Positions 1 to 38,641 of a stretch of DNA of 38,641 nt are shown here, one piece after another; the stretch's first letter is position 1, and each line of letters begins with the position of its first letter. Position numbers and translations under genes: made by a program. This DNA is from Verrucomicrobiota bacterium (lineage in GTDB: Bacteria > Verrucomicrobiota > Verrucomicrobiia > Verrucomicrobiales > Verrucomicrobiaceae). The notes beneath the pieces are model-generated. The model made no database searches, had not been told where the DNA came from, and saw only the letters and a list, made by a program, of their open reading frames with translations. The DNA is taken from the NCBI GenBank assembly GCA_026397715.1, contig JAPLUN010000653.1, positions 1 through 38,641 on the forward strand, read 5' to 3'.

Positions 1-677
1 TTGAAAAGATGCGCCATGACCCAGAGAGCAACGACGCCCTGATCCACCTTGCCGAATTGCCAAGGTCCGGCGACAACGCCACAGCGATTGATGACGGCTT
101 TCAAGCCGAAGCTGGCCCGATATTCTTCAATCAACTGCTCGGCGGCGAGTTTGGTGAAACCATACAAGGATCGTGCACCGCCCAAGTTAAGCGACTCGCT
201 GACCCCAGCTGAACTGATGCCTGCGGTGCCTTCATCCAACCAACGAAAGCGTGTACCATCTTCCACCCATGGGTGCGCCTCCAGCTGTGCCACGGGATAG
301 ACACGGCTGGTGGAAAGAAAGATGACACGTGACTGCCAGGTCCTGGCTTTTTCCAGGCAGTGATAGGCACCCACCAGATTTGTCTGAAATAGGTAATCGG
401 GCGAGCCGTCCTGTCCGGCCAAGACGGAGGGTTCGGCGGAGCACTCGATGAGCACTTCGAACGGGCCTGCGGGAAACTCGCCGGGATGACGAATGTCCCC
501 ACGATGAAATTCGATGCCCATTGCCTGCAGTCTGGGGACGTTGATCTCGGAGCCCTTGCGATGGAAATTGTCCATGCAGACAATCACAGCATGAGGGTGG
601 GCCGCCCGCAGGTGACAGGCCAGATTCGAGCCGATGAAGCCCGCGCCACCGGTAATAAGGATGCTTGCCGGAATCAT
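1..677 (-). CDS. NAD-dependent sugar epimerase/dehydratase, CDP-paratose 2-epimerase-like (3' end cut by window)
   Basis: This is a short-chain dehydrogenase/reductase-fold nucleotide-sugar enzyme. It starts at the ATG at 677-675 and runs off the left edge after 225 codons. The Rossmann nucleotide-binding motif GGAGFIGSN lies at residues 10-18, an STSRVY segment precedes the active site, and a YGFTK (YxxxK) catalytic pair lies near residue 180. The stretch NRCGVVAGPWQFGKVDQG and the early MDNFHRKGS resemble CDP-tyvelose/CDP-paratose 2-epimerases more than UDP-glucose 4-epimerases. The substrate is inferred. It lies in the polysaccharide cluster, 117 bp downstream of a methyltransferase gene on the same strand. 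No clear Shine-Dalgarno sequence precedes the start. The gene is almost certainly real; the exact specificity is open. Confidence 0.85.
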   Translation of the reverse strand, partial: MIPASILITGGAGFIGSNLACHLRAAHPHAVIVCMDNFHRKGSEINVPRLQAMGIEFHRGDIRHPGEFPAGPFEVLIECSAEPSVLAGQDGSPDYLFQTNLVGAYHCLEKARTWQSRVIFLSTSRVYPVAQLEAHPWVEDGTRFRWLDEGTAGISSAGVSESLNLGGARSLYGFTKLAAEQLIEEYRASFGLKAVINRCGVVAGPWQFGKVDQGVVALWVMAHLF

Positions 678-794
678 GCTAGATTTTCACCCGTGAATCC
701 CAAAAACAGCAACCGTGCGAATCAAATTCCAAGCTACCACTTATATATTCTCCAGGCGATTTAGAATTAGCTTACAAACCCAAATCAAGCTCTG

Positions 795-1484
795 CTAACG
801 AATCCCAAACAGACGTGTAACCAAACGGCCAGCACCCAACTGGATACGCAAGGCCCAGTCTTTCAGGCGAAGTTTCCAGAGTATACGTCGAAAATAGGGA
901 GTTTGATAATCTGAGTTCACTAAGTCCGCACAACGCCGCCCATTGCAAATACTGAAGAGTTCATACTTCGAAAGATCAGTCTCCAAGAAAGATTCGGGTT
1001 TCCGTGCAGCCACGCAGGAACCGGGCCCTTGAGCATCGAACTCCGTTCGAATCTCCTCGAAATCTCCAAACAACACCTGAAAATCTTCAGGCTGGTAACG
1101 CCAAAAATCAGAATAGAGTCCATGGTATGGGTAGCCTTGAGCAGGCGAGGTCATCAGCACCAGACCACCAGGTTTACATACGCCCTTGATGTTATGCAGA
1201 GATGTACGCCAGTGACGAGTGTGCTCCATCATTTCGAGACATATGACGATATCAAAGCTATCACTACCAAAGCGTTCCAGACTGTCGTCGGCATTCATGA
1301 CTATGTCCACGCCATGACCTGGCTCCATGTCAATGCCGACATACTCGGCGCAGCCCCAATACTCTATCAAAGGCCGCATGCTGCCATTGTAGTCGGAGGA
1401 ACCCACATCCAGAACTCGCTTGCCCCGCACCATGTCCGGGCTGAGGTGCTTGGCGGCAAACATTACGCAACTGACTCTTGGCAT
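795..1484 (-). CDS. Class I SAM-dependent methyltransferase
   Basis: A 229-residue protein with the Rossmann methyltransferase layout. Motif I is VLDVGSSDYNGS starting at residue 24, an acidic YVGID strand near residue 50 is likely to bind the SAM ribose, EMMEH is at motif IV, and KPGGLVLMTSP is the strand 5 region. The fold resembles the Methyltransf_11 group. The C-terminal half matches no domain I can name and probably sets the acceptor. It lies between two CDP-paratose-epimerase-like genes, so a sugar or glycan methyltransferase is likely, but this is inferred from context. The start is uncertain: an ATG at 1484 is used here, and a second ATG seven codons in (1463) has a weak purine-rich upstream sequence. 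Confidence 0.8.
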   Translation of the reverse strand: MPRVSCVMFAAKHLSPDMVRGKRVLDVGSSDYNGSMRPLIEYWGCAEYVGIDMEPGHGVDIVMNADDSLERFGSDSFDIVICLEMMEHTRHWRTSLHNIKGVCKPGGLVLMTSPAQGYPYHGLYSDFWRYQPEDFQVLFGDFEEIRTEFDAQGPGSCVAARKPESFLETDLSKYELFSICNGRRCADLVNSDYQTPYFRRILWKLRLKDWALRIQLGAGRLVTRLFGIR

Positions 1485-1549
1485 AAAAGTATGTTAAATG
1501 GAGGGTTGTGGCCTTAATGATCTTCAAACTAGCTTTTTATCAGCTTAAA

Positions 1550-2500
1550 TTAAACCCTTCTGTGGCAGTAGCCGTCAAGAAGTTTAAGCTCTGACGGGTT
1601 CTCTAGTCGTGGCTTGATAAATCTCTTCAAACACATCATCCAGCGTCTTGGTGATGCCCCATCCGGGATAGTGAGACCACCGCCGATGTTGTAAACCTCG
1701 CCGCAGCGAGGATTTTCAAAGAAGGCGTGCATGAAGCGGACGACATCGAAGCTGTGAATGTTGTCCCTCACCTGCTTGCCTTTGTAGCCAAAGACATTGT
1801 ACTTTTTTCCGGCCAGGTTGCATTTGATGAGGTAGCTGAGGAAGCCATGGAGCTCGACACCGCTGTGGTTCGGGCCCGTAAGACAGCCACCACGCAGGGC
1901 GCAGGTCTTCATGCCAAAGTAGCGCCCATACTCCTGCACCATGACATCGGCAGCGACCTTCGATGCGCCGAAAAGGCTGTGCTTGCTCTGATCAATGGAG
2001 AATTCCTCAGTAATGCCGCCTACATAGGCGGGATCATCATAATCCCAGCGGGTATCCAGCTCTTTAAGCTTGATGGCGTTGGGACGGTCACCATAGACCT
2101 TGTTGGTGCTCATATGAATGAACACGGCCTCCGAGGCATGGAGGCGGGTGGCCTCCAATAGATTCAAGGTGCCGACAGCGTTCGTATCAAAATCATCAAA
2201 AGGCCGCGAGGCGGCGAGATCATGGCTGGGCTGCGCAGCGGTATGGACGACGTGGGTAGGCGTCAGTGTGGCGAGGCAGTCGAGCACAGCCTTACGATCC
2301 CGGATGTCGAGCTCGTGATGATGAAATGATGGATGCGCTGCCTTGAGCCGCTCCTGATTCCAGCGGGTGTCTCCTTGTGGGCCGAAGAAGTCGGCACGCA
2401 TGTTGTTATCCACGCCATGGACCTGCCAGCCCTGCTGACAAAAATAATCGACGACTTCGGAACCGATGAGACCGGAGGATCCGGTGACGAGGAGTTTCAT
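1550..2500 (-). pseudogene. CDP-paratose 2-epimerase-like gene with deleted, frameshifted C-terminus
   Basis: The true start is the ATG at 2500 ([14 protein letters not shown]); longer upstream reading is out of family. Residues 1-275 look intact: a GSSGLIGS nucleotide-binding loop at 7-14, STNKVYGD at 131-138, KHSLFGASK at 173-181, and [16 protein letters not shown]. After YNIGGG (270-275) the reading frame yields an unrelated 41-residue tail ending at 1550. In another frame, from about 1673 down to a TAA at 1584-1586, the sequence reads [20 protein letters not shown]. That is the expected end of this family. About 45-50 family residues are therefore missing, with a shift of frame. This may be a real broken gene, a functional variant, or an assembly error. 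The position of the usual catalytic Tyr is Phe177; I believe this subfamily often has Phe there, but could not check. The gene starts 40 bp after the flippase stop. Confidence 0.75.
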
Positions 2501-2540
2501 GAAAAAAGTGGAAATCGAAGCTGAATGAAGCCGATTTGAT

Positions 2541-3851
2541 TCAGCATATTCGAGCCGCTGGCTGAATGCGAGGGTCGTGAGTGAGTCCGAAGATGCATGT
2601 GGCCAAAGCATGGCCGCACTGCACGGCCGACGAAGCGATGATGAACCAAGCCAGCCCCATCACGCTGTTTAGAGGCAGCAGGCAGGCGGCCACCGCCTGG
2701 GTGGTGAGGGTTAATGGAATGTTGAGCCAGGCCAGGTGATTCCATCCGCGGGACGCATTCAAGGCCCAGACAAAACCAGATACGTTGGTGAAGGCCATGC
2801 CCGCCAGCACTACTACTAGCTCCCGCTGCAGGTGCGCGTACTTGCCACCTAGGACCCAGAGGAACCAATGCCCCTGCCACCAGGCGAACGCCAGAAGCAC
2901 GGCGCTGAATAAGGTCGTGCCAGCCACAAGGGTGATCGCCATAGCCCACATCCGTTTTCTGTCCGAGGCGCGGGCAAAGGAAGGAAACACGAACTGCCCG
3001 AGAGGCCCGGCGAGCACGGCGAAGATGACGGCGAGGCGATTCAGCGCCCCGAGATCCGAGACCTCGCTGGTGGTGGCAAAGACGCTGATCAGCCATGTTG
3101 CAAGCTGGCCTTGAATGCAGATGAAAATGCAGTTTGGCAGCAACTGAAGCACCACCGCCCAGATGCGAGCACTATGATCGGCGATGCCAGTGGGCTGCAC
3201 ATCCCCCAGCAATGGCAGAACCTGCATACGTACGATGCCATACTGGGTAAGATGGGCCACAAAAACCGCCGTGAGAGCAGTGAGTGGAGTGAGCCCGCCC
3301 AGCAGAGCCAGTGCCGCTGTCAGCGCAGTCCGGACAATGACAGGCAAAAGATCTGCGACTTGAAGCTGCCGGGTGCGCGATTGCAGACGGTTGACGACAT
3401 TGAAAATCGAGGTGGTGGAAACCTGCCAGATGGGTGCGAGCACCAGGGCGGTAAGCCCTAGTGCAGCGGGAAGGCCTGCGCCATTGCGCAGCAGCAGCCA
3501 GAGCGAAATGCCAGCAACGATGACCGAGGATAGAGCTGCCAGTTTCACCCGCAGGCGCAGCGCGGCCTGCACCAAGCCTTTCAAAGATGCTTTGTCCTGC
3601 CAGATCCCACCACCGATGGAGGTGACTGCGTTGACAATGCCTGCATCCGCCAGGACGGCCAGCGCGGCGCTCATGCTGCTGGCGATGGTGAACCAGGCGT
3701 AATCCGGCTTTTCCAAAGTGCGCACCAGCAGGAATCCCGCGACGGCATTCAGCGCCTGCACGAACAACTGCACCAATGCGAAGCCGCCAAAGACCGCGCT
3801 CCAGCGGTAAAGGCGCAGTCGATTGTGGCGAAGTGACAGCCATGATAACAT
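2541..3851 (-). CDS. Polysaccharide flippase (Wzx/MOP superfamily)
   Basis: A 436-residue, very hydrophobic protein with roughly 12 membrane segments and short charged loops. This is the profile of O-antigen or exopolysaccharide flippases of the MATE/MOP exporter superfamily. The N-terminal part ([20 protein letters not shown], then [16 protein letters not shown]) matches the usual start of this family: first helix, then a conserved charged loop and second helix. Such proteins move undecaprenyl-diphosphate-linked sugar repeats across the inner membrane. It lies directly upstream of an epimerase gene and diverges from the family-25 glycosyltransferase gene by under 90 bp. Wzx proteins diverge fast, so the call relies on topology and context. 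No Wzy polymerase is visible in the window. Confidence 0.82.
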
Positions 3852-3935
3852 TCGAGACGAGTGAGGAGCTGAGCAAGCTTGCGGCTCTTAGCTGTTGCAG
3901 GAACTGCAGGGTGTGTGAGAAACTGCCTTCCGCAT

Positions 3936-4655
3936 ATGGAACAAGCCGCTGCCGCCATCACTCCGGAAAACCTGCGGGTGCATGTCATCCATTATACACG
4001 CCTGACCGAACGCCGGGCGCACATGGAGCGGACGTTGCTGGAGCATGGGCTGGACCACTTTCCTGTAAGCTGGATGACAGACCATGATCGCGAGGAGGTG
4101 CTGGCGGGAGGTGCGTTTGAACGCGGCGAGTGGGGCGACCCAAAGGCGATCGCAGCGGGTTCGGTCTCTCTGATCTTGAAGCATCTGGCGGTGTACCGCA
4201 AAGTCGTGGCTGAGCCGCATGCCTGGCATCTGATCCTGGAAGATGATGTACTGATCCGCCCCGGCTTTCTGCCCGCGTTGACAGACTGCCTGAATGAGCT
4301 GCCAAAAGAGTGGGATCTGTGCTTTGTGGGGCAGGGCTGTGATCTGCACGTACCCTTGTGGCTGCGCCGCGCCGGCAAGCACGTCTACTGGCGCGGCTGG
4401 AAACGCGGGCTGCTGTGGGGTGGTGGCGGCTGCTCCCGCTGCACGGAGGCGTATCTTATTCATCCCGGCTGCGCGGAGCGTGTGTTGTCCAGCCGGTTTG
4501 CGCATCCGCCGTTCAACCGTCCCATCGACTGGCATCTGAATGCCGCAGGCAAGGCTTTGCATATCCATTCTTACTGGGCTGAGCCACCTTTGGTTACCCA
4601 AGGGGCGTTCGAGAGTTGGATGAACGACCCCACATTGAACCCTCCAAGGCCATGA
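3936..4655 (+). CDS. Glycosyltransferase family 25 (LPS-type galactosyltransferase)
   Basis: A 239-residue protein with the GT25 signatures. An N-terminal VIHYTRLTERRAHM segment (residues 17-30) binds the nucleotide-sugar donor region. SVSLILKHLAVYRKV follows at about 76-90, then the acidic LILEDDV motif with Glu102-Asp103-Asp104 (metal/donor site), and a TEAYLIHP segment near the C-terminus. It would transfer a sugar, often galactose, onto LPS core or a glycan at the cytoplasmic face. It is the only plus-strand gene among minus-strand neighbours and converges with the FkbM gene 65 bp downstream. The start is ambiguous. The ATG at 3936 fits the family length; a TTG at 3879 has a GAGGAG ten bases upstream but adds 19 residues outside the family alignment. 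Confidence 0.83.
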   Translation: MEQAAAAITPENLRVHVIHYTRLTERRAHMERTLLEHGLDHFPVSWMTDHDREEVLAGGAFERGEWGDPKAIAAGSVSLILKHLAVYRKVVAEPHAWHLILEDDVLIRPGFLPALTDCLNELPKEWDLCFVGQGCDLHVPLWLRRAGKHVYWRGWKRGLLWGGGGCSRCTEAYLIHPGCAERVLSSRFAHPPFNRPIDWHLNAAGKALHIHSYWAEPPLVTQGAFESWMNDPTLNPPRP

Positions 4656-4661
4656 TCGGCG

Positions 4662-4683
4662 CAGAGTCGTTGCCTTCACTCTG
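4662..4683. terminator. Short inverted repeat between convergent genes (weak terminator candidate)
   Basis: CAGAGT and ACTCTG form a perfect 6-bp stem around a 10-base loop in the 65-bp gap between the convergent glycosyltransferase and FkbM genes. The location suits a bidirectional terminator, but no T-tract follows on either strand, so the call is weak. Confidence 0.2.
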
Positions 4684-4720
4684 TGATCAATACGTTCCAT
4701 GTCTGAGTCAGCGTTACTAT

Positions 4721-5551
4721 CTACCTGCGAATGGCCAGCCAGTTTCCGACAAGATTGCGGTAATCTTCAATTTGAACGGGAGTATCCCGCGCCTTCCCTT
4801 GATCCACGGAGCGCACGTCGAATCCGGCGGATTCCAAATACGTCAACAAATCATTGGCTGTAAAGCCATGACGGGCTGAGTTCGGATCCCCGGCTTCAAT
4901 CAAAATCTGTCGCGTATTTTTGAGCAGGCTGCTGGCACCGCGCAGCACAGCGAGTTCCACACCCTCGACATCGATCTTTAAGAGATCACAGCGAAGCAAG
5001 TCCGGAAACAAAACATCCAAGGTGGTGACCGGGACTGTGATCCTTTTGGTGTTCAAGCCCGAGTGGTGGGCTGAACCTTTAGGAACCATGAAATTCATGT
5101 CATCACGGCGGTCATCGGTGAACTGCGCACCCCGTTCACTGGGGGCGTCTGCAACGGCGACGGCATAACGCTGAACCTGCGGTGAACTGAACTGGTTTAG
5201 GCTGAGGTTTTCCTCCAGACACCGATGAATGAAGGGATGCGGCTCAATGGCATGAACAACGCCATTCTCGCCGACGGAGCACGCCCCTTCCATGGCGGTA
5301 AATCCAATGTTGGCTCCGACGTCAATCATCGTGTCTCCCGGTTTGAGAAGTGAACGGATGATGTCCAAATCGGCATCCCTTTGATGCCGGTCCACCCAGA
5401 GCTGCCAGGCAAGGTTGGCAGGATGCAGATGGAGTCGGAACGAACGCATTGGAAAAGTGATCCGCCTTCCCCAGCCGGTGCGCCAGAAAACTTGGGCGAC
5501 CAAAAAACGAAACGGCTTCGGATGGCGCAGCACACTGAAGAGACGGTTCAT
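4721..5551 (-). CDS. FkbM-family SAM-dependent methyltransferase
   Basis: A 276-residue protein with the FkbM domain. DVGANIGF (77-84) is the SAM loop, AIEPHP (101-106) is the acidic motif, and KIDVEGVELAVLRG is the classic second signature, followed by a long C-terminal region. FkbM enzymes O-methylate sugars or other natural products, and in polysaccharide clusters they are usually glycan methyltransferases. The ATG at 5551 (MNRLFSV) is preferred. A GTG at 5581 would add ten residues and overlap the rfbB stop (GTGACTAA), so translational coupling with rfbB is possible. The protein has no signal peptide and should act in the cytoplasm. Confidence 0.87.
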   Translation of the reverse strand: MNRLFSVLRHPKPFRFLVAQVFWRTGWGRRITFPMRSFRLHLHPANLAWQLWVDRHQRDADLDIIRSLLKPGDTMIDVGANIGFTAMEGACSVGENGVVHAIEPHPFIHRCLEENLSLNQFSSPQVQRYAVAVADAPSERGAQFTDDRRDDMNFMVPKGSAHHSGLNTKRITVPVTTLDVLFPDLLRCDLLKIDVEGVELAVLRGASSLLKNTRQILIEAGDPNSARHGFTANDLLTYLESAGFDVRSVDQGKARDTPVQIEDYRNLVGNWLAIRR

Positions 5552-5573
5552 TGAAGGTTGGATCCCACATGAA

Positions 5574-6608
5574 TTAGTCACGAGCTATCGATTCCACCCA
5601 GACCTGATGCTGAAGATACCACGACACGGTATCATGCAGCCCCTTGTCAAGGGTGTGTGCAGGATACCAGCCGAGTTCGACACTGATCTTCGTCGCATCC
5701 ATGGCGTAGCGTCGATCATGACCGGGACGGTCAGAGACAAAAGTGATGAGGCTGCGCGAATGGCCACCGAGTTCGGGCTTTAGGTCGTCCAGCATATCAC
5801 AGATCATCCGCACGAGATGCACATTTGCCAGTTCATTACGGCCGCCGATGTTGTATGTCTCTCCGACTTGGCCTCTGCTGAGAACCGACCAAAGCGCTGC
5901 AACATGATCGCAGACGTAAATCCAATCGCGCACGTTCATTCCATCGCCGTAGATGGGGACAGGCTCACGGGCGAGGACACTTTGAATGACAACCGGGATG
6001 AGTTTCTCAGGAAACTGATACGGGCCATAATTATTCGAGCATCGCGTGATGAGGACAGGAAGTTCGTAGGTTTGGTGGTAACTGCGCACGAGCATGTCGC
6101 TCGCCGCTTTGCTGGCAGAATAGGGTGAATTGGGTGCGCAGGGAGAGGCCTCAGTAAAGGCGGGATCGTCAGAACTGAGGGAGCCGAAAACCTCATCGGT
6201 CGAGACGTGAAGAAACCTGGCTGCTTGATTCTGGATGCCTGTGGCAGGATCGAACCAGAGGGCGCGGCAGGCTTCGAGGAGGTGGAAGGTGCCGTTGATA
6301 TTGGTGGTGATGAAATCACCCGGAGCTGTGATGCTGCTATCAACGTGAGATTCGGCGGCGAGATGCATGACGTGTGTGATGTCCTGCTCGCGAATGACGC
6401 GGAGGACTTCTTCCTTGTCGCGGAGATCGACCTGCTCAAAGGCATATCGTGGGTGGACACCATGAATGCCGTCGAGATTTTCGAGGCGACCGGCATAGGT
6501 AAGGCAGTCCAGATTGACAAGCTTCGAGATCTCAGGCTGGTCAATGACATGCCGGATGAGATTGGAGCCGATGAAGCCTGCCCCGCCAGTGATGAGAAGA
6601 TTCATCAT
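5574..6608 (-). CDS. rfbB: dTDP-glucose 4,6-dehydratase
   Basis: RmlB converts dTDP-glucose to dTDP-4-keto-6-deoxyglucose, the branch point to dTDP-rhamnose and other 6-deoxysugars. The 344-residue protein has GGAGFIGSN at 8-16 for NAD+, the catalytic Thr-Asp-Glu (STDEVFG, 137-139), the YSASK pair (Tyr163, Lys167), RCSNNYGPYQFPEKLIP for substrate binding, and VRDWIYV and GETYNIGG near the C-terminus. Length and motifs are fully typical. Its ATG overlaps the stop of the upstream UbiE-like gene by four bases (ATGA), which implies coupled translation. rfbA lies one gene further upstream. rfbC and rfbD are not in the window, so the end product cannot be read from this sequence. Confidence 0.96.
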   Translation of the reverse strand: MMNLLITGGAGFIGSNLIRHVIDQPEISKLVNLDCLTYAGRLENLDGIHGVHPRYAFEQVDLRDKEEVLRVIREQDITHVMHLAAESHVDSSITAPGDFITTNINGTFHLLEACRALWFDPATGIQNQAARFLHVSTDEVFGSLSSDDPAFTEASPCAPNSPYSASKAASDMLVRSYHQTYELPVLITRCSNNYGPYQFPEKLIPVVIQSVLAREPVPIYGDGMNVRDWIYVCDHVAALWSVLSRGQVGETYNIGGRNELANVHLVRMICDMLDDLKPELGGHSRSLITFVSDRPGHDRRYAMDATKISVELGWYPAHTLDKGLHDTVSWYLQHQVWVESIARD

Positions 6609-7336
6609 GCTTTGACGGCAGCGTATTCGCTGAAGACGCCCATGCAGGCGATGCGCCGGGCTTCTTGGAAACCGGCAGCCTTGAGAGCGGAGACGACGGC
6701 CTCAGGACGGACACAGGCATCCATGGTTTCCCAAAAGTACACCATCATCTCCTCTGCTTTTTGGCTGCGGGTGAGCAGACGGGCGAAGAAGGGATACAAA
6801 ATGCCGAAGTAAAGTTTGAAGAGAGCTGAGCCGATCCTGCCCGCTGGACGGGTGGCCTCCATGATGAGGACACGTCCACCGGGCTTGAGTACACGATGAA
6901 ATTCACGGAAGGTGGCCTCCAGATCGGCGAAGTGGCGCAGTGCGTAGCCCACCGTGAGAAAGTCGTAGGCGTTGGCTTCGACAGGCATGCTCTCCGCACG
7001 ACTCTGGATGAAGCGTGCGTTTGGCAGCTTTCCCTTGGCCACAGCCAGCATGCCATCGCTAGGCTCCACGCAGGTGATGGTGCTATCACCACCGAGCACC
7101 TGGCTGGCGGCTACGGCGACGAGGCCAGTGCCGCAGGCGACATCAAGATGCTGCATGCCGGGCCGCAGGCCATGGCGGCTCTGCGCCGTCCTGCGGTAGA
7201 GATTGCCCGTACCGAAAAATCCCCAATCGACGATGGGATCGTAATGCGCGGCCCCCTGATCGAAGAGTTCTTTGACGTAGTCCTGCCGCTCTTCGGGCTG
7301 CGCATAGCGATGGGATAGTACTGGATGGGGAATCAT
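6605..7336 (-). CDS. UbiE/MenG-like SAM-dependent methyltransferase
   Basis: A 243-residue class I methyltransferase of the UbiE/COQ5 type. LDVACGTGLVA (64-74) is motif I, CVEPSDGML binds SAM, VGYALRHF and LEATFREFHRVLKPGGRVLIME are typical of the family, and a YFWETMDACVRPEAVVSAL region precedes a GVFSEY end. The C-terminus differs from true menaquinone/ubiquinone enzymes, which end with a TGG-containing strand. The position, seven bases after rfbA and overlapping rfbB by four bases, argues for a role in the deoxysugar/glycan pathway rather than quinone synthesis, but the substrate is unknown. The start at ATG 7336 is preferred to a GTG at 7366 that would overlap the rfbA end. Confidence 0.85.
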   Translation of the reverse strand: MIPHPVLSHRYAQPEERQDYVKELFDQGAAHYDPIVDWGFFGTGNLYRRTAQSRHGLRPGMQHLDVACGTGLVAVAASQVLGGDSTITCVEPSDGMLAVAKGKLPNARFIQSRAESMPVEANAYDFLTVGYALRHFADLEATFREFHRVLKPGGRVLIMEATRPAGRIGSALFKLYFGILYPFFARLLTRSQKAEEMMVYFWETMDACVRPEAVVSALKAAGFQEARRIACMGVFSEYAAVKA

Positions 7337-7343
7337 GGAAGTT

Positions 7344-8231
7344 TCAGGCGCTTTTAAGACCAACACGTTTCACCTCGATGGCAACGTCGGCGAGGTAGTC
7401 GCGGTACTCGCACTGGGGCATTCCAGTCACGAGGTTTTCAAAGTCGTCGAGGGAAAGAAAGCCGCGATGCAGCGAGGCCTCTTCCGGGCAGCCGAGTTTC
7501 ATGCCCTGGCGTTTTTCGATGGTCTGCACATAGGCAGAGGCCTCGTGCAGGCTGCTGCTGGTGCCTGCATCCAGCCAGGCGGTGCCACGACTGAGGCGCT
7601 GGACGCGCAGGGTGCCACGGCGCAGGTATTTCTTGTTCACATCGGTGATTTCGAGTTCGCCACGAGGTGAAGGCTTCAAATTCCGGGCGATGGCAACGAC
7701 CTCGTTGTCATATAGATAGACGCCAGGCACGGCATAATTGCTGCGCGGGTGTGCAGGCTTTTCTTCGAGTGAAACCGCCCGGCCTTCGGCGTCAAATTCC
7801 ACCACCCCGTACCGTTCAGGGTCGTTGACATGATAGGCAAATATGGTGGCACCGGATTTGAATTCGGCAAAGGCACGTGGAAAGGCATCTCCACCAAAGA
7901 AAATGTTGTCGCCGAGGATCAAGGTCACCGGGTCTTGGCCAATGAAGGATGCGGCGATGAGGAATGCCTGCGCGATTCCTTCGGGCCTGGCCTGTTCACG
8001 GTATTCAATTGAAATGCCCCACTGCGAACCGTCTCCAAGCAAGCGCTGAAATCGTGGCAAATCCTGAGGGGAAGAGATGAGGCAGAACTCACGGATACCG
8101 GAAGCAATGAGGACGGTGAGCGGGTAGTACACCATGGGCTTGTCATAGACCGGCTGCAACTGCTTGGACGCCACCTGCGTGAGGGGATACAGCCGTGATC
8201 CCACACCGCCTGCGAGGATGATGCCTTTCAT
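7344..8231 (-). CDS. rfbA: Glucose-1-phosphate thymidylyltransferase
   Basis: RmlA joins dTTP and glucose-1-phosphate to make dTDP-glucose, which RfbB then dehydrates. The protein is 295 residues from the ATG at 8231. It starts MKGIILAGGVGSRLYPLT (nucleotide-binding loop) and continues with SKQLQPVYDKPMVYYPL, LILGDNIFFG, RYGVVEFD, EEKPAHPRSNYAVPG, GELEITDVN and RGTAWLDAGT (metal-binding Asp). All are family hallmarks and the length is standard. The frame is open further upstream to 8384, but that stretch matches nothing in the family. The 152-bp gap to the acetyltransferase gene contains a 5-bp GC hairpin (8291-8303) and no convincing promoter. Confidence 0.96.
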   Translation of the reverse strand: MKGIILAGGVGSRLYPLTQVASKQLQPVYDKPMVYYPLTVLIASGIREFCLISSPQDLPRFQRLLGDGSQWGISIEYREQARPEGIAQAFLIAASFIGQDPVTLILGDNIFFGGDAFPRAFAEFKSGATIFAYHVNDPERYGVVEFDAEGRAVSLEEKPAHPRSNYAVPGVYLYDNEVVAIARNLKPSPRGELEITDVNKKYLRRGTLRVQRLSRGTAWLDAGTSSSLHEASAYVQTIEKRQGMKLGCPEEASLHRGFLSLDDFENLVTGMPQCEYRDYLADVAIEVKRVGLKSA

Positions 8232-8383
8232 GACAAGCAAAGGGGGATGTGCGCCATGACGGAAAATATCGAAGAACGAAAGACGAAGCCCCGGCAAGGC
8301 CGGCACATTTTGGCTGAAGATGTCTTTAACACTTCGCTGAGAACTCTCACATTTTTCGACACCAGGTCTTACTCGCCCTTTCA

Positions 8384-8953
8384 TTAAGCATCAGCGGGTG
8401 ATGCATCTGCGTCCATGGCCAGAGTTTTGATCACCACTCCAGGATTTCCCCTGACCAAAGTGCGTTCTGGAACAGAGTTCATCACCACACTTCCTGCACT
8501 CACCACACTTCCGCTGCCCACCTCCACTCCAGGACCGATGAACGATTGTGCGGCGACCCAACAACCATCGCCTAACGTGATGCCGCGCACGATCAAATCG
8601 AACGTTTCTCTGCGATGATCGTGCGAGCCTGTACACAAGAACGAACGCTGTGATATACAGACATGTGATCCGATTTTCACTGGGGCAAGGCTCAGGATCA
8701 TGACGTCTTCTCCAAGCCAGACGTAGTCACCCAAGACCAGTCGCCATGGGAAGGAAATATTCACATTTGCCCTGATGACCACACCTGTGCCGACTTGGGC
8801 ACCGAACCAGCGGAGCAGAGTTGAGCGCAGAGCGGAGGGCCAAGGCACCGAAGTTTGAAAAAAAATCGTCTTCGTCAAAAGCCAGGCAGCCTCTTTCCAG
8901 CGCTCAGCACCTCGTTCAAAGCCGTCATTGGAAAACCTAGACAGATCCATCAT
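8384..8953 (-). CDS. WcaF-type acetyltransferase (left-handed beta-helix)
   Basis: A 189-residue hexapeptide-repeat acyltransferase. Residues 1-60 have the colanic-acid WcaF-like N-terminus (KEAAWLLTKTIFFQTSVPWPS, then LRSTLLRWFGAQVG). They are followed by left-handed beta-helix repeats (VGTGVVIRANVNISFPWRL, LGEDVMIL), the catalytic-type CTGSHDHRRETFDL loop with His residues, and more repeats (IGPGVEVGSGSVVSAGSVV). These enzymes use acetyl-CoA to O-acetylate sugars and work as trimers. It is the first gene of the minus-strand polysaccharide operon, beside the divergent control region. It may start at the ATG at 8953 or the next ATG at 8950. Confidence 0.88.
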   Translation of the reverse strand: MMDLSRFSNDGFERGAERWKEAAWLLTKTIFFQTSVPWPSALRSTLLRWFGAQVGTGVVIRANVNISFPWRLVLGDYVWLGEDVMILSLAPVKIGSHVCISQRSFLCTGSHDHRRETFDLIVRGITLGDGCWVAAQSFIGPGVEVGSGSVVSAGSVVMNSVPERTLVRGNPGVVIKTLAMDADASPADA

Positions 8954-9015
8954 CAGATACCTTTAAAGCACTTGCTAACCCCGCCAATAGAGCGTCAAAA
9001 CGACTCACATATTTT

Positions 9016-9066
9016 AAAAAAGGCCCACACGGCCAAGCTGCCGCCAAAGGTCGCTTAAGCGGCGGC
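9016..9066 (-). promoter_or_regulatory. Leader hairpins with T-tract and ops-like element before the polysaccharide operon
   Basis: Read on the minus strand, GCCGCC and GGCGGC (9061-9066 and 9040-9045) pair around a 15-base loop that contains the palindrome GCTTAAGC. GGCC-GTGTG-GGCC (9034 down to 9022) follows, then T6 (9021-9016), a terminator-like layout 60-70 bases before the acetyltransferase start. GGCGGCAGC (9045-9037) matches the RfaH ops core GGCGGTAGC at 8 of 9 bases. This could be an attenuation/antitermination leader. The final stem is only 4 bp, so function is inferred. Confidence 0.35.
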
Positions 9067-9122
9067 CTGGATGGTTTGCCGTGGTTGGGTCGGCATTTTT
9101 CAAAAAGGGAGGTGACTGTACC

Positions 9123-9371
9123 ATGCTGATACCCAGCGCAAAGAATAAAGTTCTCCAGTGTGTTAACACTTTGACACCAAGCTATGCTGGCAGCGTACAT
9201 TTTTCTCCGGCAAAATGTAGACAGTCGTGTTGCCCTGAGTTTTTTTGGATGAACCCGGCCCTCTTTGCATTTATCGAATTCCATGCGCCGCCCCCCTACC
9301 CTTCTGACTGCACTTGTCCTCGGCTTGGCCGCGTGTTTTGCCGCACATGGACAAACCAGCGCCAAGCCTGA
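9123..9371 (+). CDS. Possible small ORF with near-perfect Shine-Dalgarno (82 codons)
   Basis: The sequence GGGAGGTGA (9107-9115) matches the 16S anti-Shine-Dalgarno over eight bases and lies seven bases before this ATG, the best ribosome site in the window. The frame encodes MLIPSAKNKVLQCVNTL and onward, 82 residues with seven Cys, and overlaps the first 89 bases of the SUMF1-domain gene in another frame. I recognise no domain. A candidate promoter for the next gene lies inside it, and its last third is a shadow of that gene, so it may be a leader peptide or chance. Confidence 0.2.
   Translation: MLIPSAKNKVLQCVNTLTPSYAGSVHFSPAKCRQSCCPEFFWMNPALFAFIEFHAPPPYPSDCTCPRLGRVFCRTWTNQRQA
9160..9219 (+). 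promoter_or_regulatory. Candidate promoter with palindrome and operator-like dyad for the SUMF1-domain gene
   Basis: The perfect palindrome GTGTTAACAC (9160-9169) abuts TTGACA (9171-9176), a consensus -35 hexamer. TACATT (9196-9201) is a possible -10, but the spacing of 19 bases is long. TACATTTT (9196-9203) and AAAATGTA (9212-9219) form a perfect 8+8 dyad with an 8-base spacer that overlaps the likely -10 and transcription start, where a repressor would bind. The coding start is about 65 bp downstream. No regulator gene is nearby. Confidence 0.35.
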
Positions 9372-10968
9372 AGGTGCCAGTCCAAATGCGCCACGGGTGA
9401 GCAGCCTGGGCATGCGCTTTGCCAGCATTCCCGGCACCACCGTGCAATTTGCCATCTGGGAGACGCGGCTCTCCGAATGGAATGAGTTTTTGCGGCAGAA
9501 AAAGTATCCATGGTCCTACCAGCCGCATTTTGAGCAATCGCCAGAGCATCCAGTGGTAGGGGTCAACCTGCAGGATGCCGTGGCCTTCTGCAATTGGCTC
9601 ACCGAAACCGAGCGCGAACAGCATCTGATCGACAGCTCCCAGAGCTACCGCCTGCCCACGCCGGAAGAGTGGGACTCTGCAGTGGGCCTGGCCCGTGGTC
9701 GCAAGAAGATCAGTCTCTCCGCTGAAGACCGTCTGTTGGACGACCAAATCTATCCTTGGGGGCAGGACTGGCCGCCGCCTGCAAAGACCGCCAACTTTGC
9801 CGATGGCGAGATCACTGGCTACGCCAACGACGGCTATGCATTCACCGCACCAGTAGGAAGTTTTACTCCCACTCGGGAGGGACTGTTTGACCTCGCGGGC
9901 AACGTCTGGGAATGGACCCAGCCAGTGGAGATCCGGGCGCAACCGACTGGTATCCTGCGCGGCGGCTCCTGGGCCTATTTTCGTGCTGAATGCCTCACCT
10001 CGGCCTATCAGTATGTCGTGCCTGCTGACTTGCGTGCCCCCACCATCGGCTTCCGCTGTGTATTTGATGACAAACGCCGCACTGCCAGCCTCCTGGCCGC
10101 CTCCGATGCGGAGAAAAAACAGGCTATGGAGGAACGCATGAAGGCAATGACTGACAGCCGCAAAGTCGACGCAACTGCGGTGGAAGCACTGCGTAAGCAG
10201 ATGCAAGGCAAGGGCGATGACGGCGGCTTGCCCGACCCTGCGAGTCTCAAACCAGCAGTGGCAGATGGCAGCTCCTTCATCAATGCGCTGGGCATGCGTT
10301 TTGTCCCATTGCAGGAGAAAAGCGGCCCCCTCATCTGCGTCACGGAAACCAGCGTGCGTGATTTCGAAACTTGGCTGCGTGATACCGGACGCAACTGGAG
10401 CCAGAAACCTTCCTTTCTGCTTGGAGGGAATCATCCTGCCGCAGGTGTGTCATGGGAAGATGCCATGGCTTTCTGCGCCTGGCTGACCGAGCGCGACCGT
10501 GCTAGCAAGCTCATCCCGGCCACCGCCTCCTACCGTCTGCCGAGCGACACCGAATGGAGCCTGGCTGCCGGTTTGAAAAATGAAACCGGTGCCGATCCTG
10601 CCGCGAGGCACCTCGCCAACAAAACACACTACCCTTGGACGCCCAAGGCGGATGACTGGAAGCCGCCGGCACTCTCAGCCAATCTGGATGCCACCAAAAT
10701 CTCTGGCACCGCCGACAATTACTCCTACACCGCGCCGGTAGACAGCGCGCGCGGGAACCCCCTGGGCCTGTATGAAATGGGCGGCAATGTGTCTGAATGG
10801 AGCGCAGACGCATGGCCCGGTGCGCCGGATGAGCGCGTCATCCGCGGCGGCAGCTGGCTGAGCTTTGACAAAGACGCCCTGCTGACATCCGCCCGTTCTC
10901 ATGCACTCAAGAATGCCTCCCGCGCAGATCTAGGCTTCCGCTGTGTGCTGGATTTTGGCACTCCTTAA
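9283..10968 (+). CDS. Exported protein with two SUMF1/FGE-fold domains
   Basis: A 561-residue protein. The first 24 residues form a signal peptide, and LAAC at 15-18 also fits a lipobox, so it may be a lipoprotein. Domain 1 (about 38-262) has RLPTPEEW, YPWGQDWPPPAKTANF, APVGSF, GLFDLAGNVWEW, LRGGSW and IGFRCV. Domain 2 (about 325-560) repeats the same order: RLPSDTEW, YPWTP, GLYEMGGNVSEW, IRGGSW, LGFRCV. A charged Lys/Glu-rich linker joins them. The fold is that of formylglycine-generating enzyme, but the Cys pair needed for sulfatase activation is not present: domain 1 keeps only one nearby Cys (AEC) and domain 2 has none. A binding or structural role is therefore likelier than FGE activity. 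No sulfatase gene is nearby. The ATG at 9283 is chosen because it opens the signal peptide. Confidence 0.87.
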   Translation: MRRPPTLLTALVLGLAACFAAHGQTSAKPEGASPNAPRVSSLGMRFASIPGTTVQFAIWETRLSEWNEFLRQKKYPWSYQPHFEQSPEHPVVGVNLQDAVAFCNWLTETEREQHLIDSSQSYRLPTPEEWDSAVGLARGRKKISLSAEDRLLDDQIYPWGQDWPPPAKTANFADGEITGYANDGYAFTAPVGSFTPTREGLFDLAGNVWEWTQPVEIRAQPTGILRGGSWAYFRAECLTSAYQYVVPADLRAPTIGFRCVFDDKRRTASLLAASDAEKKQAMEERMKAMTDSRKVDATAVEALRKQMQGKGDDGGLPDPASLKPAVADGSSFINALGMRFVPLQEKSGPLICVTETSVRDFETWLRDTGRNWSQKPSFLLGGNHPAAGVSWEDAMAFCAWLTERDRASKLIPATASYRLPSDTEWSLAAGLKNETGADPAARHLANKTHYPWTPKADDWKPPALSANLDATKISGTADNYSYTAPVDSARGNPLGLYEMGGNVSEWSADAWPGAPDERVIRGGSWLSFDKDALLTSARSHALKNASRADLGFRCVLDFGTP

Positions 10969-11067
10969 ATCGTGCGCCTGAAACAGCACCTTCAAAAGGC
11001 GCGGGTATGGTCCTGAAGGATGGCTGCTGATCTGATGGCACTGATAGATCTTGGCCTGCCCCGCACC

Positions 11068-11448
11068 TTAAGACAGCGCCGCGATCACTTCGATCTCGAC
11101 CAAGGCACCCAGCGGCAGTCCTGCCACGGCCACAGTCGAACGGGCGGGTTTGTGACCGGCAAATGCCGCCTCATACAGCGGATTGACCTTGGGAAAATCA
11201 GCCATGTTTTGCAGAAACACGGTCGCTTTGATGACAGAGCTCAGCGTGAGCCCCTGCGCCTCCAGCAGCGCGCGAATGTTGGCCAGCACCTGGGTCGTCT
11301 GACCTTCCACATCCGTCGCCACGATCTTTCCCGCTGCCGGATCGATGGGAATCTGGCCTGAGCAAAACAGCAGGCCGCCATGCTTCACCGCTTGAGAATA
11401 CGGACCGACCGCAGCCGGCACCAGGGGAGTGTTGTTGATGAGTTCCAT
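11068..11448 (-). CDS. ridA: RidA family enamine/imine deaminase
   Basis: RidA proteins hydrolyse reactive 2-aminoacrylate and related enamines released by PLP enzymes, and work as cytoplasmic trimers. The 126-residue protein has PAAVGPYSQAV with Tyr17, FCSGQIPIDP with Ser30, QVLANIRALLEAQGL, VKATVFL-type strands, and ARSTVAVAGLP with Arg103, the substrate carboxylate ligand, plus Glu near 118-120. These match E. coli RidA closely in position. It lies 105 bp downstream of the efflux outer membrane gene on the same strand, so it may be transcribed with it, but no functional link is obvious. The SUMF1-domain gene converges on it. Confidence 0.93.
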   Translation of the reverse strand: MELINNTPLVPAAVGPYSQAVKHGGLLFCSGQIPIDPAAGKIVATDVEGQTTQVLANIRALLEAQGLTLSSVIKATVFLQNMADFPKVNPLYEAAFAGHKPARSTVAVAGLPLGALVEIEVIAALS

Positions 11449-11553
11449 GCGGATCTCATAACGATACGCACCTTCGATTCAAGCCTCGAGATTCATTCGT
11501 CATCGATTCGCCTCATCAGTGCCGCAACTGGCTCCAGTGACTAATGCCCATGT

Positions 11554-12960
11554 TCACCACCCACCACCCAGTGCTTTGATCAGGGCCACGGTAGCGTTCA
11601 GACGACGGGAGCGGAGATCAATGGCACTGCGCTCGGCATTCAGAGCAGTCGCTTGAGCGGTGGCAACGTTGATATAGCTCAATGTACCCGCCTCATACTG
11701 ATTGGTGGCGATTCGTTCGCTCTCCCGGGCCGCATGCACAGCTTCATTCTGGGCTTCAGTTTCGGCCGCCAGAATGCGCAGGGTGGACAGCGCATCCTCA
11801 GACTCCTGCATGGCGGTTAGCACAGCCTGTCGATAATCCGCAACAGCCTGCCTCCATGTCGCATCCGCCTGCGCCTTGGCGGCCAACCTCTGTCCGCTGT
11901 CAAGAACCGCAAAGGCGGCGTCAGGACCAAACGACCAGAAATTGTTGCCCTGAGCAAGCAGGTTCGTCAATGCACGCCATCCAGTGGCAGCCCCCAAGGA
12001 AATCGTGGGGAAAAAGGCGGCAACGGCTGCTCCGATACGCTCATTGGCAGCGGCCACACGCCGCTCGCCCGCGGCGATGTCAGGGCGGCGCTGCAACAGC
12101 GTCGAAGGTGCCGTGGCGGGCAGCGAAGGAATGTGCGAAGTGAGAGTGGCCGGCTTCAAGCCGAAATCGGCTGGGGCACGGCCAGTCAGCACGGCCAGAG
12201 CATGCTCCATCGTTGCCCTTACCACCCCCGTTTCGATCAAGGCGGCGCGCGATGTCGCAAGCTGCGTTGCGGCGAGCGCAACATCCGCTTCGGAAGCCAC
12301 GCCCTGTGCTTTGCGGTTCTGCGTGAGTTCCAGCGACTTGGCGTAACTGGTCACCTGGCGCTCAAGCAAGAGCCCTTGGGCGTCGGCAGCACGCAGTGAA
12401 AAGTAGCTCTGCGCCGCCTGAGTTTGAAGGGTGAGCCGGGTGGACTCCACATCCGCCTGCACTGCCTCGACGTCCGCCTTGGTGGCCTTGGCAGTATGTC
12501 GAAGTCTTCCCCACAGATCCAGTTCCCAGTTGGCTGAGGCGCCCACAGATTGAATACTTTTCACGCCTGAGCCACTGCGGGCGGCGTTGATTGAGTTGGC
12601 GTTGCCGGAGCCGCCGAGTGCACCGCTCTTATTCACCGTGTAGTCGCTCGTGAGAGAAGCAGTCGGTAGAAAGGCCAGTTTGGCCGCCGTGAGCAAAGCC
12701 GAGGTCTGCTGCGCTTTCGCAACGGCGGACTGCAATGATTGATTCGAAACCTCCAGGCTTTTCATGATGGCGTCCAGATCGCTGTCATGGAAAATGGACC
12801 ACCAGTTGCCACGCGGCAGATGATCGGCGGGCTGCGCGACTTTCCAACCACGGCTCTCCTTGAAGTTTGCCGGCAGATTCATCGCCGGAGCCTGCTTCTT
12901 CGGTGAGAAGCTACAGCCTGCGCCGGTGAACAGGAGAATAATGACAAAAAGACGGTTCAT
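11554..12960 (-). CDS. RND efflux outer membrane lipoprotein (NodT/OprM family)
   Basis: A 468-residue TolC-like outer membrane factor that would form the exit duct of the MdtABC pump. The signal peptide ends in the lipobox TGAGC, so Cys16 is lipid-modified. The mature part has NWWSIFHDSDLDAI, the repeated helical hairpins of two OEP halves, LLQRRPDIAAGERRVAAANERIGAA, the FFPTISLGAATGW strand, and LSYINVATAQATALNAE, all family signatures. Its start overlaps the mdtC stop by four bases (ATGA), so translation is coupled. Enterobacterial mdtABC operons use TolC from elsewhere; here the factor is encoded in the operon. Confidence 0.94.
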   Translation of the reverse strand: MNRLFVIILLFTGAGCSFSPKKQAPAMNLPANFKESRGWKVAQPADHLPRGNWWSIFHDSDLDAIMKSLEVSNQSLQSAVAKAQQTSALLTAAKLAFLPTASLTSDYTVNKSGALGGSGNANSINAARSGSGVKSIQSVGASANWELDLWGRLRHTAKATKADVEAVQADVESTRLTLQTQAAQSYFSLRAADAQGLLLERQVTSYAKSLELTQNRKAQGVASEADVALAATQLATSRAALIETGVVRATMEHALAVLTGRAPADFGLKPATLTSHIPSLPATAPSTLLQRRPDIAAGERRVAAANERIGAAVAAFFPTISLGAATGWRALTNLLAQGNNFWSFGPDAAFAVLDSGQRLAAKAQADATWRQAVADYRQAVLTAMQESEDALSTLRILAAETEAQNEAVHAARESERIATNQYEAGTLSYINVATAQATALNAERSAIDLRSRRLNATVALIKALGGGW

Positions 12961-15900
12961 AGAGTGGCGGGAACAGAAGCAGCGTTCATGACCGGTGTGG
13001 TGCGGTGTTTTTTCAGGAAACGCAGCCTCAGGCCATCGAGGAATAAGTACACCACGGGCGTGGTGTAAAGTGTGAGCATCTGGCTGACAATCAACCCGCC
13101 AACAACCGCCACACCGAGCGGCCTGCGCAGCTCAGAACCAACACCAGTCCCTAGGGCCAGGGGCAAAGCACCGAGCAAGGCGGCACAGGTGGTCATCAAA
13201 ATGGGGCGCAGGCGCAGCTGGCAGGCTTCAAAGATGGCCTGGAATGAATCAAGCCCGCGTTCGCGCTCCGTTTGCAGGGCAAAGTCGATCATCATGATGG
13301 CGTTCTTTTTCACGATCCCAATGAGCAGAAAGATGCCGATCATCGCCATCACTGTGAAATCCATTCCGCAGACGTAAAGGGCAAGCAAGGCGCCCGCGCC
13401 TGCAGAAGGCAGCGTCGAGAGGATTGTCAGCGGATGCAGAAAGCTCTCATAGAGAATGCCCAGCACGAGGTAGATGACGAGCAGTGCCGTGAGAATGAGG
13501 ACGGGCTGACTGTCCAGCGAAGCCTGGAAAGCACCCGCCGTGCCGGCGAAAACGCGCTGAACATCATCGGGAATGTGCAGTTTGTTTACGGCATCGTTGA
13601 TGGCTTCCGTGGCGTCTGCAAACGCCACTCCGGGCGGGATGTTGAATGAAAAGGTCAGCGCCGCGAACTGCCCCTGATGGCTGATGGACAGCGCAGCAGG
13701 CGCGAACTCCCACCGCGAAAGCTGGTTCAATGGCACGAGCTTGCCGGAGTTGGAACGCACCATGACCTGATCAAATGCTCCGGGATCGTCATTTTGAGAT
13801 GACTCCAAAATCACGCGGTATTGATTCAGAGGCGCATAGATCGTGGAAACCATACGCTGGCCGAAAGAGCTGTTCAGCGCACCATCCACCGCCTGCATGC
13901 TCACGCCGACACGGGCGCAGGCGTCACGGTCAATGACGAGCCTGGTGACGGTGCCCTTATCTTCAAAATCACTGTTCACATCCACGAGTTCCTTGAGGCC
14001 AAGGAGTGCCTGACGCACACGCGGTTCCCATTTGCGCAGGGTCTCCACATCACCAGCCTGCAGCGTGTATTGATACAAGGCACGGCTGGAGCGCCCGCCA
14101 ATGCGCAAATCCTGCGATGGCATCAACAGCAGGGTCGCACCTGCGATTTTTGAAAGCTTGCCACGGAAACGTGCCAGCACGACATCGACTGTATCACGCT
14201 TGCTCAGCGGCTTGAGAGAGATGAAGACCCTTCCGCTGTTTTTCGGCCCGCCCATTCGCGAGTCAGAACCGCAGCTTGCATTCACCTTTTCAACTGCTGG
14301 ATCTGCCTGCGCAATCTTGGCGATCTCGATGATTTTCTCGCGCATGGCCTGGAACGAGATGTTCTGATCCGCGCTGATGCCGCCAATGAGCAGGCCCGCA
14401 TCCTGCTGCGGGAAAAAGCCCTTGGGGATCGTCACATACAACCATCCAGTGAGGCCAACGATGCCGATGAGCGCCGTCAGTGTCAGCCAGTGATGCCTCA
14501 GGGCGATGTGAAGCGTGCTGGCGTAGAATGACTGAATCCAGTGAAAGATGCCGTCCGAAAGCCGTGCAAAATAACCGGGTTTGTGACCTTCTTTTTCTGC
14601 GCTCAGCAAACGTGCGCACATCATCGGCGTGGTTGTGAGTGAAACCACAAGCGAAACGGCAATGGCCACGGTGAGCACCACGGCGAACTCTCTGAACAAC
14701 AGCCCCATGAGTCCTCCCATGAGCAGGATGGGAATAAACACGGCGATCAATGAGATGCTCATCGAAATGACCGTGAAGGTCACTTCACGCGTCCCACGGC
14801 GTGCAGCCTCCATCACGGGCATGCCATTTTCGACATGTCGGGTGATGTTTTCCAGCACGACGACCGCATCATCTACCACAAAGCCAGTGCTGACGGTGAG
14901 GGCCATCAGTGAAAGATTGTCCAGGCTGTAGCCACAGAGATACATGACACCAAAAGTGCCCAGAAGGGACACCGGCACCGCCACGCCCGGAATCAAGGTG
15001 GCCCGCACCCGGCGCAAAAAAGCAAACACCACCAGGATGACGAGCAGGGTGGCTATCAGCAGTGAGTACTGCACATCATCAATCGAGGCACGGATGGTCA
15101 CGGTGCGCTCCATGGTGATGTCCAGATCCATAGAAGCTGGAGCCATCGCACGGAGTCTTGGCATCATGGCTTTAATCTTGTCCACCACCTCGATGATGGT
15201 TGCTCCAGCCTGCCGGAAGACGATGAGCGACACGGAGACCTTGCCGTTGGTGCTGCCGTAGTTGTAGGCATCTTGCACGGAATCCGTCACCTCCCCGAGA
15301 TCCGCCAGCCGTACGGCCGCCCCATTGACGTAGCTGACGATGACATTTTTGTAATCTTCAGCCTTGTCCATTTGATCGCTCGCCAGCACCTGCCAGCGTC
15401 GATTTTCATCTTCAACCAACCCCTTGGGCCGGTTCACGTTCGCGGCGGCGATGGCGGCACGGACGTCTTCCATGGTGAGGTTTGCACGCGTCATGGCCGG
15501 CATGTTCATGCTGACGCGCACGGCGGGCAGCGAACTGCCACCGACGCTGACACTGCCCACGCCTTCGATCTGTGAAATCTTCTGCGCGATCACCGTCGAA
15601 CCGACATCATACATCTGCCCAGAGGTGGCGACGTCCGAAGTCAGCGCCATGATCATGATCGGCGAGTCCGACATGTTCATTTTGCGGTAGGTCGGATTGC
15701 CCGGCATGCCCGTTGGCAGCAAACTGCGCGCCGCATTGATGGCTGCCTGCACGTCCCGAGCAGCGCTGTCCACGTCACGGCTGATGTCAAACTGCAGGCT
15801 GATGCTCGTGCTGCCCTGCGAAGAGGAGGAGGTCATCTCCGTGATCCCGGCGATGCGGCCCAGCGTGCGCTCCAGCGGTGTGGCCACTGTGGCGGCCATG

Positions 15901-16073
15901 GTCTCTGGACTGGCGCCCGGCAGCGAGGCCGAGACGGAAATCGAAGGCATGTCCACCTGCGGCAAGGGCGAAACCGGCAGATTCGTGTAAGCCAGAACAC
16001 CCGACAACGCGATCGCCAGCGTGGCGAGCGTGGTCGCCACGGGACGGTGGATGAAGGTGTCGGTAAAATTCAT
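12957..16073 (-). CDS. mdtC: RND multidrug efflux transporter subunit MdtC
   Basis: A 1038-residue inner membrane RND transporter, typical in length. The N-terminus ([59 protein letters not shown]) tracks E. coli MdtC almost residue by residue. The proton relay is intact: [14 protein letters not shown] carries the Asp pair in TM4, and [14 protein letters not shown] carries the Lys in TM10. Two large periplasmic loops lie between TM1-2 and TM7-8. In E. coli MdtB and MdtC form a B2C heterotrimer, and the tandem arrangement here suggests the same. It overlaps mdtB upstream and the outer membrane factor gene downstream by four bases each. Confidence 0.95.
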
Positions 16074-19000
16074 GCAATGGCAGGAATTTCAGCCGCTATT
16101 TCTTCCCGGCGTGAAGGCGCAAAGCGGTCAAACATCAGATAAATCACCGGTGTGGTGAAGAGAGTGAGCATCTGACTGACCAGCAAACCACCCACCATCG
16201 TAAGTCCCAGCGGATGGCGCAGTTCAGAGCCTTCCCCGCTGCCAATCATGAGCGGCAGTGCGCCGAGCAAGGCGGCCAAGGTGGTCATGAGGATCGGGCG
16301 GAAGCGCAGCAGGCAGGCCTGATAGATGGCCTCCCGTGGCGGCATGTTGTGCTCACGCTCAGCTTCGATGGCGAAGTCGATCATCATGATAGCGTTCTTC
16401 TTAACGATGCCGATCAGCAGCACGATGCCAATGATGGCCATGACGCCGAGTTCAGTATGCGTCACTTCCAGCGCAAGCAGAGCGCCTACCGCAGCGGACG
16501 GCAGTGTCGAAAGAATCGTCAGCGGATGGATGAAGCTCTCATACAGGATGCCGAGCACCAGATACATGACGACGACAGCGGCAAGGATAAGCAGCAGCTG
16601 ATTGTTCAGAGCACCTTGAAACGCTAGCGCCGTGCCGGCAAAGGCAGCCTCAATGCTTTCGGGCATGTTGATGTCATCTTTGATGCGCTCGATTTCCGCC
16701 ACCGCAGCCCCCAGAGAGGCACCGGGCGCCAGATTGAACGAGACAGTGGCGGCAGGAAACTGATCCTGATGAGCAATGGCCAGCGTGGCCGGCTCTTCGA
16801 CGATTTTGGCCATTGTGCTCAGCAGCACCTGCTGCCCGCCGGTGGATGGCACGCGCACCTGGTCAAAGGCAGAGAGCCCTGACTGGAACTCCAGACCATG
16901 CTCAAGGACCACGCGATACTGCCCGCTTTGGGTGAAAATCGTCGAAACAAGCCGCTGCCCAAAGGCATTGTAGAGTGCAGCATCGATGGCGGCGACAGTC
17001 ACACCGAGGCGGCTCGCGGTTTCTCGATCGATCACCACGCGCGCCTGCAGACCTTTGTCCAGCAAGTCGTCGGCCACATCCGCCAGCAGAGATGATTTCC
17101 GTAGTTCCTCCACCAACTTGTGCGTCCACAACTGCAAGGATTCAATGCTCGGAGACTGCAGCGTGTATTGAAATTGTGTCCGGCTCACGCGATCCTCGAT
17201 GTTCAAATCCTGCACCGGCTGCAGATACAACTGCACGCCGGGAAGGCGGTTGGCCTTGTCCTGCAGACGTCGGACTACCTGCGCGGCAGTCACATTCCGC
17301 TCATGCCTCGGCACAAGATTGATCAGCATGCGTCCCGTGTTGGGGGTGGTGTTCACGCCATCCACACCAATGAATGAAGAAACACTTTTCACGGCCTCAT
17401 CCTCCGTGACCAGACGTGAAAGCTCCTGCTGCCGCTGGCCCAGCGCCGCGAAAGACACGCTTTGCGGTGCCTCTACAAAGCCCTGGATAAGGCCGGTGTC
17501 CTGCAATGGGAAGAACCCCTTGGAAACGCTTTGATACAGCAGCCCGGTCGCCACGAGTGTGGCGGCAAAAACCATCATCATCGTCGCGCCGTGATCGAGC
17601 ACCACACGCAGCACCCTGCCATAGAGCGCGATGATTGCATCAAAACCACGCGACACCTTTTGCGCGATCGGCCCTTCCCCGCCATGCTTCAGCAGGCGGG
17701 CGCACATCATCGGCGTCAGGGTGAGCGAGACGACCGCCGAGATCACAATGGAAATGGCCAGCGTGATGGCAAATTCACGAAACAACCGGCCCACCACATC
17801 CTGCATGAAGAGCAGCGGAATCAGTACCGCGATCAAGGACAGGGTGAGCGAGATGATGGTGAAACCAATCTGCTTGGCCCCTTTCAGCGCGGCCGACATC
17901 GGTTCTTCGCCATTCTCGATGTAGCGTGCGATGTTTTCGATCATCACGATCGCGTCATCCACAACAAAGCCCGTCGCGATGGTCAGGGCCATGAGCGTCA
18001 GGTTGTTCAAACTGAAACCGCACAGCCACATCACGGCGAAGGTGCCGACGAGTGAGAGAGGCACCGCGACCGCCGGAATCAACGTCGCACGCAGGCTGCG
18101 CAGAAAGACAAAGATCACCGCGACAACGAGGAAGATCGAGAGCAGCAGTTCGTACTGCACATCCTCCACGGAGGAACGAATCGTGGTCGTTCTGTCGGTG
18201 AGAAGCTGCACATCCACCGACTGCGGCAAGTTTTCCTTCAGCTTCGGCAGCAGCGTCTTGATGCGGTCGGCCACTTCGATGACGTTGGCTCCCGGCTGGC
18301 GCTGCACATTGACGACGACCGCCGGCTGCACTGTCGTCGAAGGCTTCACATCCGCCCACGCGGCGAGGCGCAGATTCTCGGCATCATCCACCACGTCAGC
18401 GACATCGATCACTCGCACAGCGGCGCCGTTGCGCCAGGCGATCACGAGATTGCGGTAGTCATCGACGGAAAGCAGCTGGTCGTTTGCATCCACCGTGCTG
18501 CTGCGCGTGGCATTGTCAAAACCGCCCTTGGGCTGGTTCACATTTCCCATGGCGATTGCATTGCGCAGATCCTCAGTGCTCAGGCCACGTGAGGAGAGGG
18601 CCACAGGGTTGGCACGAATACGCACCGCGGGCCGCATACCGCCGCTGAGCGAGACAAGGCCCACGCCGGAAATCTGCGACAATTTGGGCACGAGCCGCGT
18701 GTCGGCAGCGTCCTGCACCTTGATCAGCGGCAGCGTCTGCGAGGTCAGTGCCAGTGAGATGATGGGAGCATCAGCCGGATTGACCTTGTTATAGATCGGC
18801 GGATTTGGCAGATCTGTTGGCAGCAGTGTTGCCGCGGCATTGATCGCCGCCTGCACGCTCTGCTCGGCAATGTCCAGACGCAGCCCGAGCGTGAAGCGCA
18901 GCGTGATCACCGAAGAGCCGCCGCTGCTGATCGAATACATCTGCGCGAGGCCGGGCATCTGACCAAACTGACGCTCCAAAGGGGCGGTGATGGAGGACGT

Positions 19001-19177
19001 CATCACCTCGGGTCCCGCCCCAGGATACAGGGTGACGACCTGGATCGTCGGATAGTCCACCTGCGGCAATGCCGCCACCGGCAACAGCCGGTAAGCCAGC
19101 CCGCCGACAAGCAGGACCGCCACCATCAGCAAAGTGGTTGCGACGGGGCGCTCGATGAAGATGCGGGAGGGATTCAT
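16070..19177 (-). CDS. mdtB: RND multidrug efflux transporter subunit MdtB
   Basis: A 1035-residue RND transporter. It starts [19 protein letters not shown] and continues with [33 protein letters not shown] and [11 protein letters not shown], close to E. coli MdtB. TM4 has [14 protein letters not shown] with the Asp pair, and TM10 has [14 protein letters not shown] with the Lys of the proton relay. It pumps lipophilic compounds (bile salts, novobiocin and similar in E. coli) from the periplasm, driven by protons. It lies 27 bp after the adaptor gene and overlaps mdtC by four bases. No two-component regulator such as BaeSR is in the window. Confidence 0.95.
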
Positions 19178-19204
19178 GCGTCAATCTTCATGCGATTTCA
19201 GCCA

Positions 19205-20464
19205 TCATGACAAAGGCGCGCCTTTGCTGCCCTTCCCCTCCCCTTTGGCCTTGTCTCCTTTGGGGCGCTCTCCCGGTGCAGCCTTGCCGGGGGTGATGAC
19301 TTCCACTTTGGCGCCATCACGCAAACGATCCACTCCCTGAGTGATTACCTTTTCTCCCGGCTTCAATCCTTCCGTGATCAGAACACGCTCACCTTGGACG
19401 GGTCCGGTGACGAGATTCCGCAAAGTGACGGTGCTGTCGTCTTCTTTCAAAACATAGGCATAGGCACCCTTGGCCCCGCGCTGAATGGCTGTGGCAGGTG
19501 CCACTGTGGCTTTCGTCCTTGTGTCCACCAGCACGCGCGTGATGACAAACTGGTTCGGAAACAGCAGGCCGTCGGCGTTGGGCAGCTGCGCCTTCAGTTT
19601 CAAGGTGCCGGAGGTGACATCAATCTGATTGTCGGTCGTCAGCAGCTTCCCGCTTCCAAGGACCTTGTTCATTTCCTTGTCCACGGCTTCCACCAATACG
19701 GGCTCACTGCCAGCAAGACGCTTGCGCACTGCAGCCACACGCTCCTGGGGAATGGAGGAGATCAGGCCTATGGGATCCATCTGCGTGATGATGACAAGAC
19801 CGTTCACATCCGAAGCTCGGATCATGTTGCCTGCATCCACCTGACGTAAACCCACCCGCCCAGTGAGTGGAGCCGTGACCTTGGTGTAGCTGAGCTGAAG
19901 TTCCGCACTCGCCACCGTGGCACGATCCGAAATCAAGGCTGATTCATACTGTCGCACCAAGGATGTTTGAGTGTCCACCTGTTGTTTGGCGATGGAGTCC
20001 TGTTTGAGCAGCTCGGTGTACCGGCCGAGATCCTTGTTGGCATTGGCCAGCAAGGCCTCGTCCCGGGCCAGCTGCCCTTTGGCCTGGTCAAGCGTCACCT
20101 GAAAGGGGCGGGGGTCAATTTCTGCGAGCAAATCCCCCGCCTTGACCATCTGCCCTTCCACAAATCGCACCTTGTCCAGCTGCCCGTCCACACGACTGCG
20201 TACAACCACCACATTCAGCGGCGTAACGGTGCCTGCAAGACTCACCCATTCCTCGAAGTCTTCTTGCTTCACTTCCGCGACAGTCACTGCAGCAAGCCCC
20301 CCGCGCGCACCACCTTTGCCTGGTGCACCCGCTCCACCTGCTGCTGGTACTGGCCGGTGCATCCATAGCCAGCCGCCGCCGGCTAAAACCATCAAGATGA
20401 TCACGAAACATCCGGCGCGGCCTTTCGGCGATGACGAATGGGTAGGAAGGTTGGTGTCATTCAT
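19205..20464 (-). CDS. mdtA: RND efflux periplasmic adaptor (membrane fusion protein) MdtA
   Basis: A 419-residue HlyD-type adaptor that bridges the RND pump to the outer membrane duct. A single anchor helix (CFVIILMVLAGGGWLWM, about 19-35) is followed by a barrel-sandwich half (VVVVRSRVDGQLDKVRFVEG, VKAGDLLAEIDPRPF), an alpha hairpin (VTLDQAKGQLARDEALLANA, later TVASAELQLSYTKVTAPLTG), and a beta-barrel with GRVGLRQVDAGNMI. The C-terminus is rich in Lys, Gly and Pro. The ATG at 20464 (MNDTNLP) is chosen because it places the anchor helix near the N-terminus; the frame is open to 20500. It is the first gene of the efflux operon, but no promoter is clear upstream. Confidence 0.92.
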   Translation of the reverse strand: MNDTNLPTHSSSPKGRAGCFVIILMVLAGGGWLWMHRPVPAAGGAGAPGKGGARGGLAAVTVAEVKQEDFEEWVSLAGTVTPLNVVVVRSRVDGQLDKVRFVEGQMVKAGDLLAEIDPRPFQVTLDQAKGQLARDEALLANANKDLGRYTELLKQDSIAKQQVDTQTSLVRQYESALISDRATVASAELQLSYTKVTAPLTGRVGLRQVDAGNMIRASDVNGLVIITQMDPIGLISSIPQERVAAVRKRLAGSEPVLVEAVDKEMNKVLGSGKLLTTDNQIDVTSGTLKLKAQLPNADGLLFPNQFVITRVLVDTRTKATVAPATAIQRGAKGAYAYVLKEDDSTVTLRNLVTGPVQGERVLITEGLKPGEKVITQGVDRLRDGAKVEVITPGKAAPGERPKGDKAKGEGKGSKGAPLS

Positions 20465-20570
20465 GTCAAAATCGGATCGCGCACGTGGACCACTATCCAA
20501 GCTTTATCGCACGCAAGATAACGAATCTGGCATGCGCTTAGAAGCAGTCCAGCGACAGAGCAGCGGAAGA

Positions 20571-20598
20571 AAAAAATTATCGGGTATTAGAAAACACC
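20571..20598 (-). terminator. Weak hairpin with T-run downstream of map
   Basis: On the minus strand GGTGTT-TTCT-AATACC forms a 6-bp stem with one G-U pair (20598-20583), followed after a few bases by a run of seven T. It lies about 60 bp after the map stop and could end the ribosomal super-operon before mdtA. The stem is short and the T-run is offset, so this is a candidate only. Confidence 0.3.
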
Positions 20599-20660
20599 TA
20601 CAACCATAGCCCTGTCAGGCTCCAATCCTATTGAGTGTAGCGGCTGCCATGAGCCATAAA

Positions 20661-21488
20661 TCAGCCCAGTTCTGAGACTGGTCTAGGCGTGAGGTCAGCA
20701 ACCCCTTTTGGAAACATTCGATCGCGAGCCGTGAGGATCTCAGGCTCATCGGTTGTGACGAGAACCACGTGCTCAAAATGCGCCGAGGGCCTGCGATCCG
20801 TGGTAACCACCGTCCATTTATCCTCAAGGATGCGCGTCTTCCCCGTTCCCATGTTGATCATGGGTTCGATGGCCAGCGTCATGCCAGCTTTGAGGCGAGG
20901 GCGGTCGCCTTTTTTTCCGTAGTTTGGCACCTGCGGCTCTTCATGAAGCTTTCTGCCGACGCCATGGCCGACGAACTCACGCACGACGGTGTAACCGTAT
21001 TGGGTGACGTGGTGCTCCACGCTGTGGCACAAATCGCCAAGCATCCAGCCGTCACGTGCGTATTTGACCGCATTAAGAAGTGATTCTTCCGTGGCTGCGA
21101 GAAGATGGAGTGTCTCCTTGGCCACATTACCAACAGGAACTGTCAATGCATTGTCCCCTACCCAGCCGTCGTAATAGACACCGACATCGATTTTGACGAT
21201 GTCGCCATCCTGAATCACGCGAGGACCACCGATGCCGTGAACGACCTCTTCGTTGATGGAGATGCAGATGGTGCCTGGAAACTGACGGTAACCGAGAAAG
21301 GCGCTTGTGGCACCGCACGCCTTTATTTCAGCGGCGGCAAAGCGATCCACTTCAGCGGTCGTCACCCCAGCATGAACCTGCGAGGCGGTTTTGATCAGCA
21401 CATCCCGTGCGACTTGGCAGGCCTTGCGGATGCCTTGTTGCTGCGCGCCGTGACGGATGGGGATGTTCCCCGATTTTACAAAAGCCAT
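20661..21488 (-). CDS. map: Methionine aminopeptidase, type I
   Basis: MetAP removes the initiator Met from nascent proteins. From the ATG at 21488 the protein has 275 residues, with His84 (VVHGI) and the metal ligands Asp101 (KIDVGVYYDG), Asp112 (GDNALTV), His175 (GHGVGRKLHEEP), Glu208 (AIEPM) and Glu239 (HFEHVV), each four residues beyond the E. coli positions. A C-terminal tail of about 15 residues is extra. A GTG at 21509 overlapping the secY stop (GTGA) would add seven residues and is possible. It is the last gene of the ribosomal run. Elsewhere infA, rpmJ and rpsM usually follow; here an efflux operon does. Confidence 0.95.
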   Translation of the reverse strand: MAFVKSGNIPIRHGAQQQGIRKACQVARDVLIKTASQVHAGVTTAEVDRFAAAEIKACGATSAFLGYRQFPGTICISINEEVVHGIGGPRVIQDGDIVKIDVGVYYDGWVGDNALTVPVGNVAKETLHLLAATEESLLNAVKYARDGWMLGDLCHSVEHHVTQYGYTVVREFVGHGVGRKLHEEPQVPNYGKKGDRPRLKAGMTLAIEPMINMGTGKTRILEDKWTVVTTDRRPSAHFEHVVLVTTDEPEILTARDRMFPKGVADLTPRPVSELG

Positions 21489-21505
21489 GACGCGCTGGAT
21501 GAAGC

Positions 21506-23008
21506 TCACTTAAGAGCAAGTTTGTACACGACGCCGATCAAGACCATGATGGCAAGAGCAACCCAAAGCCACACGACGGTCGTGGAGTCAACAGCGCGTG
21601 CGCCCTGCTGGATGCGATCCACACGACCACGGATACGGCCCTTCTTCAGGAACCCGTCATAGTGACTTTGCAGCAGATGCGTTTCGACCTGGCGCATGAC
21701 GTCAAGCACCACACCGACAAGGATCAGCAGGCTGGTGCCACCAAAGAACTGCGCAGCGGAGCTGGAAATCTTCATCGAACTGCTGACGACGCCCGGCATC
21801 ACATAAAGACCAGTCAGGAAGATGGCACCGGCAAAGGTGAGACGACTCATGGTGAAGTCGAGGAAGTCGGCAGTCGGCTTCCCTGGACGAATGCCCGGAA
21901 CGTAGCCACCGCTCTTTTTGAGGTCTTCCGAAATCTGCGTGGGCTGAAACATCGTAGCCACCCAGAAGTAACTGAAGAAGAAGATCAGCAGGGAGGAAGC
22001 GACATAATAAACCCAGCCACTGCTGATAAACAGCGCCATGCGCTGGATCCAGTTCACATCTTTGAAGAGCGAAGCCAGAATGGTGGATGGGAACAAGAGG
22101 ATGGCCTGGGCGAAGATGATCGGCATGACGCCAGAATAATTGATCTTAAGCGGCAGATACTGCGTCTGGCCGCCATAGACCTTGCGGCCTACAACGCGCT
22201 TGGCGTATGTGATTGCGATGCGTCGTGTCGCCTGGGTCAATGCAATGACACCAGCGATGACAAGAATCATGAATCCCATGAGCAGGACGAGGGTGAAGGC
22301 GCTGGCAGGGCTGGCCTTGATGCTGCCAACGAATGTCTGCCAGACCTGAATCAGAGCGCCTGGAAGATCGGAAACGATGTTCACACAAATTAGGATGGAG
22401 ACACCGTTGCCAATGCCGCGGTCCGTGATCTGCTCACCGAGCCACATCATGAGCATGGTGCCGGCAGTGATGGTGATGACGCTGGTGAATACGAAACCAG
22501 CTCCGTAGTTCGGAACGAGCGGCCTTCCGCCCAGTTTATCGATGGCATCTTGCAGCCCGGCCATGAGGTAGTTCTGGGCAGGATCGTGCAGAGACTGGGC
22601 CAGAAGTGTGGCCTGAAAGACGCAGAGCACAATGGTGGCAATACGGGTGTATTGCGTGATCTTCTGACGACCACCTTCTTCACGAGCCAGTTTGCTCAGA
22701 GGCGGCCAGACAGCCGTAAGGAGCTGCAGCATGATGCTGGCGCTGATGTAGGGCATGATACCCAGAGCGAAAATAGCGCAGTTTTGCAGCCCACCCCCGC
22801 TGAAAATATTGAGCAGCGCGGCGACCTGTGAGGCACCGGAGGCATTGTCACCCGCTTTGTTTTCAATCCAGGCATTCAACACAGCAGCATCAACACCCGG
22901 AAGTGTGATGGACGTGCCGATGCGGACGATGACAATCATCGCCAGGGTGAAAAGGATGCGCGAGCGAAGTTCGGGGACTTTGAAGCTGTTGGCGAAAGCA
23001 GAGATCAT
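21506..23008 (-). CDS. secY: Preprotein translocase subunit SecY
   Basis: SecY is the core channel of the Sec translocon. The 500-residue protein has about ten membrane helices and the family motifs: IMPYISASIMLQLL, LAREEGGRQKITQYTR near the first cytoplasmic loop, GNGVSILI, RRIAITYAKRVVGRKVYGGQ, LPLKINYSGVMPIIFAQA, and DLKKSGGYVPGIRPGKPT, which binds the ribosome/SecA side. It is longer than the E. coli protein (443), mostly through the extended loop around residues 55-75 and an extended loop near LGGRPLVPNYGAG. It lies between rplO, after a 94-bp structured gap, and map. Confidence 0.96.
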   Translation of the reverse strand: MISAFANSFKVPELRSRILFTLAMIVIVRIGTSITLPGVDAAVLNAWIENKAGDNASGASQVAALLNIFSGGGLQNCAIFALGIMPYISASIMLQLLTAVWPPLSKLAREEGGRQKITQYTRIATIVLCVFQATLLAQSLHDPAQNYLMAGLQDAIDKLGGRPLVPNYGAGFVFTSVITITAGTMLMMWLGEQITDRGIGNGVSILICVNIVSDLPGALIQVWQTFVGSIKASPASAFTLVLLMGFMILVIAGVIALTQATRRIAITYAKRVVGRKVYGGQTQYLPLKINYSGVMPIIFAQAILLFPSTILASLFKDVNWIQRMALFISSGWVYYVASSLLIFFFSYFWVATMFQPTQISEDLKKSGGYVPGIRPGKPTADFLDFTMSRLTFAGAIFLTGLYVMPGVVSSSMKISSSAAQFFGGTSLLILVGVVLDVMRQVETHLLQSHYDGFLKKGRIRGRVDRIQQGARAVDSTTVVWLWVALAIMVLIGVVYKLALK

Positions 23009-23029
23009 GAGAGAGAGGCTCTAAGCGAA

Positions 23030-23077
23030 GATGGGCCTGCTTCCTGACAGCGTTCGCTGCGCGGAGACCGGCCCATC
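23030..23077 (-). promoter_or_regulatory. Long hairpin in the rplO-secY gap
   Basis: Read on the minus strand GATGGGCC and GGCCCATC form a perfect 8-bp outer stem (23077-23070 with 23037-23030), enclosing a second perfect stem CAGCG-AA-CGCTG. The gap is 94 bp, the largest in the ribosomal block. The position, about 20 bases before the secY ATG, suggests control of secY translation, RNA processing or attenuation. No T-tract follows, so it is not a simple terminator. Confidence 0.5.
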
Positions 23078-23102
23078 AAAGAGGTTGGTTGGGTCAGAAA
23101 AA

Positions 23103-23546
23103 TCAGGCGGCGATGGAACCGCCGGCCTTCTCAATCTTTTCACGGGCCGTAGCGCTGACTTTCGCGCCTTGGATGGTGAGCTTGAGAGCAAGATCACCAG
23201 TGCCGAGAATCTTGATGAAGTCGCAGTTGCGGCTCACCAGACCTGATTCACGCAGTGCGGCTTCATTGATGACAGCACCATCCTGGAAGGCTTCGTTAAG
23301 TTCACCAACGTTCACGACTTCGAAGACGTCTTTGAACTGCTTGTTGTTAAAGCCTTTCTTTGGCAGACGGCGATGCATTGGCATTTGACCACCTTCAAAG
23401 CCGGGGCGAATGCCGCGACCAGCGCGAGCCATCTGACCTTTGTTGCCTTTACCGGAGGTTTTACCGTGACCGGAGCTTTCGCCACAGCCGATGCGCTTGC
23501 GGCGCGTCTTGGCACCTGGGCGGGGTTTGACGTCTTGGAGTTGCAT
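23103..23546 (-). CDS. rplO: 50S ribosomal protein L15
   Basis: A 147-residue L15, close to the E. coli length of 144. The N-terminus has the Gly/Arg-rich GCGESSGHGKTSGKGNKGQ signature, followed by RPGFEGGQMPMHRRLPKKGF, which lies along 23S rRNA, and the globular end KILGTGDLALKLTIQGAKVS. It assembles late in the large subunit. It follows rpsE by 30 bp, where most bacteria have rpmD (L30), and precedes secY. Confidence 0.97.
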   Translation of the reverse strand: MQLQDVKPRPGAKTRRKRIGCGESSGHGKTSGKGNKGQMARAGRGIRPGFEGGQMPMHRRLPKKGFNNKQFKDVFEVVNVGELNEAFQDGAVINEAALRESGLVSRNCDFIKILGTGDLALKLTIQGAKVSATAREKIEKAGGSIAA

Positions 23547-23576
23547 GGAAATTTAAAAGAGGAAAAAAAGATTCAA

Positions 23577-24176
23577 TCAGAGGGCCTTGCGCTCTTTGAT
23601 TTCCTTGCCGCGAGCGCGGAGGATTTCATCGGCAGGGCGCAGAGCGGTGAGCGCAGCAAGAGTAGCGCGGACGACGTTGGCGTGGTTGCTGGAACCCAGC
23701 GACTTGCCGATCACGTCTTTGACGCCTGCAGCTTCAAGGACGGCGCGGGCGCCGCCACCAGCAATGATGCCGGTACCTGCCGTGGCAGGCTTGAGGAGGA
23801 TGTGTCCGCCACCATGGGAGCCCACCACTTCATGAGGGATGGTGCTGTCCTTGAGGCAGATGGAGAACATGTTCTTGCGGGAAGCTTCGGTCGCCTTCTT
23901 GATGGCGTCGGAGACTTCGTTGGCCTTGCCAAAACCGCAGCCCACTTTGCCCTTGGCATCGCCGGAAACGACGAGTGCGCTGAAGCTGAAGCGACGACCA
24001 CCTTTGACTACCTTGGCGCATCGGTTGATGTGAACGACTTTTTCGACACCATCCGTCTCACGCGGCGCACGATCATCACGACCACGGAAACCACCGTAGG
24101 AGGGAGAAGGAGCTGCTACAGGTGCCTCCGCAGGTGCGGCGGCTGGGGGATCGATAACTACTGTTTCTTCGGCCAT
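23577..24176 (-). CDS. rpsE: 30S ribosomal protein S5
   Basis: S5 stabilises the decoding centre. The 199-residue protein has the double-stranded RNA-binding-like N-domain ([41 protein letters not shown]) and the C-terminal domain ([40 protein letters not shown]). It is about 30 residues longer than E. coli S5 because of an Ala/Pro-rich N-terminal extension ([17 protein letters not shown]). It lies 19 bp after rplR. Confidence 0.96.
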
Positions 24177-24195
24177 AAATTTACGCGAGGCGGTT

Positions 24196-24552
24196 TTAGA
24201 ATTTCAGACCCTTTTCACGGGCGGCATCTGCAAGGGCTTTCACCTTGCCGTGATAAATGAAACCGGCACGGTCAAAGACCACTTCGGTGATGTTTTTTGC
24301 CATGGCACGCTCAGCGAGGAGAGCACCGACTTTCGTGGCGTTCTCGACGTTGGCCTTGCCAGCGCCGTAGCCTTTTTCCTTGGTGGAAGCCGAAACGATC
24401 GTCTTGCCGGCAGCGTCGTCGATGACCTGGGCGTAAACGTTCGTGTTCGAGAAGTAAACTGCGAGGCGGGGACGCTCGGCGGTGCCGCTGAGTTTGCGGC
24501 GGATGCGCTTGTGGATACGAGCGCGGATATCTTTGCGATTTGTAAGAGCCAT
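24196..24552 (-). CDS. rplR: 50S ribosomal protein L18
   Basis: L18 binds 5S rRNA together with L5. The 118-residue protein matches the family length and has [40 protein letters not shown], a [21 protein letters not shown] helix and [20 protein letters not shown] at the end. Nothing is unusual. It lies 18 bp after rplF. Confidence 0.97.
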
Positions 24553-24570
24553 GATGAGTATCTCCGGAAA

Positions 24571-25110
24571 TTATTTGACGGATTTGCCGGCTTTACGGCG
24601 GATGTGTTCGCCCACATAACGCACGCCCTTGGCCTTATAAGGCTCTGGCGGGTAGTAAGCACGAATGTCAGCAGCAAGCTGGCCGACAACCTGTTTGTCG
24701 ATGCCTTCGATGGCGATCTTGGTGTTTTCGGTGACGGTCACCTTCACGCCCGTTGGAATGGGGTGCAGACGGTCATGGGACTGGCCGAGCTGAAGATCAA
24801 TGTTCGAACCTTTGACCGCTGCACGGAAACCCACGCCGTGGATTTCAAGATTGCGGGTGTAGCCCTGGCTGACGCCGATGAGCATGTTCGAGATCAGACG
24901 CTGAGTGGTGCCGTGAAGGGCGCGCACTTTGCGGTCTTCGGAATCGCGGGTGACGTTGATGGTCTTGGCGTCCGAATTGACTTTAACACCGAGCGGAAGA
25001 GTCCAGCCGAGTTCGCCCTTCGGGCCTTTGACCTGCACAGAGCGGTCGTCACCAACTTTAATGGTGACCTTGTCTGGAATGGAGATGATTTGTTTACCTA
25101 CGCGTGACAT
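24571..25110 (-). CDS. rplF: 50S ribosomal protein L6
   Basis: L6 sits near the factor-binding site of the large subunit. The 179-residue protein starts MSRVGKQIISIPDKVTI, has KGPKGELGWTLP, the N-domain GTTQRLISNMLIGVSQGYTR, and the C-terminal signature YYPPEPYKAKGVRYVGEHI-RRKAGK. Length and motifs are standard. It lies 21 bp after rpsH. Confidence 0.97.
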   Translation of the reverse strand: MSRVGKQIISIPDKVTIKVGDDRSVQVKGPKGELGWTLPLGVKVNSDAKTINVTRDSEDRKVRALHGTTQRLISNMLIGVSQGYTRNLEIHGVGFRAAVKGSNIDLQLGQSHDRLHPIPTGVKVTVTENTKIAIEGIDKQVVGQLAADIRAYYPPEPYKAKGVRYVGEHIRRKAGKSVK

Positions 25111-25131
25111 GATGGTTGTGACGGTTGGGGG

Positions 25132-25521
25132 TTACCAGACAGTGGCGAGGAGTTCACCGCCCACTTTGGCCTTGCGAGCCTTGGCACCAGTCATGATGCC
25201 GCGTGGTGTGGAAAGGATGGAGATGCCCAGGCCGCCGAGGACGCGAGGAATCTCGGTGCTGCCAACGTACTTGCGAAGACCAGGCTTGCTGACGCGGTCG
25301 ATCTTGCGGATGACGGCGGTCTTGTCCTGATACTTGAGCTTGAGCTTAAGGCGGGGATGGGTGGCGTTGGTGTCCACTTCGTAGCCCCAGATGTAGCCTT
25401 CTTCCTGCAAAATGCGGGAGAGTTCGGCCTTCAACTTGGAGAAGGGAATGAGCACCTGCTCCTGCTGTGCTGAGCAGGCGTTGCGGATGCGGGTAAGAAA
25501 ATCTGCGATCGGGTCGGTCAT
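25132..25521 (-). CDS. rpsH: 30S ribosomal protein S8
   Basis: S8 binds helix 21 of 16S rRNA and in E. coli also represses the spc operon at the rplE start. The 129-residue protein starts MTDPIADFLTRIRNA, has the middle KLKYQDKTAVIRKIDRVSKP, and ends with GLGISILSTPRGIMTGAKAR, the RNA-binding C-terminal motif. It follows rplE by 27 bp. The S14 gene that normally lies between them is missing. Confidence 0.97.
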   Translation of the reverse strand: MTDPIADFLTRIRNACSAQQEQVLIPFSKLKAELSRILQEEGYIWGYEVDTNATHPRLKLKLKYQDKTAVIRKIDRVSKPGLRKYVGSTEIPRVLGGLGISILSTPRGIMTGAKARKAKVGGELLATVW

Positions 25522-25548
25522 GACGCTGAGGGTGTCCGGGTGTTGGGG

Positions 25549-26133
25549 TTATGCGGCGGCTTCAGTGCCATCTTCCTTCTTCGGCTGAGCGACGCGGGTG
25601 CGGAATGGCATGCCCAGGGTGCGCAGCATTTCACGCGCATGGTCATCATTGTTCGTGCTGGTCACGAAGGTGATGTCGAAGCCAAGCTGACGCTTGATCT
25701 TATCGAGCTCGATTTCTGGGAAGATTGACTGTTCTGCAACGCCGAGGGTGTAGTTACCACGACCGTCAAAGGCACGGGGGGCGACACCACGGAAGTCACG
25801 AATACGAGGGATGGCGGTGCGCACGAGACGCATCATGAAGTCATACATCTTGCCACCACGAAGGGTGACCTTGACGCCGACGTTTTCACCTTCACGCAGT
25901 TTGAAGTTGGCGATAGCCTTCTTGCTTTTGGTGATGACTGGCTTCTGGCCGGTGATGAGGGTCACTTCATTCACGGCGTCTTCGATCGCCTGCTTACGCT
26001 CTGCCTGACTGCCGATGGCGCAGTTCACGACGATTTTTTTGAGCTGAGGGACCTGGTGGATGTTAGCAAGACCGAGCTGGGTTTGCAACTCGGTGCGTTT
26101 TTCTTTATATAGGGTCTGTAGGATGTGTTCCAT
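25549..26133 (-). CDS. rplE: 50S ribosomal protein L5
   Basis: L5 binds 5S rRNA and contacts the P-site tRNA. The 194-residue protein has the family segments QVPQLKKIVVNCAIG, LITGQKPVITKSKKAIANFK, REGENVGVKVTLRG, FRGVAPRAFDGRGNYTLGV, and EIELDKIKRQLGFDITFVT. It is about 15 residues longer than E. coli L5 because of a charged Ala-rich tail. It is preceded by a 91-bp gap with predicted structure. Confidence 0.97.
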   Translation of the reverse strand: MEHILQTLYKEKRTELQTQLGLANIHQVPQLKKIVVNCAIGSQAERKQAIEDAVNEVTLITGQKPVITKSKKAIANFKLREGENVGVKVTLRGGKMYDFMMRLVRTAIPRIRDFRGVAPRAFDGRGNYTLGVAEQSIFPEIELDKIKRQLGFDITFVTSTNNDDHAREMLRTLGMPFRTRVAQPKKEDGTEAAA

Positions 26134-26224
26134 GATTCAGTTTGGGCTGTGCCGCCTTTCCCTCGATGATCGCACCGTGCGGGAGCGACGATGACGAGGG
26201 GGGAGGCAAATGGGGGTCGTTGCT
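26134..26224 (-). promoter_or_regulatory. Structured rplX-rplE gap, possible S8 control site
   Basis: This 91-bp gap is far larger than most spacers in the run. On the minus strand CCCTCG (26200-26195) pairs with CGAGGG (26165-26160), with an internal loop, a second short stem TCGC/GCGA (26188-26185 with 26173-26170), and an inner CGCA-CGG-TGCG option. In E. coli S8 represses the spc operon by binding mRNA around the rplE start, so this is a candidate equivalent. The fold is read by eye. Confidence 0.4.
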
Positions 26225-26509
26225 TTAGGCCTTAGCCTTCTTCTTCGCAACTTTCTTTTTCTTCTCTTTCACAGGCGCGTCAACGCGCTTGACATTCGAG
26301 ATATGGATCGGGGCTTCTTGCTCTTGAAAGCCGCCTGCCTGATTCTGCTGGGTTGGCTTGATCGCTTTCTTGATCATGCGCACGCCTTCGACGAGCACGC
26401 GGTTTTTAGCGGTCTGCACTGCCAGGACAACTCCCTGAGCGCCTTTGGCGGCTCCGGAAATGACGACGACATTGTCGCCTTTTTTAACGTGGGTCTTGGT
26501 ACGGCTCAT
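26225..26509 (-). CDS. rplX: 50S ribosomal protein L24
   Basis: L24 is an assembly-initiator protein of the large subunit. The 94-residue protein has a KOW motif near the N-terminus ([20 protein letters not shown]), then [18 protein letters not shown] and [10 protein letters not shown]. It is somewhat shorter than E. coli L24 (104) and ends in a Lys-rich tail ([14 protein letters not shown]). It follows rplN by five bases. Confidence 0.96.
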
Positions 26510-26514
26510 TGGAA

Positions 26515-26883
26515 TTACAGCACTTCAGGTGCGAGGGAAACGATCTTCATGAAGTTTTTGTCGCGCAGTTCACGGGCCACTGGGCCAAAGATGCGGGTGC
26601 CACGCGGGTTGTTGTCTTTGTCGATGATGACCATGGCATTGCGGTCAAAGCGCAGGATCGAACCATCGACGCGGCGGATTGGGTGCGAGGTGCGCACGAT
26701 CACAGCGCGAACGACTTCACCTTTTTTCACGGCGGCGGTCGGGGTCGACTCACGCACGTGGGCGGTGATGATGTCGCCAACGTAGGCGAAGCGGGTGTTT
26801 TTCTTGCCGAGCACGCCGATCATCGTGGCCAGTCGGGCACCGGTGTTATCAGCCACCGGGATTGAGGACTCCATTTGCAACAT
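26515..26883 (-). CDS. rplN: 50S ribosomal protein L14
   Basis: A 122-residue L14 of standard length. It starts [19 protein letters not shown] and has the [20 protein letters not shown] core and [20 protein letters not shown], followed by [20 protein letters not shown], all highly conserved. It contacts L19 and helix 14 of 16S rRNA across the subunit interface. It lies 42 bp after rpsQ. Confidence 0.98.
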
Positions 26884-26925
26884 AAACTGTTTCTCCTGGT
26901 CAGGTTAGGGGGTTCAAAAATACGA

Positions 26926-27210
26926 CTAGTGCTTCTGCACTTCGATCAGTTCCCAGCGCTTCAGCTTGGAAAGTGGGCGGGTTTCGGCGATGAGCACCTT
27001 GTCACCTTCTTTGGCCACGCTGTTTTCGTCGTGGGCATAGAACTTGGAGGTTTTGCGAACAATCTTCTTGAAGATTGGATGCGGAACGCGGCGTTCGACT
27101 TTGACGACGATGGTCTTCGTCATCTTGTCAGACACCACGGTGCCGACGCGCGTCTTGCGCACGGCTGGTTTTTCGGTGGCTGCAGGGGCTGCTGCGGTGG
27201 GTTCGCTCAT
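26926..27210 (-). CDS. rpsQ: 30S ribosomal protein S17
   Basis: S17 is a primary 16S rRNA-binding protein with an OB fold. The 94-residue protein has [40 protein letters not shown] and [20 protein letters not shown]. It carries an extra N-terminal segment of about 12 residues rich in Ala and Pro ([15 protein letters not shown]) compared with E. coli. It lies 34 bp after rpmC. Confidence 0.97.
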
Positions 27211-27244
27211 GATATTAGAAATGCTTCAGGGGGTGATGGCCGGC

Positions 27245-27463
27245 TCAGGCGGCCTTCTTGGCAGCCGCAGCGCGGGTGCGCTCGGTGATGATGGTTTCGA
27301 TCCGGGCGATCTCGCGACGGATATGGGTCAGACGGGCTGGATTTTCGAGCTGACCGCCACCTGCGCTCTGCTGCACACGCAGATTCAGCGCTTCCTGCTT
27401 CAGTTCGCGACGGCGTGCGGAGAGTTCTTCCACAGTCGATTCACGGAGTTCTTTGATCTTCAT
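27245..27463 (-). CDS. rpmC: 50S ribosomal protein L29
   Basis: A 72-residue helical protein near the tunnel exit. It starts MKIKELRESTVEELSARRRE and has LKQEALNLRVQQSAGGGQLE, then ENPARLTHIRREIARIETII, the classic L29 pattern. The short Ala/Lys tail (TRAAAAKKAA) makes it about nine residues longer than E. coli L29. It lies 17 bp after rplP. Confidence 0.96.
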   Translation of the reverse strand: MKIKELRESTVEELSARRRELKQEALNLRVQQSAGGGQLENPARLTHIRREIARIETIITERTRAAAAKKAA

Positions 27464-27480
27464 AATTCAGTTCGCGTTGG

Positions 27481-27903
27481 TTATTTGTGCAGGCTTTCGC
27501 GGCTGACGAAGCGGCAGCGGAGGCCCAGCTTCGTAGCGGCAAGACGGCAGGCTTCACGAGCGGTGGCTTCGTTCACGCCGGAGATTTCAAAGAGCATGTG
27601 GCCTGGCAGGACGACTGCAACCCAGAATTCTGGGGCGCCTTTACCCTTACCCATTCGGACTTCCGGTGGACGCTGGGTGACTGGCTTGTGAGGGAAAATA
27701 CGGCAGAAAACCTTTCCTTTACGCTTGAGGTAGCGGGTGATGGCCACACGGCAGGCTTCGATGTGGATGTTTTTGATCCAGCCGCGCTCAAGGGTCTGGA
27801 GACCGAAGTCACCAAAGTCCAGTTTGTTGCCGCTGGTGGCGTTGCCGCCGCGGTTGCCGCGCTGCGATTTGCGATATTTTACTCTGCTTGGAAGAAGGGC
27901 CAT
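27481..27903 (-). CDS. rplP: 50S ribosomal protein L16
   Basis: L16 helps position the A-site tRNA. The 140-residue protein has [74 protein letters not shown] and [20 protein letters not shown]. Length is standard (E. coli 136). It lies 46 bp after rpsC. Confidence 0.97.
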
Positions 27904-27949
27904 ACGTCTAGGTCCGGTGGAAATGGTTTAGTTCGAAAGAAGGGGCAAA

Positions 27950-28741
27950 TTAAGCCTGGGCTGCTGGAGCGGGCGCTGGAGCTGGGGCACCATAGCCACC
28001 ACCACCACCTGGACGGCCACGGTCACCACCGCGAGGACCAGGAGCACCTGGACGGCGATCTCCACGGTCATCTCTGCGTGGGCGACGGTCGCCGGAAGGA
28101 CGGGACACGCCTTCAGGAGCATTGCCACGGTTCATCCAGCACTTGACGCCAATGATTCCGTAAACAGTGCGGGCTTCAGCGAAGCCATAATCGATCGGGA
28201 TACGCAGGGTCTGAAGAGGCACCTTGCCCTGGCGATACCACTCAGCGCGGGCGATGTCAGCACCACCGAGACGGCCGGCGCAGCGGAGACGAATGCCGTC
28301 AGCACCCATGTCCATGGCGGTCTGCACGGAGCGCTTCATGGCGCGGCGGAAGGAAATACGGCGCTCAAGCTGAACGGCAACGGCTTCTGCGACGAGCTGG
28401 GCGTCGAGTTCTGGCTGCTTGATTTCGAAGATGTCGATCTTGACCTGCTTGCCACCGCACATTTCAGAGACCTTCTGGCTCATGACGTCGATTTCCTGAC
28501 CTTTACGGCCAATGACAAGACCCGGGCGGGCGGTGTGAAGAGTCACGCGGACCTGGTTCCAAGCGCGCTCGATCACGATCTTGGAGATGGCGGCCTGCAT
28601 GAGCTTTTCCTTGAGGTAAGCACGGATGGCAAGGTCGCTGTGGAGCGAGTCTGCGTATTCTTTTTCAGGTGCGTACCACTTGGAGCGCCAGTCTTTGGTG
28701 ACTGCAAGGCGGAAGCCGATCGGATTTACTTTCTGTCCCAT
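27950..28741 (-). CDS. rpsC: 30S ribosomal protein S3 with Gly/Pro/Arg-rich tail
   Basis: S3 guards the mRNA entry and has helicase activity. The 263-residue protein starts MGQKVNPIGFRLAVTKDWRS, has a KH domain (PGLVIGRKGQEIDVM) and the C-domain (RRISFRRAMKRSVQTAMDMG, GIRLRCAGRLGGADIARAEW). After about residue 205 comes a low-complexity tail rich in Gly, Arg, Asp, Pro and Ala (DRRPRRDDRGDRRPGAPGPR and on to APAPAPAPAAQA) not found in E. coli S3. It lies 33 bp after rplV. Confidence 0.97.
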   Translation of the reverse strand: MGQKVNPIGFRLAVTKDWRSKWYAPEKEYADSLHSDLAIRAYLKEKLMQAAISKIVIERAWNQVRVTLHTARPGLVIGRKGQEIDVMSQKVSEMCGGKQVKIDIFEIKQPELDAQLVAEAVAVQLERRISFRRAMKRSVQTAMDMGADGIRLRCAGRLGGADIARAEWYRQGKVPLQTLRIPIDYGFAEARTVYGIIGVKCWMNRGNAPEGVSRPSGDRRPRRDDRGDRRPGAPGPRGGDRGRPGGGGGYGAPAPAPAPAAQA

Positions 28742-28774
28742 AAAGTGAAGAGGTGCGGTTGGGGGGCGTTGCGG

Positions 28775-29212
28775 TTATTCAGAAGCTTTCTTGGCCTTGG
28801 CTGCCTTCTTGAGGGCAGGAGCATTGCGGCGGGCGGATTTAGGAGCCTTCTTCTCGCCTTCAGCCTTGGCTTCTTCAGCCTTAGGTGCGCCGATGATCAC
28901 GGTGATGTGGGTCATGCGCTTCTTGATCGGAGCGGCTGAACCACGGGCACGTGGCATGATGCGGCTCAGGACCGGGCCGGGAGTGGCAATGGCGGACTGA
29001 ACGATGAATTCAGAGGCATCCTGCTCGTGGTTGTTCTCAGCGTTCGCGATGGCGGAACGAAGAGTCTTGCCAACAAGGAAGGCGGCTTTCTTTGGAGTGA
29101 AGTCGAGAACGCTCAGCGCCTGGGAGACGGGCATGCCGGTGATGGCACGTGTGACCTGACGGGCTTTCTGCGAGGAGATCCTGGCGTATTTGAGGACGGA
29201 ACGGACGGACAT
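28775..29212 (-). CDS. rplV: 50S ribosomal protein L22 with basic tail
   Basis: L22 lines the peptide exit tunnel. The 145-residue protein has LKYARISSQKARQVTRAITG, QALSVLDFTPKKAAFLVGKT, NAENNHEQDASEFIVQSAIA and PRARGSAAPIKKRMTHITVI, the tunnel loop and core. It is about 35 residues longer than E. coli L22 because of a Lys/Ala/Glu-rich C-terminus. The preceding gene is not rpsS, as usual, but an exported coiled-coil protein. Confidence 0.97.
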   Translation of the reverse strand: MSVRSVLKYARISSQKARQVTRAITGMPVSQALSVLDFTPKKAAFLVGKTLRSAIANAENNHEQDASEFIVQSAIATPGPVLSRIMPRARGSAAPIKKRMTHITVIIGAPKAEEAKAEGEKKAPKSARRNAPALKKAAKAKKASE

Positions 29213-29238
29213 AAAGCGAGGGGGGGTTCTTGACTTCG

Positions 29239-30018
29239 TTAGAGAGATTTGTTGAGATCGACGCGACCCCGGTCACCGACGCGGACGGGATCATTGGCAG
29301 TGGCCAGTTCCTGGACTACGGCACCACAAACAGAGTTGCGGACTTCAGTAACAAGGACTTTCGCGATGGGCTTGTCTTCGCGGTAAATTTCAAAGGGCAT
29401 TCCCGGCTTCACCCCATCTTTAGCACCGATGGAGAGAACGGCGATGCCGAGTTCACTCTTCAGGCTGACGACGCGGGCGTTTTGCAGGTCACCCACAGCT
29501 TGACCGTTTTGACCACCACCGGCTTTGACAAGCGCGGCATCGGCAGTGGTAATGGCTTTGTTCAGACGGTCGGCGGCGGCAGGATCAGCGTTTTGAGCGC
29601 TTTTCATCAGGCCCATGCCCGATTCAGCGAGTTCAATCAGAGCGCTGGCGAGTTCGTCGCGCTGCTCTTTCATGATGCGCAGATCGCTGAGGGCAGCGAG
29701 CAGGCGCTCTTGAGTTTGATCCTTGGAGTTTTCGAGTGCTCCAACGCCAAGACCTTCGAGGAGACCGCGCAGTTTTTCGTAGCGGTCTTTCAGTTCGTTG
29801 GTTTCGGCATTGGCGGCAGCAGCGCTCTGAGCCAGCGCGTCGTTCTTATCCTTGGCCGCAAGGATTTGAGCATCCTGGGCTTGGATCTTCGCGGCGGCGA
29901 CTTGGAGCGAAATGTGCAGTTCCTGGTTTTCGAGCTTGTCGTCCGCACGCACACCTGACACACCCACTGCAAGAAGCAGTGAGAAAGTGATGCAGGTGAT
30001 GGAAGTGCGGAGTGACAT
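29239..30018 (-). CDS. Exported coiled-coil protein of unknown function inserted in the ribosomal operon
   Basis: A 259-residue protein I do not recognise. Residues 1-25 form a signal peptide (ITFSLLLAVGVSGVRA, cleavage before DDK). Residues about 27-125 are rich in Ala, Leu, Glu and Lys with heptad character, a likely coiled coil. Residues 126-180 are helical, ending in a Gly/Gln-rich hinge (KAGGGQNGQAVGD). Residues 181-259 look like a small beta-rich domain (VVSLKSELGIAVLSIGAKDG, VKPGMPFEIYREDKPIAKVL, DPVRVGDRG), reminiscent of the C-terminal SH3-like domain of FlgT and similar envelope proteins. The gene lies 22 bp after rpsS and 26 bp before rplV, both normal spacers for the block, so it must be co-transcribed with ribosomal genes. 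No Shine-Dalgarno is clear. The expected location is periplasm or envelope, and the function is unknown. Confidence 0.88.
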   Translation of the reverse strand: MSLRTSITCITFSLLLAVGVSGVRADDKLENQELHISLQVAAAKIQAQDAQILAAKDKNDALAQSAAAANAETNELKDRYEKLRGLLEGLGVGALENSKDQTQERLLAALSDLRIMKEQRDELASALIELAESGMGLMKSAQNADPAAADRLNKAITTADAALVKAGGGQNGQAVGDLQNARVVSLKSELGIAVLSIGAKDGVKPGMPFEIYREDKPIAKVLVTEVRNSVCGAVVQELATANDPVRVGDRGRVDLNKSL

Positions 30019-30040
30019 GAAAATGCTCGATGCTCAGGAA

Positions 30041-30319
30041 TTACTTGGCGGCCTTGACGGTGACGGCACCGTGAGACTTGAACAGACGGGTCAGGGAGAA
30101 CTCGCCGAGGCGGTGACCAACCATGTTTTCAGTCACGTAGACAGAGACGAAGTCCTTGCCGTTGTGAACCAAGAACGTGTGGCCAACGAGGTCAGGAGTG
30201 ACCATGGAGGAACGGGCCCAAGTCTTGATGGGGCGTTTCTGCTTGGCGTCGTTGAGCTTGTCCACCTTGTCGAGGAGGGCTTGCTGAACGAAAGGACCTT
30301 TTTTGAGGGAGCGTGCCAT
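30041..30319 (-). CDS. rpsS: 30S ribosomal protein S19
   Basis: A 92-residue S19 of standard length. It starts [20 protein letters not shown] and has [20 protein letters not shown], then [20 protein letters not shown] and [16 protein letters not shown]. It forms a complex with S13 in the 30S head. It lies 24 bp after rplB. The usual next gene, rplV, is displaced by the inserted exported-protein gene. Confidence 0.98.
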
Positions 30320-30343
30320 GTGAGTGCGTGATTAAGGAATGGA

Positions 30344-31183
30344 TTACTTCTTGGCGTGACGGCTCTGGATGATGAGCTTGTTCGTCGCCTTCTTCTTGTT
30401 GCGGGTCTTCTCACCCTTCGCGTGGCCCCATGGGCTGAGCAGGTGCTGACGACCACCACCGGACTTGGAACGACCTTCACCACCACCGTTAGGATGGTCG
30501 ATCGGGTTCATACACATACCGCGGACGGTTGGGCGTGTTCCCTGCCAGCGGGTGCGGCCCGCCTTGGCACTGACGACGTTCATGTGTTCGACGTTGCCGA
30601 CCTGGCCAATCGTGGCGTAGCAGACAGAGAGGATCTTGCGGATTTCTCCGGAAGGCATGCGCACCAGGGCGAAGTCACCTTCACGGTTGGAAAGCACAGC
30701 GGCCTGACCTGCGGCACGGGCGACGACGCCGCCTTTGCCTGGGGAGAGTTCGATGTTGTGGATCGAAGTACCGAGAGGGATTTTGCTCAGAGGAAGAGCA
30801 TTGCCCAGTTCAGGGGCTGCTTTTTCACCAGCCATCACCGAGGCACCCACTGTGAGGGCGTTTGGAGCAAGGATGTAAGCACGCTGGCCGTCCTTGTATT
30901 CGATGAGGGCGATGCGAGCGGAGCGATTCGGATCGTATTCGATGCCGACCACTTTGGCTGCTTCATCACGGCGGGACCGCTTGAAGTCGATGAGACGGTA
31001 ACGCTTGTCGTGACCACCACCGATGTGACGGCAGGTGATACGGCCAGTGTTGTTACGGCCACCGGATTTACGGAGAGCCACGGTAAGGCTTTTCTCCGGA
31101 GAATGCTTTGTGATCTCCTCGAAGGAGTTCCACTCTTTATAGCGATTGGTGGGCGTGGTTGGCTTGAATGTTTTCAGCGCCAT
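30344..31183 (-). CDS. rplB: 50S ribosomal protein L2
   Basis: L2 supports the peptidyl transferase centre and subunit joining. The 279-residue protein starts [20 protein letters not shown] and has [20 protein letters not shown], the [20 protein letters not shown] strand region and the C-terminal loop [14 protein letters not shown]. The functionally studied His of the DHP motif is kept. It lies 36 bp after rplW. Length and sequence are ordinary. Confidence 0.98.
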
Positions 31184-31219
31184 GACGGTAGGATAAGTTA
31201 AAGGGTTGCGGGCCTGGGG

Positions 31220-31504
31220 TTACGCGAGGTCGAACTTTTCGCCAGCCTTGAGGCGGACGATCGCTTTCTTCCAGTGATTGGTGCGTCCGTAATCGGCGCG
31301 GCGCTCACGACGGGCCTTGCCGTCATAGTTCGCAGTGCGGACACCGGTGACTTTTTTGCCAAACAGTTTTTCGATGGCCTGTTTGATGTCGATCTTGGTG
31401 GCTTCGACGTCCACGGAGAACACGTACTCGTTGTTCTGTTCGCCCAGCAGCGTGGCTTTTTCGCTGAGACGGATGTTTTTGATGACTTTATGAAGGTCTT
31501 TCAT
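31220..31504 (-). CDS. rplW: 50S ribosomal protein L23
   Basis: L23 sits at the tunnel exit and docks trigger factor and SRP. The 94-residue protein has VIKNIRLSEKATLLGEQNNE, YVFSVDVEATKIDIKQAIEK, LFGKKVTGVRTANYDGKARR and a Lys-rich end. The start codon lies two bases after the rplD stop, with an AGAGGA about ten bases upstream, so translation is coupled to L4. Confidence 0.97.
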   Translation of the reverse strand: MKDLHKVIKNIRLSEKATLLGEQNNEYVFSVDVEATKIDIKQAIEKLFGKKVTGVRTANYDGKARRERRADYGRTNHWKKAIVRLKAGEKFDLA

Positions 31505-31506
31505 GA

Positions 31507-32118
31507 TCAGGCGGTCCTCTTGGCAAGGGTTTCAAGGGCGTCACCGGTCACCACAACGCTGCGGTAGCGAAGGAGGTGTTCGGCATTCACTTCGTCAGCG
31601 GAGATAAGCTGAACGTTCTGGACATTGCGGCCGGCGCGGAAGGTGAGTTCATCAAAGCCTTTGCCGATGAGCAGCACATTTTTAGCGGTGGTCAGGCCAT
31701 TGACGGCAGCGATGAAGCTCTTCGTCTTGCCATCAGCCACGGAAAAGCTGCCGGTGGTGAGCACTTCACCATCAAGGATCCGGGCGGTCAAAGCGGCGCG
31801 CAGAGCGAGCTTCTTGGTTCCCTTGGTGGTTTTCTTTGCCCAAATCGTTGTGTTGCGTGGGCCGAAGACGACACCGCCACCACTCCAGATGGGGGAACGC
31901 TTGCTGCCCATACGAGCATTGCCTGTTCCCTTCTGGTTCCAGAGTTTCTTGCCGGAGCCGGAAACTTCAGAACGGTTTTTGGTGTGGGCGTTGCCCTGAC
32001 GACGGTTGGCGCGATAGGCCACCAGCGTGTCGTTGAGAGCCTGAGAGCCTTTATAGCCCTCGGTCAGTTGAATGTTAGCCGCCTTGGCGGCGTCGGCTGA
32101 GAGAATGGTAGCGGACAT
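31507..32118 (-). CDS. rplD: 50S ribosomal protein L4
   Basis: L4 lines the tunnel with L22 and in E. coli represses the S10 operon. The 203-residue protein has ALNDTLVAYRANRRQGNAHT, KNRSEVSGSGKKLWNQKGTG, NARMGSKRSPIWSGGGVVFG (tunnel loop) and KKTTKGTKKLALRAALTARI. Length matches E. coli (201). It lies 17 bp after rplC. Confidence 0.97.
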   Translation of the reverse strand: MSATILSADAAKAANIQLTEGYKGSQALNDTLVAYRANRRQGNAHTKNRSEVSGSGKKLWNQKGTGNARMGSKRSPIWSGGGVVFGPRNTTIWAKKTTKGTKKLALRAALTARILDGEVLTTGSFSVADGKTKSFIAAVNGLTTAKNVLLIGKGFDELTFRAGRNVQNVQLISADEVNAEHLLRYRSVVVTGDALETLAKRTA

Positions 32119-32135
32119 GGTTCAGTTCCTCGTTA

Positions 32136-32789
32136 TTACTTCTTCACGACGGCTTTTTTGCCGGGGCGCACCACAACGATGCTACCTTTGTTGCCGGGGA
32201 GTGCGCCTTTGATGAGCAGGATGCCTTCTTCAGGACGGCTTTGCACGACGACCAGATTCTGGGTGGTGCAGCGGGTGGTGCCGTCATGGCCAGGCATCTT
32301 CTGGTTTTTCCAGACGAGACCGGGAGTGAGACGGCAACCGATGGAACCAGGACGACGATGCATCATGTGACCATGCGTGGCGGGCTGACCAGCGAAGTTC
32401 CAGCGTTTCACAACGCCTTGGAAACCTTTGCCCTTGGTGTTGCCGATGACGTCAACCACCTGGCCGTTGCTGAAGATGCTCGCGTCGAGCTTGGCATCAG
32501 CTGCTGGCAGTTGGTCGTCGCCAGTGAGGCGGAATTCCTTGACGATGCGCTTGGCAGTCGTGCAACCGTGCTTCTTGAAGTGGCCCAGCAGTGGTTTGGT
32601 CACGCGGGAATCCTTCAACTGGTCGCCATAGCCGACCTGCACTGCGCTGTACTTGTCTTTGCCATCGCTGCGCTTCACCTGAAGAATGGTGTTGCCGCTG
32701 ACGTCAACCACTGTGACCGAGATTGCGTCGCCTTTGGCGTCGTAAACTTTGGTCATACCGAGTTTTTTACCGATCAATCCGAGACTCAT
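32136..32789 (-). CDS. rplC: 50S ribosomal protein L3
   Basis: L3 starts 50S assembly and reaches toward the peptidyl transferase centre. The 217-residue protein starts MSLGLIGKKLGMTKVYDAKG and has the loop IGNTKGKGFQGVVKRWNFAG, then THGHMMHRRPGSIGCRLTPG. Its Shine-Dalgarno is strong: AGGAGG lies eight bases before the ATG. It lies 37 bp after rpsJ. Confidence 0.98.
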   Translation of the reverse strand: MSLGLIGKKLGMTKVYDAKGDAISVTVVDVSGNTILQVKRSDGKDKYSAVQVGYGDQLKDSRVTKPLLGHFKKHGCTTAKRIVKEFRLTGDDQLPAADAKLDASIFSNGQVVDVIGNTKGKGFQGVVKRWNFAGQPATHGHMMHRRPGSIGCRLTPGLVWKNQKMPGHDGTTRCTTQNLVVVQSRPEEGILLIKGALPGNKGSIVVVRPGKKAVVKK

Positions 32790-32826
32790 GAGTGTGTCCT
32801 CCTGTTATTAAAGTGATGAGATCGAG

Positions 32827-33135
32827 TTAGATCTTGATGGTGATGTCCACGCCGGATGGGAGATTGAGCTTCTTGAGCTCGTCCACGGTGCGGGAGGTTG
32901 GGTCAACGATGTCCAGCAGACGCTTGTGTGTGCGGATTTCGAACTGGTCCATCGACTTCTTATCGACGTGCGGGGAACGGTTCACGGTGAACTTCTCGAT
33001 GCGGGTCGGCAGCGGGATGGGGCCTGCAACACGTGCGCCGGTGCGCTTCGCGGTTTCGACGATGTCAGCGGTGCTCTTGTCGAGCACGCGGTAGTCATAG
33101 GCGCGGAGGCGGATTCTGATGCGTTGATTTGTCAT
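32827..33135 (-). CDS. rpsJ: 30S ribosomal protein S10
   Basis: S10 (also NusE in antitermination) has 102 residues here, with [60 protein letters not shown] and [20 protein letters not shown]. An AAGGA lies eight bases before the ATG. It follows fusA by 41 bp; tuf, which lies here in many bacteria, is absent, so the str and S10 operons are fused. Confidence 0.98.
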
Positions 33136-33176
33136 GACGATGGTCCTTGGGATACGGGGTTCTGTGCGCGTGCGCT

Positions 33177-35324
33177 TTACTTGGAGCCTCCACGCTGCTC
33201 GACGATCTGCTCAACAATATTATGCGGAACCTGCTCGAAGTGAGAAGGCTGCATGGAATAGCTGGCGCGTCCGGAGGAAAGAGTGCGGATGGCGGTGGAA
33301 TAACCAAACATTTCAGCCAGAGGAACTTCAGCGCGCAGGATGGCGGTGGTGCCGCGGCTGTCCATGCCCTGAATCTTGCCACGGCGGCGGTTCAAGTCAC
33401 CCATGATGTCGCCCTGATAATCTTCTGGTGTGGAAGCTTCCACGGCCATGATCGGTTCAAGGAGAATGCACTTGGCTTTCTTGAGAGCGTCCTTGACGGC
33501 GAAGATACCGGCCATCTTGAATGCGTTTTCGTTGGAGTCCACTTCGTGGCTGGAGCCATCGACAAGTTCGATGTGCATGTCGATCACTGGATAACCAGCG
33601 ATGATGCCGTTGAGAGCAGCTTCCACGCAACCCGCCTTGGCTGGGTTGATGAATTCCTTTGGAATCGTTCCGCCGACCACTTTGTTTTCGACGACGATGC
33701 CCGAACCCTTTTCACCAGGGCGAACCTTGATGACGACGTGTCCGTATTGACCACGACCACCAGACTGCTTGACCAGCTTGCCTTCGCCATCGGCTGGGAT
33801 CGTAAGCGTTTCGCGGTAGGCGATCTGCGGCTTGCCAGTGGTGGTTTCCACTTTGTGCTCGCGCTTGAGACGGTCGCAGAGAATTTCGAGGTGGAGTTCG
33901 CCCATGCCGGCGATGATGACCTGGCCAGTCTCTTCGTCTGTCTTGACGAAGAATGTTGGATCTTCTTCGGAAAGGCGCTGGAGGGCGTTGCCCATTTTTT
34001 CCTGGTCGCCCTTCGTCTTTGGCTCGACGGCCATCGAGATCACGGGTTCTGGGAATGTTGGTGGCTCGAGAAGGATGTCGAGATCTTCATCACAGAAGGT
34101 GTCGCCAGTGCGAACGTCCTTTACACCCACGAGGGCGGCGATGTCACCCGAATAACAGGTGTCAATATCCTTATGAACGCTGGCCTGAATCTGAATAAGA
34201 CGGCCCACGCGCTCAGACTTGCGGGTGCGGGGATTGTAGATTGTGTCCCCCTTGGAAACCTTGCCGGAATACACACGGAAGAACACGAGACGGCCAAACT
34301 TGTCGGACCAGAGCTTGAAGCCCAGGGCGCAGAACTTGCCGGCGTCATCAGGATTGGCTTCGACCTTGGTGTCAGGATCGTCAACGAGCTGGCCGGTCTG
34401 TGGCTCAATGTCAAGCGGACCTGGGAGGTAGTCGATGACGGCGTCGATCAGATACTGCACGCCTTTGTTCTTGAAGGCGGAACCACCGGCCATCGGGATG
34501 ATCTTGTTGGCGATCACCGTGCGGCGAAGGGCTTCCTTGACTTCCTTGATCGTGATTGGCAGTTCCTCGAGGAACTTCATGCCCAGTTCTTCGTCCTGGT
34601 TGCAAATTTCCGCCACAAGACCGTCGTAAGCTTCCTTGGCCTTCGCGATTTCCGCGCCCTCAAGGTCACGCACCTTGTAGGAAGAGCCAAACTTTTCGTC
34701 GTCGTTGTAGATGATCGCCTTCTGGTTCACCACGTCGATCTGACCGATGAGGTCTTCTTCTGCACCGATTGGAATGAGGATCGGCCAGGCATTGGCTCCG
34801 AGCTTCTTGCGAACGTCGTTAACCACGTTGTCGAAGTTGGCACCGGTGCGGTCCATCTTGTTCACAAAAGCGATACGAGGAACGCGATACTTTTCAGCCT
34901 GACGATAAACGGTTTCAGACTGAGGCTGCACACCTGCCACGCCGCAAAGCACGAAGATGGCGCCATCGAGCACTCGGAGGGAACGTTCAACTTCAGCTGT
35001 GAAGTCCACGTGTCCGGGGGTGTCGATGATGTTGACGCGAATGTCTTCCATCTCACGCAGCTTGAAGATGCCTTCTTCCTTGAGCTGCTTCCAGCGTGCC
35101 GTCACAGCAGCGGAGGTGATGGTGATACCACGCTCTTTTTCCTGTTCCATCCAGTCTGTGGTCGCAGCTCCGTCATGCACTTCGCCGATCTTGTGGATCA
35201 TGCCAGTGTAGAACAGAATACGCTCAGTCAGGGTAGTCTTACCCGCGTCAATGTGGGCACAGATCCCGATGTTGCGGGTGCGCTCAAGTGGGTATTCGCG
35301 GTTGGGGGAATTGGGGTTCGACAT
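33177..35324 (-). CDS. fusA: Elongation factor G
   Basis: EF-G is the GTPase that drives ribosomal translocation. The 715-residue protein has the G1 loop [20 protein letters not shown], the switch region [11 protein letters not shown]3 [17 protein letters not shown]4 [11 protein letters not shown], and later domains ([58 protein letters not shown]). Motifs and length fit the ribosomal-operon type of EF-G. It lies 45 bp after rpsG and 41 bp before rpsJ. Confidence 0.98.
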
Positions 35325-35369
35325 GGGGTCGGAAAAACGAAAAGTGGACGGAAAAGTAAAGTGAAACGA

Positions 35370-35843
35370 TTAGAAGCGGAAGTGGGCGAAGGCGCGGTTG
35401 GCCTGTGCCTGCTTGTGAACGTCGTCGCGCTTGCGGACGGCATTCCCCTGCCCCTGTGCGGCATCCTTCAGCTCATTGGCAAGAGCGCGGTGCATTGCCT
35501 GACCTTTACGGCCACGGGCAAAACCAACGATCCAGCGCATGGCCAGGGATTCCTGACGACGAGGAGAAACTTCAAGGGGAACCTGGTAGGTGGCACCACC
35601 GACGCGGCGGGCTTTGACTTCCACGCGTGGCTTGGTGTTCTCAATGGCGCGATTGAAGAGCTCAAGAGGATCGACGCTGTCGGTCTTGTCGTTAAGCGCC
35701 TCGATGGCGGAATAAACGATGCGCTCAGCGAGCGACTTCTTCCCATCAAGCATGATGTTGCTGATGAGTGTTGCAACGAGTTCGCTGTCGTAGCGGCTGT
35801 CCTTGCGAACCTCTTTGTTATAAACGCGTTTTCTGCGGGCCAT
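35370..35843 (-). CDS. rpsG: 30S ribosomal protein S7
   Basis: S7 starts assembly of the 30S head and in E. coli represses the str operon. The 157-residue protein starts MARRKRVYNKEVRKDSRYDS and has LISNIMLDGKKSLAERIVYS, VKARRVGGATYQVPLEVSPR and RQESLAMRWIVGFARGRKG, then the RNA-binding end. It lies 34 bp after rpsL. Length is standard. Confidence 0.98.
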   Translation of the reverse strand: MARRKRVYNKEVRKDSRYDSELVATLISNIMLDGKKSLAERIVYSAIEALNDKTDSVDPLELFNRAIENTKPRVEVKARRVGGATYQVPLEVSPRRQESLAMRWIVGFARGRKGQAMHRALANELKDAAQGQGNAVRKRDDVHKQAQANRAFAHFRF

Positions 35844-35877
35844 GGCGTGTGGAAATTAGGAGTGAAATCAGCGGAAA

Positions 35878-36282
35878 TTATTTCTTCTTCGCGGCAGCGG
35901 CGGCAGCACCTGGCTTTGGACGCTTTGCACCGTACTTGGAACGGCCACGACGACGGGCATCAACACCAAGGCAGTCAAGGGTGCCGCGGACGATGTGATA
36001 ACGCACACCGGGCAAATCCTTCACACGACCACCGCGAACCAGCACGATGCTGTGTTCCTGAAGATTGTGACCTTCACCACCGATGTAGGCGATGACTTCG
36101 TAGCCGTTGGTCAGACGCACCTTGGCCACCTTACGCAAAGCGGAGTTGGGCTTTTTAGGTGTGCGAGTCATCACCTGGAGGCAGACGCCACGACGCTGCG
36201 GGCACTTTGCAAGCGCAGGAGACTTCGACTTTACCGCTTTATCTTTGCGGCCGTGTCTGACGAGTTGATTGATGGTGGGCAT
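35878..36282 (-). CDS. rpsL: 30S ribosomal protein S12
   Basis: S12 sits at the decoding centre. From the family start [20 protein letters not shown] (ATG at 36282) the protein has 134 residues. [20 protein letters not shown] contains Lys43 and [13 protein letters not shown] contains Lys88, both typical of streptomycin-sensitive S12, and Asp89, the residue modified by RimO in other species. The C-terminus adds an Ala/Lys tail ([11 protein letters not shown]-like) to the E. coli length of 124. The frame is open upstream to 36480, but no family member extends there. No Shine-Dalgarno precedes the ATG. It is the first gene of the ribosomal super-operon. Confidence 0.97.
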
Positions 36283-36633
36283 GGTGTGAAAGAGCTGTGA
36301 ACCTTTGGCTTTCTTCGTAGCCAGTTTCGGGGGACAGCGCGCCATGCTCACAATGAGCATACGCAGACTTTTCCGGTTCTGGTTCCGATAATGAAGAGCC
36401 TCCGTGGAGGATCTTGATTTGCCGGTCTCGTTGAAGAGGCCGGGCCTTGGGGAGCGCGCATTCTGGCGAGTCCCCAGCATGCCGCAAGCTCTATTTCACA
36501 CTTTTTGAAATAATTATTCACATTGCCTCTCACTTGTTCACAAATCTGCGCAGACATTATAGCTGCTCTTTAAGCTCAATTCACCGTTATCCGTGCATTT
36601 GCGTCACCGCCACTTTACGCCACACTGACTGCC
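36283..36633. promoter_or_regulatory. Divergent region with long structured str leader
   Basis: A 351-bp non-coding stretch between rpsL (minus) and a secreted-protein gene (plus). On the minus strand a perfect TATAAT (36561-36556) could be the -10 of the str promoter, although the -35 is weak; it would give a leader of about 270 bases. The leader holds a 7-bp hairpin with the 3-base loop TTG (36360-36344), a short CCTC-CACG-GAGG hairpin, and a GC-rich stem region near 36422-36443. The leader could carry autoregulation by a ribosomal protein. The plus gene has no clear promoter; TTGTTC near 36534 with TTATAG 17 bases later is weak. Confidence 0.45.
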
Positions 36634-37260
36634 ATGCGCACGCTTATCTGCCTCCTGCTACTTACGGCCAATCCCCTGCCCGCCCAGCAGCCCGTGGCCC
36701 CGGAGCGCAAGCTCGAATCTCTTCTACTCATGCCCGAACCAAAGGCCATGCGTGGTGCCTATTCCATCACCCTGCCTAATTCGCAGCAGACGGTGTTTAC
36801 CTGCTACCGTGAAAGCACCAGCGCTGTTAGCGGGGTCGAGCCCCACTCCGTGGATACCTTCACAAAGCTCGGCCTCAGCGTCGAATCTTTTACGGCCCGC
36901 GCCAAGATCGCCGCAGACAAACGGCTGCTTCAACTCAAGCCCGAACTCATCAAAGGCGAGGAAGGCAGGATTGCCTACGCCGTCTATCGCGGTGATTCCC
37001 CACTCTACGCCACACTTCTCATCGCGCCCTCGCTGCCTAAGATTTTTGCTGAACTGTTTGGTCAAGAGATCTGGGTGGTCGCGCCGGATCGTCACTCCCT
37101 GTACATCTTCCCGGCCAAGGTTGAGCTGCTCGATGAATATGCCGCCGACCTCGCCGAGCGCTACACCAGCGACCCCTTCGCCGCGAGCTCCGAAATCTTC
37201 GCGATCAAGGCCGGCGCAGACCCGAAAGTAATCGCCACTTTCACAGGAGAGGTGCCCTAG
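36634..37260 (+). CDS. Secreted protein of unknown function
   Basis: A 208-residue protein I do not recognise. Residues 1-18 form a signal peptide (LICLLLLTANPLPAQ). The rest has a mixed alpha/beta composition without repeats or obvious catalytic motif; it includes TLPNSQQTVFTCYRESTS, LGLSVESFTARAKIAADKRL, YAVYRGDSPLYATLLIAPS and QEIWVVAPDRHSLYIFPAKV. One Cys is present after the signal peptide. It is divergent from the str operon and converges with the deaminase gene. Codon use looks like that of its neighbours. The function is unknown; an exported or envelope protein is the most that can be said. Confidence 0.7.
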   Translation: MRTLICLLLLTANPLPAQQPVAPERKLESLLLMPEPKAMRGAYSITLPNSQQTVFTCYRESTSAVSGVEPHSVDTFTKLGLSVESFTARAKIAADKRLLQLKPELIKGEEGRIAYAVYRGDSPLYATLLIAPSLPKIFAELFGQEIWVVAPDRHSLYIFPAKVELLDEYAADLAERYTSDPFAASSEIFAIKAGADPKVIATFTGEVP

Positions 37261-37365
37261 CTGCTTCAGCGCAGGCAGCAGGTCCAGCCAGCGATTCCGT
37301 ATTCCCCTTTGTGAGGACAATGATCATTCGCACAAAAATCGTTGAGGTGAGTGCAGTCTCAGCCT

Positions 37366-37920
37366 TTACGGCCCGTCAAACACCACACCCTCGTCAGCCG
37401 CTTCCTTGGCCGCTCCTTTTTTGTGCTCCAGCCCCTCGGCACGCCGACGGCGAGCTTCGGCGAAGAACTCCTTGAGAATACGGACGCAATCGTCGTTGAG
37501 AACACCTGGGGTGATCTCGGTGCGGTGATTGAGATTTGGAGCCTGCAAGAGATTCCAAAAGCCCCCCGCTGCACCGCCTTTGACATCAGGACAACCGAAG
37601 ATCACACGGCGCACACGGCAGTGCATGATGGCCCCGGCGCACATAGGACAGGGCTCCTTGGTGACGTACAAATCACAATCCGTGAGCCGCCAGTCGCCCA
37701 GAGCACTCTCCGCCTGGGTGAGCGCGAGCATTTCGGCGTGGGCCGTGGCATCCTTGAGCGTCTCCACCTGATTCCAGGCACGGCCAATGACGCTGCCCTT
37801 GTGTACGATAACGGCGCCAATGGGCACTTCGTCCTGCTTGGCAGCCTTGCGCGCCTGGCGCAGAGCATCGCGCATGAAGTACTCGTCGTCGAAGGGATTG
37901 ATGATCAGGGGCTCGTCCAC
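37366..37920 (-). CDS. tadA: Nucleoside deaminase, TadA-type (tRNA adenosine deaminase)
   Basis: The 184-residue protein has the zinc-dependent cytidine/deoxycytidylate deaminase fold: HAEMLAL with His61 and Glu63, and EPCPMCAGAIMH with Cys91 and Cys94, which bind Zn and the catalytic water. EVPIGAVIV, GRAWNQVETLKDATAHAE and VRRVIFGCPDVKGGAAGG are typical of TadA, which converts A34 to inosine in tRNA-Arg. Guanine deaminase is a weaker alternative, since its usual motif is different. The start codon is GTG at 37920; no clear Shine-Dalgarno was seen. The C-terminus is extended by about 20 charged residues. Confidence 0.88.
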   Translation of the reverse strand: MDEPLIINPFDDEYFMRDALRQARKAAKQDEVPIGAVIVHKGSVIGRAWNQVETLKDATAHAEMLALTQAESALGDWRLTDCDLYVTKEPCPMCAGAIMHCRVRRVIFGCPDVKGGAAGGFWNLLQAPNLNHRTEITPGVLNDDCVRILKEFFAEARRRRAEGLEHKKGAAKEAADEGVVFDGP

Positions 37921-37989
37921 GGCGTTTTATAAACGCAGTCCGCATCAACTCAAACCTTGAACTTTAAACCCTGAACCTTATCTCAAGGA
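37921..37989. promoter_or_regulatory. tadA-rpe divergent gap with inverted repeat and tandem repeat
   Basis: GCGTTT-TAT-AAACGC (37922-37936) is a perfect 6+6 dyad beside the tadA start. A 14-base unit follows twice in tandem: AAACCTTGAACTTT at 37952-37965 and AAACCCTGAACCTT at 37966-37979, 12 of 14 identical. The gap must contain both promoters, but no consensus hexamers are clear. Operator function is inferred. Confidence 0.35.
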
Positions 37990-38641
37990 ATGAATCACGC
38001 GACGAACCTTATCCTTCCCTCCCTGCTGGCCTCCGACTGGTCAAAGATCGACGTTGAAGTCAAACGTGCCGCATCTGCCGGAGCGCAATGGCTGCACCTG
38101 GATGTGATGGACGGAAACTTCGTGGACAACATTTCCTTCGGTCCGCAAATGGTGCAGGTGGTGCGCAGTTGCACCGACATGTATCTGGACGTGCACCTCA
38201 TGATCCACCGCCCGGATCATTATTTGGAGCGTTTCATCAAGGCCGGAGCGCAGAACATCACAATCCACGTCGAGGCCAACTATGACACCTGCGTGGCCGA
38301 GACCCTGAAGCGCATCCGTGCGGCCGGCTTGCACTGCGGCATCGCCCTGCACCCCAACACGCCGTTTGAAGCCGCGCTGCCCTTTGTGCAGGACATTGAC
38401 CTGCTGCTGGTCATGACCGTGGTGCCGGGATTCGGAGGACAGCCCTTCATGGAGAAGGAAACAATGCCAAAGCTGGCTGCGGCACGTGACTACCGCAACG
38501 CCCACGGTTTAAAATTCCACCTCGAAGTGGATGGCGGCATTTACACCAACACGGCACCTATTGCGAAACAGCACGGCGCCAACCTCTTCGTTTGCGGCAC
38601 CTCGTCCTTCGGCCCGCCGGACATGAACCAGTCGATGCGCG
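37990..38641 (+). CDS. rpe: Ribulose-phosphate 3-epimerase (3' end cut by window)
   Basis: Rpe interconverts ribulose-5-phosphate and xylulose-5-phosphate in the pentose phosphate pathway. The open frame runs 217 codons from the ATG at 37990 to the right edge. It has ILPSLLASDW with the conserved Ser, HLDVMDGNFVDNISFGPQ with the metal-binding His and Asp, DVHLMIHRPD, LLVMTVVPGFGGQPFM, and EVDGGI with the second Asp, all TIM-barrel epimerase signatures. The likely C-terminal phosphate-binding segment GTSSFG is also visible. AAGGA directly abuts the ATG, which is closer than usual. About 10-15 residues are probably missing. Confidence 0.95.
   Translation, partial: MNHATNLILPSLLASDWSKIDVEVKRAASAGAQWLHLDVMDGNFVDNISFGPQMVQVVRSCTDMYLDVHLMIHRPDHYLERFIKAGAQNITIHVEANYDTCVAETLKRIRAAGLHCGIALHPNTPFEAALPFVQDIDLLLVMTVVPGFGGQPFMEKETMPKLAAARDYRNAHGLKFHLEVDGGIYTNTAPIAKQHGANLFVCGTSSFGPPDMNQSMR

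Follow-up and report, generated by a model that had tools for sequence, protein, structure and literature searches.

The window, i.e. the whole stretch of 38,641 nucleotides that was analysed, carries on its reverse strand an rpsL-rpsG-fusA-S10-spc cluster (20661–36480) in which all genes run in one direction, in the order rpsL, rpsG, fusA, rpsJ, rplC, rplD, rplW, rplB, rpsS, gene X, rplV, rpsC, rplP, rpmC, rpsQ, rplN, rplX, rplE, rpsH, rplF, rplR, rpsE, rplO and, last, secY (21506–23008, reverse strand) and map (20661–21509, reverse strand). Most of these names come from the translations and the gene order, with Pfam matches for S19, L22, S12, SecY and the M24 peptidase (map). Gene X (29239–30018, reverse strand) starts with ATG, encodes 259 amino acids of a predicted exported coiled-coil and beta-barrel protein, and is the sole gene of the cluster not annotated for translation, export or processing. 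Its 5' neighbour is rpsS (30041–30319, reverse strand; Pfam S19, 1.9e-35), at a gap of 22 bp, and its 3' neighbour is rplV (28775–29212, reverse strand; Pfam L22, 6.3e-34), at a gap of 26 bp; the open reading frame coordinates and the Pfam identities of the neighbours thus confirm the initial annotation in that a 259-codon gene splits this pair at these spacings. The rpsS-rplV pair is one of the best-conserved neighbour pairs in bacteria, and in the E. coli K-12 control the two genes are separated by 14 bp with no gene in between. Neither a promoter-like site nor a coding-strand terminator-like site was found in the rpsS-X and X-rplV junctions. As read from the translations of window positions 23103–26133, the cluster lacks rpsN between rplE and rpsH, and rpmD between rpsE and rplO. 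A tripartite RND efflux set (11554–20500), formed by a membrane-fusion protein, an AcrB-type pump and an outer-membrane channel, is the next downstream of secY-map and runs in their direction.

Protein X could be divided into three parts. Residues 1–25 (29944–30018, reverse strand) read by eye as a signal peptide, with cleavage between MSLRTSITCITFSLLLAVGVSGVRA and DDK, and correspond to a low-confidence, unstructured N-terminus in the structural model. Residues 26–166 (29521–29943, reverse strand) form an alanine-rich helical or coiled-coil region, with 21% Ala and a heptad bias of hydrophobic residues, for which AlphaFold2 (alignment A1) predicts helices at 26–96, 99–139 and 146–166. The C-terminal beta-barrel domain, residues 180–255 (29254–29481, reverse strand), is the conserved core of the X family, and its strands are placed at 181–253. 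The mean pLDDT of the full-length model is 85.6 and that of the barrel about 96, but the pTM is only 0.42, so that the placing of the stalk relative to the barrel is uncertain; a model of the barrel alone (alignment A3, 74 sequences) reaches a pLDDT of 90 and a pTM of 0.80. The signal peptide, coiled coil and beta-rich end that had been noticed in the sequence are therefore borne out by the N-terminal pattern, as judged by eye, and by the predicted helices and strands.

No Pfam or NCBIfam family matches X above cut-off, and a sequence search of the PDB gave no significant match. Among ribosomal protein families no Pfam match was found either, and the N-terminus is of the export type. The alanine-zipper lipoproteins of the Lpp/OprI type (NF040598) score 15.4 bits, against an NCBIfam cut-off of 43, and the X of the window has no lipobox cysteine at its cleavage site. 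An export-type N-terminus persists among the relatives of X as judged by eye, but its kind varies: it may be a signal peptide, a lipobox (loci L158 and L159) or a transmembrane-like anchor (L152, L153 and L155). In the Foldseek search with the barrel model, FlgT ranks first (TM 0.70 by query, E 4.5e-4), followed by MreC, which is the next envelope protein, and by the N-terminal barrels of rotary ATPases. Because the latter also match, the barrel must be regarded as a common fold, and since a helical stalk with a small barrel is a common architecture, function is not readable from the fold. The window genome encodes other proteins with a similar barrel, namely two tandem reading frames (L150, G000:C554:1500-4500), one of which combines a transmembrane segment, a coiled coil and a barrel, and a third at L151 (G000:C131:1000-3500). 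Tandem frames at L170 resemble those of L150 and suggest that a second barrel family is common to the phylum.

Within the order, homologues of X were found in 224 of 240 genomes, and in 173 of the 177 good ones. The junction was read in a further 69 genomes of the order, of which 29 belong to the window's genus and 40 come from six families, some loci having one side cut by a contig end. This showed X or a divergent reading frame at the rpsS-rplV junction in every case, and direct adjacency of rpsS and rplV in none. Among named genome records, searched with the narrower alignment A2, the rpsS-X-rplV arrangement is complete in 39 of 41, the other two being cut by contig ends; these records show the window's own genus to be Prosthecobacter-like, with proteins up to 98% identical, and Akkermansia muciniphila has the same arrangement. 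An assembly artefact or a recent insertion is ruled out, as dozens of independent assemblies, single-contig ones included, have the gene at this site. The dN/dS of X against congeners is about 0.03–0.13 where dS is below about 1.3, and X is therefore under purifying selection; with its constant site in the order, this places it far from a chance reading frame. In two incomplete assemblies X looks broken, in one case into two frames (L017, G033:C50) and in the other by a single TAA (G030:C292:2429-3190), by possible sequencing error or decay.

Beyond the order, the A1 profile finds relatives in 235 of 286 genomes of the class and 161 of 241 of the phylum, some of the weak matches being other genes. 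At 58 class and phylum loci picked by profile match, the matching reading frame lies between rpsS and rplV in 52, directly 5' of rplV without rpsS nearby in four, and at unrelated places in two. Several families of the class have a short form of X, with frames of about 120–185 amino acids that comprise the signal and the barrel only (L139–L149). A less biased survey measured, in 130 genomes of the phylum, how far the S19 match lies from the L22 match. The pair encloses an insert of 250 bp or more in 46 (five of which, in G295, G263, G328, G339 and G545, were not matched to X), leaves a gap of 100–249 bp in 20, and one below 100 bp in 18; in the other 46, rpsS and rplV were far apart or on different contigs. 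The separation occurs within one contig in five of these 46 split genomes, over 37 kb to about 1.3 Mb, and in the remaining ones a contig break is possible case by case. The suggested scan of the junction across Verrucomicrobiota has thus returned an inserted frame in many families, and a short form or none in some.

The split genomes also show which neighbour X follows. X lies directly 5' of rplV in 29 of the 46 (18 by survey coordinates and 11 by reading of the locus), and no X lies there in 14, 43 of the 46 having been examined; because so many keep X at rplV, and because five rpsS loci from split genomes carry no X, it is rplV that X follows. A split of the S10 operon between rpsS and rplV is itself unusual, and is apparent in families f64, f69, f70, f74, f75 and f80, and also in f82, f86, f88, f89 and f90. 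Of 27 genomes in which the site has no X, 15 are devoid of any barrel-domain match and the others have barrel matches of different size at other loci, with no clear case of a relocated orthologue. Several families have lost X or lack it, so that it cannot be a universal requirement. Distances between X barrels correlate with ribosomal-protein distances at a Spearman coefficient of 0.71 (permutation p 0.005, 199 permutations), similar to the 0.76 obtained for rpsS against its neighbours, which fits one ancient entry followed by vertical descent and several losses. The proposal that X is a settled member of the operon is strongly supported by its invariance across the order, by its retention beside rplV in many split operons, and by junctions free of promoter-like and coding-strand terminator-like sites.

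The level at which X is made is a different matter. Ranked among 101 background genes drawn from 20 contig stretches, its codon adaptation reaches the 64th percentile, against the 81st to 100th for the ribosomal genes and fusA; the initial annotation had called the protein abundant, for which this result gives no support, and because of its lower codon adaptation X probably yields less protein than the adjacent genes. A role that depends on high dose is weakened accordingly. In A. muciniphila, RNA-seq showed the ribosomal cluster Amuc_0294–0308 to be up as a complete cluster (PMC11480725), and Amuc_0296–0297, 0301 and 0304 have been named as ribosomal genes (PMC13335675). To judge by its position in Akkermansia genomes, X likely lies inside the interval Amuc_0294–0308, and the rise of the cluster is compatible with the coupling of X to growth rate that we infer. 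In its main text, a paper on the outer-membrane proteome of Akkermansia gives no Amuc_029–032 tags.

Taken together, these data are best explained if X is an exported, scaffold-like protein of the envelope that is co-transcribed with ribosomal proteins and needed in proportion to growth, a reading to which a probability of about one half is given. The protein would be periplasmic, or apparently membrane-anchored or lipidated in some lineages, and would consist of an alpha-helical coiled-coil stalk bearing a barrel of the FlgT-C/MreC type. Early in the history of Verrucomicrobiota its gene would have been inserted into the S10 operon, right at the 5' side of rplV, to be inherited vertically with that operon from then on, with several losses. 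The gaps of 22 and 26 bp suggest that X is transcribed in the S10 message; if so, its transcription should track that of the ribosomal proteins and, through them, growth rate, whereas its translation is probably the weaker. X would most likely act as a factor in envelope assembly or envelope integrity for which the need is proportional to growth. A farther-reaching and distinctly tentative version, which we consider rather unlikely, is that a transcriptional or translational yoke was established when the S10 operon of an ancestor captured X and was kept through the break-up of the operon, in which case X would be a largely clade-wide device of Verrucomicrobiota that yokes a periplasmic barrel protein to rplV and ties envelope growth to ribosome production.

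The main rival takes X for a historical hitchhiker, an envelope gene that was inserted once and whose place is kept by the cost of breaking an essential operon, its co-expression with ribosomal proteins having no regulatory meaning. Vertical inheritance alone would account for the conserved place, and both the ordinary codon adaptation and the repeated loss of X in some families agree with this; yet the same losses show that the operon tolerates deletion of X, and most lineages nevertheless keep it there. The 29 split genomes in which X has stayed beside rplV after the separation from rpsS, and the failure to find a clear relocated orthologue in the 27 genomes that lack X there, also speak against it, and this explanation is considered possible but on the whole unlikely. 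X might instead assist the Sec translocon or periplasmic folding as a partner, being kept in one message with secY so that more ribosomes bring more export capacity. The cluster does extend on one strand to secY-map, and the predicted export of X, with its apparently anchored or lipidated variants, would suit such a partner, but X tracks rplV, which lies some 6 kb upstream of secY, and neither a known partner of Sec nor a periplasmic chaperone is among the listed fold matches, which leaves this proposal improbable.

A published description of X or of an interrupted rpsS-rplV pair was not found in the main texts of the open-licence literature, and neither PMC3444138 nor PMC2474590, two papers on signatures of the PVC group, has a matching mention of X. 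The lasting interruption of the pair by a gene for a predicted exported protein, often kept beside rplV through splits of the operon, is a strong genomic hint that X matters and that the amount made may be coupled to the production of ribosomes. X is a possible clade marker and offers a concrete, conserved target in the gut bacterium A. muciniphila, which makes the matching of ribosome synthesis with envelope growth directly testable.

Among known systems, SecM, MifM and VemP are those with which a regulatory function in cis would be compared. Like them, X encodes a predicted exported product a short way upstream of genes for the secretion or translation machinery, and its translation and export could in principle report the state of export and so tune the downstream genes from rplV to secY; the product of rplV, L22, is a tunnel protein, and the place of X immediately 5' of rplV is often kept after the operon has split. 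Unlike them, X has a conserved folded domain and no identified arrest motif: its best-conserved part is the barrel, in which near-invariant Gly, Arg and Asp look structural, and the residues after it vary freely, with no conserved C-terminal motif in alignment A1. A secretion sensor of this type is very improbable.

FlgT is a protein of the H/T ring of the Vibrio flagellum, with a C-terminal domain described by PF16538. The barrel of X has its best PDB match there (3w1e/8z5n, at the TM given above), and both proteins are exported (X by prediction), but the N and M domains of FlgT are absent from X by Pfam, a coiled coil takes their place, and X is encoded in a ribosomal operon. PF16538 matches weakly in eight of 42 X members at E up to 0.1 (best 0.012), and not in the X of the window. 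FlgH is missing from the window genome and from 14 Akkermansia genomes, with a match in 13 of 135 genomes of the phylum, and a flagellar role in these bacteria is therefore very unlikely; what stands of the FlgT-like tail that had been proposed for an envelope protein is thus the fold, and FlgT identity is rejected. MreC, as described in PMC8804602, has a coiled coil followed by a six-stranded barrel and is periplasmic. X shares the coiled coil and barrel, with fold matches to 2j5u, 6zm0 and 7eft, but has one barrel where MreC has two, and lies in the S10 operon instead of the mreBCD neighbourhood. There is no PF04085 match for X, the window genome has a separate MreC gene (G000:C114), and all 14 Akkermansia genomes keep X without a detectable MreC (PF04085), on which grounds the identification of X as MreC was rejected. 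Nearly all sampled Verrucomicrobiota other than Akkermansia have a PF04085 match, and the window genome holds a second MreC-family match (G000:C497:27347-27793) inside a frame of 1482 codons, an unusual size for MreC. In spite of the barrel fold and the weak PF16538 matches, a MreC-like or FlgT-like part in the elongasome or the flagellum is, on these data, the least credible of the explanations.

Non-ribosomal genes in S10-spc clusters are a known kind, with secY and map as widespread members. X resembles these two as an export or processing gene embedded among genes for ribosomal proteins; it differs in that it sits inside the S10 part and, as far as tested, is found only in Verrucomicrobiota, so that X and its behaviour are, as far as can be told, new.
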